Shown here piece by piece: positions 1 through 64,000 of a stretch of DNA of 64,000 bases. Numbering within the stretch: position 1 is the first letter of the stretch; every line of letters starts with the position of its first letter. Origin of the DNA: Granulibacter bethesdensis (GTDB lineage Bacteria > Pseudomonadota > Alphaproteobacteria > Acetobacterales > Acetobacteraceae). Both the position numbers and the translations under genes were made by a program. The notes beneath the pieces are model-generated. The model was not told the origin of the DNA. It made no database searches and saw only the letters and a list, made by a program, of their open reading frames with translations. The DNA lies in assembly GCF_001889545.1 (NCBI RefSeq), contig NZ_CP018194.1:1958501-2022500 (forward strand). The letters are read 5' to 3'.

Positions 1-42
1 TGGCGCCATGCCATTGCCGATGATGACAAGTTTCTCAGTCAT
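1..42 (-). CDS. nirB: Nitrite reductase large subunit, N-terminal fragment (partial)
   Basis: Only the first 14 codons lie in the window; the gene runs off the left edge on the minus strand. The visible residues are MTEKLVIIGNGMAP. This is the start of an FAD-binding Rossmann fold (hydrophobic strand then G-N-G-M-A) as found at the very N-terminus of assimilatory NAD(P)H nitrite reductase NirB/NasD, which reduces nitrite to ammonium in the cytoplasm. It starts 22 bases after the stop of the nitrate/nitrite transporter gene on the same strand, the usual position for nirB in a nitrate assimilation operon. Related FAD-dependent oxidoreductases share this motif, so the call rests on motif plus context. 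Confidence 0.7.
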   Translation of the reverse strand, partial: MTEKLVIIGNGMAP

Positions 43-64
43 GATTCTGATCCAGTCAAAATTC

Positions 65-1309
65 TTATTGTGCAGCTTGCAGAATCATCGACTGACGGCG
101 CATGGCCCGGATCGCAACATGCATCCATATCATCGAGGCAAGAATAACCACGAACAGAAGCATGAAGCAGCTCTGCCACAATCCTGTCTGATCCTTCAGA
201 AAACCGAAGATGATCGGAAAGACAAATCCACCCAGACCACCGATCAGGCCGACGATACCTCCAACAGCACCGACGGAATCCGGATAATAGCTCGGAACAT
301 GCTTGTAGACAGCGGCCTTACCCAGGCTCATGACGAAACCAAGCACGAAAGCAACGATCACGAAGATAACGGGACCGATTCCAGCGACACCTCCCCCGGC
401 ATGTGCGGGAAAAGACAGGATCAGGGTCGCCAGAGCTGCAACACCGAACATCGCATACAACACGCGACGTGCACCGATCCGGTCAGACAGAATGCCACCA
501 TACGCACGGAATACACTGCCGGGGATGGAATAGCATGCCGCCACCAGACCTGCTGTTTCGAGATCCATCCCATACACGCCCACCAGATAGCGCGGCAGCC
601 ACAGTGCCAGAGCAACAAATCCGCCAAAAGCAAAGAAATAATAGAGGCTGAACCGCCAGACCTGCATATGGCGCAGCGGAGCGAATTCATTCCAGAAGCT
701 GCCGCGGCGCTGCACGCTTTGCGGCTCATCGGGGGTGAGGAACCAGAATGCCGCAGCCGTCAGCACCAGCGCAGCAGCCCAGACCGGCGGCACAGCGCGC
801 CAGCCCCAACCCGCCACCACCAGCGGCGCCAGCAGTTTCGTGACGGCAGCACCCACATTGCCAGCTCCGAAAATGCCCAGTGCTGTGCCCTGCTTTATCT
901 GCGAAAAGAATGGCGAAACATAGGACACGCCTACCGCGAAAGAACCACCGGCAATGCCAATGCCAAGCCCTGCCAGCAGCATGGTTTCATAGCTATGCGC
1001 GAAAGACAGCAGCAGCGTCGCCACAGCGGCAGTCAGCATGACGGCAACATAAACCGCCCGTCCACCCCAGCGGCTGGCCCAGATACCCAGCAGCAGGCGG
1101 GACAGCGAGCCGGTCAGGATCGGTGTGCCAAGCAGCAGCCCGAACTGCGTTTCGTTCAGATGCAGTTCCTGCCTGATCCTGACGCCAATAATGGCGAAAA
1201 TGGTCCAGACGGCGAAACAGATGGTAAAGGCAAATGTGGACATCCAGAGTGCGCGCGAAGCACCGTCACGCGGCTCGACCGGAAGTGGGGAGGCAGTTCC
1301 GTCGGTCAT
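65..1309 (-). CDS. narK: NarK-type MFS nitrate/nitrite transporter
   Basis: A 414-residue polytopic membrane protein of the major facilitator superfamily, NarK/NasA nitrate/nitrite porter branch. About twelve hydrophobic segments are visible. The glycine-rich stretches AGLGIGIAGGSFAVGVSYVS (first half) and GAVGGIVGLIGGLGG (second half) resemble the two NarK nitrate signature regions, and the loop after TM2 has the R-W-G-G-R pattern. I chose the ATG at 1309 over a TTG four codons upstream because GGAG sits six bases before it. Upstream is a leader with an ANTAR target; downstream is nirB. Likely role: nitrate import (or nitrite exchange) for assimilation, controlled by NasST. Confidence 0.9.
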   Translation of the reverse strand: MTDGTASPLPVEPRDGASRALWMSTFAFTICFAVWTIFAIIGVRIRQELHLNETQFGLLLGTPILTGSLSRLLLGIWASRWGGRAVYVAVMLTAAVATLLLSFAHSYETMLLAGLGIGIAGGSFAVGVSYVSPFFSQIKQGTALGIFGAGNVGAAVTKLLAPLVVAGWGWRAVPPVWAAALVLTAAAFWFLTPDEPQSVQRRGSFWNEFAPLRHMQVWRFSLYYFFAFGGFVALALWLPRYLVGVYGMDLETAGLVAACYSIPGSVFRAYGGILSDRIGARRVLYAMFGVAALATLILSFPAHAGGGVAGIGPVIFVIVAFVLGFVMSLGKAAVYKHVPSYYPDSVGAVGGIVGLIGGLGGFVFPIIFGFLKDQTGLWQSCFMLLFVVILASMIWMHVAIRAMRRQSMILQAAQ

Positions 1310-1327
1310 AGGGCTCTCCAATCACGG

Positions 1328-1371
1328 AGCCGCTGGCCCGGCAAGGAGGGTGCCGGAATCATCAGGCGGCT
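1328..1371 (-). other. Nested hairpin upstream of narK
   Basis: In the minus-strand leader an outer stem AGCCGC/GCGGCT encloses a perfect 6-bp inner stem CCGGCA/TGCCGG with a 7-base loop. No U-run follows, so it does not look like an intrinsic terminator. It lies just before the narK ribosome binding site and could affect mRNA stability or translation. Function is inferred only from position. Confidence 0.4.
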
Positions 1372-1383
1372 GCGCCATGAAAC

Positions 1384-1448
1384 AAAAAATCGCTCAAGGG
1401 AGGAGTAGGAACACCTGCAAGCAGATGAACAGCCTCTCCGTTCTCCGG
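1384..1448 (-). terminator. Possible NasT-controlled leader terminator
   Basis: After the second ANTAR hairpin the minus strand has GGAGAGG able to pair with CCTACTCC (one bulge). An internal 6-bp hairpin (CATCTG/CAGGTG) lies between them. A run of six U's (1389-1384) follows. A further CGC/GCG pairing at the base would use the 3' arm of the second ANTAR hairpin, so terminator and antiterminator could be mutually exclusive. The stem is imperfect and about 13 bases separate it from the U-run, so this is a tentative fold. Confidence 0.4.
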
Positions 1449-1481
1449 CGTCTTTGCCTGGATGCGCCCGCCTTTAGACGC
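1445..1481 (-). promoter_or_regulatory. ANTAR-type dual hexaloop RNA target (NasT binding leader)
   Basis: Reading the minus strand, hairpin 1 is GCGUCU-[AAAGGC]-GGGCGC (1481-1464) and hairpin 2 is CCAGGC-[AAAGAC]-GCCGG (1461-1445). Two bases separate them. Both loops are six bases long with A at loop position 1 and G at position 4, the known recognition signature of ANTAR antiterminator proteins. The site is in the 5' leader of narK, and the neighbouring gene encodes an ANTAR protein (NasT). Inferred role: without nitrate, NasS holds NasT and transcription stops in the leader; with nitrate, free NasT stabilises the hairpins and allows readthrough into narK-nirB. Confidence 0.82.
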
Positions 1482-1526
1482 TAACCGTGTTTCAAGCCTT
1501 CATTGGCCACCGCAGGTCGTAGGGTT

Positions 1527-1555
1527 AATATACAAATGAAATGCCGCGATGTCGT
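1527..1555 (-). promoter_or_regulatory. Candidate sigma-70 promoter for the narK-nirB leader
   Basis: On the minus strand, ACGACA (4 of 6 to the -35 consensus) is separated by 17 bases from TATATT (5 of 6 to the -10 consensus). Transcription would start near 1520, about 40 bases before the first ANTAR hairpin. No sigma-54 motif was found in this leader. Alternative -35 TTGACA lies further upstream but has no good -10. Confidence 0.45.
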
Positions 1556-1647
1556 GCATTTTTTGGCCTAAAAGCCGTGTCAATTTGCGTTTTGAGACAA
1601 AATTTGCCTTTATTTTGATCTTTTATGTTCAAATAATAAGCAATTGA

Positions 1648-2943
1648 TTAAATTACAGCCTTCTGCCGAAGGATGTAATTGTCCATATCATCCGGATCAA
1701 ACAACTCTCCGGTGAAGAATCCGTCAGGCCCCAGCGTCAGCCCGGCCAGATTGGCCCCAACCGGGGTTGGACTGGTCAAAGCCCCTTCCACCTTCGCATT
1801 GGCCCCCGGCAAGGGATAGCCCAGCCCGCTGATGGCTGCGCGATACAGATCCGGGCGATAGGTGTTGGCAGCGATACAGGCATTCTCCGCGCTGTGCTCC
1901 AGATAGTTCCAGCGGGCCAGTTGTGCATAAAACCACATCGCATGGCTTTTCCACGGGAAAGTGGCGGCACGGGCAAAGGGGACGAGAAAATCCGGCACCA
2001 TCACCCCAACCCGACTGCCCGGACCGCCGGGCACAATGGAGCCATCCAGCGCCGCCATCATCCACCCGGCAGGCTGGCCAACATAGCTTTCCCGCGAGAG
2101 GATCCGGGCCAGATCGGCATGATGATCACTGTTCGCACACCACAGTGCCGCACGAGTCATGGCACGTAACAGGGCCGCCAGCGCCTCCGGGTTTTTCTCC
2201 GCCCAGCCGGCATGGACCCCAAGCACCTTTTCAGGACTTGAACGCCAGATGGCTGCCTTGACGGTGACGATACGACCATGCCCCCCGGTCACGGAAGCAG
2301 TGTTCCATGGCTCGCCGACGCAATATCCGTCGATCCCGCCGCCCATCAGCGCATCCGCCATCAAAGGAGGCGACAGAACCACGATTTCAATATCGCGATC
2401 CGGCATAATCCCGCAGGCTGCCAGCCAGTAACGCAGCTCGATATTATGCCCGGAATAGGCATGCACCACCGCGAAACGCAGCTTCTTCTGTCCCCGCTTC
2501 GCCCGATCCGCAACCACAGCGGCCAGCGCCCGCCCCTGCATGGCAGGGTCAAACACATGGCATCCATCGGATGGAGCGCCGCAATCCCGCATTGCCTGCC
2601 ACAGTGCCAGGCTGACAGTCACTGCATTCCCACCCAGTCCCAGCGCCATCGGGGCGATGATCTGCTGGCTCCATGGTGTCAGACCCAGATTGCAGGCAAT
2701 CGGCATGGGCGCGAGCATATGCGCCACCTGAAAATGCCCGACCGCCATCCTGTCGCGGATATTCGCCCAGGAATTCTCCCTTACCAGAGTCAGGTTGACG
2801 CCTTCCTGATCTGCAAATCCACATTCCAGCGCCGCGATCAGAATAGCGCTGTCCAACAATGGCATGAAGCCGGCGGTAATCCGGTATGGACCCTGTTTAG
2901 GATCCTGCCCGGAACATACATCCATTTCTGGTAAGCCGCTCAT
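1648..2943 (-). CDS. nasS: NasS, cytoplasmic nitrate sensor (NrtA-like)
   Basis: A 431-residue protein of the NrtA/CmpA periplasmic-binding fold. It lacks a signal peptide: the N-terminus MSGLPEMDVCSGQDPKQGPY leads straight into the TAGFMPLLDSAILIAALE start of the fold. That absence, plus direct coupling to nasT, identifies NasS rather than the ABC-transporter binding protein NrtA. Typical blocks include AHMLAPMPIACNLGL, the VVHAYSGHNIELRYWLAACGI region and GYCVGEPWN. In the family, NasS binds NasT and releases it when nitrate or nitrite binds. The start overlaps the nasT stop by four bases (ATGA), so the two are translationally coupled. Confidence 0.88.
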   Translation of the reverse strand: MSGLPEMDVCSGQDPKQGPYRITAGFMPLLDSAILIAALECGFADQEGVNLTLVRENSWANIRDRMAVGHFQVAHMLAPMPIACNLGLTPWSQQIIAPMALGLGGNAVTVSLALWQAMRDCGAPSDGCHVFDPAMQGRALAAVVADRAKRGQKKLRFAVVHAYSGHNIELRYWLAACGIMPDRDIEIVVLSPPLMADALMGGGIDGYCVGEPWNTASVTGGHGRIVTVKAAIWRSSPEKVLGVHAGWAEKNPEALAALLRAMTRAALWCANSDHHADLARILSRESYVGQPAGWMMAALDGSIVPGGPGSRVGVMVPDFLVPFARAATFPWKSHAMWFYAQLARWNYLEHSAENACIAANTYRPDLYRAAISGLGYPLPGANAKVEGALTSPTPVGANLAGLTLGPDGFFTGELFDPDDMDNYILRQKAVI

Positions 2944-3578
2944 TGCTCCGCCCCCCTTTTCTTCGAAACGGCAGACGGTTCATCAGCCTGTGGATCGAGC
3001 AGATCGACCGCAGTCAGCAGACTTTGTGCAATATCAGCGATCTTGCGATTCTGGTTCATCGCAGTCCGACGTAGCAGGGCATAAGCGGCATCTTCGCTCA
3101 ATCCGCGGTTTTTCATCAGCAATGCCTTGGCCCTATCCACCAGACGACGGCTTTCAAGCGCCCCCCGCGCCTCATCCAGCTCCCGCTGCAAGCGGGAATA
3201 AGCGTTGAAACGACTGATCGCCATATCCAGAATTGGCTTGACGCGCTCCTGCCGCAAGCCATCCACCACATAAGCCGAAACACCGGCCTCCACTGCGGCC
3301 TCAATCCCTGCCTGATCGGAGCTATCCACGAACATCGCCACCGGCCTGCGCACCGAGCGCGACAGGCGAAACATCTCCTCCAGCATGTCACGCTGGGGAT
3401 TACCGAGATCAATGACGATGACATCCGGCGCAGCAACCGCAATCGTTTCTGCCGCTGCAGCGACGTCATGCAGCACGGTTACGCGATCATGGCCACCTTC
3501 CCGCAGCCCTGTCTCAATGATGGAGGCGCGGATACGGTCCTCGTCAATGACCAGAATGGACAGGCTCGGCTTCTGCAT
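2940..3578 (-). CDS. nasT: NasT, ANTAR-domain transcription antiterminator
   Basis: A 212-residue response-regulator-like protein. The first ~120 residues form a receiver-type domain (LSILVIDEDRIRASIIETGL; VIVIDLGNPQRD). A coiled linker follows (YSRLQRELDEARGALESRR), then an ANTAR RNA-binding domain (LVDRAKALLMKNRGLSEDAAYALLRRTAMNQNRKIADIAQSLL). It acts on the nascent leader RNA of nitrate assimilation genes, and a matching double hairpin lies upstream of narK. AAGGCGG precedes the ATG. It starts 55 bases after otsA on the same strand, so readthrough from otsBA is possible. Confidence 0.93.
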   Translation of the reverse strand: MQKPSLSILVIDEDRIRASIIETGLREGGHDRVTVLHDVAAAAETIAVAAPDVIVIDLGNPQRDMLEEMFRLSRSVRRPVAMFVDSSDQAGIEAAVEAGVSAYVVDGLRQERVKPILDMAISRFNAYSRLQRELDEARGALESRRLVDRAKALLMKNRGLSEDAAYALLRRTAMNQNRKIADIAQSLLTAVDLLDPQADEPSAVSKKRGAEQ

Positions 3579-3633
3579 GCCGCCTTATATGCAATGCGGC
3601 TTGTCCCGTGACCAGAGCGAAAGAAGTGCGTCC

Positions 3634-4968
3634 TTACGACTGCACGTTTTCCAGATCCTGCAGAAAGCTGCGTGCCCATGCCGCGGCGGTGGAAGCCTGC
3701 ACCGCCGACATCATCGTTTTCCAGCGTGCCTGCCGTGATTCCCGGTCCAGCCCAAGCGCCATATGCAACGCCTCTGCAATCTCATCGGGATCATATGGAT
3801 TGATGATAATGGCCCCGGCCATCTCCGATGCTGCGCCGGCAAAACGCGACAGGATCAGCGCACCGGGATTGTCACCGTCCTGCGCAGCAACATATTCCTT
3901 CGCTACCAGATTCATACCATCGCGCAGCGGCGTCACCAGACCGATCCTGGCTTCCCGGTGAAACCCGGCCAGCACATTGCGCGCCACCGCCCTGGTCAGA
4001 TAACGCACCGGCACCCAGTCGAACTCCGCATGCTCGCCATTGATACGGCCGACCAGCTCATCCATTTCCTTCCGCAGGGAGCGGTACTCCGCCACATCCC
4101 CGCGGGAAACCGGCGTGATCTGCAGAAAAGTGACATTGTTGCGATGCTCGGGAAACCGCTTCAGCAACTGGGCATAGCCATGGAAGCGATGCGGGATGCC
4201 CTTGGAATAATCCAACCGGTCCACCCCCAGAATCAGGGCACGATCGCCCATGGATTCCCTCAATCGTCTGGCTTCCGGACTTTTCTGGGCGCGACGTGCG
4301 GTGGCGGCAAACGCAGCAGGATCAATACCGATCGGATAAGAATCAGCCCGGCGCGCCACCCCCGCCATGGCCAGACATTCGTTCAGATGACCTGCATCCT
4401 CGATGGTTTGCAGGCCGATCACATCATAGGCGCCGAAAGCCTGTAACAGCAGATCCCCTTGCGGCAGAGCCGCATACACCGCCATCGGCGGAAATGGTAC
4501 ATGCAGGAAAAAACCGATCCGGGCTTTCACACCCAGCCTACGCAGCGCCGCACCAAGGGGAATGAGATGATAATCATGAATCCAAATAATATCATCCTGG
4601 CGTAACAATGGTTTCAGGGCTGCCGCAAAAGCATCATTCACAGCCATATAGGCAGAGAGGTCGGAGCGGCTGAACACCCCCAGCCCAATCCGGCTATGTA
4701 ACAGCGGCCAGAGCATCCCATTGGAAAAACCGCGATAATATCCCTCATACGCATCAGTCTGCAGATCAAGTGTGGCGTAAGTGACCCCCTTGGTTTCTTC
4801 CAGATGCACGTCAGTACCGGGTTGATCCACGGTCTTGCCGGACCAGCCGAACCAGAGGGTTTCATGCCCGGCAATGGCTTCTTTCAATGCGACGGCCAGA
4901 CCACCGGCCAGTTGTCCACGCTCTTTCGGCTGAGGAACACGATTGGAAACCAGAATCAGCCGACTCAC
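3634..4968 (-). CDS. otsA: Trehalose-6-phosphate synthase
   Basis: A 444-residue GT20-family enzyme, slightly shorter than E. coli OtsA. It joins UDP-glucose and glucose-6-phosphate to make trehalose-6-phosphate in the cytosol. Visible motifs: N-terminal LILVSNRVP; the AGGLA loop; IWIHDYHL; the donor-phosphate site VDRLDYSKGIPHR (Arg and Lys); and the C-terminal RDGMNLVAKEYVAAQ. The C-terminal ALHMALGLDRESRQARW is also typical. It overlaps otsB by four bases, so phosphatase and synthase form one operon with the phosphatase first. Trehalose usually serves as an osmotic and stress protectant. Confidence 0.95.
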   Translation of the reverse strand: MSRLILVSNRVPQPKERGQLAGGLAVALKEAIAGHETLWFGWSGKTVDQPGTDVHLEETKGVTYATLDLQTDAYEGYYRGFSNGMLWPLLHSRIGLGVFSRSDLSAYMAVNDAFAAALKPLLRQDDIIWIHDYHLIPLGAALRRLGVKARIGFFLHVPFPPMAVYAALPQGDLLLQAFGAYDVIGLQTIEDAGHLNECLAMAGVARRADSYPIGIDPAAFAATARRAQKSPEARRLRESMGDRALILGVDRLDYSKGIPHRFHGYAQLLKRFPEHRNNVTFLQITPVSRGDVAEYRSLRKEMDELVGRINGEHAEFDWVPVRYLTRAVARNVLAGFHREARIGLVTPLRDGMNLVAKEYVAAQDGDNPGALILSRFAGAASEMAGAIIINPYDPDEIAEALHMALGLDRESRQARWKTMMSAVQASTAAAWARSFLQDLENVQS

Positions 4969-5723
4969 CGCGCCGCCTCCGTCAACCAGGCGCGTACGCC
5001 TGCTGCATCGCCGAAGGCCTCCTGCACCCGCAGGCCGGCTCCTCCCATGGCGCGACAGACTGCCATTCCATCCTCATCTGTCACGTCATCACCGATAAAA
5101 ACCGGCACACGGCCCCGAAAAGGTGCGTGTTGCATCAAATGCTGAACCGCGGTGCCCTTATCAGCACCTTTGGGCTTCACTTCCCACGCCATATGCGCGG
5201 CCATCAGGGTGAAACGGTCCTCATGACCAGCCATCATGGCGCGCAGGCCAGCCTCGACCTGTGGACCAGCCTCCGGTACCGCACGGAAATGCAGCACAAA
5301 GCCGCGCTGTTTACGTTCCAGCAGCACCCCCGGCAAAGAAACCGCCAGCGCTTCACCCTGCCACAACCATTCAGCCGGCAGGTCTGCCAGTGCCACACGC
5401 TCTGTGGTCTGCATTGTGCGGTGATACAGTGCCCCTCCATGCTCCCCCGCAATGGCGGTGAAAATGCCGGGAAACAGGGCCTCCACCTGCTCCACCGGCC
5501 GACCGGTTACGATGGCGATGGCACCATCCAGATCATCATGCAGACGGCTCAGTACCTCAGGTAAGCCGGACGCTACCTGCACGGAGTCCGGTGTCGGGGC
5601 AATGTCCAGCAGGGTGCCATCCATATCCAGAAACAAGGCAGCCCGCGACAGAAGAGGAAGTGGATCAAAGTCAGAAACAGGAAGGGACGGTGCAAAACGG
5701 TCCAGAGGTGGAAAGGACATCAT
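4965..5723 (-). CDS. otsB: Trehalose-6-phosphate phosphatase
   Basis: A 252-residue HAD-superfamily phosphatase that removes phosphate from trehalose-6-phosphate. The nucleophile motif is LFLDMDGTLL (residues ~31-40), followed by IVTGRP. The late motif FIGDDVTDEDGM gives the metal-binding acidic residues, and KPKGADKGTA precedes it. It is first in the otsB-otsA pair and overlaps otsA by four bases. The start has two adjacent Met codons; the upstream one is given, and no strong ribosome binding site distinguishes them. Confidence 0.94.
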   Translation of the reverse strand: MMSFPPLDRFAPSLPVSDFDPLPLLSRAALFLDMDGTLLDIAPTPDSVQVASGLPEVLSRLHDDLDGAIAIVTGRPVEQVEALFPGIFTAIAGEHGGALYHRTMQTTERVALADLPAEWLWQGEALAVSLPGVLLERKQRGFVLHFRAVPEAGPQVEAGLRAMMAGHEDRFTLMAAHMAWEVKPKGADKGTAVQHLMQHAPFRGRVPVFIGDDVTDEDGMAVCRAMGGAGLRVQEAFGDAAGVRAWLTEAAR

Positions 5724-5834
5724 ACTTGAACAAACCCTTTAAAAAGCCACGGGTTGCGTCTGTCTCCTCTGATACCGAATGAAAATCAGCATCTGAAGAA
5801 AGCCCGATTAACACCGGCCCGGGTCATCTTCCCG

Positions 5835-6566
5835 TCAGTCGCAGTGCGTGACACGCACATCGTACAGGGGGCTTTCATACACTGCCACCCATGGCTCCTT
5901 TGCCAGCATCCAGCCGGAAAAACGTGGCGCACCCTCCGTATCAGCGGTGATGTCGAGCCATGCGGCAAAATCCTGCGGCGCATCAGCCGCATGTTTCAGG
6001 CAGTTGCGCATCACGACTGTCAGATGACCGATCGTATGACGATCTCCATCCCTGAGGGTGACACGCGATACGCGATCACTGAGTTTTTCCAGAATCTGCA
6101 GCTGTGCGCTATGGCCCGGCTGCCAGGGATAGGCCGAAAGTGGATTTGCCGCCGCGGCCGGAGGCTGGGCATCCCCAGCCGCATTGCCATCAGGCGTTTT
6201 ATCAGTGGGATTATCCGGTTTGGTGCCGGGCTGGGAACCCGGCGTATCGGGCAAATCTCCCTCACCGGAGGAAGAGGGGCTGTCAGGCCTCGTCTCCGGA
6301 TCCGCCGGCAAAGGTGCAATGGGGGGGGAGGTTACCGGCGGCGAGACCGGTCTGGCGGTTGTGCCTGCGTTGAAACCCGTATCATTCGGATCATCGTAAC
6401 GCGGCATGGAATCGACCGGCGCGCTGCCGGAGCGGGATTTTGGCAGGGGTCGACTATCCTGCAACGAGGTTGGCTGGGCATAGGCATGCGCCCCTGCCAC
6501 CATACAGAATACCAGCACCATGCAGCCGGCAATCCGGCCTGCACTCATCCGTTTTTCACGACTCAT
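5835..6566 (-). CDS. DUF2155 domain secreted protein
   Basis: A 243-residue exported protein. A signal peptide is visible (VFCMVAGAHAYAQ, cleavage near residue 30). A long Pro/Gly/Ser/Asp-rich low-complexity segment runs to about residue 145. The C-terminal ~95 residues match DUF2155: LQILEKLSDRVSRVTL at its start, a conserved Cys in MRNC, then FSGWMLAKEPW and YDVRVTHC. Function is unknown; the family is alphaproteobacterial and commonly sits next to the NDUFA12 gene, as here. The start overlaps the end of the upstream small gene by 11 bases. The low-complexity insert is longer than in many relatives. Confidence 0.85.
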   Translation of the reverse strand: MSREKRMSAGRIAGCMVLVFCMVAGAHAYAQPTSLQDSRPLPKSRSGSAPVDSMPRYDDPNDTGFNAGTTARPVSPPVTSPPIAPLPADPETRPDSPSSSGEGDLPDTPGSQPGTKPDNPTDKTPDGNAAGDAQPPAAAANPLSAYPWQPGHSAQLQILEKLSDRVSRVTLRDGDRHTIGHLTVVMRNCLKHAADAPQDFAAWLDITADTEGAPRFSGWMLAKEPWVAVYESPLYDVRVTHCD

Positions 6567-6843
6567 GAAGAGGGCTTTTCAACGCTTGGACCATATCCAG
6601 CAGGCTGCGCCTGAACATATCGGCGTCGACCCCCATCAGGATGGCATCCTCATACGCATCCTGCATCACCTGCGCCAGTTCACGATGATTTTCTGCCAGA
6701 ACACGCCGCTTTTCCTTACAGGCGATCGGCATTCCATCCGGCGCAGTCCAGTCAGGAAGCACATGCGAGGCTGAATCAGACACAGAATCAACAGTCACCG
6801 GCACTCTCCCTTCCGGGGCCATATCTGGCATCACCAGTACCAT
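6556..6843 (-). CDS. Small conserved-type hypothetical protein between mlaD and DUF2155
   Basis: A 95-residue soluble protein with no signal peptide or membrane segment. The central part reads ACKEKRRVLAENHRELAQVM, then DAYEDAILMGVDADMFRRSL. This is helical and charged, with a single Cys. I do not recognise a named family. It begins two bases after the mlaD stop and overlaps the next gene by 11 bases, so it is clearly part of this operon and probably real. A role linked to envelope maintenance is only an inference from its neighbours. Confidence 0.7.
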   Translation of the reverse strand: MVLVMPDMAPEGRVPVTVDSVSDSASHVLPDWTAPDGMPIACKEKRRVLAENHRELAQVMQDAYEDAILMGVDADMFRRSLLDMVQALKSPLHES

Positions 6844-6845
6844 GG

Positions 6846-7400
6846 TTACTCCAGCGGCTTGATCACGCCTCCGCCTTTTCGGGCCGGAGGCTGTTTTGCA
6901 GGCGGCGGATTACCCTGACCCTGCATGGCCGGATTTTTTTTGATCTCGGCCACCAGATCACTCACGCTGAACACGAATTTGCCGAGCTCCTGCTCCAGAC
7001 TGACCGAGGGCGTGGTGATGCTGATCTGTCCGCCGGGCGCAATCACCTGCTCATCCCCGCCGGGAGACAGGCCAAGATATTGAGACCCCAGCAATCCATC
7101 GCTTAGAATCTGCGCTGCACTGTCTTTCGGTAAATGGATGTCGTCACGAATCCGCAAGGTCACGACAGCCTGGAAGGTTTTGGGATTAAGCGAGGTCTTT
7201 TCCACCGTCCCGATCTTGACTCCGGCCATACGCACATCCGATCCGGCTGTCAGCCCGGTGATATTCTCGAACTGTGCCGTCAGTGGATAACCGCTGACGG
7301 AAGTGCGTCCCGAGTTGGCCATGGCATAAGTCAAAAATCCTCCGGCCACTGCCAGAATGGCAGCTCCGACAATGATTTCGGCTGAGTTACGCGATGCCAT
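6846..7400 (-). CDS. mlaD: MlaD-family outer-membrane lipid asymmetry protein (MCE domain)
   Basis: A 184-residue single-pass protein. A transmembrane helix near the N-terminus (IIVGAAILAVAGGFLTYAM) anchors one MCE domain. The domain is recognised by AQFENITGLTAGSDVRMAGVKIG and LPKDSAAQILSDGLLGSQYLGL. The C-terminal tail is basic and Pro-rich. In the Mla system MlaD is the periplasmic hexamer of the phospholipid ABC transporter. The ATG at 7400 is preferred over a TTG 12 codons upstream because the MCE topology then starts immediately and GGGGA precedes it. The other mla genes are not in the window. Confidence 0.88.
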   Translation of the reverse strand: MASRNSAEIIVGAAILAVAGGFLTYAMANSGRTSVSGYPLTAQFENITGLTAGSDVRMAGVKIGTVEKTSLNPKTFQAVVTLRIRDDIHLPKDSAAQILSDGLLGSQYLGLSPGGDEQVIAPGGQISITTPSVSLEQELGKFVFSVSDLVAEIKKNPAMQGQGNPPPAKQPPARKGGGVIKPLE

Positions 7401-7574
7401 GCAGTCATTCCCCGACGCCAGACAGACATTTTGCAATCACAACGCATCACGACGGCCATGGTGCGGCTTTGCTGTACTGATTAAGGTGGTGATGGCCGTG
7501 AAGGAAGGCCGCGTCAACCATGGCGGCCAGCCCTGGGCAGCCCCATCTTGCAGCCCTCATTCGGGCAACAGGGA

Positions 7575-7928
7575 TCAGGAACCTGGCGTCCAGGCCTCAT
7601 AATCGCCGCTGCTGCGTGCTCTTTGCCCGCCGCTATAGTCATGGCCCGGCGGCCGGTAGCTCAATGGCGTGCCTGTCAGATTGGGGCGATGCGGACGGAC
7701 CCACGGTTTATGGGTCATCGGCAACGGCTCATCGGTGATGAAATGCAGCCAGGCATGCCATTCCGGCGGCACCTTGGTTGCTTCAGGGGCACCTTTGTAG
7801 GCGACCCAACGACGACGGCGCGGCTGGTCAGGGCGCTTCTTACGATCCTCGTAATAGCGATTCCCGGCGGAATCTTCGCCGACCAGACGGCCACGGAGCT
7901 TTGTGAACAGCCATGTGTCGAAGTTCAT
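7575..7928 (-). CDS. NADH:ubiquinone oxidoreductase 17.2 kDa-type subunit (NDUFA12)
   Basis: A 117-residue homologue of complex I accessory subunit NDUFA12. The hallmark start TWLFTKLRGRLVGEDSAGNRYYE is followed by RRWVAYKGAPEATKVPPEWHAWLH and a Pro-rich C-terminus with PHRPNLTGTP. This supernumerary subunit is found in alphaproteobacteria and mitochondria. The frame stays open for 88 codons upstream, but the family start at MNFDTWLF with AAGGCGG just before the ATG fixes position 7928. It heads the minus-strand group NDUFA12-mlaD-small protein-DUF2155 and is divergent from the TSCPD gene. Confidence 0.93.
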   Translation of the reverse strand: MNFDTWLFTKLRGRLVGEDSAGNRYYEDRKKRPDQPRRRRWVAYKGAPEATKVPPEWHAWLHFITDEPLPMTHKPWVRPHRPNLTGTPLSYRPPGHDYSGGQRARSSGDYEAWTPGS

Positions 7929-8123
7929 GCCGCCTTTATAATCTGCTCCTTGACGCTGGTCCACTGACTTTACCGGGCTTTCCTGCCCTGTTGCCGCATA
8001 GGTGATTGCCCACGACATTCCCGAAGATGTCCCCACCCTTACCCACAGGATTTTGTGTTCATCCCCGTTATCCAACGCAAAATAGACTCCCGATCGAGCG
8101 GAGCCGGACCTACTATAACGGCT

Positions 8124-9767
8124 ATGAACAAGCGTCCTTCTCCCCCTGTCCCGGCTGCCGATCACGCCGATCATGGTCAGTCCATCTGGCATGGCATCCG
8201 CATGCGCGATGTACTGGCCGCGCCAAGCCCGGATGATGATCCACGTGCCATCCGCATACCGGTGTCATGGTCTGACGATGCCGCAGCGGCCCTGGCGGCG
8301 CTGTGCACGGAAATGGCGACCCCGCCTCGACCGAAACGTGGCCGTGCTGCCCGCCCGACCCCGTTTGGACACCGTATCGACGCCGTACTGGCCGCTGATC
8401 GCTGGATCACACCGTTGGACGAAGCTGCCTGCCGGGCGGGACTGCATGAAACGCTGGGGGCCTCCCTGCACACCATGCTGCGCGACCGGCGCGGCACGGC
8501 TGGCGTCTCGCTCTGGACCGGGCAGGAAGATGCGCTGACCCCACCGAGCTTCCTGATCAACCTGCCTGCTTTCTACACTCGGACCGATGGTCTGGATGTC
8601 GCGGCACTGGGGCAGGCAGTCTCCGATGCCGTCCTGGCGCTGACGCTGGCGGTTCCTTCCGCCCGCCGCCTTGCTGTGTCTCCGACCGGGCTGGCGGCGC
8701 TGCTCGACAAAGCCGGGCTGGCCTATGCCAGTCAGGAAGCCCGCGATACCGCCCGCTGTCTGGTCGCCTTCATCCGCGCCTGCGCCGATCACGCCTCCGC
8801 CATCACGGCGCGGAGTCTGGGTGGCGGAGAAGCCGCAAGCAGCGTCGTCTCCCGCAATCTGCCTCTCTCCTGCCCATTGCAGGGTCTGGCGGAAGCCGCA
8901 AGACAGGCCTGCGAGTCCGCCCCACTGGGCGGGCTGAGGCACCGAGCCACAACCGCCATTTTGCCACCGCAGATTGTAGAGTCCCTGCTGGGCGTACGCA
9001 TCAGCGGTATTGCCCCCGGCTTCTCCCCCCTGACCAGCGAAGGCGCGTTATCCGAATCTGCGCAGGACTGGCTGCTGGCCCGCGGCCTGCGTGCAGAGGA
9101 TGCCATTGCAGCGCTGATCCGGGGCGAGAGCGTGTTCCCCTCCGCCGACACGGCCGCCCGCATCGCGATGCATGATGCGGTTGCACCCTTCATCCATATG
9201 ATGGAAGCCCGTCCGGCAGCAGAGCCGGACAAGGATGCTTCCACCACTCCGGTCCTGTCCGTTCAGGCCGAGGATCTGCCCGCACGGCGACGGGGTTATA
9301 CACAGCGGGCAACGGTCGGCGGCCACACCGTGTTTCTCCGCACGGGAGAATATGCAGATGGACGACTGGGCGAGATTTCCATCTCTCTGCCCAAGGATAG
9401 TCCCACGGCACGGGGTCTGACCGAATGTCTGGCACAGGCAATCAGCATCGGTCTGCAACATGGTGTCAGACTGGATCGCTTCGTGGAGGCACTGGCCCTG
9501 ACCGATTTCGGACCGGCTGGTACGGTCGAGGGCGATCCCTCGGTGGATCGCGCGACCTCCATCCCGGATTATGTCGTACGTCATCTCGCCGCCAGCTATA
9601 CGCATCAGGCCGTCACCCCGGCCCCTGTGGTCGAAGGGCGGGTGGTCGAAGGGCGGAATGAGGATGAAGATACCATCGCCCCCCTGCTGCCGCTGGATCT
9701 GCCACATGACATGAGCAAAATCTCTGCCCGATCCCGCAGGCGTGGGCTTCGGCTGGTCAATGGGTGA
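8124..9767 (+). CDS. TSCPD-domain protein related to the C-terminus of class II ribonucleotide reductase
   Basis: A 547-residue soluble protein. Residues ~390-500 match the TSCPD domain at the C-terminus of NrdJ: LRTGEYADGRLGEISI, then AISIGLQHGVRLDRFVEAL and TDFGPAGTVEGDPSVDRATSIPDYVVRHLAASY. The first ~380 residues are Ala-rich and helical and show none of the catalytic-barrel motifs of a ribonucleotide reductase. The protein is therefore probably not itself a reductase; a nucleotide-related or accessory role is inference. A GTG at 8055 (23 codons upstream, preceded by AGGA) is an alternative start. A TATAAC sequence lies 10 bases before the chosen ATG, so the mRNA could be nearly leaderless. 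Confidence 0.75.
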   Translation: MNKRPSPPVPAADHADHGQSIWHGIRMRDVLAAPSPDDDPRAIRIPVSWSDDAAAALAALCTEMATPPRPKRGRAARPTPFGHRIDAVLAADRWITPLDEAACRAGLHETLGASLHTMLRDRRGTAGVSLWTGQEDALTPPSFLINLPAFYTRTDGLDVAALGQAVSDAVLALTLAVPSARRLAVSPTGLAALLDKAGLAYASQEARDTARCLVAFIRACADHASAITARSLGGGEAASSVVSRNLPLSCPLQGLAEAARQACESAPLGGLRHRATTAILPPQIVESLLGVRISGIAPGFSPLTSEGALSESAQDWLLARGLRAEDAIAALIRGESVFPSADTAARIAMHDAVAPFIHMMEARPAAEPDKDASTTPVLSVQAEDLPARRRGYTQRATVGGHTVFLRTGEYADGRLGEISISLPKDSPTARGLTECLAQAISIGLQHGVRLDRFVEALALTDFGPAGTVEGDPSVDRATSIPDYVVRHLAASYTHQAVTPAPVVEGRVVEGRNEDEDTIAPLLPLDLPHDMSKISARSRRRGLRLVNG

Positions 9768-9878
9768 AGGGCCGCGTTCAAGCCCGCCACTGGACGAGTG
9801 GCATAAGGGGGCCATAGAGACGCAGACAAGTCGTGTGCTAGGCTACCTGAAAACAGTGCATCGTCAGAGGAGACCCCA

Positions 9879-10343
9879 ATGGCACATTCCATCGAACGCC
9901 GTCTCGCCGATCTCGGCATCGTACTGCCCGAGCCGATGGCGCCCATCGCGAATTATGTGCCATGGGTCGTCACCGGCTCTCTGGCGGTGATTTCGGGGCA
10001 GGTACCGGCGAAAGACGGCAAGATCGCCTATACCGGGCGCCTGCCTGAACAGAGCGTCGAATACGCCATTGAAGCGGCCCGCACCTGCTTTATCAACGTA
10101 CTGGTACATCTGAAAGCCGCCACCGGTGGCGATCTGGACCGCGTCCGCCGCGTTGTGCGTCTGGGTGGCTTTATCGCTGCCGCACCCGAATTCACCCAGC
10201 ATGCGCTGGTTATGAACGGTGCCTCTGACATGGCGGTCGAGGTATTCGGCGATCTGGGCCGCCATGCACGTGCGACGATCGGGGTTCCCTCCCTGCCAGG
10301 GAATGCCATTGTCGAGGTCGAGGGTCTGTTCGAAATCGCCTGA
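9879..10343 (+). CDS. RidA/YjgF-family protein
   Basis: A 154-residue protein of the longer YjgF-like subgroup common in alphaproteobacteria. Visible features: N-terminal ERRLADLGI.LPEP, then VVTGSLAVISGQVPAKDGKI, CFINVLVHLKAATGGDLDRV and the C-terminal RATIGVPSLPGNAIVEVEGLFEI. Canonical RidA hydrolyses reactive enamine/imine intermediates from PLP enzymes. The substrate of this subgroup is not established, and the standard RidA arginine context (RxxxxVxxLP) appears as RATIGVPSLP. AGGAGA precedes the ATG. It sits between the TSCPD gene and the FemAB-like gene, all on the plus strand. Confidence 0.88.
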   Translation: MAHSIERRLADLGIVLPEPMAPIANYVPWVVTGSLAVISGQVPAKDGKIAYTGRLPEQSVEYAIEAARTCFINVLVHLKAATGGDLDRVRRVVRLGGFIAAAPEFTQHALVMNGASDMAVEVFGDLGRHARATIGVPSLPGNAIVEVEGLFEIA

Positions 10344-10439
10344 TCTGCGTTCAGCTTTCTTTCGTATCGCGCGCCGGTAAAGAGACTTTCCACGGCGCGT
10401 GGATACACCATATGAACTGCTCCGCAAGTGGATGAGCAT

Positions 10440-11594
10440 ATGGAGCCGGAAACGTCGCGGGATATGACTGCCCACCTGCATCGCAGCGCATCCTCTATCC
10501 CTGCCGCTGCATGGAATGCCTGCGCCGGGAGCCGGAATCCTTTCATCAGCCATGGTTTTTTCATGGCTTTGGAGGAAAGCGGTTCGGTCACGCCCCGCAA
10601 TGGCTGGCTGCCCCAACATCTGAGCCTGACCGATCCTGCGGGTGATATTGTGGGGATCGTGCCACTTTACGCCAAATCACATAGCCGCGGCGAATACGTT
10701 TTCGATCAGGGCTGGGCCGAAGCCTTCCAGCAGGCGGGCGGCCAGTATTATCCCAAACTGCAAAGCTGCGTTCCCTTCAGCCCCGTCCCCGGCCCGCGTC
10801 TGCTGCATCGTCCCGGTGTATCACCCGGCATGCTTGGTGAAGCACTGATCCGGACATGTCAGGCACTGGACCTGTCTTCCGTGCATGTCACCTTCTGCCA
10901 GCAGGAAGAAGCGCAGGCTCTGGAACAGCTTGGCTTTATGTCCCGGATCGGCACCCAGTTTCATTGGCAGAATAACGGCTATCACAGCTTCGACGATTTT
11001 CTGGAAGCTCTGTCATCCCGCAAACGCAAACAACTCCGCCGGGAGAGGCGCGATGCCAATGAAGCCGGCCTGGTGTTCGAAACGCTGCGCGGTGACGACA
11101 TCAAACCAAGGCACTGGGATGCATTTTACGAATTTTATCTGGATACGGTGGATCGTAAATGGGGACGGGCCTACCTGACACGGGACTTCTTTACCGCCCT
11201 CTCTGAACGTATGGGAGACGCCGTTGTGCTGATGACGGCGTCGTCCGAGCATGATCTGGCGGGAGCCGCGCTCAATCTGATGGGCGATGATGCGCTGTAC
11301 GGGCGGAACTGGGGTTGTCGGGGATCATACCCGTTTCTGCATTTTGAATTATGCTATTATCGTGCACTTGATTTCGCCATTGCCAACGGGCTGGGCCGTG
11401 TCGAAGCCGGAGCGCAGGGTGAACATAAAATCCAGCGCGGTTATCTGCCCGTTCCCACTTACTCCGCACACTGGATTGCCCATCGTGGCCTGTCAGAGGC
11501 CGTCGCTTCCTATCTGGCTGCTGAAAAACCCGCCATGCAGGCAGAAATGGCGGCCCTTGCTATACTGTCTCCCTTTCGAAAAACACAGGACTGA
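10440..11594 (+). CDS. FemAB-like GNAT-fold protein (PF04339 family)
   Basis: About 384 residues of the FemAB_like family, often annotated 'peptidoglycan biosynthesis/recognition' or GNAT acetyltransferase. Typical blocks: NPFISHGFFMALEESGSV, GWLPQHLSL, QGWAEAFQQAGGQYYPKLQSCVPFSPVPGPRLL, SSRKRKQLRRERRDANEAGL, and the C-terminal GRNWGCRGSYPFLHFELCYY with GAQGEHKIQRGYLPVPTYSAHWI. Biochemical activity has not been established for the family. Alternative starts are GTG at 10428 and ATG at 10464; GGATGAG before 10440 supports the choice only modestly. A terminator follows. Confidence 0.85.
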   Translation: MEPETSRDMTAHLHRSASSIPAAAWNACAGSRNPFISHGFFMALEESGSVTPRNGWLPQHLSLTDPAGDIVGIVPLYAKSHSRGEYVFDQGWAEAFQQAGGQYYPKLQSCVPFSPVPGPRLLHRPGVSPGMLGEALIRTCQALDLSSVHVTFCQQEEAQALEQLGFMSRIGTQFHWQNNGYHSFDDFLEALSSRKRKQLRRERRDANEAGLVFETLRGDDIKPRHWDAFYEFYLDTVDRKWGRAYLTRDFFTALSERMGDAVVLMTASSEHDLAGAALNLMGDDALYGRNWGCRGSYPFLHFELCYYRALDFAIANGLGRVEAGAQGEHKIQRGYLPVPTYSAHWIAHRGLSEAVASYLAAEKPAMQAEMAALAILSPFRKTQD

Positions 11595-11608
11595 TCAGTC
11601 TGTTTTAT

Positions 11609-11640
11609 AAAAAAGGCAAGCACCGGAGTGCCCGCCTTTT
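11609..11640. terminator. Bidirectional terminator between FemAB-like gene and porin gene
   Basis: AAAAGGC and GCCTTTT arms flank an inner GCAC/GTGC stem with a CGGA loop and short mismatches. A-rich and T-rich ends lie on both sides, so it can act for both converging genes, which end at 11594 (plus) and 11659 (minus). Confidence 0.8.
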
Positions 11641-11658
11641 CTGAAACAACCGGAATGA

Positions 11659-12906
11659 TCAGAACTGCAGGATAGCATCCGCAGCAAACAGGAACTGACC
11701 ATTGTGACCCATGGGGTTGGTATCGCTGTAAACAAAGGAGCGAGCACCGTTCAGGGACCGATCATAGCGGACTTCCGGACGGAGCATCAAACCGGCAATT
11801 GGCTTGGGCAGGTTCGGCTTCCAGGTCACGCCCAGCGTCAGGTCGCCATACGTGCCCGGACCGGGAGCGGTGATAATAGGTGTGGAAAGACCTTTGATGG
11901 ATTTCCAACCACCATTGGCTTCCTTGAAACCGGCGATGAAATAATTATCCATGTCACGGAACACTTCGACCCGTGCATTGAAGGTCCAGTGATCATTGAA
12001 GACGTGGGAATAATAACCAACGGTGCTGAAGGATTCAGCATTGATCACTTCATCACGCAGATAGTTGAGTTCCAGCGTCAGGGTCGTCTTCTCGGAAGCT
12101 TTGTAGCCAATCACGATATCATCGAAAAAACGCAGCGCACTATTGGCAATTTGAGGACCAACGGCCAGAGACCCTGTTTCCGGACCGATATTGGTCAACG
12201 CCAGCACGCTGAGTTTGCCATTCATCAAGTTATTGAACTGGAACCCGAACACGCCGGAGGGGCGGCTGTTATTATCACCACCGGCAAAGGTGGTGAAGTT
12301 ACCGGTATTGACGCCAAAATACACATCCATCATCGGCGAGACATGCGACACGCTGAGGAAGCCGGTGTGTTGGAAGGGCACGGCAAAGTTAAATGTGTAG
12401 GAGTGTGTATAAAAAGGTGTGGTCGCCGGGTCGATCGTTTCAAAACCGACTGGAGAGATGTACTGGCCGATTTTCCAATCGATACCACCTTCAAACAGCC
12501 ATGGCGTATGCACGGCAACGTTGGCCTGCAAGGGCACCAGCTTGTAACGGTCGCTGGTCATCTTGTTGAACTCACCCAGGAACGGCAGGTAACGCACGTC
12601 CGAACCATAGATAAGTTGCAGGTTGAAGCCGAAATCATACCCTTTGCTGTTGCTGTCGATATCACGATGCAGCGTCAGGGCCGCCTGATTCAGCGTGGCC
12701 TGATCGGAGCGATCGGTGAACAACTGGCCGAAATTGACGCCATTATCTGGCGTGTTCCCGTTGATGACAAAGCCGCCATCAAGCTGCGCATCCAGTTTGA
12801 TGCTGTCGGTCCACTTTGCCGCCTGAGCCGCCTGGACAGCCTGAGCCGCACCAGAAGCCAGAACGCTCGCCGACGCCAGCAAAATGGATGCAAGAGCATG
12901 ACGCAT
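11659..12906 (-). CDS. Outer-membrane beta-barrel porin (bbp2/OmpL-like type)
   Basis: A 415-residue exported outer-membrane protein. A Sec signal peptide is visible (LASILLASASVLASGAAQA). Alternating hydrophobic/aromatic strands follow, ending in a C-terminal barrel strand with terminal Phe (FLFAADAILQF). Blocks such as DAQLDGGFVINGN, VSPMMDVYFGVNTGNFTTF and LGVTWKPNLP fit the 'putative beta-barrel porin-2' group. The substrate is unknown. The ATG at 12906 has AAGGAG at good distance; the open frame extends further upstream but lacks a signal-peptide-compatible start. A strong sigma-54-type promoter lies 42-58 bases upstream, suggesting nitrogen-linked expression. Confidence 0.85.
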   Translation of the reverse strand: MRHALASILLASASVLASGAAQAVQAAQAAKWTDSIKLDAQLDGGFVINGNTPDNGVNFGQLFTDRSDQATLNQAALTLHRDIDSNSKGYDFGFNLQLIYGSDVRYLPFLGEFNKMTSDRYKLVPLQANVAVHTPWLFEGGIDWKIGQYISPVGFETIDPATTPFYTHSYTFNFAVPFQHTGFLSVSHVSPMMDVYFGVNTGNFTTFAGGDNNSRPSGVFGFQFNNLMNGKLSVLALTNIGPETGSLAVGPQIANSALRFFDDIVIGYKASEKTTLTLELNYLRDEVINAESFSTVGYYSHVFNDHWTFNARVEVFRDMDNYFIAGFKEANGGWKSIKGLSTPIITAPGPGTYGDLTLGVTWKPNLPKPIAGLMLRPEVRYDRSLNGARSFVYSDTNPMGHNGQFLFAADAILQF

Positions 12907-12947
12907 GAAGGAAGTCTCCTTGAGAAATCGTGTCGCATCCCTCCCAT

Positions 12948-12964
12948 TGCAGATGTCGTGCCAG
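12948..12964 (-). promoter_or_regulatory. Sigma-54 (RpoN) -24/-12 promoter for the porin gene
   Basis: The minus strand reads CTGGCACGACATCTGCA. Against TTGGCACG-N4-TTGCA it differs only at the first base of the -24 box and the first base of the -12 box. The invariant GG and GC are exactly spaced. Predicted transcription start is near 12937, leaving a ~30-base leader that contains the AAGGAG ribosome binding site. Confidence 0.75.
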
Positions 12965-13097
12965 AGCATGTTGCAAAAATACAACTTACTCTGCCTCCGT
13001 ATCATTCAATAAGCAGAACAAGCGTCATCCATGCCAGAGCCAGAAGATCAGGATAAGATTACCCTCAAGTTACAAAACGGGCTGCCTGCGCCATCCT

Positions 13098-13123
13098 TGC
13101 TCAATACGATCATGACTTGAGCA
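13098..13123 (+). other. Inverted repeat upstream of the EEP gene
   Basis: TGCTCAA and TTGAGCA arms are separated by 12 bases, ending 13 bases before the ATG and followed by TTTTG. It could be an operator or a leader hairpin in the divergent porin/EEP intergenic region. No regulator is identified. Confidence 0.3.
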
Positions 13124-13136
13124 TTTTGATAAGAAA

Positions 13137-14213
13137 ATGATGAAAAATAGTTCATTCCGTTTCCGAACGCTTCTGATAGCAACGTTGTTCCTGATCCCGT
13201 GGCTTTTCTACAAAGGAATGCCTGTTTTTAAGGCACCTTCCGATCGGACGACCGTTTCCCTTATCTCAAGGGCAGAAGCGGCAGAGCTGACTTCTCCAGT
13301 AACAACGCCCTTTGCCGGTGGACTGAAGATCGCGACATGGAATCTGGACTGGCTGACAGAGCCAGGCAGCGAGGCGAAGCTGCCTCCTGATGCGCCACAT
13401 CGCACAACGGAGGACATCAGCCGCCTGAGCCATTATGCGGCCCTGCTGGATGCCGATATTATCGCCGTGCAGGAAGTAGCCGGGCCGGATATTCTGCGCC
13501 GCCTGTTCCCGTCCGACCGCTATGTGATTCATCTCAGCGGCGACAAGGTGGCACAGCGCGTCGGCTTTGTGGTCCGGCGTGGATTGACGGTGACGGCAAA
13601 TCCCGATCTGTCAGGGCTGGATGTCTATGGCCCCCATGCTGCCCATCATCTGCGCAGCGGAGCAGATATTACAGTGGACCTGCCAATATCCGCCGGTGGC
13701 GGCAGGCTGCGGCTGCTGACCGTGCATCTGAAAGCCGGATGCAGGCGGGACGCTTTTGCGAAAAGTCTGCGGCCAGCCTGTGCAACCTTACAGGCCCAGA
13801 CCATTCCGCTGACCGGATGGATCGCAGAACGAAAACGGGAGGGGGTTCCCTTTCTGATTCTGGGGGATTTCAACCGCTGGCTTCGTCCCGGCGATGACGT
13901 CCTGCAACGGATGGAACAGGTGACACCGCTCAAGCTGCTGACGGATGGCCGACGCGACCCCTGCCACCATGGCGCCTCCTTTATCGACCATATTCTGGCA
14001 GGTGGCGCCGCACGCAGCTGGATCAACCCGGAAAGCCTGCGTGTCATGACATATGGTGCGGGCACTACGTCCAAACCTGAGGGGCAGGCGATGCGTTATC
14101 AGCTTCCCTGGACACGCATGCCGCCGGGGAAATTGATTCAACCGGACAGCCGTGATGGATTATCCGATCACTGCCCGGTATCAATCCGGCTGACTCCTCC
14201 CCTGCCTCACTAA
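13137..14213 (+). CDS. Endonuclease/exonuclease/phosphatase-fold protein, membrane-anchored or secreted
   Basis: A 358-residue protein with an N-terminal hydrophobic segment (LLIATLFLIPWLFY) acting as signal peptide or anchor, then an EEP (DNase I-like) domain. Motifs in order: KIATWNLDWL, IIAVQEV (catalytic Glu), LLTVHLKAGC, FLILGDFNRWL (Asp/Asn), SFIDHIL and the terminal GLSDHCPVSI (catalytic Asp-His). These residues support a metal-dependent phosphodiesterase or phosphatase acting outside the cytoplasm. The substrate (nucleic acid, lipid or inositol phosphate) cannot be deduced. An inverted repeat lies ~20 bases before the start. The YdfG-type gene follows 34 bases downstream. Confidence 0.88.
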   Translation: MMKNSSFRFRTLLIATLFLIPWLFYKGMPVFKAPSDRTTVSLISRAEAAELTSPVTTPFAGGLKIATWNLDWLTEPGSEAKLPPDAPHRTTEDISRLSHYAALLDADIIAVQEVAGPDILRRLFPSDRYVIHLSGDKVAQRVGFVVRRGLTVTANPDLSGLDVYGPHAAHHLRSGADITVDLPISAGGGRLRLLTVHLKAGCRRDAFAKSLRPACATLQAQTIPLTGWIAERKREGVPFLILGDFNRWLRPGDDVLQRMEQVTPLKLLTDGRRDPCHHGASFIDHILAGGAARSWINPESLRVMTYGAGTTSKPEGQAMRYQLPWTRMPPGKLIQPDSRDGLSDHCPVSIRLTPPLPH

Positions 14214-14247
14214 ACAGACAGCGACCGGACTACGGAGAGAAAAGACC

Positions 14248-15006
14248 ATGAGCAAAACGCTTCTCGTGACAGGTGCCACATCCGGCTTCGGTGAGGCCAT
14301 CACCCGCCGTGCCGTCCGGGACGGTCACCGCGTCATTGCCGCAGGCCGTCGCGTTGACCGGTTGGAGACACTGGAAGCTGACCTGGGAGAAGCCGTTCTA
14401 CCCTACCGGTTGGATGTGACCGATCCCATTGCCACCGCCTCCCTGCCTGATGCCCTGCCCGAGGAATGGCGGCAGATTGACGTGCTGGTCAATAATGCCG
14501 GGCTGGCGCTGGGGCTGGAGCCTGCCCATCAGACCGATCTGGCACAATGGGATACGATGGTCGCCACCAATGTCAGCGGGTTGATACACATTACCCGCGC
14601 GATCCTGCCGGCGATGGTGGCACGGAACGACGGGCTGGTAATCAATATCGGCAGTATCGCCGGCACCTATCCCTATCCCGGCGGCAACGTCTATGGCGCA
14701 ACCAAAGCCTTTGTAAAACAGTTCAGCCTCAATCTTCGTGCCGACCTGATCGGAACCGGTATTCGTGTCACCAATCTGGAACCGGGGGCCGCAGCTGGTT
14801 CAGAATTCAGTCAGGTCCGCTTCAACGGGGACGCTGACAAGGCGGCGGCCGTGTACGATGGCATGCGGCCTCTGATGTCCGAAGACATTGCGGAAACGGT
14901 AGCCTGGCTGCTGACATTACCGCCCCATGTGAGCATCAATCGCATGGAGATCATGTCTGTGGATCAGGCTTCCGGCCCCCTTGCCATGCACCGGCGCACA
15001 GCATGA
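14248..15006 (+). CDS. ydfG: YdfG-type NADP-dependent short-chain dehydrogenase
   Basis: A 252-residue SDR enzyme. The cofactor motif is TGATSGFG with a nearby AAGRR typical of NADP preference. NNAG, the catalytic Ser in INIGSIAG, and Tyr/Lys in YGATKAF are present, and LEPGAAAGSEFSQVRFNGD matches the YdfG (3-hydroxy acid/serine dehydrogenase) subgroup. Likely reaction: NADP-dependent oxidation of L-allo-threonine, serine or 3-hydroxy acids, or the reverse reduction of 3-oxo acids. GGAGA precedes the ATG. Its stop overlaps the PPK2 start by four bases, so the two are coupled. Confidence 0.9.
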   Translation: MSKTLLVTGATSGFGEAITRRAVRDGHRVIAAGRRVDRLETLEADLGEAVLPYRLDVTDPIATASLPDALPEEWRQIDVLVNNAGLALGLEPAHQTDLAQWDTMVATNVSGLIHITRAILPAMVARNDGLVINIGSIAGTYPYPGGNVYGATKAFVKQFSLNLRADLIGTGIRVTNLEPGAAAGSEFSQVRFNGDADKAAAVYDGMRPLMSEDIAETVAWLLTLPPHVSINRMEIMSVDQASGPLAMHRRTA

Positions 15007-15914
15007 ACGAAGCGATCAGTGAAACAGTCCGGCAGTTCCTCATGACCTGCCGGATTGATAACGGCAGGGAATTCAGGCTTGCCGATCACGATCCGGATCG
15101 TAAGCCGGAGATCGATCTGTCCCGTCAGGAAATCACTGATTACCTGACAGAGCGCACAGCATGCCTGTCAGACCTTCAGCAAAGGCTGTATTCATCCCAG
15201 TCATACGGGTTGCTGTGTGTGTTTCAGGCGATGGATACCGGCGGCAAGGACGGCACGATCCGCCACGTCATGTCCGGCGTGAACCCGCAGGGTGTGCAGG
15301 TCCGAGCATTCAAGCAACCCGGCCCGGAAGCGATTCATCATGATTTCCTCTGGCGCGTTTCCCTTTCCCTGCCCCAGCGCGGGGAGATCGGAATTTTCAA
15401 CCGCAGCCATTATGAAGAAGTACTGATCACCCGCGTACACCCTCACCTGCTGGACAAAAGCGGTATTCCGGAGGAACTGCGCGGCAAGCCATTCTGGAAA
15501 AACCGTCTGCGCGATATTCGCCATTTCGAATCCTATCTCGGCCGTCAGGGCATCGTGATACGCAAGTTTTTCCTGCATATCTCAAAAGAAGAGCAGCGCA
15601 AGCGACTGCTCGCACGGTTGGACGATCCGACGAAACACTGGAAATTCAGTGTGGATGACATAAAGGAACGGCAATACTGGAACGCCTACCAGCGCGCTTA
15701 TGAAAAGGCGATTATCGGCACGGCCAGAACAGCCGCACCATGGTTCGTCATTCCAGCCAATAATAAACCAATGGCCCGGCTGCTGGTAAAAGAAGCGATC
15801 ATCGAAACACTGGAGGAGATCAATCCCCAACTGCCTGCTCTGAATGAGGAACAGAAAGCCGCCCTTGATGAAGGGCGTGCAGCATTGGAAGACCGCTCGG
15901 ACACCCCTCAGTAA
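15003..15914 (+). CDS. ppk2: PPK2-family polyphosphate:nucleotide phosphotransferase
   Basis: A 303-residue PPK2 kinase using polyphosphate to phosphorylate nucleoside mono- or diphosphates. The Walker A region is LLCVFQAMDTGGKDGTIRHV; NPQGVQVRAFKQP, FLWRVSLSLPQRGEIGIFNRSHYE and the lid-region arginines (ISKEEQRKRLLARLDDP) follow. KHWKFSVDDIKERQYW and APWFVIPANNK are also canonical. The overall form fits the 'polyphosphate:nucleotide phosphotransferase' subfamily. Substrate class (NMP versus NDP) cannot be settled by eye. It overlaps the dehydrogenase gene by ATGA and is followed by a terminator. Confidence 0.93.
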   Translation: MNEAISETVRQFLMTCRIDNGREFRLADHDPDRKPEIDLSRQEITDYLTERTACLSDLQQRLYSSQSYGLLCVFQAMDTGGKDGTIRHVMSGVNPQGVQVRAFKQPGPEAIHHDFLWRVSLSLPQRGEIGIFNRSHYEEVLITRVHPHLLDKSGIPEELRGKPFWKNRLRDIRHFESYLGRQGIVIRKFFLHISKEEQRKRLLARLDDPTKHWKFSVDDIKERQYWNAYQRAYEKAIIGTARTAAPWFVIPANNKPMARLLVKEAIIETLEEINPQLPALNEEQKAALDEGRAALEDRSDTPQ

Positions 15915-15931
15915 GCGATCCGGATGGCACG

Positions 15932-15965
15932 AAAAACACACATCGATATGGCGTGCGTTTTTCTC
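15932..15965 (+). terminator. Intrinsic terminator after ppk2
   Basis: AAAAACACAC pairs with GTGCGTTTTT with one A-C mismatch around an 11-base loop, and the right arm ends in a T-run. It lies 18 bases after the ppk2 stop and may also serve the converging allophanate hydrolase gene. Confidence 0.65.
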
Positions 15966-16062
15966 TCCCATAGCGGGTTTCGACAACAGAAATACCACCA
16001 CACCTGATGAGCAGCCTTCGAGCGATGGCCGATCTGTCTGGTGGCCCGTATCGGGTAACAGG

Positions 16063-17841
16063 TCACTGCGCTAAATAGGCGCGCCATCCTCCAAATTTGG
16101 TAATGTCCTGTGCTCCGGCCAGACCGGCCGGTTCACAGACGAAGCCTTTGACAGAGGTTCCATCAGCCAGACGCAAAGTGCCGATGGCCAGTGGCGCAGG
16201 AACCAGAGCCGTAAACGTGCCGAACGCTTCCGCGTCCATGCTCCATACTTCGATTTCGATGCCATCCCCGGTGAATTCCGGATCAGCGACCAGGCCCGGT
16301 TTGGGAGGGGTGGTATCAGCCAGAGCATAAAGCCGGTAATCGGGCGCTGTTCTGGTCCGTGCCAGCAAAGTGGCATTGCGTTCCGTCAATTGCCAATGCA
16401 GGGGCTGCCCGGACAGATGGGCCCCGACCACAGCCAGCGCGATCTGTCCCGGGTCAGCCTCCTGAAGCGCAGGATTGGGCAACGAAGCACGATGCTGTCC
16501 ATAGCTGGATTCCAGTTGGCGATGAAGGCGATCGGCGATCAAGGCTAATGAATCATCGCTGAAAGCCGGTCCCACCAGAGTAACGCCGAAAGGCAACCCC
16601 GTTTCGGTGAAACCCGCCGGCACTGCGATGGCGGCACAATCCAGCAGGTTCACGAAATTGGTATAATGCCCCAACTGGCTGTTCAGGCGCACAGGATCAG
16701 CCATCACCGCCTCGACCTTGTGAATGGTCGGGGCCGTGGGCAGCAGCAGCATATCCATCCTGGCCCATTGGGTATTGGCCTGGTGAGTCAGCGCTGCCAG
16801 TTCGTATTGGCCACGGAAGGCATCCACTGCCGAGAGGGTATTCGCACTTTCGACAATGCTCCGTACCACCGGATCAAAAGAATCCGGTGCGCGGGACAGA
16901 TGATCACCGACCGCTGCCAGCCTTTCCGCAACCCATGGGCCACCGTACAGCAGTTTGGCTGCATCGCGGAAAGGTGCGAAGTCGATCTCCACCAGCTCAG
17001 CACCGAGAGAGATCATCTCATCCAGCGCCCGCTGATAAAGAGCGGCATAAGCGGTATTGCCGTAGAATTCCCTCTGATCCTGTCCTGGAACGCCTAATCT
17101 GATGCCAACATGTGGCAGCCTGCGCTTTTGCGACGGGCGGGAATACGGATCTGCTGCATCATAGCCCTCGGCGACCCGGCGGATCTGCGTTCCCTCTGCC
17201 ACCGAAGCAGCAAAGACCGTGACGCAATCAAGGGAGCGGCAGGCCGGCACGACCCCGCTGGTGCTGAGCAATCCTTTGGTGGGTTTCACCCCGACCAGAT
17301 TGTTGAAGGCTGCCGGTACCCGGCCGGAACCAGCCGTGTCGGTCCCCAGAGAGAAAGCCACCAACCCTGCCGCCACAGCGACAGCAGAGCCTGAGCTTGA
17401 TCCGCCCGAGATATATTCCTGATCGAACACGCAGCGCGGTGCCCCGAACGGAGACCGTGTGCCGACGAGGCCGGTAGCGAATTGATCCAGATTGGTCTTG
17501 CCCAGAACGATGGCTCCGGCTGCCCGCAGCCGCGCCACGACCGTCGCATCGCGGTCCGGAGAATAGGTAAAAGCCGGACAGGCAGCCGAGCATGGCAAAC
17601 CGGCCACATCGATATTGTCTTTGACGGCGAAAGGAACACCGTAAAGTGGTTGCTTGGCTGCGGGGGAAGCATCCAGTGCCCGGGCTTCCGCCAATACCTC
17701 CTCGCGAGGACGCAGAGCAATCCATACCGCCTTGTCGCCATAGCGCGTGATGCGGTCATAAGCCTCGGTGACCACCTGCTCGACGGTGCCGCCTTGAGCC
17801 AGAAATGCCTGAATTCCTGCGAGGGTCATGCTCAGTGTCAT
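16063..17841 (-). CDS. atzF: Allophanate hydrolase
   Basis: A 592-residue amidase-signature enzyme that hydrolyses allophanate to ammonia and CO2, close to AtzF in length. The Ser-Ser-Lys triad regions are visible: Lys in VPFAVKDNIDVAG, the GGSSSGSAVAVAAG loop, and TDTAGSGRVPAAFNNLVGVKPTKGL. The C-terminal ~150 residues form the second, allophanate-hydrolase-specific domain (LYALADTTPPKPGL; FVCEPAGLAGAQDITKFGGWRAYL). AGGA precedes the ATG, and the gene starts one base after the carboxylase stop. It is the last enzyme of the guanidine degradation operon here, making the final two ammonia molecules. Confidence 0.95.
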   Translation of the reverse strand: MTLSMTLAGIQAFLAQGGTVEQVVTEAYDRITRYGDKAVWIALRPREEVLAEARALDASPAAKQPLYGVPFAVKDNIDVAGLPCSAACPAFTYSPDRDATVVARLRAAGAIVLGKTNLDQFATGLVGTRSPFGAPRCVFDQEYISGGSSSGSAVAVAAGLVAFSLGTDTAGSGRVPAAFNNLVGVKPTKGLLSTSGVVPACRSLDCVTVFAASVAEGTQIRRVAEGYDAADPYSRPSQKRRLPHVGIRLGVPGQDQREFYGNTAYAALYQRALDEMISLGAELVEIDFAPFRDAAKLLYGGPWVAERLAAVGDHLSRAPDSFDPVVRSIVESANTLSAVDAFRGQYELAALTHQANTQWARMDMLLLPTAPTIHKVEAVMADPVRLNSQLGHYTNFVNLLDCAAIAVPAGFTETGLPFGVTLVGPAFSDDSLALIADRLHRQLESSYGQHRASLPNPALQEADPGQIALAVVGAHLSGQPLHWQLTERNATLLARTRTAPDYRLYALADTTPPKPGLVADPEFTGDGIEIEVWSMDAEAFGTFTALVPAPLAIGTLRLADGTSVKGFVCEPAGLAGAQDITKFGGWRAYLAQ

Positions 17842-17842
17842 G

Positions 17843-20800
17843 TCAGGCTTCCTCCTCGATCAGCAGCAGACGCTGCCCGGCCTGTACGGTTTTACCCGTC
17901 TGGCACAGCACCTCCCGCACCACGCCGGAGACGGAGGCTTTGACCTCCATTTCCATTTTCATGGATTCCAGAATGGCCACAGGCTGTCCGGGCTGAACCT
18001 TGTGGCCAGTTTCAACCAGCACTTTCCAGACATTGCCGGGAATGGGGGAGTCCACTGCCATCACACCGGGCGGCAAGGCAGAAACGTCCTCAGGCGGAGC
18101 AGCCGCGTCATCCTCGGAGACATAGGCTGCCAGTCCCAGTTCCCTCCAACGCTGACGCTCGGCCTCGAAGGCGGCTTGCTGGCGGGATTTGAAGGCGGCA
18201 ATGCTGTCGGCGTTCTGAGCCAGAAAGCGGTGATAATCCGCCAGTCTGAACACTGATTCTTCCGTCTTCAGCTCATAACCGCCATAGGGGAAGGCGTCGC
18301 GGGCTTCGGCCAGTTCCTGCGCCGAGACGGGGAAGAACCGTATCTGGTCGAAGAAACGCAGCAGCCAGGGTTTGCCATCCCTGAAATTGGTGGTCTGGCG
18401 ATGGGTGTTCCAGACCTGCACCGTGCGTCCGACGAACTGATAGCCGCCGGGGCCTTCCATCCCATAGATGCACATATAGGCCCCACCGATCCCGACAGCG
18501 TTTTCGGGGGTCCAGGTGCGGGCCGGATTATATTTGGTGGTGACCAGACGGTGACGCGGGTCCAGCGGCGTCGCCACCGGCGCTCCCAGATAGACATCGC
18601 CCAGCCCCAGCACCAGATAGCGGGCATTATAGACCACATCCTTGACCGCCTGCTCATCGGCCAGCCCGTTGATGCGGCGGATGAACTCAATATTGGACGG
18701 GCACCAGGGCGCGTCGGGGCGTACCAGTTCCTGATATTTACGGATCGCCAGTCGGGTCGATTCATCATCCCAGGAGAGCGGCATATGGATGGTACGGGTC
18801 GGCACGCTGATCTGATCGACCGGAGGCAGATCGGCAATCGCCGCGGCCAGCAATCCACGCATTCTGCCGATGGACAGGCGGTCGGGATCGAGATGAACCT
18901 GAAGCGAACGGATTCCCGGTGTCAGGTCCAGCAATCCCGGCAGATTTTCCGCTTTCAGCCGCTCCATCAGGGCATGGGCCTGAAAACGCAGACTCAGATC
19001 CAGTTCAAGCGGCCCGAACTCCACCAGCAGATTGTCATCGCCCGACTGACGCAGCAGCACGGCCTCGTTGCCTTCGCGGAAACGCGCCAGCACCGGGCTT
19101 TCCGGTGCGGGCGGGCCCAAGGCGGGCGCAGTCACAGCATGCAGGGTCTTCAGGGCCGCATCCTGCGCGTGGCGCAGGGCATCGGCCTGGTCGATATCGA
19201 GCCGGACGAAGCGCAGCTTGTCGCCCGGTTTCAACTGGCCGATTTTCCATAACTCGGCGCAGGCCACGGTGACCGGGCAAACGAAGCCACCCAGTGACGG
19301 ACCGTCTGGCCCCAGAATGATCGGCATATCCCCGGTGAAGTCCAGCGCCCCAACCGCATAGGCATTGTCGTGGATGTTCGAGGGATGCAGCCCGGCCTCA
19401 CCGCCATCGGTGCGGGCCCAGTCTGGTTTGGGGCCGATCAGTCGGACGCCGGTGCGCGCACTGTTGAAATGCACCTCGTACTCGGCCTCGAACAGGGTGG
19501 CGATGTCGGTTTCTGTGAAGAAATCAGGGGCACCGTGCGGACCGATCAACACACCGATCCGCCAGTCGCGGGTCAGTGCTGGCCGCAGGGTCGGGTCGAG
19601 CGGTGCTTCATGGACGGGACCGGCACCGCTTCTGTTCAGACGCAGCACATCGCCGGTGCGAAGACAGCCAACGCCGTGACCGCCGAAACGACCCAGAGCA
19701 AAAGTCGCGCGGCTTCCCATATAGACCGGAGCATCGAAACCATGACGGACTGCCAGATAGGCACGGTTGCCCGCCTGTCTGGCGGCCCCGATGGTCAACA
19801 CCTGACCGGCCTCGATCCTGATCGCCTGCCAGAAGGGCACGGGCTGCCCGTCCAGCGTCGCGTCCATCTCGGCCCCGCCCAGAGCAATCTCCGTGGGGGC
19901 GTTGAAGCGCAGGGTGGGGCCAGTCAGGGTGATTTCCAGAGTTGCGGCCTCTGACGGGTTCCCCAGCAGGCGATTGGCCAGCCGGTGGGACAATGCATCC
20001 ATCGGGCCGCTGGGTGGCACGCCGACATCCCAGTAACCAAGACGTCCCGGCCAATCCTGAAGGCTGCTTTGCGCGCCGGGGGTCAGCACATCGATAGTCG
20101 AGGGCTGATAGGGAAAATCCCCCAGCGCCCGCGTGCTGACTTTGCCGGAGGACAGCATTTCGGACCCGGCGATGGTCGCCAGATAATCGAGATTGGTCTC
20201 GATACCGTAAACACTGGTATGGGCCAGAGCGTCCTGTAATTTGCTCAGGGCTTCGGCACGGTCCTGACCGGTCACGATGATCTTGGCCAGCATGGGATCG
20301 TAATAAGGCGTCACCTCGGTGTCGCTTTCGATCCAGCTATCCACGCGGACATCGCCGTCGGGAAAGGCGACATGGGTCAGACGGCCCGAACTGGGCAGAA
20401 ACCCCTTGCCAGGATCTTCAGCGTACAGCCTGACCTGAATCGAGGCCCCCCGGGACGTGGGGGCTTCCAGACCGGACAGTTCGCCCGCAGCCTGACGCAC
20501 CATCCATTCCACCAGATCCACGCCGGTGACCTGCTCGGTCACGCCATGCTCGACCTGAAGGCGGGTATTCACTTCCAGAAAATAAAACTGGTCGGCTTCA
20601 TCATCATAAATGAATTCCACCGTTCCGGCGGATTCATAAGCGACATGACGGCCCAGCCTGATTGCTGCATCCATCATGGCGGCACGGGTAGCAGTGGGCA
20701 GATTGGGGGCCGGTGTTTCCTCGACAACTTTCTGATTGCGCCGTTGCAATGAGCAGTCACGTTCGCCCAGCGCCACAACATGGCCCTGACCGTCACCGAA

Positions 20801-21436
20801 AATCTGCACCTCGATATGTCGGGCCCGGGCGACATATTTTTCAAGATAGATGCCGCCATCTTTGAAATTGCTTTCCGACAGACGGCGCACCGTTTCAAAC
20901 AAAGGCCCCAGTTCATCAGCGCTGCGGCAGAGTTGCAAACCGATACCGCCGCCGCCTGCGGTGCTCTTGATCATGACCGGATAGCCGATCTGCCCGGCGG
21001 CTTCATGGGCGGCCTGCAAATCGGGCAGCAGACCGGTACCGGGCAACAGCGGCACGCCGCAGGCCTGAGCGGCCTCTCGGGCAGTATGCTTCAGCCCGAA
21101 GATGCGCATATGCTCAGGAGAAGGGCCGATGAAGCGAATACCTTCCTCGGCCAGACGACGGGCAAAAGTGGCATTCTCCGACAGGAAACCGTAGCCGGGA
21201 TGCACCGCCTGCGCGCCGGTCTGTTTGCAGGCGGCGATGATGGCCTCGATATCCAGATAGCTTCCGGAAACCTGTGCAGGACCGACGCAGACCGACTGAT
21301 CAGCCATCAGGCGATGACGGGAATGGCGATCGGCCTCGGAATAGACGGCCACTGTGCCCACGCCCATTTTTTTCAGCGTGCGGAAAATACGGCAGGCGAT
21401 GGCACCCCGGTTGGCCACCAGAACATGATCGAACAT
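17843..21436 (-). CDS. Biotin-dependent guanidine carboxylase (annotated family: urea carboxylase)
   Basis: A 1197-residue multidomain biotin enzyme. Residues 1-~450 are biotin carboxylase (VLVANRGAIACRIFRT; ATP-grasp loop KSTAGGGGIGLQ; FLEVNTRLQVEHGVTE). Next come the AHS2/KipA-like domain (SLQDWPGRLGYWDVGVPPSG) and the AHS1/KipI-like domain. The C-terminal carrier domain carries the biotinyl Lys at about residue 1160 (ESMKMEM). The start at 21436 has AAGGGG upstream. Classical annotation is urea carboxylase. A guanidine-I riboswitch and both carboxyguanidine-deiminase-type partners argue that guanidine is the physiological substrate, giving carboxyguanidine. The substrate-determining active-site residue was not assigned by eye. 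Confidence 0.9.
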   Translation of the reverse strand: MFDHVLVANRGAIACRIFRTLKKMGVGTVAVYSEADRHSRHRLMADQSVCVGPAQVSGSYLDIEAIIAACKQTGAQAVHPGYGFLSENATFARRLAEEGIRFIGPSPEHMRIFGLKHTAREAAQACGVPLLPGTGLLPDLQAAHEAAGQIGYPVMIKSTAGGGGIGLQLCRSADELGPLFETVRRLSESNFKDGGIYLEKYVARARHIEVQIFGDGQGHVVALGERDCSLQRRNQKVVEETPAPNLPTATRAAMMDAAIRLGRHVAYESAGTVEFIYDDEADQFYFLEVNTRLQVEHGVTEQVTGVDLVEWMVRQAAGELSGLEAPTSRGASIQVRLYAEDPGKGFLPSSGRLTHVAFPDGDVRVDSWIESDTEVTPYYDPMLAKIIVTGQDRAEALSKLQDALAHTSVYGIETNLDYLATIAGSEMLSSGKVSTRALGDFPYQPSTIDVLTPGAQSSLQDWPGRLGYWDVGVPPSGPMDALSHRLANRLLGNPSEAATLEITLTGPTLRFNAPTEIALGGAEMDATLDGQPVPFWQAIRIEAGQVLTIGAARQAGNRAYLAVRHGFDAPVYMGSRATFALGRFGGHGVGCLRTGDVLRLNRSGAGPVHEAPLDPTLRPALTRDWRIGVLIGPHGAPDFFTETDIATLFEAEYEVHFNSARTGVRLIGPKPDWARTDGGEAGLHPSNIHDNAYAVGALDFTGDMPIILGPDGPSLGGFVCPVTVACAELWKIGQLKPGDKLRFVRLDIDQADALRHAQDAALKTLHAVTAPALGPPAPESPVLARFREGNEAVLLRQSGDDNLLVEFGPLELDLSLRFQAHALMERLKAENLPGLLDLTPGIRSLQVHLDPDRLSIGRMRGLLAAAIADLPPVDQISVPTRTIHMPLSWDDESTRLAIRKYQELVRPDAPWCPSNIEFIRRINGLADEQAVKDVVYNARYLVLGLGDVYLGAPVATPLDPRHRLVTTKYNPARTWTPENAVGIGGAYMCIYGMEGPGGYQFVGRTVQVWNTHRQTTNFRDGKPWLLRFFDQIRFFPVSAQELAEARDAFPYGGYELKTEESVFRLADYHRFLAQNADSIAAFKSRQQAAFEAERQRWRELGLAAYVSEDDAAAPPEDVSALPPGVMAVDSPIPGNVWKVLVETGHKVQPGQPVAILESMKMEMEVKASVSGVVREVLCQTGKTVQAGQRLLLIEEEA

Positions 21437-21453
21437 GGCAGAACCCCTTTTCG

Positions 21454-22098
21454 TCAGGCCGCGTCCCACACCACCACTTCGATGGGCGTGGGGTTGTAGG
21501 CATTGCAGGGGTTGTTGAGCTGCGGACAGTTCGAGATCAGCACGATCACATCCATCGCCGCGATCATCTCGACATATTTGCCGGGTGCCGACAGCCCATC
21601 CTCGAAGGTCAGGCCGCCTTCGGGCGTTACGGGCACATTCATGAAGAAATTGATGTTGTGGGCGATGTCCCGTTTGGTCAGGCCCAGATGATCGTTTTCG
21701 GCCACGGCCAGCAGCCAGGAATCACGGCATGCATGCATGGTCTTTTTTTCCAGAGCATAGCGGACCGTGTTGGATTCAGCGGCACAGGCCCCGCCCAGAG
21801 TATCGTGGCGGCCCACTGTATCGGCGGTGATTTCCAGCATCACATTGCCGTCCTGGGAATAGAGCTTGCTGCCGGTGGTCAGATAGACATTTCCCTGCTC
21901 ACGGATGGTATCCTCAGCCGAATAGCGCTCTGACGAATCTTTGGCCGAAAAGAACAGGGTGTCGGCAGACTGGTTGCCCTCCAGATCGACGATACGGAGC
22001 GTCTGACCGGCCTTGACCACATGCATCCAGTAATCACCGGCCTTGACCGTGCTGCGATAGCTGGCGTTTTCAGGCGCGAGATTGCTTTCCCTGATCAT
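21454..22098 (-). CDS. Carboxyguanidine deiminase subunit (urea carboxylase-associated protein 2 type)
   Basis: A 214-residue DUF1989-family protein of the UAAP2 group. Typical features: [25 protein letters not shown], the Cys-containing [15 protein letters not shown], and [31 protein letters not shown]. In characterised systems the two DUF1989-type partners form the CgdAB carboxyguanidine deiminase, which converts carboxyguanidine to allophanate and ammonia. Which subunit carries which name is not decided here. It lies between its partner (3-base gap) and the carboxylase (17-base gap) on the same strand. Confidence 0.9.
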
Positions 22099-22101
22099 GG
22101 C

Positions 22102-22836
22102 TCAGCCCTCCGATCCGCAAGAACACAGGTGATAGATACGGTTGTTTTCAAAACCGCGTTCATTTTCAGGCCGGAAATGTTTGCAGACATCATCCTCGGC
22201 GACCGGCTCCGCTTTCAGAAGCTCATAGGCAACCGGGCGGCGCGGATAGCTGGCGGACGAATTGAGGGGATGCGGACAGGTATGCAGCAGGACCAGCGTA
22301 TCCATCTCGAAGCGCAGCGTCACATGCGCACCCGGTCGGGAATGCGTGGCGTCGAAAAGAAGAGTTCCATCGGCGGCAACGGCCACCTTGCTGAACCAGT
22401 TCACGTTGGAGGCCAGATCGCGCCGCCCCAGACCATATTTCGCGCCTTCCACCAGAAAGCTGTCATGGCCGTTCTGTGTCCAGTCATTGTAACCGGTCTG
22501 GTAATCCACATGCTGCCATTTATGGGCAATGCTGGTTTTGGTGCTGTTGCCGCAGACAGTGTCGTGCCAACCCAGACTATCCTCGATGATCGAACAGAAA
22601 ATCCGCCCCATATCGGAATAAAGACAATTGCCACGGGTCAGCTTGAAACTGTGCTGGCACTTCAGGCTGTCGGGCGCATTATAGCGCTCCAGCAGGTTGG
22701 TGGGGTTGTAAAACAGCATGCCGACATTGGCCCCACCCTCCAGATCGGTCAGGCGCAGCAAGGTGCCGCGCTTGAGCGTGAAAGACCAGTGTTTGCCGCC
22801 GGGAATTACATCCCGATAGAGAACGTCCTGACTCAT
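22102..22836 (-). CDS. Carboxyguanidine deiminase subunit (urea carboxylase-associated protein 1 type)
   Basis: A 244-residue DUF1989-family protein of the UAAP1 group. Blocks seen: HWSFTLKRGTLLRLTDLEGGANVGMLFYN, NPTNLLERYNAPDSLK, SLGWHDTVCGNS, and NVNWFSKVAVAADGTLLFD. A Cys/His-rich end (LLHTCPHPLN; YHLCSCGSEG) could bind metal. It pairs with the next gene (3-base gap), and together they are expected to deiminate carboxyguanidine. It follows the transporter genes after an 87-base spacer that contains a strong hairpin. Its start carries GGAG-type signals (GGGGAGACAGAGG). Confidence 0.9.
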   Translation of the reverse strand: MSQDVLYRDVIPGGKHWSFTLKRGTLLRLTDLEGGANVGMLFYNPTNLLERYNAPDSLKCQHSFKLTRGNCLYSDMGRIFCSIIEDSLGWHDTVCGNSTKTSIAHKWQHVDYQTGYNDWTQNGHDSFLVEGAKYGLGRRDLASNVNWFSKVAVAADGTLLFDATHSRPGAHVTLRFEMDTLVLLHTCPHPLNSSASYPRRPVAYELLKAEPVAEDDVCKHFRPENERGFENNRIYHLCSCGSEG

Positions 22837-22889
22837 AATCCTCTGTCTCCCCGGCAGGTCGTCCCGCCGAACAGGGCCTTTTGCTTCTG

Positions 22890-22905
22890 GCCGGGTCGTC
22901 CCGGC
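22890..22905 (-). other. Perfect intercistronic hairpin in the guanidine operon
   Basis: GCCGGG-ACGA-CCCGGC forms a perfect 6-bp stem in the spacer between the ABC ATPase and the first deiminase gene, flanked by extra CTG/CAG pairing. No U-run follows. It could mark an mRNA processing or stability site that sets different levels of transporter and enzyme messages. Confidence 0.4.
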
Positions 22906-22923
22906 AGGCCAGAGTGAAATCAG

Positions 22924-23721
22924 TTAGTGAAAGTCGCTTTCACCGCTGGTGCCGAGCCTGTCCTTCAACACGCTCATGGCTTCGGTCTTCTGCTTCGAAC
23001 TGGTTCGCTCCAGCGGCAGATCGAAAGTGATCGTCGCCCCGTAGACTCCTCTTTCTTCGGGGCGGGTACGGTAGTGATCAAAAGCGATCAACCGGGTACC
23101 CAGATGAAAGGCTTCCTTCAGATCATGGGTGACCATGAAAACAGTGAGACCGGTTTCCTCGAACAGGGTCAGCATCAATTCGTGCATGTCGGCACGAATG
23201 CCTGGGTCCAGCGCTCCGAAGGGTTCGTCGAGAAGCAGCACCTTAGGTTTTTTGATCAAGGCCTGGGCAATCGCCAGACGCTGCTGCATGCCACCGGATA
23301 ACTGGGCGGGGTATTTGTCCCGCGCATGATCCAGCCCTACCGCTGTGATGATCTCGCGGCACTGGTCAAACAGAGCACGACGTCTGGCGCCGAACAGGCG
23401 GCCCAGAATGGGGGCAGCCTTCATCTCCAGCCCGAAGGCGACGTTCTGCAATACCGTCAGATGCGGGAACACCGAATAGCGCTGGAACACCACGCCACGT
23501 TCCTCGGTCGGCTCAGGGGGCAGAGGGGCGCCATCAATGCGGATTTCACCCCGGCTGGGGATTTCCTGACTCAACAGCATGCGCAGAAAGGTCGATTTGC
23601 CGCAGCCGGACGGCCCGACAATGGACACGAAGGAGTGAGGGGCGACTTCCAGATTGACCTTTTCCAGGATCACCTGGCCATCATACTCTTTCCAGACATT
23701 GGAGACGGAAACCTGGGTCAT
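22924..23721 (-). CDS. ABC transporter ATP-binding protein (guanidine/urea-type uptake)
   Basis: A 265-residue NrtD/SsuB-like ATPase. Walker A GPSGCGKST, Q-loop VVFQRYSVFPHLTVLQNV, signature LSGGMQQRLAIAQAL and Walker B VLLLDEPFGALD are intact, with His in FMVTHDLKEAF. The start at 23721 has GGAGG five bases upstream and overlaps the permease stop by four bases. It energises the import system encoded by the two preceding genes. The tail (LKDRLGTSGESDFH) is typical of the ATPase linked to urea carboxylase clusters. Confidence 0.92.
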   Translation of the reverse strand: MTQVSVSNVWKEYDGQVILEKVNLEVAPHSFVSIVGPSGCGKSTFLRMLLSQEIPSRGEIRIDGAPLPPEPTEERGVVFQRYSVFPHLTVLQNVAFGLEMKAAPILGRLFGARRRALFDQCREIITAVGLDHARDKYPAQLSGGMQQRLAIAQALIKKPKVLLLDEPFGALDPGIRADMHELMLTLFEETGLTVFMVTHDLKEAFHLGTRLIAFDHYRTRPEERGVYGATITFDLPLERTSSKQKTEAMSVLKDRLGTSGESDFH

Positions 23722-24545
23722 GCGCTCCTCCGCCCGGCATCCAGCCACGGAAACAAAGTGCGGTTCAGCAGACGCAGGCCAAGGTCACACAGCAGAGCCA
23801 GAAAGGTGATCCAGGCGACATAAGGCAGGATCACGTCCATGGCGAGGTAACGCCGGACCAGAAAGATGCGATAGCCCAACCCCACATCCGCCGCGATCGC
23901 CTCGGCCGAGATCAGGAACAGCCAGGCCGGTCCCAGCGACAGCCGCACGGACTCGATCAGGCGTGGCAGCATCTGTGGTAACACCACCCGTACAATGATC
24001 TGCCAGCTTGATGCCCCGAGGGTCTGGGCCTTGACCAGTTGCTCCCCCGGCATTTCCTGCACGCGGGCCTGAAGGTTGCGCATCAGACATGGAGCAACAC
24101 CGATGACGATCAGCACCACCTTCGACAATTCATCCAGACCGAAGATGATGAACAGGATGGGGAGCACCGCCATCGGCGGGATCATGGAAATAACCGCCAC
24201 CAACGGCGACAACCCGGACCTGACATAGGGAAGGATGCCATTGGCGATACCCACCAGCAATGCCAGAATTGTCGCAACCGTCAGACCGATGCCGATACGC
24301 ATCAGGCTGGCGGCCGTATCGGTCCACAGAAGCACGGAACCGGTGCGGGGATCAGCCTGGAAGGCCACTCGCGCAATTCCTTCCCCCAGCGCGGTAAAGC
24401 TGGGCAGAAGCTTGTCGGCAGGATTATCGGCCAGCCGCATCGCTGACGCGGTGGCATACAACACAATCAGGACAATAAAGGGCAGTAATCCCAGATAGAG
24501 CCGTTCTATTTTTCCGGGATCCCGGTTGATCAATCGTCGCGCCAT
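23718..24545 (-). CDS. ABC transporter permease (guanidine/urea-type uptake)
   Basis: A 275-residue inner-membrane permease of the SsuC/TauC/NrtB type. About six transmembrane segments are visible, from LGLLPFIVLIVLYATASA to VAWITFLALLCDLGLRLL. The ATPase-coupling loop is recognisable in EQLVKAQTLGASSWQIIVRVVLPQMLPRLIESVRLSLGPAW. GGAG eight bases before the ATG at 24545 favours this start over an ATG two codons upstream. It sits between the binding-protein and ATPase genes. Confidence 0.92.
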   Translation of the reverse strand: MARRLINRDPGKIERLYLGLLPFIVLIVLYATASAMRLADNPADKLLPSFTALGEGIARVAFQADPRTGSVLLWTDTAASLMRIGIGLTVATILALLVGIANGILPYVRSGLSPLVAVISMIPPMAVLPILFIIFGLDELSKVVLIVIGVAPCLMRNLQARVQEMPGEQLVKAQTLGASSWQIIVRVVLPQMLPRLIESVRLSLGPAWLFLISAEAIAADVGLGYRIFLVRRYLAMDVILPYVAWITFLALLCDLGLRLLNRTLFPWLDAGRRSA

Positions 24546-24574
24546 GAGCATTCTCCGTCAGGGGCGGGCGATGC

Positions 24575-25648
24575 TTACAGCTTGCCGTCAGCCGCCAGTT
24601 GCTCATAGGTATCGTCAAAGCGCAGCTTGACGTTTTTTGTGTCGCCCAGAACCTTCCCGCCGGGGAAGCTGATGCCGACCACATCCTTGCTTTTGGCGCC
24701 ATCGCCCAGCAGGTGGTGTTCGAACGAGAAGCTCCGCACCAGATCCATGGCCTTGAAAGCCTCCGGGCTGCGCGTGAAGGCCGCGGCGGCTTTGGGATCG
24801 GCATAGAGGAAAGTGGTCTTCAACTGGGATTCGAAACCACGCAGATCGGTCCCCGACAATTTGGCCATCTCGGCGCGGGCGGCCTTGCCGGCCTCATCAT
24901 TCCGGGTCATCAGGGCCATGGTTTCATACCAGGCACCCGCCAAAGCCTTGCCCAGCTTCGGATTGTCTTTCAGAGTCTGGCTGTTAACCACGGTCAGATC
25001 CATGATCTCGCCAGGGATCTTGCTGGAATCGAAGACCTCGGTCATCTCGGGGTTCTTCAGCACTTCCGAAAGTTGCGGGTTCCAGGTGACCACGGCGGTG
25101 ACATTCGGGCTGGCCGCTGCACCAACAATATCAGCATCGGATGTGTTGACGGTTTTAACGTCCTTTTCCGACAGATTGACTGAATCCAGTGCGCGGGCCA
25201 GCAGGTAATGAGAAACGGACAACTCCACCAGATTGATTTTCTGGCCTTTGATGTCCTTCAGTGATTTGGCCTTTTTCAGAACCACCCCGTCATTGCCGTT
25301 GGAATAGTCCCCTATCAGCAGGGCGGTTGTATCGACACCGCCAGCCGCAGGAATGGTCAGGGCATCCATATTGGCGACAGTCACGCCATCGAACTTGCCG
25401 GCCGTGTACTGATTGACCGACTCAACATAGTCATTGACCTGCACCAACGTGATCTTGATACCGTATTTATCGGCCCATTTCTTGACGATCCCAACCTCTT
25501 GCGCATAGGGCCACGGCATCCAGCCGGCATAAATGGTCCATGCAATCCTGAAATCAGTCTTTTCGGCCGCCTGTGCGGGGGCGGTAAAGGTCACGGCACA
25601 AGCCAGAGCCGTGGCGGCAATCGTCATGTTCTTGAAGGAAAAGGCCAT
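24575..25648 (-). CDS. ABC transporter substrate-binding protein (guanidine/urea-type uptake)
   Basis: A 357-residue periplasmic binding protein. The signal peptide is clear (MTIAATALACAVTFTAPAQAAE). The mature part begins DFRIAWTIYAGWMPWPYAQEVGIVKKWADKYGI and continues with VTVANMDALTIPAAGGVDTTALLIGDYSNGNDGV, characteristic of the 'putative urea ABC transporter, binding protein' group found with urea carboxylase. It is the first gene after the guanidine-I riboswitch, so guanidine is the likely ligand. Direct binding data are needed to confirm that. Confidence 0.92.
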   Translation of the reverse strand: MAFSFKNMTIAATALACAVTFTAPAQAAEKTDFRIAWTIYAGWMPWPYAQEVGIVKKWADKYGIKITLVQVNDYVESVNQYTAGKFDGVTVANMDALTIPAAGGVDTTALLIGDYSNGNDGVVLKKAKSLKDIKGQKINLVELSVSHYLLARALDSVNLSEKDVKTVNTSDADIVGAAASPNVTAVVTWNPQLSEVLKNPEMTEVFDSSKIPGEIMDLTVVNSQTLKDNPKLGKALAGAWYETMALMTRNDEAGKAARAEMAKLSGTDLRGFESQLKTTFLYADPKAAAAFTRSPEAFKAMDLVRSFSFEHHLLGDGAKSKDVVGISFPGGKVLGDTKNVKLRFDDTYEQLAADGKL

Positions 25649-25730
25649 CTTCGGAACTCCGGATCTACGTTTCGTGTCTCCGGGGGGAGCGATGGCTCTG
25701 CGGGAAGGCGAGAAAGAGGCCTGCCCGACA

Positions 25731-25747
25731 GGAACGGAAACCGTTCC
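25731..25747 (-). other. Hairpin after the riboswitch aptamer (possible expression platform)
   Basis: GGAACGG-TTT-CCGTTCC forms a perfect 7-bp stem 13 bases downstream of the aptamer in the leader. No U-run follows directly. It may take part in the switching structure, but the fold partner could not be worked out by eye. Confidence 0.4.
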
Positions 25748-25760
25748 CCTCGGCTTGAAC

Positions 25761-25866
25761 CTCCCGGGCTTTTATCCCGCCGTGTGTCCAGCCCTTTCCC
25801 AAAAGGAGGTACCGGATTGCGACTCTCGGACCAGTCACTGCACAGACAGCCGGAACCCTAGTCGCA
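25761..25866 (-). promoter_or_regulatory. Guanidine-I (ykkC) riboswitch
   Basis: The minus-strand leader contains the conserved blocks of the guanidine-I aptamer in order and with normal spacing: CTAGGGTTCCGGCT, ACTGGTCCGAGAGT, ACACGGCGGGATAAAAGC, and CCCGGGAGG at the 3' end. This class binds guanidinium and turns on downstream genes. It sits 112 bases before the substrate-binding protein gene and heads the transporter-deiminase-carboxylase-hydrolase operon. Its presence is the main reason to read the operon as guanidine, not urea, catabolism. Confidence 0.95.
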
Positions 25867-25876
25867 CACATTACCT

Positions 25877-25893
25877 AGCACGATGCATGCCAA
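25877..25893 (-). promoter_or_regulatory. Sigma-54 (RpoN) -24/-12 promoter before the guanidine riboswitch
   Basis: The minus strand reads TTGGCATGCATCGTGCT. Compared with TTGGCACG-N4-TTGCW it has the exact GG...GC spacing, with mismatches only at one -24-box base and the first -12-box base. The predicted start (~25866) coincides with the 5' edge of the riboswitch aptamer, which strongly supports it. NtrC-type activation under nitrogen limitation is the likely input; an activator site was not identified. Confidence 0.75.
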
Positions 25894-26077
25894 TCACGTG
25901 ATCAGCAGAATTTTAAGACATCAATACGATTACGGCTCACAGTAGGCATCTTGCTGCTTGTTTTATAAGCGCACAGATGCCTTCTTTTTGTGCCACAGGC
26001 TCCGCTCTGGACTTGGTGGAGGCCGGACTGAAATGGTCCCAATCACCACAGACGTGCAGGTGCCCCCCCCCACACAC
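25894..26077. other. Spacer between the guanidine operon and the toxin-module array; no gene recognised
   Basis: No convincing coding sequence, RNA or repeat is seen here. It ends at a run of nine C's (26063-26071) that marks the edge of homology to the cdiA-derived fragment. The 26078-side junction looks like an old recombination breakpoint. Confidence 0.4.
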
Positions 26078-26405
26078 AACACCGCTCAGCGACGCCGTCA
26101 CGCCAGAGAAATTCGTCTTCTGCGACTGCGTCTGCGTCGTCGTATCCTGCGGCTGCACCGATAACCGCATGCAGTGCCAGAGCCGCCGCACTGTCTTCCT
26201 TCCAGCCTGCCTTGCGGATCTGTGCGCCGGCAACCTCATTCGCAACCTGACCGAACAGCTGTGCAGCGCCCTGACTGAACGCCAGATCATTCCGCGTCTG
26301 CTGCGGATCGAACCTGTTCTGCACACCGTTCGTCGTCTGCAGCGACGTGCTGCCGCTGCCAGCAACGCCGATCAGTGTCGCACTATAAGTCGTGATATCG
26401 CCAGT
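26078..26405 (-). pseudogene. Scrambled remnant of a cdiA C-terminal module
   Basis: Reading the minus strand from 26405, the first part repeats the module start (GDITTYSATLIGVAGSG, then VQNRFDPQQTRNDLAFSQGA, to about HAVIGAA near 26155). It is then joined out of frame to an unrelated piece of the cdiA FHA-2 region (DTTTQTQSQKTNFSGVTASL), which ends at about 26078. Toxin and immunity sequences are missing. This is the distal, most decayed unit of the array, and its joint shows illegitimate recombination within cdiA-derived DNA. Confidence 0.75.
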
Positions 26406-26801
26406 TTACTTTAACAGATGTAACTTCGCCCATTCTAAAAAAGATGGAGAAAGAGGAGCTTTAACACCGGCTATATTAAATGTTTTTATTAATTCTTTCC
26501 CATATATAGTAGAATATAATTGATAGCCATACCAAAGCAAATCATCGCTTTCTGGATCAGTATTTTTTAGATTGTCGATGGCTTCCTGTGCAGATATTTC
26601 TCTTCCAGTATCAATTTCTGCGATTCCCGTGTCGCAGCAAGCTTCAACAAAACCAATCACTCTGTGCTTCCATGTCGATTCACCTGAAATTTTTTCATAG
26701 GATTCTATTTCAGGAAGAATAGCATAAGGACTCATCTCTGTAATACTCAGAAGATAAATACTACTTTGATAAGATTGAAGAATTAATTCGTTACACATCA
26801 T
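26406..26801 (-). CDS. Putative CDI immunity protein, orphan module C
   Basis: A 131-residue AT-rich gene starting one base after the stop of the upstream toxin module, the classical position for a CdiI immunity protein. It is about 80% identical by eye to the protein at 28078-28473. It is mostly helical and acidic (REISAQEAIDNLKN; SFLEWAKLHLLK at the C-terminus) with no signal or membrane segment, consistent with a cytoplasmic neutraliser. I do not recognise a named immunity family. Differences from its paralogue cluster mid-protein (DPESDDLL versus a longer different stretch), where toxin contact may occur. Confidence 0.7.
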   Translation of the reverse strand: MMCNELILQSYQSSIYLLSITEMSPYAILPEIESYEKISGESTWKHRVIGFVEACCDTGIAEIDTGREISAQEAIDNLKNTDPESDDLLWYGYQLYSTIYGKELIKTFNIAGVKAPLSPSFLEWAKLHLLK

Positions 26802-26802
26802 T

Positions 26803-27996
26803 CTACTCGTGAGGAAATTTTAGCTTTAGGATATTACCATTGTTTATTGATTTTGTAAGCGGATCATTGATCTCAACCGTTGCGGTCGTCGGCAACGTTC
26901 TCTCACTTGCCTGCCCAGCTGGACGGAAGGTTATGCTACTACCATCACTGAATTTCGCAACCCATGCTCCAGGTTTATCGGCAATTGAACCTATACTTTC
27001 TGCTTTTCTACCATTGAATGCCTTGAAAGCGAACTGTTCAGCGGTTTCATCAGGGTTGGCACTGGCAGGCATTTCACGCGGTGTGCCAGGACCACCGATA
27101 GGCGTGCCAACAAAATCTCCGTTCAGCTTGTATAAATTTGATAAATTGTTGCTCCGATTAGAGAGAACATTCAACAGTGTCTTCTGGGCATTCAACGTTG
27201 CCTGATCGGCCTCAGCAACAGTTTCCGTGCCTACAGGAGCATTCTTGATAAGTGTCTGCCACCCTTCAGGTGTGGTATTGAGATTCTTGATCTCCCGCGC
27301 TTCTGCCAGCATCGCCCGCGCCTCTGCCAGCGCCTGCTCCAGCCTCCCCACATCTTCACGCGTCGGCACATAATTTTTCGGCGCGATCGTCTGAAGCGCC
27401 AGATTCTCCGGATCAATTTCCGCAAGCTCGCGGTAGGCTACACCGTAGTTATGCGCGTTGAAAATTTCCTCATCTGTCAGTGGCCTCCCATCCGGGCCAA
27501 CAGGGCGTGCAACCTCTTCATCAAGAGGCTCTTCCTGATTGTAGAGTGTGGAACTGGCGGCGGCAGAGCCACCCAGAATGGCGCTGATACCAGCACTTCC
27601 ACTCCCAACCCCTGTCAGCGCGCCCACGCCAGAACCTACAGCCGCACTCGCCATGAGAATAACAACACGGCCAATGGCGCTGTCAGGACGGATCGAGCCG
27701 CCATGCAGATAGTCCTGCCACAGATATTGCTGCAATTGCGCCGCTGAATACGTGCCAGCCGCAGCGCCAAGTCCTCCAGCCAGCATGCTGCCGGCGCTGC
27801 CATTCCCTGCGATCGCACCTTGCGCTGCACCGATAACCGCATGCAGTGCCAGAGCCGCCGCACTGTCTTCCTTCCAGCCTGCCTTGCGGATCTGTGCGCC
27901 GGCAACCTCATTCGCAACCTGACCGAACAGCTGTGCAGCGCCCTGACTGAACGCCAGATCATTCCGCGTCTGCTGCGGATCGAACTTGTTCTGCAC
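26803..27996 (-). CDS. Orphan CdiA C-terminal (toxin) module C
   Basis: A 397-residue module lacking secretion signal and adhesin. It begins in cdiA-derived sequence (the frame is open from 28077; a GTG at 27996 begins VQNKFDPQQTRNDL). A hydrophobic Gly/Ala-rich pretoxin follows (VILMASAAVGSGVGALTGVGSGSAG), then a helical linker rich in E and A (residues ~190-225). The C-terminal ~75 residues (from about NPDETAEQFAFKAF) are the probable toxin, with SDGSSITFRPAG and TATVEIND. That end resembles small BECR-type RNase toxins by pattern only. It is near-identical to module B except for the last ~55 residues. Probably silent unless recombined into a full cdiA. Confidence 0.65.
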   Translation of the reverse strand: MQNKFDPQQTRNDLAFSQGAAQLFGQVANEVAGAQIRKAGWKEDSAAALALHAVIGAAQGAIAGNGSAGSMLAGGLGAAAGTYSAAQLQQYLWQDYLHGGSIRPDSAIGRVVILMASAAVGSGVGALTGVGSGSAGISAILGGSAAASSTLYNQEEPLDEEVARPVGPDGRPLTDEEIFNAHNYGVAYRELAEIDPENLALQTIAPKNYVPTREDVGRLEQALAEARAMLAEAREIKNLNTTPEGWQTLIKNAPVGTETVAEADQATLNAQKTLLNVLSNRSNNLSNLYKLNGDFVGTPIGGPGTPREMPASANPDETAEQFAFKAFNGRKAESIGSIADKPGAWVAKFSDGSSITFRPAGQASERTLPTTATVEINDPLTKSINNGNILKLKFPHE

Positions 27997-28077
27997 ACCG
28001 TTCGTCGTCTGCAGCGCAGTCCCGCCGCTGCCAGCAACGCCGATCAGTGTCGCACTATAAGTCGTGATATCGCCAGT

Positions 28078-28473
28078 TTACTTTAACAGATGTAACTTCG
28101 CCCATTCTAAAAATGACCAAGAAAGAGGAGCATTAACTTCATCTATATTAAATGTTTTTATTAATTCTTTACCATATGCAGTAGAATATAATTGATAGCC
28201 ATACCAAGGCGCGCCATTTTCGATCTTTCGAACAGTATTTTTTAGATTGTCGATGGCTTCCTGTGCAGATATTTCTCTTCCAGTATCAATTTCTGCGATC
28301 CCCGTGTTGCAGCAAGCTTCAATAAAACCAATCACTCTGTTCTTCCATGTCGATCCACCTGAAATTTTCTCGTAGTCTTCTATTTCAGGAAGAATAGCAC
28401 TAGGACACATCTCTGTGATACTCAGGAGATAAATACTATTCTGATAGGATTGAATAATTAATTGATTATACAT
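28078..28473 (-). CDS. Putative CDI immunity protein, orphan module B
   Basis: A 131-residue AT-rich gene four bases after the stop of the truncated cdiA copy. It is paralogous to 26406-26801, with shared blocks SIYLLSITEM, TGREISAQEAIDNLKNT and SFLEWAKLHLLK. It is predicted to be a cytoplasmic antidote to toxin tail B. Just after its stop the next module's sequence begins, with no independent promoter visible, so expression probably depends on readthrough or a weak internal promoter. Confidence 0.7.
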   Translation of the reverse strand: MYNQLIIQSYQNSIYLLSITEMCPSAILPEIEDYEKISGGSTWKNRVIGFIEACCNTGIAEIDTGREISAQEAIDNLKNTVRKIENGAPWYGYQLYSTAYGKELIKTFNIDEVNAPLSWSFLEWAKLHLLK

Positions 28474-28477
28474 CGTT

Positions 28478-31351
28478 CTATTCCCGGGGAAATTTTAGCT
28501 TTAGGATATTATTTCTATTTATTTTTTTTACTATAGGATCATTGATCTCAACCGTTGCGGTCGTCGGCAACGTCTCCCTACCAGCCTGTCCAGCTGGACG
28601 GAAGGTTATCCAACTACCATCACTGAATTCCGCAATCCATGCTCCAGGTTTATCGGCAATTGAACCTATACTTTCTGCTTTTCTACCATTGAATGCCTTG
28701 AAAGCGAACTGTTCAGCGGTTTCATCAGGGTTAGCACTCGCAGGCATTTCACGCGGGGTGCCAGGACCACCGATAGGCGTACCAACAAAATCTCCGTTCA
28801 GCTTGTATAAATTTGATAAATTGTTGCTCCGATTAGAGAGAACATTCAACAGTGTCTTCTGGGCATTCAATGTTGCCTGATCGGCCTCAGCAACAGTTTC
28901 TGTACCCACCGGGGCATTCTTGATAAGTGTCTGCCACCCTTCAGGTGTGGTATTGAGATTCTTGATCTCCCGCGCTTCTGCCTGCATCGCCCGCGCCTCT
29001 GCCAGCGCCTGCTCCAGCCTCCCCACATCTTCACGCGTCGGCACATAATTTTTCGGCGCGATCGTCTGAAGCGCCAGATTCTCCGGATCAATTTCCGCAA
29101 GCTCGCGGTAGGCTACACCGTAGTTATGCGCGTTGAAAATTTCCTCATCTGTCAGTGGCCTCCCATCCGGGCCAACAGGGCGTGCAACCTCTTCATCAAG
29201 AGGCTCTTCCTGATTGTAGAGTGTGGAACTGGCGGCGGCAGAGCCACCCAGAATGGCGCTGATACCAGCACTTCCACTCCCAACCCCTGTCAGCGCGCCC
29301 ACGCCAGAACCTACAGCCGCACTCGCCATGAGAATAACAACACGGCCAATGGCGCTGTCAGGACGGATCGAGCCGCCATGCAGATAGTCCTGCCACAGAT
29401 ATTGCTGCAATTGCGCCGCTGAATACGTGCCAGCAGCAGCGCCAAGTCCTCCAGCCAGCATGCTGCCGGCGCTGCCATTCCCTGCGATCGCACCTTGCGC
29501 TGCACCGATAACCGCATGCAGTGCCAGAGCCGCCGCACTGTCTTCCTTCCAGCCTGCCTTGCGGATCTGTGCGCCGGCAACCTCATTCGCAACCTGACCG
29601 AACAGCTGTACAGCGCCCTGACTGAACGCCAGATCATTCCGCGTCTGCTGCGGATCGAACTTGTTCTGCACACCGTTCGTCGTCTGCAGCGCAGTCCCGC
29701 CGCTGCCAGCAACGCCGCCCGTCACCGTCCCGAGCGCCGTATTCGCCGTCAGTTGCTCAGGACGCAGCAGGGTCGACGGAACAGTGCCGTCACGCACCGT
29801 CACACCAACATTGTTCGTGATCGCAGACAGCGTCGTGCTGTGGGCATTGTCGTTCGTCTGAGATACACCGCCGCCGCTGCCGACACCGCTGCTCGACGCG
29901 CTGGCAATCACAGAAACCGCAGAGGAGTTCGAATGATTCTCCACATTGCTGACCGTCAGAGAACCGGTGTTCAGCACATTGTCATTCGCAGGCGCGGTGC
30001 TCGAGATCACAGCGCCGGTCAGCGAGGTATTGCCACCGACAGTGATGTTCAGACCACCATTCCCGGCAAAAATTCCGGTCTGCGACACCACAGAGGCATA
30101 GCCATTCCCGATATGGTCCGTCGCAGCAGAGACAGAGCCGCCACTGGTTCCCGTGATGCCGATCTGCACATTCACCGAACCACCGCTCTGGCTGCTGCTG
30201 CCGCTCGCTGTCGCCTGTGTGCTCTTCAGGATCAGATCGCCGCCTATACTCGCAACAACGCGGTTCCCGGCCACATCTGCGCCTTCAAGACGCGTGTCCT
30301 TGCCGCTGATCAGCGTCAGCGTGTTCCCGGCCGCCACCACCGTGTTCACAGGCGTGCTGCTGCTGGCAACCGTGCCACCCTGAGCCCAGCTGGCGCTCCC
30401 CTCAACACCATAGCCTGTGCTTTGCGTGCCAATACCGGCATACACGCCCACAGCAGCAGACTTCGAAACATTGTCGTTGCTGAACTGCGTGCTGTTCTCC
30501 GCTGACTGCAGAACGATGTTTCCCGTCGAGACCAGCGCAACATTCCGGCCACCGCTCAGCGTCGCCCCACGGGCCGTGATGTCACCAGACGTCGCCACGA
30601 CAGACAGGTTACCGCCAGCAACCGCGCTGCTCCCCTGCGCCGTGCTGCTGAAATAACCCGCACGGTTCTCGCTGCTGGAGGTTCCAGCCATCACATCAAC
30701 CTGCAACAACTGCCCGTTCTTGCCAGAAGACGTCGCCGCATCAACCGCCTTGTAGGCCTGATACCCGGCATAGGCCGCCTGCCCCCCGTCCAGAGCCTGC
30801 AGACGCGGATCAGTTTGGCGATCCGACGCCGCAACCGCCGCAGAGGTGTAGGCATTCCCCACAACACCGCTCAGCGACGCCGTCACGCCAGAGAAATTCG
30901 TCTTCTGTGACTGTGTCTGCGTCGTCGTGTCGTGAGACACATCGAAAGTAACGCTTTTGCCGATGATCGCCATATCACCGCCAGAAGACAGATGAGCATC
31001 CTTCAACGTCACCGCACCACCGGCATGCACGGTCAGATCACCCGACAGAGAGCCCACCGCGCTGGCGACATTCGTCACCTGCGTTGTCGTCGTCGTGCTG
31101 CTGTTCTGCTGCAATCCCGCGCCAACAGCGACAGGGATCGCACTGCTCCCCATGCTGAAAACACCGGCTTTCTTGTCATTCTGATAATCCGTGAGGCTCA
31201 GCGTCTGCTGCGCGCTCCGGATCGAGATGTCACCGGCAGCGTCCAGCACCACGTTCCCCGTGCCGACAACGCCAGACCCGACAATATTGATGTCCTTGCC
31301 TGACACAATCGAAACAGTATCACCCGATACTGTGCTGCCAACCGAAAACAC
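28478..31351 (-). pseudogene. 5'-truncated cdiA copy with toxin tail B
   Basis: 957 codons from a GTG; homology to the full-length cdiA reaches back to about 31415, where the frame closes. It lacks the signal peptide, TPS domain and FHA-1 stalk, so it cannot be exported as it stands. Residues 1-~575 are near-identical to the FHA-2 region of the full gene (STVSGDTVSIVSGKDINIVG through GTALQTTNGVQN). The last ~380 residues are pretoxin and toxin tail B, ending in SDGSWITFRPAG, TATVEINDP and LKLKFPRE. It works best as a silent donor for replacing the CdiA tail by homologous recombination. Confidence 0.8.
29612..31345 (-). repeat. Long direct repeat, copy in truncated cdiA
   Basis: Near-identical to 33655-35388 at a constant offset of 4043 bases. 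Translations of several hundred bases in more than one frame are identical. The left edge falls in the pretoxin start (FDPQQTRNDLAFSQGA) and the right edge near STVSGDTVS, after which the two copies differ (sparse substitutions, then divergence). Confidence 0.9.
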
Positions 31352-31447
31352 AGCCTCCGTCCGCGTCGATACCGTGTTGTGGTGGTAATCTATCCCCGAC
31401 TGGACGAAGGAAAGGGCATTTTATTTTTAAATGTTTTCTATTTAAAA

Positions 31448-31765
31448 CTATTTATCGGTATTGGAACGATAAGCAATAGCTAATCCGTCCAAAGCTTTTT
31501 GCAACTCGATCGGGTTCTTCCTTAAGTCTCTCATGTAGCCCCCTCCCCCTGTTTCTCCTACAATATAAGCAGAAAATTGTTTTAAAAACCAATCCTCTGG
31601 ATGGAGAGTAATATTTTTATTCATAAAAAATATCCAAAAGCCATCTCCTTGAATAAATTGATCATCCAATATATTTATATCATCCGGAATTTCGATAAAT
31701 TTCACTCTATCTCTTAGCATTAATTCTGCTCTAGTTTTTGCCTCCTCAAAATTTCTCTTTTTCAT
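31448..31765 (-). CDS. Putative immunity protein paralogue (Imm35/YrhB-like), second copy
   Basis: A 105-residue AT-rich gene about half identical to 31874-32191: N-terminal MKK.NFEEAK, FWIFF.NKNI in the middle, and YMRDLR..P.ELQKALDGLAI at the end. Small size, Trp-containing core and linkage to a papain-fold toxin suggest the Imm35/YrhB type, with modest confidence. Its ATG overlaps the TGA of a toxin-tail remnant in the same arrangement as the intact pair. It may give immunity to a toxin variant the cell no longer encodes. Confidence 0.65.
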   Translation of the reverse strand: MKKRNFEEAKTRAELMLRDRVKFIEIPDDINILDDQFIQGDGFWIFFMNKNITLHPEDWFLKQFSAYIVGETGGGGYMRDLRKNPIELQKALDGLAIAYRSNTDK

Positions 31766-31824
31766 TTCTCAATATCCCATGGCATTTTTGGGGGCATAAT
31801 CTGGACGAACAACCTAATGCTTTA
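31762..31824 (-). pseudogene. Remnant of a displaced Tox-PL-type toxin C-terminus
   Basis: The minus strand in frame reads RLFVQIMPPKMPWDIEK then TGA, overlapping the ATG of the next gene. The intact CdiA ends RVGYPNFETPLVPWDVKK with the same TGA/ATG overlap. An in-frame stop lies shortly upstream, so only the tail survives. It shows that the second immunity gene once followed its own toxin. Confidence 0.6.
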
Positions 31825-31873
31825 CCAAGACCAACAAAGGAATCAGCTTTATTTTCAAATTATTTGGATAAAA

Positions 31874-32191
31874 TTATTTGAAATTGTCAGGGTGATGGGA
31901 AATAGCTAAACCATCCAAAGCCTTTTGCAACTCTGTTGGCTTATTCCTTAAATCTCGCATGTACCGCGTGCCTCCATATTCACCTATTACACAACAACAA
32001 AATTGTTTTTCAAACCAATTTTTCTCAGAAAAAATTATATTTTTATTAGGGAAAAATATCCAAAAATATTTACCACGTATAAAATTATCATCTAATAAAT
32101 CAATTCCATCAGGAATATAAACATTTTCAAAATGCAATCTGAGATCTTTTATTGCTTTTTCTTTTGCTTCTTCAAAGTTTAATTTTTTCAT
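31874..32191 (-). CDS. cdiI: Putative immunity protein for the CdiA papain-fold toxin
   Basis: A 105-residue AT-rich gene overlapping the cdiA stop by four bases (ATGA), the standard toxin-immunity layout. No signal peptide or membrane segment is present. Conserved with its paralogue: FEEAK, FWIFFPNKNI, YMRDLRNKPTELQKALDGLAI. Patterns (Phe-Trp core, small alpha/beta) suggest Imm35/YrhB-type immunity, which is known beside papain-like polymorphic toxins; this assignment is by recollection and pattern. Base composition is very different from the surrounding chromosome. Confidence 0.75.
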   Translation of the reverse strand: MKKLNFEEAKEKAIKDLRLHFENVYIPDGIDLLDDNFIRGKYFWIFFPNKNIIFSEKNWFEKQFCCCVIGEYGGTRYMRDLRNKPTELQKALDGLAISHHPDNFK

Positions 32192-35100
32192 TTCTTAACA
32201 TCCCATGGCACTAGGGGGGTTTCAAAATTAGGATAACCAACCCTAAGCTTTACTTCAGAATTAAGATTAACAACTAACCCACTTTGTCCATCAATGAAAT
32301 ACACTTTTCCATTAAGGTTTGTTGCAACAATTGCATGATGAGTGTCTCCAGGCTGAAGAATAATAATCAAACGGCTCTGCCCAGACTTCAACCCTCTCAT
32401 ATAATGAGAAACTTCACTCACAGTAGCAGGCTTACTAAAATTTGCGGCGTCAAGATCCAATTCACTACCCCGACCAAGATTATCAGCGACTGCTGCAGAA
32501 TTTTTGCCAGTCAGGCGCTCATAAACCGCATTGGCACAGGATGTGCAGTTATTATTCCTGCCACCAACACTATAATGTGGATTGACGCCAATCAGTTGCG
32601 GAAATTCTGACTCCATCGGTTCTGCACTTGTATAAATTTCAGGCAGGGCGCTTCCAACACGGCTGGCAACCAATGACGTTTTCGCGGCGGCAATAGCTGA
32701 CGCCAGCAAAGTGGGAGCAGTAGGGGAGCCGCCCAGTTCAGGTGCAGTCGCAATAATGTCGTGAACAATAAGGCCAAAATAGTTTGCATAGCAGGCAGCA
32801 CTTGCTCCGCACATCGCATGGATTGTTGCTGCTGCTTCAATACCTTCATACGCCGCAATGGCAGAGACCGCTGTAACGACACCACCTGCAGCACCAAGAT
32901 CAAACCCTTTAAGAATAGAGCCAAGGTATTGAGCATCACGAGAATCAATGATTTTCTGGGTCAGATGGTCTACCGCCCAAAGTTTTTGATACTCTTCCTT
33001 TAAAGCCGCTACATCAGCGTTATTAAGGTCTACTCCTGCGGTATCTGCTGCTCTCCATGTCGCTGCAGCATTGCTCAAGCGTTGGCTCTGACTCAAACAA
33101 GCGAGCGATCCACCCGTCAGGCACGCCTGCACGACCGCCAGATTTGTCTGATTATCAATATCCTCAAGTGTTTTAATGGTGTCTGTATAGGTCTTGATCT
33201 CATCCTCGCTGCAACTACCATTGCTTTTACATGCAGCAAGCGCTTTTTCAGCATTGATTTTCTGAACAGCCTGATAATGAGTTAAATAGTTAAATAATGT
33301 CGCGCTCTGCGCAGCAGATGCTCCAACCAGTGCCCCCTGTTGACCATTAACAAGTGCCCCGATTCCAGCTCCAACTGCTCCACTGGCAAGCTGTAATATA
33401 ATACGGCCTTCCGCACTGTCTGGCTGCACCCCATGCTCAATCAGATAGTTACCCATCCATTGAGTTAATGCCGTACCACCGGCGGCTCCCAATCCACCGC
33501 TCGCAGCACTCCAGGCCGTATTCCCTGCTATATATCCCTGCAGAGCACCAATCATACTATGCAGCAAAAGGGAGCGTGGATCATTCTCGCTCCAGCCGCG
33601 TGATGTAATCAGATTGCCTGCAAATTCATTCGCAACCTGTCCAAACAGATTTGCAGCGCCCTGACTGAAAGCCAGATCATTCCGCGTCTGCTGCGGATCG
33701 AACCTGTTCTGCACACCGTTCGTCGTCTGCAGCGCAGTCCCGCCGCTGCCAGCAACGCCGCCCGTCACCGTCCCGAGCGCCGTATTCGCCGTCAGTTGCT
33801 CAGGACGCAGCAGGGTCGACGGAACAGTGCCGTCACGCACCGTCACACCAACATTGTTCGTGATCGCAGACAGCGTCGTGCTGTGGGCATTGTCGTTCGT
33901 CTGAGATACACCGCCGCCGCTGCCGACACCGCTGCTCGACGCGCTGGCAATCACAGAAACCGCAGAGGAGTTCGAATGATTCTCCACATTGCTGACCGTC
34001 AGAGAACCGGTGTTCAGCACATTGTCATTCGCAGGCGCGGTGCTCGAGATCACAGCGCCGGTCAGCGAGGTATTGCCACCGACAGTGATGTTCAGACCAC
34101 CATTCCCGGCAAAAATTCCGGTCTGCGACACCACAGAGGCATAGCCATTCCCGATATGGTCCGTCGCAGCAGAGACAGAGCCGCCACTGGTTCCCGTGAT
34201 GCCGATCTGCACATTCACCGAACCACCGCTCTGGCTGCTGCTGCCGCTCGCTGTCGCCTGTGTGCTCTTCAGGATCAGATCGCCGCCTATACTCGCAACA
34301 ACGCGGTTCCCGGCCACATCTGCGCCTTCAAGACGCGTGTCCTTGCCGCTGATCAGCGTCAGCGTGTTCCCGGCCGCCACCACCGTGTTCACAGGCGTGC
34401 TGCTGCTGGCAACCGTGCCACCCTGAGCCCAGCTGGCGCTCCCCTCAACACCATAGCCTGTGCTTTGCGTGCCAATACCGGCATACACGCCCACAGCAGC
34501 AGACTTCGAAACATTGTCGTTGCTGAACTGCGTGCTGTTCTCCGCTGACTGCAGAACGATGTTTCCCGTCGAGACCAGCGCAACATTCCGGCCACCGCTC
34601 AGCGTCGCCCCACGGGCCGTGATGTCACCAGACGTCGCCACGACAGACAGGTTACCGCCAGCAACCGCGCTGCTCCCCTGCGCCGTGCTGCTGAAATAAC
34701 CCGCACGGTTCTCGCTGCTGGAGGTTCCAGCCATCACATCAACCTGCAACAACTGCCCGTTCTTGCCAGAAGACGTCGCCGCATCAACCGCCTTGTAGGC
34801 CTGATACCCGGCATAGGCCGCCTGCCCCCCGTCCAGAGCCTGCAGACGCGGATCAGTTTGGCGATCCGACGCCGCAACCGCCGCAGAGGTGTAGGCATTC
34901 CCCACAACACCGCTCAGCGACGCCGTCACGCCAGAGAAATTCGTCTTCTGTGACTGTGTCTGCGTCGTCGTGTCGTGAGACACATCGAAAGTAACGCTTT
35001 TGCCGATGATCGCCATATCACCGCCAGAAGACAGATGAGCATCCTTCAACGTCACCGCACCACCGGCATGCACGGTCAGATCACCCGACAGAGAGCCCAC

Positions 35101-38100
35101 CGCGCTGGCGACATTCGTCACCTGCGTTGTCGTCGTCGTGCTGCTGTTCTGCTGCAATCCCGCGCCAACAGCGACAGGGATCGCACTGCTCCCCATGCTG
35201 AAAACACCGGCTTTCTTGTCATTCTGATAATCCGTGAGGCTCAGCGTCTGCTGCGCGCTCCGGATCGAGATGTCACCGGCAGCGTCCAGCACCACGTTCC
35301 CCGTGCCGACAACGCCAGACCCGACAATATTGATGTCCTTGCCTGACACAATCGAAACAGTATCGCCCGATACTGTGCTGCCAATCGACAGAACAGCTTC
35401 CGTCTGCGTCGATACCGTGTTGTGGTGGAAATCTGTCCCGGACCCACCAAACGAAACACCGCTTTCACCATACGAGGCCCAGCTGTCATGGCGCTCCGAC
35501 GCCGAAAGCAAGGAAATATCACCGTTCTTCGTCTCAAGGCTGACGGCGCCATGATCGCTCAGAAGGTTCGCAGCTGTTCCGGTGATCGAGCCACTCGCAA
35601 ACAGTGACAGACCGTTACTCCCGGAGAGAGTGCTGCCCTGAACGTGCTCGTCATACGTGCCGATCGTTTGCGAACGACCATCCATCAAGCCCGTATGGCT
35701 ACTCGATGCCTCCCGCGTTTCGCTGCTGGTCACAGTGTTCAGCGTGATGCTGCCTGTCGTGAAAGCATCCAGAGTCCCGCCCGCTTTTACGCTACTGCCG
35801 TTCAGCGTGATCCCGCCATTACCAGCCGCCAGGGTCACATTACCGCCGGCATTGACCGATGAACCAATCTGAAGCGTGACATCATGCAACCCGCTGAAGC
35901 TGCTGCTGTTACCAAAACCGCTTTTGCTGCCAGAGATCGTGCTCGACAAGCTGTTCGTCGAGGAATCAAGGGAAAGCGATTGGCCGCCGACAAGCGTGGT
36001 ATCTCCACCAGAAGACAGCGTGATGCCCTGCAAGCTCAGCTTATCTTTCGCAGACACAATTGCGTTCTTGCCTGCGGTAAGTGTGGTACCAAGATTTTGT
36101 GTCAGATTAAAATAACGGCTGACACCACCAAAGGAAGAGTCATCCTTCGTCGAAAGCGCGAGACTGCCCAGAGAAACATTTCGTCCAGCCTCAATTTCGA
36201 GAGAGTTCCCTGCTCCAAACACGCTTCCTGCCGACACGATATCCTGACTGGCCTTCATCGTCAGGTCATCACCCGCGACAATAGAAGCAACTCGGCTGAC
36301 GGACTCTACCGAACCCCCCATCGTCTGCCAGCCTTGCTTCGTACTACTGCTAATGATCGAGCCTCCAGCCTGAAGCAGAAGATCATTGCCTGCTTTCAGC
36401 GTCCCGCCATTATTCACGATGTCGCCGGTAACCGAGATCGACAGATCATTCGATGCAGAGACCGTCCCGGAATTGTAAAGCCCCGCCGCTTTCAGCGTGA
36501 CATCCTTGCCAGACAGAACCGCACCATCGCTCAGCACCTTATCCCGGCTACCGGCCGCCAGATAGAGCTGTGGTACCAGAACCGTTTGACCGTTCACGAT
36601 CCTCGGCACATACCAGACGATATCTTTGTCCAGACCAGCCACCTGCTCCGATGTCAGATCCACACCGATTTGCAGACCAAGCGCCTGGGACTGGCTCGCT
36701 GCATTGTTCAGCAGAGCCACCATCTGCGCCTGCTCCGTGCTATACGCTGCGCTGAGCGTCGCATGGCCTGTGGCATCCGAAATCTGCTGCGCCACATAAC
36801 GCGTGTCGAAATACGCATCCCCAAGAAAGGGTGGTGTCGTCTGCGAATTCGCTCCCAGGCGATCAAGAAGATACTGAGACCCGTAGAAACCCTTGAACGT
36901 CGTGTAATTCGGGTTCGTCTCTATCAGATAATGCGCTTGCGGAGCCGGATTGGGAATGAACAGAGCATTCCCACCAGCAACAGAGGCAATAATCTGGGAC
37001 GTACTCGGGCCGCTACCAATCCCGGGTATCGAGGAAGAAGATGAGCCAGCATTTGTAGCAACACCACTCTGAAATTGAGGCAGAACAGCTGCAGACGTTG
37101 CCCCTATACTAACCCCGCCTGCTCCCGGCATTTTAGCCGCATTGCCCTGATTGATGGCGATCGCATTGCCATTACCGCCCCAACCTGTTGTGCCCTGACT
37201 TCCTCCAGGGAGTTGAGAGCCTGAACCACCGACAGATCCCACGCCCTGCATAGACAGATTACCAATAGCGACACCCCCACCACCTTGTGATTGTGTCAAG
37301 GAGCTCGATGCGCCCGGCACGGCATAGGAAGCTGCGCCGTTTGGCAGGCCACCCGTAGTGGAGGCCAAACCACCCGGCAAGGTTGCCATTGAGCCCAATC
37401 CTCCATTGCCATTGACAATGAAGCTGCCGGCACCATTGGAACCCGCTGGCGCTGCTGCTGTCGAGGGTAATGGAACCGTACCACCAAAGCCCATCATCTG
37501 GGATGGAGTGGCTTGGGCAATCTTTGTCTCGTTAGTAATCGTCCCTGTGAAATTGCCGGTGATATTGCCACCAGCAATGATGGTACCGGTGACACTTGAG
37601 GCCGCTGCATTAAACCAGGCCTCAGGCACAACCGGATGGCCCGCACCGATAACCCATCCAGGCATCGGTATATTAGACGGTAATGGATCAACAAGCGGCA
37701 GGGCTGAACGGCAACTGTTATTGCCCGTACAGGTCGTTGTATACAGGACATTTCCCTGATAGCCAACGTTGTTGAGGCTTCCTCCGGTCAGGTTAATATT
37801 TCCACCCGCGGAAAGATGGCTTGCATCATTTTGAATGCCGTTACTCGAATTTATTGTGAGGTTGCCACCAGCACTGATCAAAGCCGCTGCAGCATTACGC
37901 ACATAGCTGGCACCAGTCCCTTCAACCAGAATACCGGACTGTGCACTCTGGTCATAAAGAGCAAACCAGACACCACCAGGCCCAACCGGATTTGGGACAT
38001 AAACGTGCTTTGTGGATGTCCAATATTGATTAATATCCGAGGAAGATTTGAAATTACTGAGATCTACTGCTGGCGGATTTTCGTTGGTTGCATAAAGTTT

Positions 38101-41100
38101 CTGGAACACAACGCCAGATATCTGATTCACACCACCGACGACATCATTGGTGATGTTGTGGGCATCAATATTGATATTGCCACTTGATGATGCCGCCTGG
38201 ATAAGGCCGGAATGATTGAACAAGGCACTGGCAGAGTTGCCTGCCTGCCTGCCCCCAATAGTCAGATTACCATTTTCAGCGATAAGAGCACCCTGATTAT
38301 TAGTCAGGACACCATTAAGGCCGATACTCAGATCGGTGGATCCATATATCAACCCTGTATTGGTAATATCCCCACTCACCAGCAGCTGCATGGCGGTCGT
38401 GCTGAACAGACCACCGGCATTGTTCAATGAATTCGCGGAGATATTCAGTTCACCATTGGCGCCAATGCTTTGGCCAGAAGCAATGCTTAACGTGCCATCT
38501 ATATCAAGGGACATATCCTTGCCAGATGCCACGCCTGCGAAATCTGCCGCCGTAAAATCACCGCTTACCTGCAAGGACAGATTATTCGCTGCACTTATCT
38601 TTCCAATGTCTGATTGTGCAGAAGCCTGTATTGTCAGGTCACCTTCACCGGTCTGGATTGTGCCATTAGCATTATTCAGCAATGCAATGGAATTATTCAG
38701 CAGACCTCTGATCAAAAGAGAACCTGCAAGAGCAATAATACTCCCGCCTGTATTACTGAGTGTGCCATCAATATGAAGTGTAGCACCTGTTTTACCAACC
38801 ATCATCCCTTGGTTGGACAGATCGCCGGATACTGCTGTATTGAGCGCCCCACCAGCCCCTATGGAACCATTATTGGTAAGCGATCCTGCGCTGATCGTGA
38901 AATTACCCTCGACCGTAACCAGACGGGCATTTTTGTTATTATTCAGCTCTCCAGCCACCTGCAGGGAACCAGATGAGGCTGAAATAATAGAGCCATCATT
39001 GTCGAATGATGCTGCTTTCAGCATCATTTGTGATGTTCCCTTGCTTTGAATCTCTCCTTTATTAAGGACATCCCCGGTCGTGATTACGCTGACACTACCA
39101 TCCTGTGCCCCGAGCGAGCCGCCATTCACCACGGTGCCACCCGCGGTAATCACCAGATTTTGACCACCGACTAGTGCACCCTCTGTACCGACAGTGACAG
39201 ATTTTGCAGAAACCAGAGTGACCGACTGGCTTCCCCTTACCTGACCAAGCGCATTATCATAATATAAGCCAGCATTAATACTGACATTACCGGCATTGGC
39301 CTGGATATTGCCCTTGGAGTTGACAAGGGCAGACATTGCATTATTTCCGATGCCTGCCAAAAAAATATCACCGGTTGTAGCGCCGATTATTCCTTTGTTC
39401 TCCAGAATCCCGGCAACATTCATAACCAATCCGGTTTTACCCAGGAGTGTGCCCGTATTGGTCGCACCGCCTGAATCAGTGATGAACAGCCCGGCAAAAG
39501 ATGATATGGCTCCAGAGTTACTAAAACTCCCTGCCTGCACGGTTACTATATCATTGACTGAGCCAACTGTTCCCGTGGCGTCATTAACAAAGAAACTACC
39601 AACGTTTAGAGCAACAGCGCTGCTCGCTGTTATTGAGCTACTATTGGTTAAATTACCTGACACTATCAGGGCTATGTTACCATTCTGTGCGACGAGACTG
39701 CCTTGATTGTCGAGATCACTGGCCATCAAACTCACCAGCCCGGATGCGGCCCCAACAGTAGCGCCAGCCATTATAGCCATTTGACCTGATGTATTGATTG
39801 TCAGGCCATTTGAACCACCCGCCAAGACGCCCGCTGTATTGACGGAACCATCAGCCACCATAATTAATGCTGTTGCCGCGCTGATTTTACCAGCAGCATC
39901 CGAAGAATAACTATCCGTTACAACGGACACGGCTCCCTTTGCTGCCTGTATACTCCCTCCGTTATTAGTCATAGCAGCAAGGGCTGCACCGCCTGATAGT
40001 CCACGCAGTGTGATGTCGCCTGTACCAGCGGCGATTATGCCTCCATCATTATGAAGCGCTCCTCTGGCACCAAGCAATACACCACTCTGCCCATAAAAAA
40101 GGCCTGTATTGGTCGCATCACCTGCCACTGAAGCAGACAACATGCCCTGAGCCGCCAGACCGGTTGGGGTTCCCTGCGATGGAACGGCTGTATTGCTAAA
40201 GGAACCTGCAGATATTGTAAGATTGCCACCTTTGGCAGAAATCAATCCGTAGTCAGTATTATTGAGTATGTTAGCCACAGTCAGTATCTGCTGACCGCTT
40301 GCCACTATTTGTCCATTATTCGTCAATGATACGGCCTGCAAGCTAATATCACCGGCTACAGCCTGCACCAGTCCGGCATTAATCATTTTCACGGCAGAAA
40401 TCGTAACACCGCCCTGCAGCGCACCCATCATACCGTTATTGGTCATGTCTCCGGCAGAAAGGACAAATTGACCGCCACTGATATTGCCCTGCACCGACAC
40501 TGCATTGGAAGCTGATAAATTCAACACCTCTTTGGCACTGATGATACTGCTGGCAGTATCATCATACGAGGCTACCTCAATTCGGACATCACCGGCAGAA
40601 GCCTGTATCTGACCTCCGTTATTGATCATGGCCCCTGTTGTCGGACCTGTCAGTCCATCCAGCACCACATCGCCATCCGGGGCGGTGATAGAGCCTCCAC
40701 TGAGAGTCAGAGTGCCATCGACGGCGATGGCTACTCCGGCTTCTCCGTAAATCATTCCGGAATTACTGACATTCCCGGTAACTTTACCACTGATGGCGCC
40801 TGCACTCAGAAGACCTGTGCTGGCTCCAGTCGCCGTATTAAAAAATGTCCCCGCAGAGAATTGCAGGCTGCCTCCCAGCGCTGCGATCTCGCCGGAACCA
40901 CTATTCTCCATTTGATTCGTTATACTAAGTGCAACATTTTTACTTGCAGCAATTCTGCCGCTATTATTCAATGATCCAGCGTTCAGTGATAAATCGCTCG
41001 ATACAGCCAGCATACTGCCTGTATTGGCAATTGTTCCTGATGTCATGGCAATTTTGCCTGACTGCGCTCCAATGGTACCTGTATTGTTCAAGGAGGCGGA

Positions 41101-44100
41101 GGTTAAAAGCAGATCGCCAGCAGAAGCCTCAATAGCTCCATTATTGATCAGCATACCACCAATACCAAGCGTCAGGCTTTTAGCAGAAATTTGTCCAGCG
41201 TTTGTATCATTACCGCTGACAGTCACCGTCATTTCCTGCGCGGAAAATAATGCGCCGTTTCCAGAAAGGGTTCCTGTATTCAGGGACAGCGTCCCTTGAC
41301 GCGCAACAATGGCACCTCCTCTCGGGACGCCATTAACAATACCAGCACCATTATTAATAATCTGTCCGGATGCACTTCCTGACTGGACACCTTCAATAAT
41401 AATATTACCACTTTCAGTAACAATGATACCATTTGTATTATTGAGTGTACCAATAATACCAAACATTTCCCCGGCACCGGCAGATAGTGTGCCGCTATTG
41501 GTTACTTCAACGGCCTTAAGGCTCAACAATCCTGTATTGGCTATGATTGAGCCTGTATTGGCCGTAGTACCCTTTACAGCAACTGTGATGTTTCCAGAAT
41601 AAGTACCAATGATACCAGCGTTCTCAAGCGCACCACCAGCAGCCAATTGCAGTCCTGTGCCACCCGTGATCTTGCCCTGTGCACCAACAGAAAACGTATT
41701 CGCTGCGTTCAACGATACCTGACCTGAAGCCGTGATCGCGCCGGCACCAGCATCTGTATAGGAACCAACTTCAACCTTCACGTCTCCAACCGGGGCCTGG
41801 ACTTTGCCACCTGTACCGATCAGACTATTTCGGGCTGCCAGCGATACATCCCCGGTCGCCGCCAGAACAGTGCCATTCGTGTTATCAAAAGCACCACCAC
41901 CGGTCAGGCTAACACCGGTTTGGCCACCCAGCAGGCCACCCGCATTGCTGATATCACTGGCAACATGCAACATCAGCGCAGCAGTCTTGGCTATCATATA
42001 GCCAGCATTGCCAAGAGAGCCGGCCGATATTGAAAGAGCACCACCCTGCGCAATAATCTGAGCGGATAAAGCATTGCTCAGCAAACCAGACACCGTCATG
42101 GTCTGCGCACCTGAGGCCTCTATCTGGCCGCTATTCAACAAGGAGGATGTCGTAACCGAAACATCTCCTGCCACCGCCGCGATCTGACCGCTATTGACCG
42201 TTGCGCCACCAGTAATCGTAACAGGACCATGCTGAGAACCGATGACACCTCCATTACTAAGAGCACCACCAACGATCAGTTGAAGACCTGTGCCACCCGT
42301 GATCTGACCCTCGGCACCAACAGAAAGCGCATTCGCTGCATTCAACGATACCTGACCTGAAGCCGTGATCGCGCCGGCACCAGCATCTGTATAGGAACCA
42401 ACTTCAACCTTCACGTCTCCAACAGGGGCCTGAACCTTGCCGCCTGTACCGATCAGACTATTTCGGGCTGTCAGCGATACATCCCCGGTCGCCGCCAGAA
42501 CAGTGCCATTCGTGTTATCAAAAGCACCACCACCGGTCAGGCTAACACCGGTTTGGCCACCCAGCAGGCCACCCGCATTGTTGATATCACCCACAACATT
42601 AAACGTCAGTGAAGTAGTCTTGGCTATCATATAGCCAGCATTGCCAAGAGAGCCGGCCGATACTGAAAGGGCACCACCCTGCGCAATAATCTGAGCGGAT
42701 AAAGCATTGCTCAGCAAACCAGACACCGTCATGGTCTGCGCACCTGAGGCCTCTATCTGGCCGCTATTCAACAAGGAGGATGTCGTAACCGAAACATCTC
42801 CTGCCACCGCCGCGATCTGACCGCTATTGACCGTTGCGCCACCAGTAATCGTAACAGGACCATGCTGAGAACCAATGACACCTCCATTACTAAGAGCACC
42901 ACCAACGATCAGTTGAAGACCTGTGCCACCCGTGATCTGACCCTCGACACCAACAGAAAGCGTATTCGCTGCGTTCAACGATACCTGACCTGAAGCCGTG
43001 ATCGCGCCGGCACCAGCATCTGTATAGGAACCAACCTCAACCTTCACGTCTCCGACAGGGGCCTGAACCTTGCCGCCTGTACCGATCAGCCCATTTCGGG
43101 CTGCCAGCGATACATCCCCGGTCGCCGCCAGAACAGTCCCATTCGTGTTATCAAAAGCATCACCACCGGTCAGGCTAACACCGGTTTGGCCACCCAGCAG
43201 GCCACCCGCATTGTTGATATCACCCACAACATTCAACGTCAGTGAAGTGGTCTGGGCCATCATCTTACCGGCATTACCCAGAGAGCCAGCTATTACAGAC
43301 AAAGGACCACTCTGGGCTATAATCTGACCTGAAGACGGATTGCCCAGTAACCCGGCTACATTCAGGGATAATGTTCGCGTGTTGGCGAGAATAGTTCCAT
43401 TGGTATTATCGAATGCATTACCAACCTGCAGTGAAATACCTTTCTGACCCTGGATTGTGCCTCCAGCATTGATTGAAGCATCAGAAACCTGAATTGCAAA
43501 CAATCCAGTGCTGCTGGCTATGGAGCCCGTATTTGCAAATGCGTTAGCAATGACGCTAAAATCAGAACCGGATACAATCTGACCACTATTGTTCAGACCA
43601 CCTTTTACGTTAGCCAGAATTGTACCAGCCACACTGATTTGCCCGGTATTACCCAGTGAACTGGCCGCAACAGCCAGATTACCAGAGGAAGCAGTAATCT
43701 TGCCGGTATTCATCATATCAGCAGAGCGGATGGTAACAGCGCCCGACTGCGCACCCACTATACCACCATTAACCAGCAGACCGCCTGCACTCAATACCAG
43801 ACCGGCATTACCGGTTAACTGCCCCTGGATAAGCGTTGAATCTGTTGAAAGGAGCGCCATCCATCCTGACGCAGCTGCAATACCGCTGCCTGCATCAGCA
43901 TACGATTGGGTCTGCAGCCTGACATCGCCATTTTGAGCCTGAATCCGGCCATTTGTATTTACCAGTCCCGCCATGGAAAGACTGGTTGAGTCTCCATTAA
44001 GCATTACTGCACCAGATGCGGAGGCAATCTGACCACCGGTATTATCAAGTGTTCCACCGATCCAGCCGGTCAATCCTGTCTGTGCTGCCAGCACCCCACT

Positions 44101-45435
44101 GGAATTGGAAACATTGCCGGTTGATTGCACTTGCAATGAGCCTGAGCCAGATATAATGGCACCTGCATTACTCAACCCACTCACTGAAAGGACAAGATCA
44201 CCGTTAGAAGCTATTATTTTTCCTCCAGCAGTATTGGTGGCTATCTGCGTGACCTGCAGGTTTGCTTTTCCATGGGCTTGTATTGTACCGCTGTTATTGA
44301 AAGATCGCGCTGCAATTGCTAACTCACCTCCCGTCGCAGCGACAGAGCCTGCATTATTCAATGTACCATTCTGGTTAAGTTGGATATTTCCACCTGCCTG
44401 AACGGTTGCAGCAGACGCTGCATCCATACCCTGTGTAGAAAGTGCGATGTTACCGGCCGCGGAGAGAGATCCTTTCAAAACCAGCTGACCATTTGCAGTC
44501 AATGTAAGATCGCCCGTATTCGCAGCCATTTGCCCGTCAATTCGGACCCCTGCCCCTGCCTCTGTGACGGTCATCAGGATACGGTTGGCATACATGCCCC
44601 CCATGGAGGCCGTATCAATTGCGAATTGCGGAGCAGATGAGCCATCCGAAACGGTCGTTGCCGTTCCAGAAGGATAGTTATAATTGACTTGACCCGCTGT
44701 CAGCGAAACAGCCTGTCCTTTGACAGGGCCATTGACTGTCACTCGCCGGCTGACGATGTCAAGAACCGGCACCTCTGTGAAGTTTCCCCCTGCACCAACA
44801 AAAGCAACTGTACCTTGTCGTACACGCAGCTCCTGCAAAGACCCATCTGACCCCAAAGAAGGAGTACCAGTAGAGAGTGTGACCCGTGGCGTATTGATAA
44901 ACCCACAGCCTGCACAGGTAATACCGTTAGGATTGGCCAGGACGACAGCAGCTGAAGCACCGGCAACTTCTGTAAATCCATTAAGCTGGGAAGCCGCACT
45001 GCCCGTTACTTCGTTCAAAATGATCTTTGCAGAATGACCTTGTAGATTGGCATTACCATATACAATGCCACCCAACTGCGTAGCGGTTGCAGTCGTCGCA
45101 TTATTCAGAACCAGACCCGAAGGAGCTACGCCAAATTCAGTGAAATGATTATGAGATAAGCCTGCCGTATTGGGAGTGGCGATATTAAGCTGAGCAACAC
45201 CGTTTGCAGTTGTATCCAGTGTAGGCTGAGGGCCACCTGCTCCGGCATCCACCACAATACGCTGCGCATCAGCAATAACCGGTTGTAGCACAAGCGCAAC
45301 ACTTACAGAGCATACAACCAGACGCCGAGCCAAAGTGGCCATTTGTGAATTAAATTCAGTCCAAATTGATGAGATCATTAGAAAAGCAGAATTATTCACG
45401 TTCATGCTATTTTTCCGGGTATGTCGCATGACCAT
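32188..45435 (-). CDS. cdiA: CdiA-type filamentous hemagglutinin with papain-fold (Tox-PL) toxin tail
   Basis: A 4415-residue two-partner-secreted effector. Order: extended signal peptide (ending VALVLQPVIADAQ, ~residue 58); TPS/hemagglutination domain with NFTEF-like NHFTEF and NPNGI (to ~300); a long FHA-1 beta-helix stalk including a 211-residue tandem repeat; a central non-repetitive block (~2400-2960, with NPNYTTFKGFYGSQYLLDRLG and LGDAYFDTRYV); FHA-2 repeats; pretoxin; and the toxin. The toxin has NNNCTSCANAVYERLTG (Cys4297/4300), GDTHHAIVA (His4366/4367) and FIDGQSG (Asp4382), a papain-like triad as in Tox-PL deamidase/peptidase toxins. There is no VENN motif at the pretoxin boundary. 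Start overlaps the cdiB stop by one base. Confidence 0.93.
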   Translation of the reverse strand: MVMRHTRKNSMNVNNSAFLMISSIWTEFNSQMATLARRLVVCSVSVALVLQPVIADAQRIVVDAGAGGPQPTLDTTANGVAQLNIATPNTAGLSHNHFTEFGVAPSGLVLNNATTATATQLGGIVYGNANLQGHSAKIILNEVTGSAASQLNGFTEVAGASAAVVLANPNGITCAGCGFINTPRVTLSTGTPSLGSDGSLQELRVRQGTVAFVGAGGNFTEVPVLDIVSRRVTVNGPVKGQAVSLTAGQVNYNYPSGTATTVSDGSSAPQFAIDTASMGGMYANRILMTVTEAGAGVRIDGQMAANTGDLTLTANGQLVLKGSLSAAGNIALSTQGMDAASAATVQAGGNIQLNQNGTLNNAGSVAATGGELAIAARSFNNSGTIQAHGKANLQVTQIATNTAGGKIIASNGDLVLSVSGLSNAGAIISGSGSLQVQSTGNVSNSSGVLAAQTGLTGWIGGTLDNTGGQIASASGAVMLNGDSTSLSMAGLVNTNGRIQAQNGDVRLQTQSYADAGSGIAAASGWMALLSTDSTLIQGQLTGNAGLVLSAGGLLVNGGIVGAQSGAVTIRSADMMNTGKITASSGNLAVAASSLGNTGQISVAGTILANVKGGLNNSGQIVSGSDFSVIANAFANTGSIASSTGLFAIQVSDASINAGGTIQGQKGISLQVGNAFDNTNGTILANTRTLSLNVAGLLGNPSSGQIIAQSGPLSVIAGSLGNAGKMMAQTTSLTLNVVGDINNAGGLLGGQTGVSLTGGDAFDNTNGTVLAATGDVSLAARNGLIGTGGKVQAPVGDVKVEVGSYTDAGAGAITASGQVSLNAANTLSVGVEGQITGGTGLQLIVGGALSNGGVIGSQHGPVTITGGATVNSGQIAAVAGDVSVTTSSLLNSGQIEASGAQTMTVSGLLSNALSAQIIAQGGALSVSAGSLGNAGYMIAKTTSLTFNVVGDINNAGGLLGGQTGVSLTGGGAFDNTNGTVLAATGDVSLTARNSLIGTGGKVQAPVGDVKVEVGSYTDAGAGAITASGQVSLNAANALSVGAEGQITGGTGLQLIVGGALSNGGVIGSQHGPVTITGGATVNSGQIAAVAGDVSVTTSSLLNSGQIEASGAQTMTVSGLLSNALSAQIIAQGGALSISAGSLGNAGYMIAKTAALMLHVASDISNAGGLLGGQTGVSLTGGGAFDNTNGTVLAATGDVSLAARNSLIGTGGKVQAPVGDVKVEVGSYTDAGAGAITASGQVSLNAANTFSVGAQGKITGGTGLQLAAGGALENAGIIGTYSGNITVAVKGTTANTGSIIANTGLLSLKAVEVTNSGTLSAGAGEMFGIIGTLNNTNGIIVTESGNIIIEGVQSGSASGQIINNGAGIVNGVPRGGAIVARQGTLSLNTGTLSGNGALFSAQEMTVTVSGNDTNAGQISAKSLTLGIGGMLINNGAIEASAGDLLLTSASLNNTGTIGAQSGKIAMTSGTIANTGSMLAVSSDLSLNAGSLNNSGRIAASKNVALSITNQMENSGSGEIAALGGSLQFSAGTFFNTATGASTGLLSAGAISGKVTGNVSNSGMIYGEAGVAIAVDGTLTLSGGSITAPDGDVVLDGLTGPTTGAMINNGGQIQASAGDVRIEVASYDDTASSIISAKEVLNLSASNAVSVQGNISGGQFVLSAGDMTNNGMMGALQGGVTISAVKMINAGLVQAVAGDISLQAVSLTNNGQIVASGQQILTVANILNNTDYGLISAKGGNLTISAGSFSNTAVPSQGTPTGLAAQGMLSASVAGDATNTGLFYGQSGVLLGARGALHNDGGIIAAGTGDITLRGLSGGAALAAMTNNGGSIQAAKGAVSVVTDSYSSDAAGKISAATALIMVADGSVNTAGVLAGGSNGLTINTSGQMAIMAGATVGAASGLVSLMASDLDNQGSLVAQNGNIALIVSGNLTNSSSITASSAVALNVGSFFVNDATGTVGSVNDIVTVQAGSFSNSGAISSFAGLFITDSGGATNTGTLLGKTGLVMNVAGILENKGIIGATTGDIFLAGIGNNAMSALVNSKGNIQANAGNVSINAGLYYDNALGQVRGSQSVTLVSAKSVTVGTEGALVGGQNLVITAGGTVVNGGSLGAQDGSVSVITTGDVLNKGEIQSKGTSQMMLKAASFDNDGSIISASSGSLQVAGELNNNKNARLVTVEGNFTISAGSLTNNGSIGAGGALNTAVSGDLSNQGMMVGKTGATLHIDGTLSNTGGSIIALAGSLLIRGLLNNSIALLNNANGTIQTGEGDLTIQASAQSDIGKISAANNLSLQVSGDFTAADFAGVASGKDMSLDIDGTLSIASGQSIGANGELNISANSLNNAGGLFSTTAMQLLVSGDITNTGLIYGSTDLSIGLNGVLTNNQGALIAENGNLTIGGRQAGNSASALFNHSGLIQAASSSGNINIDAHNITNDVVGGVNQISGVVFQKLYATNENPPAVDLSNFKSSSDINQYWTSTKHVYVPNPVGPGGVWFALYDQSAQSGILVEGTGASYVRNAAAALISAGGNLTINSSNGIQNDASHLSAGGNINLTGGSLNNVGYQGNVLYTTTCTGNNSCRSALPLVDPLPSNIPMPGWVIGAGHPVVPEAWFNAAASSVTGTIIAGGNITGNFTGTITNETKIAQATPSQMMGFGGTVPLPSTAAAPAGSNGAGSFIVNGNGGLGSMATLPGGLASTTGGLPNGAASYAVPGASSSLTQSQGGGGVAIGNLSMQGVGSVGGSGSQLPGGSQGTTGWGGNGNAIAINQGNAAKMPGAGGVSIGATSAAVLPQFQSGVATNAGSSSSSIPGIGSGPSTSQIIASVAGGNALFIPNPAPQAHYLIETNPNYTTFKGFYGSQYLLDRLGANSQTTPPFLGDAYFDTRYVAQQISDATGHATLSAAYSTEQAQMVALLNNAASQSQALGLQIGVDLTSEQVAGLDKDIVWYVPRIVNGQTVLVPQLYLAAGSRDKVLSDGAVLSGKDVTLKAAGLYNSGTVSASNDLSISVTGDIVNNGGTLKAGNDLLLQAGGSIISSSTKQGWQTMGGSVESVSRVASIVAGDDLTMKASQDIVSAGSVFGAGNSLEIEAGRNVSLGSLALSTKDDSSFGGVSRYFNLTQNLGTTLTAGKNAIVSAKDKLSLQGITLSSGGDTTLVGGQSLSLDSSTNSLSSTISGSKSGFGNSSSFSGLHDVTLQIGSSVNAGGNVTLAAGNGGITLNGSSVKAGGTLDAFTTGSITLNTVTSSETREASSSHTGLMDGRSQTIGTYDEHVQGSTLSGSNGLSLFASGSITGTAANLLSDHGAVSLETKNGDISLLSASERHDSWASYGESGVSFGGSGTDFHHNTVSTQTEAVLSIGSTVSGDTVSIVSGKDINIVGSGVVGTGNVVLDAAGDISIRSAQQTLSLTDYQNDKKAGVFSMGSSAIPVAVGAGLQQNSSTTTTTQVTNVASAVGSLSGDLTVHAGGAVTLKDAHLSSGGDMAIIGKSVTFDVSHDTTTQTQSQKTNFSGVTASLSGVVGNAYTSAAVAASDRQTDPRLQALDGGQAAYAGYQAYKAVDAATSSGKNGQLLQVDVMAGTSSSENRAGYFSSTAQGSSAVAGGNLSVVATSGDITARGATLSGGRNVALVSTGNIVLQSAENSTQFSNDNVSKSAAVGVYAGIGTQSTGYGVEGSASWAQGGTVASSSTPVNTVVAAGNTLTLISGKDTRLEGADVAGNRVVASIGGDLILKSTQATASGSSSQSGGSVNVQIGITGTSGGSVSAATDHIGNGYASVVSQTGIFAGNGGLNITVGGNTSLTGAVISSTAPANDNVLNTGSLTVSNVENHSNSSAVSVIASASSSGVGSGGGVSQTNDNAHSTTLSAITNNVGVTVRDGTVPSTLLRPEQLTANTALGTVTGGVAGSGGTALQTTNGVQNRFDPQQTRNDLAFSQGAANLFGQVANEFAGNLITSRGWSENDPRSLLLHSMIGALQGYIAGNTAWSAASGGLGAAGGTALTQWMGNYLIEHGVQPDSAEGRIILQLASGAVGAGIGALVNGQQGALVGASAAQSATLFNYLTHYQAVQKINAEKALAACKSNGSCSEDEIKTYTDTIKTLEDIDNQTNLAVVQACLTGGSLACLSQSQRLSNAAATWRAADTAGVDLNNADVAALKEEYQKLWAVDHLTQKIIDSRDAQYLGSILKGFDLGAAGGVVTAVSAIAAYEGIEAAATIHAMCGASAACYANYFGLIVHDIIATAPELGGSPTAPTLLASAIAAAKTSLVASRVGSALPEIYTSAEPMESEFPQLIGVNPHYSVGGRNNNCTSCANAVYERLTGKNSAAVADNLGRGSELDLDAANFSKPATVSEVSHYMRGLKSGQSRLIIILQPGDTHHAIVATNLNGKVYFIDGQSGLVVNLNSEVKLRVGYPNFETPLVPWDVKK
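33655..35388 (-). repeat. Long direct repeat, copy in full-length cdiA
   Basis: Partner of 29612-31345. It lies in the FHA-2 region just upstream of the toxin tail, so recombination between copies would delete or exchange the tail and immunity genes between them. Confidence 0.9.
41640..43300 (-). repeat. In-frame 633-bp tandem repeat in the CdiA stalk
   Basis: Sequence repeats at a period of 633 bases (211 codons): 41804, 42437 and 43070 mark equivalent points. Two full units and a partial, more diverged third are seen. Each encodes GDVSL.ARN.LIGTGGKVQAP followed by GDVKVEVGSYTDAGAGAITA. Unit number could change stalk length. Confidence 0.88.
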
Positions 45436-47171
45436 CAGAATTTAACTCCGGCCTGAAATGCATAAATCCACCCGTCATGACCAAGTGGTCCTTCTGCAAG
45501 TGCATGCTGTGCCGAAATATCCCAGAATACAGGACCACTCAGGCTTCGAAATCCCAATGCCGCCCCTGCTATTTGACCACGAACAAGAGCCTGTCGTGTC
45601 CCCGGAAGAGAGGCATCAGATTCTGCCCAACCTGCATCAAGGCCAATATAGGTCTCTATTTTACCGCTTAAGATGTCGATATTTTTGAGGCCTGTGCGCG
45701 GTAGAGTCCATGTGATGTCATTGCGCGTATAAGCGCCATGATCACCAATCAGGCCGACATTGACGAATCCTCTGACAGTATAGATACCGCCAATTTGCAA
45801 AGACTGCGGCGAATAGAGATGCACATTGGCATAGTCCGCATGGATAAAATTGTGTAACCGCGCACGCAATGGGAGCGGTTGGTAAATATCGATATCAAGA
45901 CTGGGCCTGATATAAACAGCATGCGGATCAGTCGCCGTTGGATTCGCAATTTCCAGAGATGTGCCAAAACCAGGAAGACCACCCTGCAGACCCATTGTCA
46001 GAAAATACTGACCGCCCAGCATTCGTCTGCTATAACTGAGTCTGATTGCAAGGGCTGCCAGATCTTCACTGGCCGTCAACAGCCGTACATCATTGATACT
46101 GGAGTGGACCTGCTTCAGCTCATAGCAGAATTCAAGTGTTGTTTTGCTGATTTGCCCCCGTGCCAGCACACGGCTCAATCCAGCTTTCCAGGTCAGCGTA
46201 TCACCCGCCAACTTGAAGGTATCGCTGCGTGCAACCAGCGGATAGGTATAGCTTGCATAACGCCAGTCCAGAAAAGCTGTCCAGTATCCATAAGGGATTG
46301 CCACATCGAACGCCGCGTAACTACTATTCCGTGAGTGCTGAAGCGGAAAAACAGAGTGATCATACTCTGCAGACCAGACATCCAGCATGCCTAAGGGATC
46401 ATCAGCACGTAAAAGTACGTGACCCGTGTTACGACCAGTCCACTGTTGCCCATAATTGTCTATCCAGGCAGCACCGTGCAGCCATCCATGGTGTGGTGTT
46501 TCAATTACCACAATGCTGGCGCCAGTCGTTTTTCCCGGCGCTATATGCATTCTGGCATCCCAGCTGGGCAGACGGTTCATCTGTTCCAGCCCTTGTTCCA
46601 GATCTCTCAAGTTCAGGATGTTTCCAGAGAGACCAGGAAAAGCCCCCTTTTCATGCTGTGCAGATGTCTGACCCTTGAAAAGAAAGCTATCGACATGGCC
46701 CTCTACCGCTACAATCCGGACAGTGCCATATGATAAATCCTGTTGTGGCAGATAAGCTCTGGATGTCACAAAACCGGCATCAATATAAGCCTTGTTGAAT
46801 GCATTGATCAGCTTATCAAGATCACCCAGCGACAGACATTTTTGTATAAAAGAAGAAGCCAGAGCCTGCTGCTGCCAGGGAGCAAGATGGTCAGCTCCTT
46901 TTACTTCAATACGGTTGACTTGTATGCAACGCCCTCCTGATGGAACCGCAGCTGAGGGAACATGCAGTTCGATATCTCCCTCCGGAGGTGCAATACGCTG
47001 CAACTCCCGCTCGCGATCCTGCGCCCGACCACGCTGCTGCTGGTCAAGTGCATTACCGATGACAGGAGTTGAACCACTCTGAAAGATTTGTGCCTGCGCA
47101 TTGATCGCGTACACTGACAGGAAGCTCATAGCCATACAAAAGGCCAGCCTCCAATAATGAGGCGCCATCAT
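45435..47171 (-). CDS. cdiB: CdiB/ShlB/FhaC-type two-partner secretion outer-membrane transporter
   Basis: A 578-residue Omp85-superfamily protein that exports CdiA. Signal peptide ends near AINAQAQ. An N-terminal plug helix region rich in Q/R/E follows, then POTRA domains (RCIQVNRIEVKGAD; LDKLINAFNKAYIDAGFVTSRAYLPQQDL) and a C-terminal 16-strand barrel (YTVRGF..VGLIGDHGAY; DAGWAESD; FQAGVKF with terminal Phe). The FhaC conserved Arg loop would be the VRGF segment. AAGGG precedes two adjacent Met codons. It is 47 bases after the IalB-like gene and one base overlapped with cdiA. Confidence 0.94.
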   Translation of the reverse strand: MMAPHYWRLAFCMAMSFLSVYAINAQAQIFQSGSTPVIGNALDQQQRGRAQDRERELQRIAPPEGDIELHVPSAAVPSGGRCIQVNRIEVKGADHLAPWQQQALASSFIQKCLSLGDLDKLINAFNKAYIDAGFVTSRAYLPQQDLSYGTVRIVAVEGHVDSFLFKGQTSAQHEKGAFPGLSGNILNLRDLEQGLEQMNRLPSWDARMHIAPGKTTGASIVVIETPHHGWLHGAAWIDNYGQQWTGRNTGHVLLRADDPLGMLDVWSAEYDHSVFPLQHSRNSSYAAFDVAIPYGYWTAFLDWRYASYTYPLVARSDTFKLAGDTLTWKAGLSRVLARGQISKTTLEFCYELKQVHSSINDVRLLTASEDLAALAIRLSYSRRMLGGQYFLTMGLQGGLPGFGTSLEIANPTATDPHAVYIRPSLDIDIYQPLPLRARLHNFIHADYANVHLYSPQSLQIGGIYTVRGFVNVGLIGDHGAYTRNDITWTLPRTGLKNIDILSGKIETYIGLDAGWAESDASLPGTRQALVRGQIAGAALGFRSLSGPVFWDISAQHALAEGPLGHDGWIYAFQAGVKF

Positions 47172-47218
47172 AGAGCGACCCTTTTCATGCGCAGTTTAGC
47201 AAAGAAAAAATAGAAGCC

Positions 47219-47902
47219 TTACGGCTTGGGGGCAGATGCTGAAGATATCGCCTTGGCATTGACAGACGAATCGGGATGAGCCGCTATTGGTGCCTTGCCA
47301 CTTTCAAATGCTGCCAGCGCCTCAGCCACACCATTTAAGGCAAAATTCAGTGTCACCCCACGTCCATTGCTCATGACAATGCGCACATGCCCCTGCCTGC
47401 CATGCCTGAACTGCGACAGAAACGATGAAGAAATAACCGATCGTGCAAAACAGCCCCGATTATCACAGAACTGATACTCAAGGGTGGTTGTATGGCCGCC
47501 ATCGGCTGATAATGCCAATGCAGATTTCAACTGTACACCTAACGGTGCAACAACGGTTGCCGTGTAAGGCTTTCCAGGTGCTTCTGCCATAAAGGCAAGC
47601 GTCAGGATTGGAACCAGTTTATCTTCCTGCTTGAGAAGCATCTGCTGGGCGATTTCGCAAACAGGATGTTGCAACTTCTCGGCAGGAGCCGCGACTTCCT
47701 GACAGCGATAGATCCAGTCACCAAAAACCTGGCTTACCACCCCAGGCTTTGCAGATACTTGTGCAGAAGAAGAGGCTGGGGAAGACATTGCGGGCGCAAC
47801 TTCGCTTACTGACTTAACCTGATCAGACTTGGCAAGAGACACAGCCGGAACAATCATCACACCAGCTAGGAGAACCATTGCAAATTTGGTAAAAACTATC
47901 AT
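47219..47902 (-). CDS. Invasion-associated locus B (IalB)-family secreted protein
   Basis: A 227-residue exported protein with signal peptide (VLLAGVMIVPAVSLA), a Ser/Ala-rich linker, then an IalB domain: VFGDWIYRCQEV, HPVCEIAQQML, VVAPLGVQLKSALALS, CDNRGCFARSVIS and LNFALNGVAEALAAF. Four Cys could form two disulfides. IalB was named from Bartonella invasion but the family is widespread in alphaproteobacteria and its function is unclear. It precedes cdiB by 47 bases on the same strand, so it is likely the first gene of the cdi operon. ATG 47902 is preferred to a TTG four codons upstream. Confidence 0.85.
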   Translation of the reverse strand: MIVFTKFAMVLLAGVMIVPAVSLAKSDQVKSVSEVAPAMSSPASSSAQVSAKPGVVSQVFGDWIYRCQEVAAPAEKLQHPVCEIAQQMLLKQEDKLVPILTLAFMAEAPGKPYTATVVAPLGVQLKSALALSADGGHTTTLEYQFCDNRGCFARSVISSSFLSQFRHGRQGHVRIVMSNGRGVTLNFALNGVAEALAAFESGKAPIAAHPDSSVNAKAISSASAPKP

Positions 47903-48013
47903 TTTGTTTCTCAATCAATACAAAATTTTGAATATAATTACCTAAGAAAATAATCAACTAAAAATTTTAGGCACATAGATTAATTTTATTAATTCTTTTA
48001 TTTTGTAATTTTA

Positions 48014-48032
48014 TTTAGCAGTGATTGCTAAA
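48014..48032 (-). other. Inverted repeat in the AT-rich region upstream of the ialB-cdiBA operon
   Basis: TTTAGCA-GTGAT-TGCTAAA is a perfect 7-bp inverted repeat about 110 bases before the IalB-like start, in a segment much richer in A/T than the flanks. It could be an operator for the cdi operon. No promoter boxes could be fixed with confidence. Confidence 0.3.
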
Positions 48033-48085
48033 GTTTCCAGCCGATTTGAGCATCCTACAATCTTATATTCTCCTCTGTTGCACGC

Positions 48086-48118
48086 AAAAAAGCCCGGGTC
48101 TTTGAACCCGGGCTTTTT
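48086..48118 (-). terminator. Strong intrinsic terminator after clpA
   Basis: AAAAAAGCCCGGGT and ACCCGGGCTTTTT form a perfect 8-bp GC core with A/T extensions and a 6-base loop. On the minus strand it ends in a T-run 24 bases after the clpA stop. Confidence 0.92.
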
Positions 48119-48141
48119 ATTTCATGCAACGCTTTTACCAA

Positions 48142-50502
48142 TCAATCCGCCGTTTCAGCAGCCAACTCTTCATCGCCGTCATTTGCATCTGGCTTTGGCA
48201 AGGCTGGTGCGCCTGCTTCAACAATATCAAATTCAAGCGCATCATCCTTCAGCGTGACCTTGACAGAACCGCCTTTGACCAGCTTGCCGAACAGCAATTC
48301 CTCGGCCAGCGGCTTCTTGATGTATTCCTGAATGACGCGCGCCAATGGACGCGCGCCATACAGCCTGTCATAGCCACGCTCAGCCAGCCATTCCTTCGCG
48401 GCGGAGTTCAGTTCGATCGTGACATTGCGATCCGCCAGCTGTGCTTCAAGCTGCATCACGAATTTCTCCACCACACGACCGACGATTTCCGAGGTCAGGT
48501 TGCCGAACGGAATGACGGCATCCAGACGGTTACGGAATTCCGGCGTGAACAGACGCTTTACCGCATCTTCATCCTCGCCCACGCGCGCCTCACGACCGAA
48601 ACCAATGGCTTCCTTCGCCATATCGGACGCACCGGCATTGGTGGTCATGATCAGGATGACATTACGGAAATCGACGATCTTGCCGTTATGATCGGTCAGT
48701 TTCCCATGATCCATCACCTGCAACAGAATGTTGTAGAGATCGGGATGGGCTTTCTCGACCTCATCCAGCAGCAGAACCGCATGAGGATGCTGGTCGATCG
48801 CATCCGTCAGCAAGCCACCCTGATCAAACCCGACATAGCCAGGCGGCGCACCAATCAGACGGGAGATGCTGTGACGCTCCATATATTCGCTCATGTCGAA
48901 GCGAATCAGTTCGATGCCCAGCGTCGTCGCCAACTGACGCGCCACCTCGGTCTTGCCCACGCCAGTCGGGCCGGAGAACAGATAGTTACCGATAGGCTTC
49001 TCCGCATCGCGCAGACCGGCACGGCTGAGCTTGATGGCAGCAGACAGGGCCTCAATGGCTTTATCCTGCCCGAATACCATCGCTTTCAGATCGCGTTCCA
49101 GCGTGCGCAGCGTTTCTTTATCGTCGGCACTGACGCTTTTGGGTGGGATACGGGCGATGCGGGCGACAATGTCCTCCACATCCTGCAAGGTCACCGTCTT
49201 GCGCCGCTTGTTCTCCGGCAACAGCATGCGGCTGGCACCCACCTCGTCGATCACGTCGATGGCCTTGTCCGGCAGCTTGCGATCATGGATATATTTCGCG
49301 GCCAACTCCACCGCCCCACGAATGGCTTCTTCCGTGTAGGTGACCTTGTGGTGAGTCTCGTAATTCGTCTTCAGACCGCGCAGGATCTTGACCGCATCCT
49401 CCACCGACGGCTCGTTGACGTCGATCTTCTGGAAACGGCGCACGAGCGCACGGTCTTTTTCAAAGTAGTTACGAAATTCCTTGTAGGTCGTGCTGCCGAT
49501 GCAGCGTAAGGAACCGGAAGCAAGGGCAGGCTTCAACAGGTTGGAGGCATCCATCGCTCCGCCACTGGTGGCACCGGCACCGATCACGGTATGGATTTCG
49601 TCGATGAACAGCACCGCACCGGGATGGTTTTCCAGCTCGGTGACCACCGCCTTCAGCCGCTCCTCGAAATCACCACGATAGCGTGTGCCGGCCAGCAGAG
49701 CCCCCATATCCAGCGCATAAATCGTGCTTTTGAGCAGAACTTCCGGCACATCGCTTTCAACGATGCGCTTGGCCAGCCCCTCGGCAATGGCCGTCTTGCC
49801 CACGCCGGGATCACCGACATAGAGCGGATTGTTCTTGGTACGGCGGCACAGGATCTGGATGGTACGCTCAATCTCCGTATCACGTCCGATCAGGGGATCG
49901 ATCTTGCCAGCCCGTGCCTTCTTGTTCAGGTCAACGCAATAGGTCGACAGCGCGTCTTCCTTACGGCGGCTCGATTTTTCCTCGCGCTCGCTTTCAGGCC
50001 CTGCAGGCTCACCCCCGCCATTGCTGCCGCTGGCCGAGCCCTGCACGGGGCGGGTCTGTGAACGGCCCGGCGCCTTGGCGATGCCATGGCTGATAAAATT
50101 GACTGCATCCAGACGGGTCATATCCTGAAGTTGCAGGAAATAGACGGCATGGCTCTCGCGCTCACTGAACAGCGCGACCAGCACGTTGGCACCAGTGACT
50201 TCATCACGGCCCGAGGACTGAACGTGAATGGCGGCACGCTGTACCACACGCTGGAAACCGGCAGTCGGCTTCGGATCGCTGGCACGCTCACTGGCAAGAC
50301 CGGACAAATCCTTGTCCAGAAATTCCGTCAAATCCGTGCGCAGTTTGTCTATATCGACACCGCAGGCACGCAGGACCGCGACAGCGTCGGCGTCTTCCGC
50401 CAATCCCAGCAGAAGATGTTCGAGGGTTGCATATTCGTGGTGACGTTCACTGGCCAATGACAGGGCACGGTGAAGCGTCTGCTCAAGGTTGCGGGACAAC
50501 AT
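48142..50502 (-). CDS. clpA: ATP-dependent Clp protease ATP-binding subunit ClpA
   Basis: A 786-residue AAA+ unfoldase partner of ClpP. N-domain: [34 protein letters not shown]1 ATPase: [15 protein letters not shown] and [15 protein letters not shown]2 ATPase: [16 protein letters not shown] and [14 protein letters not shown]. The C-terminus is acidic ([15 protein letters not shown]). The frame extends 65 codons upstream, but MLSRNLEQ is the family start, with AAGGAG 12 bases before it. clpS, the usual adaptor gene next to clpA, is not adjacent. Confidence 0.96.
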
Positions 50503-50783
50503 GGATGGGCAACGCTCCTTGATCCTGGGTTCCGCAGGCAGGGACCGGAAACCGATCCGGTCCGCCCCGCAGGCTCCTTTGCGCGGCATCGATGAGCTGG
50601 ATATTGGGTTGCAGTGCCGGAAAACCAACCGGCAGGACGACTCAGCAGCCCAGCCCGGATATAAGCTTTTCACATCCTGCTTCGTGCCGTCCAGCATCTG
50701 TTACCGTTTTTGGTCACAAAACATTCAGGGACGGAGGATAGAGACCATCGTACCACTGCCTGGTTGGCGTATAGCGTGCCCCG

Positions 50784-51899
50784 TTACAGGCCCAGCAGAT
50801 CAAGACTCCGCCCGATCACAGCCTGTTCGACATAGTGATCGAGCGCCCGTTGCCGTCCTGCCGCCCCCATCCGGGCACGCAGGGCGGGGGATGTTGCAAG
50901 CCGGGTCAAAGCCTGCGCCAGCGGTGCCGCTGCGCGGGGGGGCACCAGGAAACCGGTTTCACCATCCACCACCTGCTCCCTCGGGCCACGTACGGAGGTT
51001 GCCACCACCGGGAGACCACAGAGCATCGCCTCGACGATAGACATTGGCAGCCCCTCGAACCAGCTCGGCAGGGTGAAGATATCGGCAGCGGCCAGCAGGG
51101 CCGGAATATCCTCGCGGTATCCAAGGCGGCGCAGCCTCGGCCCCAGCGCCTCCGGCGCGGCAGCTTGCTGGAAAGCCGGTTCCAGATCCTCCCCGTGATC
51201 GGAGGCCAGACGCTCCCCCACCACCCACAACTCGGCCTCCGGGACAGAGCGCATCGCCTCCAGCAATTCCTGATGCCCCTTGTGACGGACCAGACGGGAA
51301 ACGACGATCACAACCGGCCGATCCTCCGGTGTGCCAAGCGCCTGCCGGATGTGGCGACGGGCCTCCGGATCAGGGCGGAACACGGTCGGGTCACGCCCAT
51401 TCCCCACCGGGGTGGCATGGCGATGGATCAACAAACGGCGTGCATCCCGTGATTCTTCAGTGGAAACGGTCAGGAACACATGCGTCACCCGTCCGGCGAC
51501 CGCCTCCATGACCCAGGACACGATACGCCGCGGCAGGGGGGATGGCTGATTGAACAGAAATCCATGGCATGTATAGGCAATGCAGGGCACACCGCAGGCC
51601 CTTGCTGCCAGACGCGCCAGAAAGCCGCTGATCGGCATATGGGCATGCACCATATCAGGCTGCTCGGTACGAATGAGCCGCACCAGAGCACGAAACGCCC
51701 GCCACTGTGCCAGCGGTGAGATACGCCGCACCATCGGCACCGTCTCGACCCGGAAGCCTTCCGCCCGCACAGCGGAGAGTAACGGGCCATCGGCACAGGC
51801 TGCCACCACCTCATGCCCACGCTGCCTCGCGCCTCGCATCACCGGAAGAATGAAATGCCGCAGCGCGAAGTCGACATTGGTGACTTCCAGAATCTTCAA
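50784..51899 (-). CDS. GT4-family glycosyltransferase
   Basis: A 371-residue GT-B glycosyltransferase. N-terminal KILEVTNVDFALRHFILPVMRGARQRGHEV and HAHMPISGFLARLAARACGVPCIAYTCHGF bind the acceptor. The nucleotide-sugar motif is PSWFEGLPMSIVEAMLCGLPVVATSVRGPREQV with the EX7E-type pair. The start is a TTG (family start MKILEVTNVDF), eleven bases downstream of the heparinase-like stop, so coupling is likely. The role is probably exopolysaccharide or lipopolysaccharide assembly; donor and acceptor are unknown. Confidence 0.9.
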   Translation of the reverse strand: MKILEVTNVDFALRHFILPVMRGARQRGHEVVAACADGPLLSAVRAEGFRVETVPMVRRISPLAQWRAFRALVRLIRTEQPDMVHAHMPISGFLARLAARACGVPCIAYTCHGFLFNQPSPLPRRIVSWVMEAVAGRVTHVFLTVSTEESRDARRLLIHRHATPVGNGRDPTVFRPDPEARRHIRQALGTPEDRPVVIVVSRLVRHKGHQELLEAMRSVPEAELWVVGERLASDHGEDLEPAFQQAAAPEALGPRLRRLGYREDIPALLAAADIFTLPSWFEGLPMSIVEAMLCGLPVVATSVRGPREQVVDGETGFLVPPRAAAPLAQALTRLATSPALRARMGAAGRQRALDHYVEQAVIGRSLDLLGL

Positions 51900-51909
51900 G
51901 CGCTGACGC

Positions 51910-53634
51910 TCATTCTTTTGCCTTGCGGGTAATGGCCCATTTGACGCAGCGCGGGCCGTCCGGCGGCACGGAGATCACGACCTGTTCAGCCTGTCTCGGC
52001 ATCTGACCTCCGAGGTAGACGCTTTCTTCCACCGTGATGGTGCCGCCCTCCACCTGCATCAGCCATGCGGTATGAGAGGTACGCAGCAGAATAGAATCCC
52101 GCAACGTGGCGCCCGGTTTTTCAGTGATCGCCTCCTCACCCGGCACCATTCCATCAACCGCAGCCGGAGCCGGTTCGGCAGAGCGCGTCCGGGCCTCTGG
52201 CGCCGCACTCTCCACGGGCTGGGTCTCGCGGATCGCATGCACGGCAGGATGGAGATGGAAACGCAGGGCATAGGGACGAGGCTCACCGCCTTCCAGACTG
52301 TCCTCGCCGCGCACATCATCGCCGCTGGCCGCCATGTATAAATGGCGGCGATGCACCAGCCCGGCGCTTTGTCGCCAGCCATCATGGGTCGCCTCCAGCC
52401 AGATTGCGCCATCGGACTCCAGTCGCTCTGCTGTTACGCGGGAGGGGCGACGGCCCAGACCATCCGCGGTCACTTCGGAAGAACTGGTATCGGCCATCAC
52501 CAGCGTCGAATGAGCGGCGGTGGCGCGGGTTGCCTCCCGCCATTCCGGGCCACCTGCGGGCAAAGCGCCGCAATTGGTGATAATCCGGTCACGCCCGGAC
52601 GAAAATTCAAAGGCCAGCGTGCCCGCATGCGCATTACGGTCCAGCCCCCGCCGCGCCGGCAGACCGGTATCGACGATAACGACCGAGCGCCCGGCCTGAA
52701 GCCTCTGCCAACCGCCATGCTGCATGTCATGGGTCGCCCGCGCACCTCGCCCGGCCTGCGCCAGCACCAGATCAATCAGACTGGCATTATCTTCCCGGCT
52801 GCCATTGAACAGCGCCAGCCCGCCATCGCCATGCCGCAGCACCCGCAAGGCCGGTCCCAGACGCTCGATCGCCAGCAGCAGCACATTCGGCACCGGCACC
52901 CGTGCGCTTTGCAGCAATCCACGCATTTCCACCAGATCACGCAACGCGGCGTAATGCGCGGATGGAGAACGCTCGACATGGCTGCCATCGGGCAGAATCT
53001 GACGGTCCAGCTCCTTCGGCAGCCATTTCAGCACCCGTGCCAGATAGCTCTCCTTGTCCGGCAGCGCGATTGCAGCGGCAAGCAGCCCCTTTAACACGGT
53101 CAAGGCGCGTGCATCGGCAGTTTCCGGGGGGATTTCAAACGCCAGCGCCCGCGCATCCGTCACCAGCCGCGCCATCATGCGCTGACGGAAATTGTCATCA
53201 GCAGAAGCCGCAAAAAAATCGTAATGCCCCAACCAGGCCATCACTCTGGCCCCTGTTACATCAGGGCGCGTGGCAACGCTGTCGAGCGAGGAAGCGCCAA
53301 TCCAGTCAGCCACCATGCTCCGCGCCTTCAGACGCGCACCATCGGTACCGAGCGCACGAAGATCCCGGAGCCAGGAGAATCCGTGAATGGCTGCCCGCAG
53401 TTCGGCCGTGCCGGAGCTATCCCCCCATGCGCCAGGCTGAAGGCTGCGGATCATGCCGGAATGTTCGTATTCGCCCCGCAGCAATCTTGCCCCGCGTGTG
53501 GCATCGCCCGGCCACAGATCGCGGACCGTGACAAGCGGTGCATCCGGAGCCCGGCTCAGCCGCAATGTCGGCAGCCGAGCCGCCGCACGGCGCGCACCTC
53601 TGACCCATCGGGAAGCTGGAGGAGGCGGACTCAT
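51910..53634 (-). CDS. Heparinase II/III family protein
   Basis: A 574-residue protein of the heparinase II/III-like family seen next to rsmB in many Rhodospirillales. N-terminal alpha/alpha-toroid part: HGFSWLRDLRAL, WIGASSLDSVATRPDVTGARVMAWLGHYDFF, GSHVERSPSAHYAALRDLVEM. C-terminal beta-sandwich: GGWQRLQAGRSVVIVDTGLP, AGTLAFEFSSGRDRIITNCGALPAGGPEWREATRATAAHSTLVMADTSSSEV and VHRRHLYMAASGDDVRGEDSL. No signal peptide is seen. Function is unknown; polysaccharide lyase activity is inferred from fold only. Confidence 0.9.
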   Translation of the reverse strand: MSPPPPASRWVRGARRAAARLPTLRLSRAPDAPLVTVRDLWPGDATRGARLLRGEYEHSGMIRSLQPGAWGDSSGTAELRAAIHGFSWLRDLRALGTDGARLKARSMVADWIGASSLDSVATRPDVTGARVMAWLGHYDFFAASADDNFRQRMMARLVTDARALAFEIPPETADARALTVLKGLLAAAIALPDKESYLARVLKWLPKELDRQILPDGSHVERSPSAHYAALRDLVEMRGLLQSARVPVPNVLLLAIERLGPALRVLRHGDGGLALFNGSREDNASLIDLVLAQAGRGARATHDMQHGGWQRLQAGRSVVIVDTGLPARRGLDRNAHAGTLAFEFSSGRDRIITNCGALPAGGPEWREATRATAAHSTLVMADTSSSEVTADGLGRRPSRVTAERLESDGAIWLEATHDGWRQSAGLVHRRHLYMAASGDDVRGEDSLEGGEPRPYALRFHLHPAVHAIRETQPVESAAPEARTRSAEPAPAAVDGMVPGEEAITEKPGATLRDSILLRTSHTAWLMQVEGGTITVEESVYLGGQMPRQAEQVVISVPPDGPRCVKWAITRKAKE

Positions 53635-53769
53635 GAAATCGATTCGAATCGGTGACTGGCGCGCATATGTGTTTGTAACGACGGCAGTGCCATCAATACA
53701 ACTGACCGGTTTGGACCTGCGTAAAGTTTGATCTTTCCACCACGTGCCCTCGCTGACCGATCCGGGTCC

Positions 53770-55089
53770 TTATCGCACCATCAGGCGTGCAGCAAAAAAA
53801 CCGTCCATCCCTGTTATCGGGGGTGAGCCTTCCAGTCCGGCAAATGCAAGCCCCGGATGGGTGCGCAGATATCCTTCCGCCGTGCGCGCCTGCGGCAGGA
53901 AGGCCAGTTCCTCCACCGTGAAGGGCGCCAAAGTCACGGAAGGAAGCGTCTTCAGCGCATGCTCGATCCTTTGGCGGCCTTCTTCCGGCTGCATGGAACA
54001 GACCGCATAGATCAGGCGACCACCAGGACGCAGCATGGAGAGCGCGGCGGCCAGCAGTCGGTCCTGTTGCATCGTCAGCGCGGTGACATCCCGCTGACGC
54101 TTCAGATGCGGCACATCAGGATGGCGGCGGATAGTTCCGGTGGCGCTGCATGGCGCATCCAGCAGGATAGCATCCGGCACGAAACCGGCTGGCGGCCTCC
54201 ATTCCGCCGCGTCGGCCACAGCCACCTGCACATCCAGACGCAGACGGGCGAGGTTTTCGCGCAGGCGCGGCACGCGCGCGGCTTCACGCTCTACCGCGAT
54301 CACCTCCGCCCCAGCCATGGCGAGTTGCGCGGTCTTGCCACCCGGTGCAGCGCACAGATCGACGATCTTCTCTCCTGCACGCGCCGCCAGCAGGCGCGCT
54401 GGCAAGGAAGCAGCCGCATCCTGAACCCAGAATGCTCCCTCCTCAAAGCCCGGCAGGGCGTTGACGCGGGTACCGGCGGGCAGCCTTGCTGTACCGTTCG
54501 GGAGCAAAACCGCCTCGGCAGGTGGCCTGGTTCCGGGACGCAATGTCAGATCGAGCGGAGCCTCCGTCTGATGCGCCAGGGCAATGGCGCGGGCATCGCG
54601 GCCCCATGCGATCCACAGCCATCCGGGCGTATCCAGCCGGGGAGAGTCCAGCCCGTCCAGCATCTCCTGCCCACCCGTTGCCACCTTGCGCAGCACCGCA
54701 TTGATCAGGCCGGTGAAAGGTGCAAGCCGCAACTGACGCGCCAGATCAACCGCGGTACCGACCGCCGCATGGGGGGGCGTATCCAGAAACAGCAACCCGG
54801 CTGCGCCCAGACGCAGGATATCCCGCACCGGAGCAGGCGGCTCCCGTCTTAAAAACGGCTCCAGCACGGCATCGATGGTGCCAAGGCGGCGCAGCGCCGT
54901 CGCCGCCAGACGATGGGCGGCAGCACGGTCGCGCGGCTCCATCGGCGGCAGGGCATTCAGCGCCTCTTCCAGCGAACGGTGCTGCTCCAGCACCCCATTC
55001 AACAGGCGGCAGGCAGCATCTCTGGTCGGGTCCATAGCAACCGGGGGAGCCGACGGGCGGCGGGTGGAGGAATGGGAACGAATTGTCAT
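53770..55089 (-). CDS. rsmB: 16S rRNA (cytosine-967 C5)-methyltransferase RsmB
   Basis: About 439 residues: an NusB-like N-terminal domain (DAACRLLNGVLEQHRSLEEALNAL) and a SAM-dependent methyltransferase domain. Motifs: VQDAAASLPARLLAARAGEKIVDLCAAPGGKTAQLA, ILLDAPCSATGTIRRHPDV (catalytic PC motif) and LIYAVCSMQPEEG (second Cys). It methylates C967 in 16S rRNA. Start is uncertain: ATG 55089 is given; ATG 55035 (MDPTRDAACR) would trim an unstructured head and is equally plausible. Divergent from the ArnT-like gene. Confidence 0.93.
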   Translation of the reverse strand: MTIRSHSSTRRPSAPPVAMDPTRDAACRLLNGVLEQHRSLEEALNALPPMEPRDRAAAHRLAATALRRLGTIDAVLEPFLRREPPAPVRDILRLGAAGLLFLDTPPHAAVGTAVDLARQLRLAPFTGLINAVLRKVATGGQEMLDGLDSPRLDTPGWLWIAWGRDARAIALAHQTEAPLDLTLRPGTRPPAEAVLLPNGTARLPAGTRVNALPGFEEGAFWVQDAAASLPARLLAARAGEKIVDLCAAPGGKTAQLAMAGAEVIAVEREAARVPRLRENLARLRLDVQVAVADAAEWRPPAGFVPDAILLDAPCSATGTIRRHPDVPHLKRQRDVTALTMQQDRLLAAALSMLRPGGRLIYAVCSMQPEEGRQRIEHALKTLPSVTLAPFTVEELAFLPQARTAEGYLRTHPGLAFAGLEGSPPITGMDGFFAARLMVR

Positions 55090-55213
55090 CCCGGCTTTTT
55101 GCGCGGCTCCGCCCTCCCCGGCAAGCACGCGATACGCATGCCCCTTATCGCACCCCTTTATCGCAGGCCCCTTCGGGGTGGTGCGGCTTGGCAGGTGTGG
55201 TAATCCATAGCCT

Positions 55214-56914
55214 ATGCGCCAGATCCTGTTCCTGACCCTGTTCTGCCTGATCGCGTGGATACCGGGTTTTTTCACCCTGCCCCCGTCCGACCGCGACGAA
55301 AGCCGCTTTGCACAGGCCAGCCGGCAGATGATCGAAACCGGTGATTACGTCACCATCATGAACGGCACCGAGCCGCGTAACCGCAAGCCGATCGGCATTT
55401 ACTGGCTTCAGGTGCCCTTTGCGAAAGCTGCTCAACAGGCCGGGCTGGCGCAGGAAAATCCGATCTGGCCCTACCGCCTTCCCTCCCTGCTGGGCGGATT
55501 ACTGGCCGTATGGATGACATACGGCTTCGGCATCAGGCTGGTCGGGCGAAAGGCGGCTTTCCTCGGCGCGTGGATTCTGGGCGCCTCGGTCATTCTGCTG
55601 GTCGAGACGCATATGGCGAAAACCGATGCCGCCCTGCTGGCCGCGACACTCGCTGCGCAAGGGCTGCTCGGACGTGCCTATCTGGTGGCCAGACAAGGCG
55701 ATCAGGATACCAGATTCGGACCGGTTCAGGCCGCCCTGTTCTGGATCGCCATGGCGGCGGGGATTCTGATCAAGGGACCGATCACCCCGATGGTCAGCGC
55801 CCTGACCGTGCTGACCCTGCTGATCACCGATCGCCGCATGCCGGGGCAGACGCGCTGGCTTGCCGCGCTGCGCTGGCGCTGGGGGCTGCCGCTGGCCATC
55901 GCACTGATCCTGCCATGGTTCATCGCCATCGGTATTGCCAGTCACGGGCAGTTCTTTGCGCAGGCGATTGGCGGAGAACTGGCCAGCAAAGTGCGCAGCG
56001 GCGATGACAGCCATGGCGCGCCACCCGGGCTTCATCTGCTGCTGCTGATCATCACCCTGTTTCCCGGATCACTGGTGGTGCTTCAGGCCCTGCCGACATC
56101 ATGGCGTCACCGGTCAGAACCGGTGATGCGCTTCCTGCTGGCCTGGATCATCCCGTCATGGATCGTTTTTGAGGCCGTACCGACCAAACTGCCGCATTAT
56201 ATCCTGCCCATGCTGCCTGCCCTCGCCCTGCTGGGCGGCAAAGCCATGGCGGAGACGCTGGCAGTGCCGCGCTGGATGCAATGGCTGGCAAAAATCCTGT
56301 TCGCGCTCTCCTGCCTGTTGCTCGGGGGGGCCGCGATCGCCCTGCCCTTCGTCATCATGCCGGGACTGCACTGGCAGGATCTGCTGGGCATCCCTGCTTT
56401 CCTCACCATGGTCATGCTGCTGGTGCTGGGCACTGGCCTGCTGCCGCGCCGTCAGCGTGACACGACACCCTATCGCACTATCCGCCTGCTGCTGATCTGC
56501 GCGCCGCTGGTCGGCTGGAGCATGCTGGGACTGGAATTGCCTTCCCTGCGCGCCCTCTGGCTCAGCCCGGCCATCACTCAGGCCGCCCGGATCGAAACAG
56601 CAGAGCTTTACGGGGCACAGACGCCCCTCGATCTGGTGACCGCAGGCTATAACGAGCCAAGCTTACGATTCCTGGCTGGAACCGACACGTTTTTTGCTCC
56701 CGATGCCGCCAGCGCCGCCGCCTGGCTGGCGCAACACAAACAGGCCATTGCCGCCATCGCCCGCCCGGATGGGAACGCCTTCCTCGCCGCAGCCACCGCA
56801 CAGGGGCTCAGCCCCGATCTGCGATATTCCATTGCAGGATATAATTACTCGCGCGGGAAAAGGATTCTGATCGATCTTTATGCATCAGGCACTGGTTCTG
56901 CCTCGACTCAATGA
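55214..56914 (+). CDS. ArnT/PMT-type integral-membrane glycosyltransferase (GT39/GT83-like)
   Basis: A 566-residue polytopic membrane protein with about 11 transmembrane segments. The first periplasmic loop has PPSDRDESRFAQASRQMIETGDYVTIMNGTEPRNRKPIGIYWLQ. This is the acidic catalytic loop and KPIGIYWL motif of lipid-linked sugar transferases such as ArnT. ETHMAKTDAALLAATLAAQGLLGRAYL is also characteristic. It likely transfers a sugar from undecaprenyl phosphate to lipid A or another envelope acceptor; the sugar is not predictable. It ends about 110 bases before the type II secretion operon and need not belong to it. Confidence 0.88.
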   Translation: MRQILFLTLFCLIAWIPGFFTLPPSDRDESRFAQASRQMIETGDYVTIMNGTEPRNRKPIGIYWLQVPFAKAAQQAGLAQENPIWPYRLPSLLGGLLAVWMTYGFGIRLVGRKAAFLGAWILGASVILLVETHMAKTDAALLAATLAAQGLLGRAYLVARQGDQDTRFGPVQAALFWIAMAAGILIKGPITPMVSALTVLTLLITDRRMPGQTRWLAALRWRWGLPLAIALILPWFIAIGIASHGQFFAQAIGGELASKVRSGDDSHGAPPGLHLLLLIITLFPGSLVVLQALPTSWRHRSEPVMRFLLAWIIPSWIVFEAVPTKLPHYILPMLPALALLGGKAMAETLAVPRWMQWLAKILFALSCLLLGGAAIALPFVIMPGLHWQDLLGIPAFLTMVMLLVLGTGLLPRRQRDTTPYRTIRLLLICAPLVGWSMLGLELPSLRALWLSPAITQAARIETAELYGAQTPLDLVTAGYNEPSLRFLAGTDTFFAPDAASAAAWLAQHKQAIAAIARPDGNAFLAAATAQGLSPDLRYSIAGYNYSRGKRILIDLYASGTGSASTQ

Positions 56915-57024
56915 CCAGCTTCAGCAATCATCGCGTTTATTGAACAGGGGGCGCATAACTCTGAATTGACAGCCCCCCCTACGCTCGGCGCTGATGTTTT
57001 TCTGCACAGACGCAGAATCCGGAT

Positions 57025-58797
57025 ATGACCATGCAACATGATACGGCTCAGGTGTTCAGGCAGTCCGATGCCGGTCTATCCGATACCGGCGCGATACAGG
57101 ATCGCCTGACCAGTCTTCTTCTGTCACTCGGCCATTGCGATTCCGCATCAGTCAGCCGTGCCACCTCTCTGGCGCGCGAAACCGGGGAGCGGCGCGACAT
57201 CGTGATGCAGCGTCTCGGTCTGATAACCGAACGCGATCTGGCCGAGGCTTATGCGGCCCTGCTGAATGCTCCCCTGCTTCGGGAAGCTGATTTTCCTGAT
57301 ACTCCGCTTTTTGCCGGAACGCTGCCGCAGCGTTTCCTGCATAGCTCCCGCATTCTACCGGTTTCTATCGCAACGGACGGCACGGTGACCCTCGCCATGG
57401 CTGATCCGCTGGATCAGTTTGCATGCGACTCCGTGGCAGCGGCGCTGGGCCGGCCGGTGCGCATAGGTGTCGCAGTGCCGATCATGGTGGAGACCGCGCT
57501 GCAACGTCTTTATCCTGAAACAGACACACTTCAGGATAGCGGTAACGAGACGGAACCAAACGGTGACGGCCGGGCCGACGATACGGAAAGACTGCGCGAT
57601 CTGTCCAGCGATGCCCCAGTGATCAGGCTGGTCAACCAGATCATCAGCCGGGCAGTCGAAACCGGCGCCAGCGACATCCATATCGAGCCATTCGAAGACC
57701 GGATTGCAATCCGCTATCGCTATGACGGCGTGCTGCATGAGGCGGAAGGCGTCTCCGCGCGCGGCGGCTCCGCGGCGGCGATCACCTCCCGCATCAAGAT
57801 CATGGCCCGGCTGGACATCGCCGAGCGCAGACTGCCACAGGACGGGCGGCTGAAACTGGCCGTACGCGGGCAGGAGGTCGATTTCCGTGTCTCCACTGTG
57901 CCTTCCCTGTATGGCGAAACAGTGGTGATGCGTATTCTGGATCGCAGTGCCGTCGCTTTCGAATTCGACCGTCTGGGGCTGCGCGCTGCGGTGCGGGAAA
58001 AGCTGGAACGTTGTCTGGCCATGCCGAATGGCATCGTTCTGGTCACCGGCCCCACCGGCAGCGGCAAGACCACCACGCTTTATGCCGGGCTGAACAGTCT
58101 CAACAGCCCGACCCGCAAGATCGTCACCATCGAGGATCCGGTGGAATATCAGCTCCGCGGGATCAACCAGATACAGGTGAAGCCCCAGATCGGCCTGAGT
58201 TTCGCGGCCTTGCTGCGTGCCATCCTGCGGCAAGATCCCGATGTCATCATGGTCGGCGAGGTGCGCGATCTCGAAACCGCTCAGATCGCGGCGCAGGCCG
58301 CACTGACCGGGCATCTGGTGCTGTCCACCCTGCACACCAATTCCGCCGCCGCAACCATAACCCGGCTGCGTGATATGGGGCTGGAAGATTACCTGCTGAC
58401 CGCCGTGCTGCGCGGCGTGCTGGCCCAACGTCTGGTGCGCGTGCTCTGCCCCGCCTGCAAGACATCAGCCCCGGCCCCATCAGCGCTGATCGAGCGTTTC
58501 CGACTGGACCAGCATGTTCCCGCCGGGCAGACGCCCCATTTATGGCACCCCGTCGGCTGCCCGGCCTGCCGCCAGACCGGCTATCGCGGTCGTATGGCCA
58601 TTGCGGAGTTTCTGGAACCAGATGCTGCAATTGACCGCCTGATCTATGCCCGCGCCGGCGAGGCCGAGGTCGAGGAAGCCGCCCGCGCCGCCGGCATGCA
58701 CACCATGTTCGAGGCCGGGCTGGATGCCGTGCTGGCCGGAGAAACCTCGCTGGAGGAAATCACACGCTGCCTGCACCATGGTGAGGACGCGTTATGA
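57025..58797 (+). CDS. gspE: Type II secretion system ATPase GspE
   Basis: A 590-residue PulE/GspE ATPase. The N-terminal MshEN-like domain contains LGLITERDLAEAYAALLNAPLL. Core motifs: SDIHIEPFEDRIAIRYRYDG, Walker A GPTGSGKTTT (~residue 341), Asp box IVTIEDPVEYQL, Walker B-containing PDVIMVGEVRDLETAQIAAQAALTGHLVLSTLHTN, and the zinc tetracysteine (CPACK ... CPACRQTGYRGR). It powers pseudopilus assembly from the cytoplasmic face. It heads an operon with gspF, overlapped by four bases. AGAATCCGGAT precedes the ATG, a weak ribosome site. Confidence 0.95.
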   Translation: MTMQHDTAQVFRQSDAGLSDTGAIQDRLTSLLLSLGHCDSASVSRATSLARETGERRDIVMQRLGLITERDLAEAYAALLNAPLLREADFPDTPLFAGTLPQRFLHSSRILPVSIATDGTVTLAMADPLDQFACDSVAAALGRPVRIGVAVPIMVETALQRLYPETDTLQDSGNETEPNGDGRADDTERLRDLSSDAPVIRLVNQIISRAVETGASDIHIEPFEDRIAIRYRYDGVLHEAEGVSARGGSAAAITSRIKIMARLDIAERRLPQDGRLKLAVRGQEVDFRVSTVPSLYGETVVMRILDRSAVAFEFDRLGLRAAVREKLERCLAMPNGIVLVTGPTGSGKTTTLYAGLNSLNSPTRKIVTIEDPVEYQLRGINQIQVKPQIGLSFAALLRAILRQDPDVIMVGEVRDLETAQIAAQAALTGHLVLSTLHTNSAAATITRLRDMGLEDYLLTAVLRGVLAQRLVRVLCPACKTSAPAPSALIERFRLDQHVPAGQTPHLWHPVGCPACRQTGYRGRMAIAEFLEPDAAIDRLIYARAGEAEVEEAARAAGMHTMFEAGLDAVLAGETSLEEITRCLHHGEDAL

Positions 58798-60047
58798 GTG
58801 AGTCCGCACATTATTCAGGAAGCCCTACAGGGGGCACAGCCTTCCGCTTCACCGCCCTGTCCACAACCGGGGAGATCACACAGGGAATCCTGTATGCCGC
58901 CAGCGTGCCTGATGCCGAAACAGCTCTCCATGGGCGAGACCTTGTACCGCTTGAAGTTGCGCCACTGAGGCTGAACACGCTGATGCAACGCCTGCGTCGT
59001 CCGATTACCGGAATGAAGCAGGCGGAATTGACCCGCATCACCCGTGAACTCTCCATCATGCTGGAAACAGGACAGGATCTGGACCGTGCGCTTCGCTTCG
59101 TTGGAGCACACAGCGCGCGGCGGGAGTCCGTCCGCCTGATCGAGGCCGTCCGGAACCGGGTGCGGGATGGCAGCCCACTGGCTGATGCCATGGCTGAGCA
59201 TCCGCGCGCGTTTTCCCCCCTTTATACCGGTATGGTCCGCGCCGGAGAGGCCGGGGGCAGTCTGGCCGCCACGCTGGACCGGCTGGCAGCCTATCTGGAA
59301 CGACAACAGACCATGAATGCCGCACTGGTCTCTGCCCTGATCTACCCTGCACTGCTGCTGGTCACCGCAACCGGTGCCGTCCTGCTGCTGCTGACACAGG
59401 TACTGCCGGAATTCGCCCCTCTGTTTGAGCAGAACATGGCAGCGATGCCGGCCTCGACCCGCTTCCTGCTTGGGCTGAGCCGCAATCTGTCCGTCTGGCT
59501 GCCGACAGTACTGGTGCTCATGCTTGGCGTGCTGGCAGGGATGTGGTGGCTGCTGCGACGGGACGGGCCGCGTCTGGCTGCGGATCGGTTCAGCCTGCGC
59601 CTGCCGCTGGTCGGGGCTATCTGGCGGGAATTGCTGGCCGCAAGGCTGACACGCACGCTCGGCAGCCTGCTGGTCAATGGCGTGCCACTGATCAATGCGC
59701 TCGGGATCGCTCGTGAAACCCTTGGCAACCGCGCTGCCGTCGATGCTGTGCGACTGGCGGCGCAGAATGCCAGTGAGGGTGGCTCCTTCGCCAATGCTCT
59801 CGCTGAACAGAATGTGTTCCCGGCCCGCACCATTGCTCTGCTGCGACTGGGGGAAGAAAGCGCCCGGCTCGGCCCGCTCTGTCTGCGCGCTGCCGATATT
59901 CATGAAGATACGTTCCGCATCCGGATGCAGCGGGCCGTGTCGCTGGTCACACCCTCCATCACCGTTGCCATGGGGGCAATGGTCGCCGGAATTGTCAGCT
60001 CCGTGCTGATGGCGATGCTCAGCCTGAACGATCTGGCCTCGCAATGA
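58794..60047 (+). CDS. gspF: Type II secretion system inner-membrane platform protein GspF
   Basis: A 417-residue GspF/PilC protein. Typical motifs: FRFTALSTTGEITQGILYAAS at the N-terminus; LTRITRELSIMLETGQDLDRALRFV; AGEAGGSLAATLDRLAAYLERQQTMNAALVSALIYPALLLV; and the duplicated second half RLTRTLGSLLVNGVPLINALGIARETLGNRA. Three transmembrane helices are visible. It links the ATPase to the pseudopilus. It overlaps gspE and gspH by four bases each. Confidence 0.95.
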   Translation: MSESAHYSGSPTGGTAFRFTALSTTGEITQGILYAASVPDAETALHGRDLVPLEVAPLRLNTLMQRLRRPITGMKQAELTRITRELSIMLETGQDLDRALRFVGAHSARRESVRLIEAVRNRVRDGSPLADAMAEHPRAFSPLYTGMVRAGEAGGSLAATLDRLAAYLERQQTMNAALVSALIYPALLLVTATGAVLLLLTQVLPEFAPLFEQNMAAMPASTRFLLGLSRNLSVWLPTVLVLMLGVLAGMWWLLRRDGPRLAADRFSLRLPLVGAIWRELLAARLTRTLGSLLVNGVPLINALGIARETLGNRAAVDAVRLAAQNASEGGSFANALAEQNVFPARTIALLRLGEESARLGPLCLRAADIHEDTFRIRMQRAVSLVTPSITVAMGAMVAGIVSSVLMAMLSLNDLASQ

Positions 60048-60511
60048 AAAAGCAGAGCTCCCCTTTAACCCATCGGGAGGCCGGATTTACCCTGCTGGAA
60101 ATGCTGGTGGTGCTGGCCATTCTCGGCGTGGGAACGGGGATTGCCCTGCTATACGGCGCACGGACACCGGATGGGCTGAAAGCCCGGGATGCGGCACGCG
60201 CCATCGCCATCGAATTCCGTCTCGCCCGCAGTCAGGCGATCTGGTCAGGTCATACAGTAAGGGTCACCGCCGACCTGGACTATGCCACGCTGCAGCGGGA
60301 CAACGCCATGCCCGTCCAGTTGCGGGGCGTCACACTTCATCGCCCCTCGCGGGACAATGAAGCAGCACAGCAGGGTGATGATACACAAGTCACATTGCTG
60401 TTTCTGCCTCATGGCGGGGCGAAGGGTGACGGCCTTGTCGTCAGTGCCGGGCATACCTCTATCAACGTACGGACCAATCCATTGACCGGCGCTGTCAATG
60501 TCGTCCCGTAA
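60044..60511 (+). CDS. gspH: Type II secretion minor pseudopilin, GspH type
   Basis: A 155-residue prepilin-like protein with the leader-peptidase site EAG^FTLLEMLVVLAIL near residue 15 and one transmembrane helix. The body has EFRLARSQAIWSGHTVRVTADLD and a C-terminal FLPHGGAKGDGLVVS...TGAVNV pattern typical of GspH. It lacks the calcium-loop pattern of the major pseudopilin GspG. It overlaps gspF by ATGA and gspI by 14 bases. Confidence 0.8.
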   Translation: MKKQSSPLTHREAGFTLLEMLVVLAILGVGTGIALLYGARTPDGLKARDAARAIAIEFRLARSQAIWSGHTVRVTADLDYATLQRDNAMPVQLRGVTLHRPSRDNEAAQQGDDTQVTLLFLPHGGAKGDGLVVSAGHTSINVRTNPLTGAVNVVP

Positions 60512-60935
60512 TGTCTCCACTCCTGGACGCGACATAAGGCATGAGAGCGGGTTCACCCTGCTGGAAACGCTGATTGCTTTCATCATTCTGGCTCTGGCGC
60601 TCAGTGAAATTTTCGATGGCAGCCTGATCGGCCTGCGCTCAGCCCGGCGGGCGGAGGAAATGAGGCAGGCTCTGGTCGTGGCGCGCAATCATCTGGATGA
60701 GACGATCCATGTCGCGCCAGCAATGCTGGCCCGTGCCCATACATGGAACGGTGATGACCGTAACGCCATGCACTGGCGTGTCATGGTGAGACCGCTGATG
60801 CAGGCACCGAGATTGCAAATGCCACTGTGGCTGTCGGAAATCACCGTCTCGGTCTGGTCCTCCTCAGCCGGCAGCACAGATGGGGTGCCGCCCCTCGTTA
60901 CATTGGTGACCCGGCAAATGGCTGGGGTGCGATGA
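60498..60935 (+). CDS. gspI: Type II secretion minor pseudopilin, GspI type
   Basis: A 145-residue prepilin-like protein with ESG^FTLLETLIAFIILALAL and a short globular domain, fitting GspI by size and by position between gspH and gspJ. Minor pseudopilins form the tip of the pseudopilus and start its assembly. It overlaps the previous gene by 14 bases and the next by four. Confidence 0.82.
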   Translation: MSSRNVSTPGRDIRHESGFTLLETLIAFIILALALSEIFDGSLIGLRSARRAEEMRQALVVARNHLDETIHVAPAMLARAHTWNGDDRNAMHWRVMVRPLMQAPRLQMPLWLSEITVSVWSSSAGSTDGVPPLVTLVTRQMAGVR

Positions 60936-61549
60936 TGCAATCAGGCGATCGAAGGCCAGAGGACGCGGGATTTACACTGCTGGAAGTTCTGGTGGCACTC
61001 GTGGTGCTGGGCTTTCTGATCGTGGGGCTGACCGAAGGCACCCGTTTCGGTTTTCTGGCACAGCAGCATCAGGATACGATGCAGGCAGGTGGCCCCGCGC
61101 TGGAAGGCGCGGATCGTGCCCTGCGCAGCCTGCTGCGTACGATGCGTCCCGGACTGCCGACCGATGACAGAAATCCCCTTCCCTGGCCGCACGGGGACAA
61201 TCGAACATTATTCTTCATCGCCCTGATGCCGGGCAGCGAGGATGATCCGTCCAGCCCTGACTCCACTCTTGCCGACATGGTTCTGCTGGTGCGGGATAAC
61301 GCGCTGACCCTGCGCTGGGCACGCCATATCAACGGCCCCCCACGGCATGCGTTACACTGGCAGGAGGCCACGCTGCTGGCACCGGTCCAGACACTGGCCA
61401 TTGCCTATCAGGATGATCAGGGCAACTGGTCCGGCCGCTGGGACGGTCCTGCCATTCCATCCCTGATCCGCCTGAGCCTGCGCCGCCCCCTGCCCCAGAA
61501 GGAACAGGTTCTGATCATCGCGCCGCGTATTGATACGGAACGCCCATGA
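60932..61549 (+). CDS. gspJ: Type II secretion minor pseudopilin, GspJ type
   Basis: A 205-residue prepilin-like protein with DAG^FTLLEVLVALVVLGFLIVGL and a larger globular domain (FIALMPGSEDD; RWDGPAIPSLIRLSLRR), the usual GspJ layout. The frame is open further upstream, but the ATG at 60932 overlaps the gspI stop (ATGA) and puts the prepilin motif near the N-terminus. An adjacent ATG at 60935 is an alternative. Confidence 0.82.
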   Translation: MMQSGDRRPEDAGFTLLEVLVALVVLGFLIVGLTEGTRFGFLAQQHQDTMQAGGPALEGADRALRSLLRTMRPGLPTDDRNPLPWPHGDNRTLFFIALMPGSEDDPSSPDSTLADMVLLVRDNALTLRWARHINGPPRHALHWQEATLLAPVQTLAIAYQDDQGNWSGRWDGPAIPSLIRLSLRRPLPQKEQVLIIAPRIDTERP

Positions 61550-62706
61550 CGATTTCATTTGCTCCGGGAGCATCCCACATCACGCGCCTGCTGGCGCCCG
61601 TCCGGACGGCTCTGAAGCCGTTATCCGACAAAATCGGCGCTTTTTTCACATGGTGGGGCACACAGCTTGCCGCCTGCCTGCCGACCGGGGTCCGGGCACG
61701 TCTGCTGGCGCTGGCCGGCCAACAGGAAAATTTGCTCCGTCTTTCCATTGTAGAAGAGGAGGATGATCCCCTCCTTTCTCCCCGTGTCACCCTGTCCCTC
61801 ATCAGGGGGACACGGGTGCAGAATCTGGGCACTTATCGTACGACATTGGCCGCCGATCTTTCCGCCCTGCGCAGTATGCTCGACCAGTGGCAACGGCGGG
61901 CCACTCCAGTTCTGCACAGTGTCGGGATATCTCCCCTGATGCGCACAGTAACCCTGTCGATGACAGCCGAAGAATGGCTCGACCGCGTACTGGCTCATGA
62001 AATGGACCGCCTGACGCCCTTTACATCCGATACTGTGTTGTGGACCTACGACATTCTGTCACGCGATCAGACACAACAGAAACTGACAATCCGTCTGCAT
62101 CTGCTCCCCTCCTCCTGGCTGCCACCGCATCTGTCGTGGCTGAGTGGCCTTGGCTTCTTCCCCCGTCAGGTGGAGGCGGAAACAATCCTGTTTCCGCTCC
62201 GGAATGCCGGCATTCCGGAGCGGAACAGGGGGCGTTATGCACTTGCGGCACGATGGGCATGGGCAGGATGTGGCGCCCTGCTGATCCTCACGGTGGCAAC
62301 CCCTTTCATCCATCAATCGATGACACTGGGGCGGCTGGATGAGACCATCGCCCGCGTCAAGCCGGAGGCACAGAAAGCCTCTGCCCTGCGCCGTCTTAAT
62401 ACCGCGGAACAGGCAAAGCAGGCCGCTCTGGCCGCAGGAGGCGGGCGCAGCGGAGATATACTGGGCATGCTGAAAGTTCTGACCGATGCCCTGCCGGATG
62501 ACAGTTTCATCAGCGATCTGACCCTGTCCCGCCGCGCCGTCACCATCAGCGGCCAGTCAGGAGCAGCCGCCCGATTGATGGAATCCTTCAGCAACAATCC
62601 TTCCATCAACAACGCGGCCTTTACCGCTCCGGTGATGCGTAGTCCGGATGAGAAAACCGACCTGTTCGCCATCCGACTGGATATACGACCGGAGGCCAGA
62701 CCATGA
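61546..62706 (+). CDS. gspL: Type II secretion system protein GspL-like (PilN-like C-terminus)
   Basis: A 386-residue bitopic protein. The N-terminal ~235 residues are cytoplasmic. One transmembrane helix (WAWAGCGALLILTVATPFI, ~residues 238-256) is followed by a coiled coil (LDETIARVKPEAQKASALRRLNTAEQAKQAALA) and a ferredoxin-like PilN-type domain (MLKVLTDALPDDSFISDLTLSRRAVTISGQSGAAARLMESF). This matches GspL in the operon position before GspM. It links GspE to the periplasmic parts. It overlaps both neighbours by four bases. Confidence 0.8.
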   Translation: MTISFAPGASHITRLLAPVRTALKPLSDKIGAFFTWWGTQLAACLPTGVRARLLALAGQQENLLRLSIVEEEDDPLLSPRVTLSLIRGTRVQNLGTYRTTLAADLSALRSMLDQWQRRATPVLHSVGISPLMRTVTLSMTAEEWLDRVLAHEMDRLTPFTSDTVLWTYDILSRDQTQQKLTIRLHLLPSSWLPPHLSWLSGLGFFPRQVEAETILFPLRNAGIPERNRGRYALAARWAWAGCGALLILTVATPFIHQSMTLGRLDETIARVKPEAQKASALRRLNTAEQAKQAALAAGGGRSGDILGMLKVLTDALPDDSFISDLTLSRRAVTISGQSGAAARLMESFSNNPSINNAAFTAPVMRSPDEKTDLFAIRLDIRPEARP

Positions 62707-63341
62707 TCAGACGTTTGCTGTCCCAGACCGGAACAAATGACAGCCTTCAACTTCCCACCGGCCGGACAGGGCAACTCTGCGCCCTCGGCCTTGCCCTGCT
62801 GGCTGTGGGCGGGACATGGTTGGGCATCATTGCGCCGCTGCTGGGCTGGTACGCAGCACGACAGTACAAGATCGAGGATCGTACCACGCTGCTGGCGCAT
62901 ATGCAGGGAGCTGTTGCATCCCTACCCGCCCTGCAACAAACCCGCACGCTCATGCAGCGGGGGGATGCAGCGAACACCATTTTTCTGCAAAGCCCCAACG
63001 ATGCGGCCAATGCCGCCCAGATTCAGGAAACCCTGCGGGCGCTCAGCCAACAAACTGGTGTTTCCCTGCTCAGCGTGGAAACACTGCCCTCCGACACTCT
63101 CGGCGCGTACCGGAAAATCAGCCTCCGCCTCTCCGTACGGGGGAGTTGGCCCGCCATCATCGCCTTGATTGCGGGCCTTGGAGAGGCTTCCCCACAGATC
63201 ATTGCCGATGAGATACAGATGCATGCTTCCGTTGCCGGTGCGATCAAGCCTGCAGACGTCGGATATTCACCCCCCATCGACATGACCATGACCGTGTCCG
63301 CACTGGCTGTTGTCCCCTCCTCCCATCAGGCCCCTCCATGA
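62703..63341 (+). CDS. gspM: Type II secretion system protein GspM-like (PilO-like)
   Basis: A 212-residue bitopic protein with one N-terminal helix (LCALGLALLAVGGTWLGIIAPLLGWYA), a coiled segment, and a PilO/GspMb-like domain (QIQETLRALSQQTGVSLLSVETLPSDTLGAYRKISLRLSVRGSWPAIIALIAGL). GspM partners with GspL at the inner membrane. It overlaps gspL and the following gene by four bases each. Confidence 0.82.
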   Translation: MIRRLLSQTGTNDSLQLPTGRTGQLCALGLALLAVGGTWLGIIAPLLGWYAARQYKIEDRTTLLAHMQGAVASLPALQQTRTLMQRGDAANTIFLQSPNDAANAAQIQETLRALSQQTGVSLLSVETLPSDTLGAYRKISLRLSVRGSWPAIIALIAGLGEASPQIIADEIQMHASVAGAIKPADVGYSPPIDMTMTVSALAVVPSSHQAPP

Positions 63342-63937
63342 CAATCAGCCGCCTGCTGCTGCCTCTTTTCCTGTGCTGTCTCCTGATAGGGGTCATCTTC
63401 AGAGTGGTTTTTGCACCAGACACGTTCCCCGTTGGAAGGGAACAGGACATTGTTGCCAAAACGACCACGCCGGCCACCCCGCCCCTTCCCGCATTTACGT
63501 CAGAGGAAGCAGTCAAAGTCATTCTTGCACGGCCCCTGTTCGCACCACGGCGACGCCCGGCACCAGTCTCGGAAATGGGTCACATAGGTTTGCCTCGTCT
63601 GACCGGCATTATCACCGGTCCAGGTGATCGCAAGGCAATTTTCGCGGGAGAACCTCACTCCATCGCCATCGGCGCAGGAGAGAGCATTGAAGGCTATACA
63701 GTGACCGGCATCGAAGCCGGAACAGTCACGCTGAATGGGCCGGAGGGAATCATAACATTACACCCGCAGCGTGCGGCCAATAACGCGGCCGCCATTCCCT
63801 CGCAAAGCACCACGACCGACCTGCAATCCTCCCCGTCAGACCAGATCCACATGTCACAGCCGGATGAACAACCCTCACAGGCCATCATCGATGCCATGCG
63901 ACGGCAATTACTTGGAACACAGCGGACCGGCCAGTGA
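63338..63937 (+). CDS. Type II secretion GspC/GspN-like inner-membrane protein
   Basis: A 199-residue protein with an N-terminal membrane helix (LLLPLFLCCLLIGVIFRVVFA), then a Pro/Thr linker and an HR-like domain: ARPLFAPRRRPAP, then LPRLTGIITGPGDRKAIFAGE and IEGYTVTGIEAGTVTLNGPEGIITLHPQ. The ARPLF..RRP and 'L.G....R.A.......G......V..I....V.L' patterns are shared by GspC, PilP and GspN-type proteins. In this short form it probably supplies the link to the GspD secretin. No PDZ domain is present. It is last in the visible operon. Confidence 0.72.
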   Translation: MTISRLLLPLFLCCLLIGVIFRVVFAPDTFPVGREQDIVAKTTTPATPPLPAFTSEEAVKVILARPLFAPRRRPAPVSEMGHIGLPRLTGIITGPGDRKAIFAGEPHSIAIGAGESIEGYTVTGIEAGTVTLNGPEGIITLHPQRAANNAAAIPSQSTTTDLQSSPSDQIHMSQPDEQPSQAIIDAMRRQLLGTQRTGQ

Positions 63938-64000
63938 TAACCCTGGATTTACACAACAAAAAACGCCCCTAAAATAGGGCTTCTAAAAATTTTATTGAAA
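63938..64000 (+). other. End of window after the T2SS genes; weak hairpin
   Basis: GCCCCTA-AAA-TAGGGC with one bulged C (63965-63980) lies ~27 bases after the last stop, followed by an AT-rich stretch without a clean T-run. It may be a weak terminator or just leader for a downstream gene outside the window. Confidence 0.3.

What the first reader, a model, noticed from the sequence alone, without database searches (positions are those of the whole stretch)
26078..32191. Array of displaced CDI toxin/immunity modules behind an active cdiA
In transcription order: cdiA toxin and immunity; toxin-tail remnant plus immunity; 5'-truncated cdiA with toxin B and immunity; orphan toxin C and immunity; scrambled module. 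This is a layered record of repeated toxin replacement, with immunity genes kept after loss of their toxins. It gives an unusually complete series from intact to decayed.
Basis: partly seen in the sequence, partly recalled or inferred. Interest (0 to 1): 0.75.

Follow-up and report, generated by a model that had tools for sequence, protein, structure and literature searches.

The report
Spare CDI toxin tails behind cdiA
Behind a gene for a bacterial contact-killing protein lies a row of spare toxin tails with their antidote genes; this is a known type of arrangement, but a related species carries the same tails in swapped positions, so the spare tails are probably reused rather than just rotting.

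Summary
The array is real and is an orphan cdiA-CT/cdiI array, a known kind. On the minus strand: cdiB, a 4,415-aa cdiA with papain-fold tail A, immA1; a toxin-A end remnant with immA2; a 5'-truncated cdiA with tail B and immB1; a second tail B with immB2; remnants.

Two congeners (G001, G002) carry different tails at the expression site. G001 has B on the full-length gene and A silent, the reverse of the window. The immA | truncated-cdiA junction is shared by the window and G001, so I infer that B was already displaced in their common ancestor and later returned to the main gene in G001. In the window, 1,660 bp are identical between main gene and silent copy, with all differences near the two ends, as recent conversion would leave. 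The silent distal toxin B of G001 and G002 shows dN/dS 0.29.

The cdi locus is about five times more diverged (dS about 1.1 versus 0.2) than its flanks and sits at another site in the congeners. The layered-record reading is supported; re-use is favoured over pure decay. Expression and killing are untested.

The parts
45435..47171 (-). cdiB (TpsB transporter, 578 aa)
   Evidence: PF03865 ShlB E 2.7e-63, POTRA_2 1.1e-21, POTRA_3 3.8e-18
32188..45435 (-). full-length cdiA, 4,415 aa, the expression-site gene
   Evidence: one open frame; PF05860 TPS E 2.2e-47, Fil_haemagg_2 E 4e-48
32188..32610 (-). toxin A domain of the main gene (papain-fold, glutamine-deamidase-like)
   Evidence: PF15644 E 1.3e-8, 36.3 bits against a cut-off of 24.1; the NNNC, HAIVATN and FIDGQ segments are also kept in the silent G001 copy
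33616..35443 (-). arm of cdiA shared with the silent copy
   Evidence: 98.9% identical to 29573-31400
31874..32191 (-). immA1, immunity gene of the main gene, overlapping the cdiA stop
   Evidence: 105 aa; no Pfam or NCBIfam match up to E 1
31766..31825 (-). remnant of a displaced toxin A end
   Evidence: homologous to the cdiA 3' end (alignment); stops in all three frames
31448..31765 (-). immA2, immunity gene left without its toxin
   Evidence: 56% aa identity to immA1; open frame
28478..31400 (-). 5'-truncated silent cdiA copy with tail B1 (longest GTG frame 31351-28478, 957 aa)
   Evidence: 29573-31400 is 98.9% identical to the main gene; 29662-31321 identical over 1,660 bp
28078..28473 (-). 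immB1
   Evidence: 131 aa; homologs follow tail B in G001 and G002
26803..28042 (-). second silent module: module start, pretoxin and toxin B2 (GTG frame 27996-26803, 397 aa)
   Evidence: 95.2% identical over 1,895 bp to module B1
26406..26801 (-). immB2
   Evidence: 82% aa identity to immB1
26152..26370 (-). remnant of a module start (anchor) of a further, lost module
   Evidence: 97.3% identical to 29499-29717
26054..26149 (-). remnant of cdiA repeat DNA at the island edge, also present as a scar at the empty site in G001
   Evidence: 26075-26149 is 94.7% identical to 34903-34977; the edge at 26054 is read by eye; G001 scar score 52 against a maximum of 30 in 100 shuffles
47219..47914 (-). 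IalB-like gene that accompanies cdiBA at both chromosomal sites
   Evidence: PF06776 E 8e-30; homologs next to cdiB in G001 and G002

Best explanation
This is a two-partner-secretion CDI locus with an orphan cdiA-CT/cdiI array. Shown by sequence: one full-length cdiA carries toxin A, and silent, 5'-truncated copies of the cdiA 3' end carry toxin B with their immunity genes. In the window the main gene, both B modules and the end remnant share a module-start segment (145 bp or more, encoding DPQQTRNDLAF), and the first silent copy shares a 1.8-kb arm with the main gene. Inferred: a new tail enters the expression gene by recombination in the shared sequence and the old tail with its immunity gene ends up downstream. 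The same arm later exchanges with the main gene (conversion), so that a displaced tail can return. The main protein is exported by CdiB and delivers toxin A to neighbours; immA1 protects the producer, and immA2, immB1 and immB2 protect against kin that use the other tails.
For: Anatomy. Different tails at the expression site: window main = A, G001 main = B, G002 main = B pretoxin with another toxin; A silent in G001; distal silent B in all three. The immA | truncated-cdiA junction is shared, gapless, by the window and G001, so B was probably displaced before these loci diverged, and it is on the main gene in G001. Recent exchange: all 20 differences between main and silent arm lie within 89 bp of one end and 79 bp of the other, with 1,660 bp identical between (0 of 20,000 random placements); G001 has a run of 1,205 bp (96 of 20,000). 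Selection on silent frames: G001/G002 distal toxin B dN/dS 0.29, P 0.0016; pretoxin 0.27, P 0.003; immunity 0.34, P 0.001.
Against: No expression, transcript or killing data. The conversion signal is not significant in G002 (1,330 and 1,276 of 20,000). The selection signal for the window's own pair B1/B2 is weak for toxin (P 0.05) and immunity (P 0.09). Open frames alone are uninformative: a random model keeps each of the four frames tested open with probability 0.43-0.54. dN/dS below 1 could date from before displacement or come from conversion with an expressed copy. Toxin B in G001 may have been re-acquired from another strain rather than copied from its own silent module. Only three genomes of the genus were held, one per species, so no within-species comparison was possible. 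The structure predictions asked for did not run.
Confidence: 0.8

Rival explanations
1. Fossil record with an immunity bank: displaced tails are leftovers, and only the immunity genes are useful, against kin that still use the old toxin.
For: immA2 is open although its toxin is a short remnant; all 4 immunity genes of the window are open; the last module is reduced to fragments. Arenas 2013 proposes collection of immunity genes for meningococcal tpsC (abstract read).
Against: 7 of 8 silent toxin tails in the three loci are open (weak evidence), and the silent-silent toxin pair of G001 and G002 has dN/dS 0.29, P 0.0016. Toxin B is on the main gene in G001 although the shared junction implies that it was displaced in the common ancestor.
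Confidence: 0.3
2. Repeated import: each species received its main tail from outside, and the array only stacks up old tails with no return.
For: Ruhe 2016 and the Acinetobacter paper describe displacement by newly acquired sequences (passages). The immunity gene behind the G002 main gene has no hit among the window ORFs compared (14000-52000), and its toxin end is at most a distant relative of toxin B (24% identity).
Against: Tails A and B of the window are about as diverged from their G001/G002 relatives as the locus backbone is. In draws of 398 genomes of the phylum, each tail matched 2: the window genome and one weak partial match; G001 and G002 are not among those matches, so were apparently not in the draw.
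Confidence: 0.2
3. Tandem-duplication noise: copies arose by recent unequal crossing over and have no role.
For: B1 and B2 are tandem units spaced 1,672 to 1,675 bp apart.
Against: The immA | truncated-cdiA junction is as old as the split of the two loci. B1 and B2 are 797 of 800 columns identical, then 288 of 300, then 429 of 500 over toxin end and immunity, then 46 of 48, which simple recent duplication does not give.
Confidence: 0.07

Closest known systems
Orphan cdiA-CT/cdiI modules of E. coli and Yersinia (Poole et al. 2011, PMC3150448; passages read)
   Same: Truncated cdiA 3' ends with immunity genes in a row behind cdiBAI; varying amounts of upstream cdiA retained; few initiation signals; a tail silent in one strain is on the main gene in another.
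   Different: No VENN motif in the proteins checked; the shared module start here encodes DPQQTRNDLAF. Toxin B, immB and immA match no Pfam, NCBIfam or PADLOC model above the cut-offs (PHROGs not searched). Here the swap is between species and an old junction is preserved.
tpsA/tpsC islands of Neisseria meningitidis (Arenas et al. 2013, PMC3848433; abstract, section 8 and part 1 of 2 of the discussion read)
   Same: Silent N-terminally truncated copies with immunity genes; proposed recombination unit of copy, immunity gene and start of the next copy; about 1.4 kb at 99% identity between tpsA and tpsC1.
   Different: Recombination was shown there in isolates and in vitro, here only inferred. 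I made no toxin comparison with Neisseria.
Displaced 3' ends of Acinetobacter type-II cdi operons (PMC6336857, passages read)
   Same: Stepwise displacement with remnants ordered 5' to 3'.
   Different: Here a silent copy keeps a long identical arm and a tail appears to have returned to the main gene; the passages I read do not report this.
Displaced orphan modules on E. coli islands (Ruhe et al. 2016, PMC4927057, passages read)
   Same: Names the two models weighed here: fossil record kept for immunity, or silent reserve for redeployment.
   Different: Those arrays often hold transposase or integrase genes; no such gene was looked for systematically here.
Orphan Rhs toxin of Salmonella Typhimurium LT2 (Koskiniemi et al. 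2014, PMC3967940, passages read)
   Same: Recombination through shared sequence (522 bp at 95%) deploys a silent toxin.
   Different: Rhs system, not two-partner secretion.

Membership tests
CDI (cdiBAI) two-partner secretion locus | CdiB with POTRA and ShlB domains next to cdiA | tested here: met
CDI (cdiBAI) two-partner secretion locus | CdiA with TPS domain and hemagglutinin repeats in one frame | tested here: met
CDI (cdiBAI) two-partner secretion locus | C-terminal toxin that varies between relatives behind a conserved stem | tested here: met
CDI (cdiBAI) two-partner secretion locus | small immunity gene directly behind cdiA | tested here: met
   position and reading frame only: immA1 overlaps the cdiA stop; protection not tested
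CDI (cdiBAI) two-partner secretion locus | VENN motif before the toxin (common in enterobacteria, not universal: recalled) | tested here: not met
   0 of 10 CdiA-type proteins or parts hold VENN; 7 of 10 hold DPQQTRNDLAF (the G001 and G002 main genes were checked as C-terminal parts of 1,696 and 2,311 aa)
CDI (cdiBAI) two-partner secretion locus | contact-dependent growth inhibition | not testable with these tools
   needs competition assays
Orphan cdiA-CT/cdiI array | cdiA 3' fragments with immunity genes behind cdiBAI, same strand | tested here: met
Orphan cdiA-CT/cdiI array | fragments share sequence with the main gene upstream of the variable part | tested here: met
   1,828 bp for B1, 145 bp for B2 and for the remnant
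Orphan cdiA-CT/cdiI array | toxin fragments lack initiation and export signals | tested here: inconclusive
   no TPS domain found in B1 or B2; the longest frames start at GTG; before B1 a GGAGG lies 2 nt from the GTG, in a stretch homologous to cdiA coding sequence
Papain-fold toxin 1 (PF15644) | profile match above the gathering score | tested here: met
   36.3 bits against 24.1
Papain-fold toxin 1 (PF15644) | deamidase activity | not testable with these tools
   biochemistry needed

The most novel reading that the evidence does not exclude
Tails A and B form a repertoire older than the present species, carried by two unlinked, anciently diverged cdi loci. The tails trade places between expression and silent positions over evolutionary time. 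Silent toxins stay under selection because they return, and the shared arm is kept usable by repeated conversion.
Probability: 0.4. Interest if true: 0.6.

Novelty: new member of a known kind. Interest (0 to 1): 0.42.

Why it matters
Why bacteria keep toxin fragments they cannot express, and not just the immunity genes, was called unclear by Poole 2011 (passage). Here one locus family gives relative dates: a tail apparently displaced in a common ancestor is on the main gene in one descendant, one pair of silent toxin frames shows purifying selection, and an identical recombination arm is present now. This makes natural switching testable by sequencing alone.

Tried and rejected
Third toxin family ('toxin C'): rejected, it is a second copy of B. 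Naming the organism: two genome-contig scans gave no confirmed relative (the tool says that near records may be left out), and the plasmid search gave 13 records that match only 59-75 bases at the start of the query, outside the array. Solved-structure relatives by sequence: toxin B none up to E 1, toxin A none, immB one at E 0.083; immA five designed alphaRep-type proteins, best E 1.4e-6, all over about 25 residues, which I judge spurious. Promoter-like and terminator-like sites in 25500-32700: no more than in shuffles (6 against 6.7, 3 against 7.6). Scar of a cdi locus at site 1 of the window genome: none above shuffles. Open frames as evidence of function: uninformative. Papers that hold 'contact-dependent growth inhibition' and 'Acetobacteraceae', or orphan, CdiA, gene conversion, toxin and immunity together: none in two searches of the held library, which is not proof of absence in print.
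Full report
What is there. The region is on the minus strand, so transcription runs right to left. A CdiB-type transporter (45435-47171; ShlB E 2.7e-63 and two POTRA domains) is followed by a 4,415-aa CdiA (32188-45435) with a TPS secretion domain, hemagglutinin repeats and a papain-fold tail, called A here. Its immunity gene immA1 (31874-32191) overlaps the cdiA stop. Next come a toxin-A end remnant and a paralogous immunity gene immA2 (31448-31765; 69% DNA identity over the joint stretch). Then comes a cdiA copy without its 5' part, which carries another tail B and immB1, then a second B module with immB2, then a module-start remnant and a piece of cdiA repeat DNA. A DNA self-comparison gives the skeleton: 29573-31400 is 98.9% identical to 33616-35443 in the main gene, and 26152-28042 is 95.2% identical to 27824-29717. 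All five places in the window's genome that match the truncated copy are in this locus.

Comparison between species. Among 60 related genomes, 4 matched the truncated copy, the window genome included; two are of the same genus (G001, G002). The held collection has three genomes of the genus in all. In G001 the full-length gene (frame of 4,084 aa) ends in tail B with immB. Behind it lie a module with another pretoxin and toxin, a toxin fragment, a truncated cdiA with tail A and immA, and a distal B with immB. In G002 the full-length gene (frame of 4,074 aa) has the B pretoxin but a different final toxin and immunity gene, followed by a module with a further toxin and a distal B with immB. Thus the three genomes have three different toxins on the main gene, and the window and G001 have A and B in opposite positions. 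Seven of the eight silent tails in the three loci are open; the exception is the G001 fragment, which looks incomplete.

Order of events. The piece that joins immA to the start of the truncated cdiA aligns without a gap around the joint between the window (near 31400) and G001 (near L019:7975), although the two loci are old relatives. I infer that the order A, immA, truncated cdiA, B, immB was present in their common ancestor, with B already displaced. In G001 B is on the main gene and A lies behind it, with newer modules in between. B therefore seems to have returned to the expression site, either from a silent copy or from another strain; the data do not separate these two routes.

Recent exchange. 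In the window, all 20 differences between the main arm and the silent arm lie within 89 bp of one end and 79 bp of the other, and the 1,660 bp between are identical (0 of 20,000 random placements). An old copy with diverged ends and an identical centre is what recent conversion leaves. G001 has a 1,205-bp identical run between its main gene and its silent A copy (96 of 20,000); in G002 two pairs were tested and the pattern is not significant (1,330 and 1,276 of 20,000). B1 and B2 agree in 797 of 800 columns before the toxin, in 288 of the next 300, in 429 of 500 over toxin end and immunity, and in 46 of 48 at the end. So toxin and immunity diverge between homogenised flanks.

Selection. For the distal B modules of G001 and G002, both silent today, dN/dS is 0.29 for toxin (16 of 32 differences nonsynonymous, 24.1 expected, P 0.0016), 0.27 for pretoxin (P 0.003) and 0.34 for immunity (P 0.001). 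For the window's B1 and B2 the values are 0.44 (P 0.05), 0.06 (P 0.0015) and 0.60 (P 0.09). The open frames by themselves prove little: each of four tested frames stays open with probability 0.43-0.54 under random change. Selection before displacement, or conversion from an expressed copy, could also lower these ratios.

Age and place. Six flanking genes, each compared with G001 and G002, have dS 0.165-0.248, whereas cdiB has dS 1.06 and 1.13 and the IalB-like gene 0.91 and 1.05. The cdi locus is thus about five times more diverged than the genome around it. It also sits elsewhere. The window's two flanks meet in the congeners: window 26122 and 48087 lie 36 bp apart in G001, and window 26002 and 48085 lie 100 bp apart in G002. 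The flanks of the congeners' locus are found in the window genome 76 to 113 kb away. Between them the window genome has a row of large same-strand frames: four that I scanned match AIDA stalk repeats, a 308-aa frame has no match, and one large frame cut by the fetch boundary was not scanned. At the empty site G001 keeps about 60 bp like the window's edge remnant and cdiA (score 52, maximum of 100 shuffles 30). G002 keeps a shorter piece that is weak on its own (32 against 30 for the window locus, 24 against 28 for the G001 locus). The simplest reading is two old cdi loci in an ancestor with different losses; independent import is possible, and no scar was found at the other site of the window genome.

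Spread. A profile of the silent cdiA part matched 25 of 299 genomes of the family, 3 of them the genus. Of the other 22, 9 have a second match within 6 kb on the same strand (my count from the table, in which at most two candidates per genome were scored). Toxin B and toxin A each matched 2 of 398 genomes of a phylum draw, one of the two being the window genome and the other a weak partial match.

Known or new. Arrays like this are described for E. coli and Yersinia, Neisseria and Acinetobacter, and a related process for Salmonella Rhs (passages, abstract or named sections read). The locus meets the anatomical marks of CDI and of orphan arrays; it lacks VENN and has its own module-start motif. 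I file it as a new member of a known kind. Toxin B, immB and immA match no Pfam, NCBIfam or PADLOC model above the cut-offs (below them only weak hits at E 0.087 or more); PHROGs was not searched.

Noticed in passing
window 26122-48087; G001:C1:1981979-1982015; G002:C1:1970543-1970643: The whole cdi locus is a 22-kb insertion relative to two congeners, whose own cdi locus lies at another site; G001 keeps a cdiA scar at the empty site.
   Followed up: yes
G000:C1:1872025-1902382 (L039, L040): At the site where the congeners carry cdi, the window genome has a row of large same-strand frames; four that were scanned match AIDA stalk repeats and RTX nonapeptides.
   Followed up: partly
window 47219-47914: An IalB-like gene is next to cdiB at both chromosomal sites and evolves under weaker constraint than cdiB (dN/dS 0.22-0.26 against 0.07-0.11); it may be an accessory gene of the locus.
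   Followed up: no
L019:12737-14335, L021:10378-12570, L019:11742-12143: A second module type shares a pretoxin up to the residues VKGYG and then has three different toxin ends; one, in L019, looks like an incomplete EndoU-type end (resemblance recalled, no profile match).
   Followed up: partly
L021:12996-13397: The G002 main gene changes toxin inside the B module, a second, more C-terminal switch point; the new end may be a distant relative of toxin B (24% identity).
   Followed up: no
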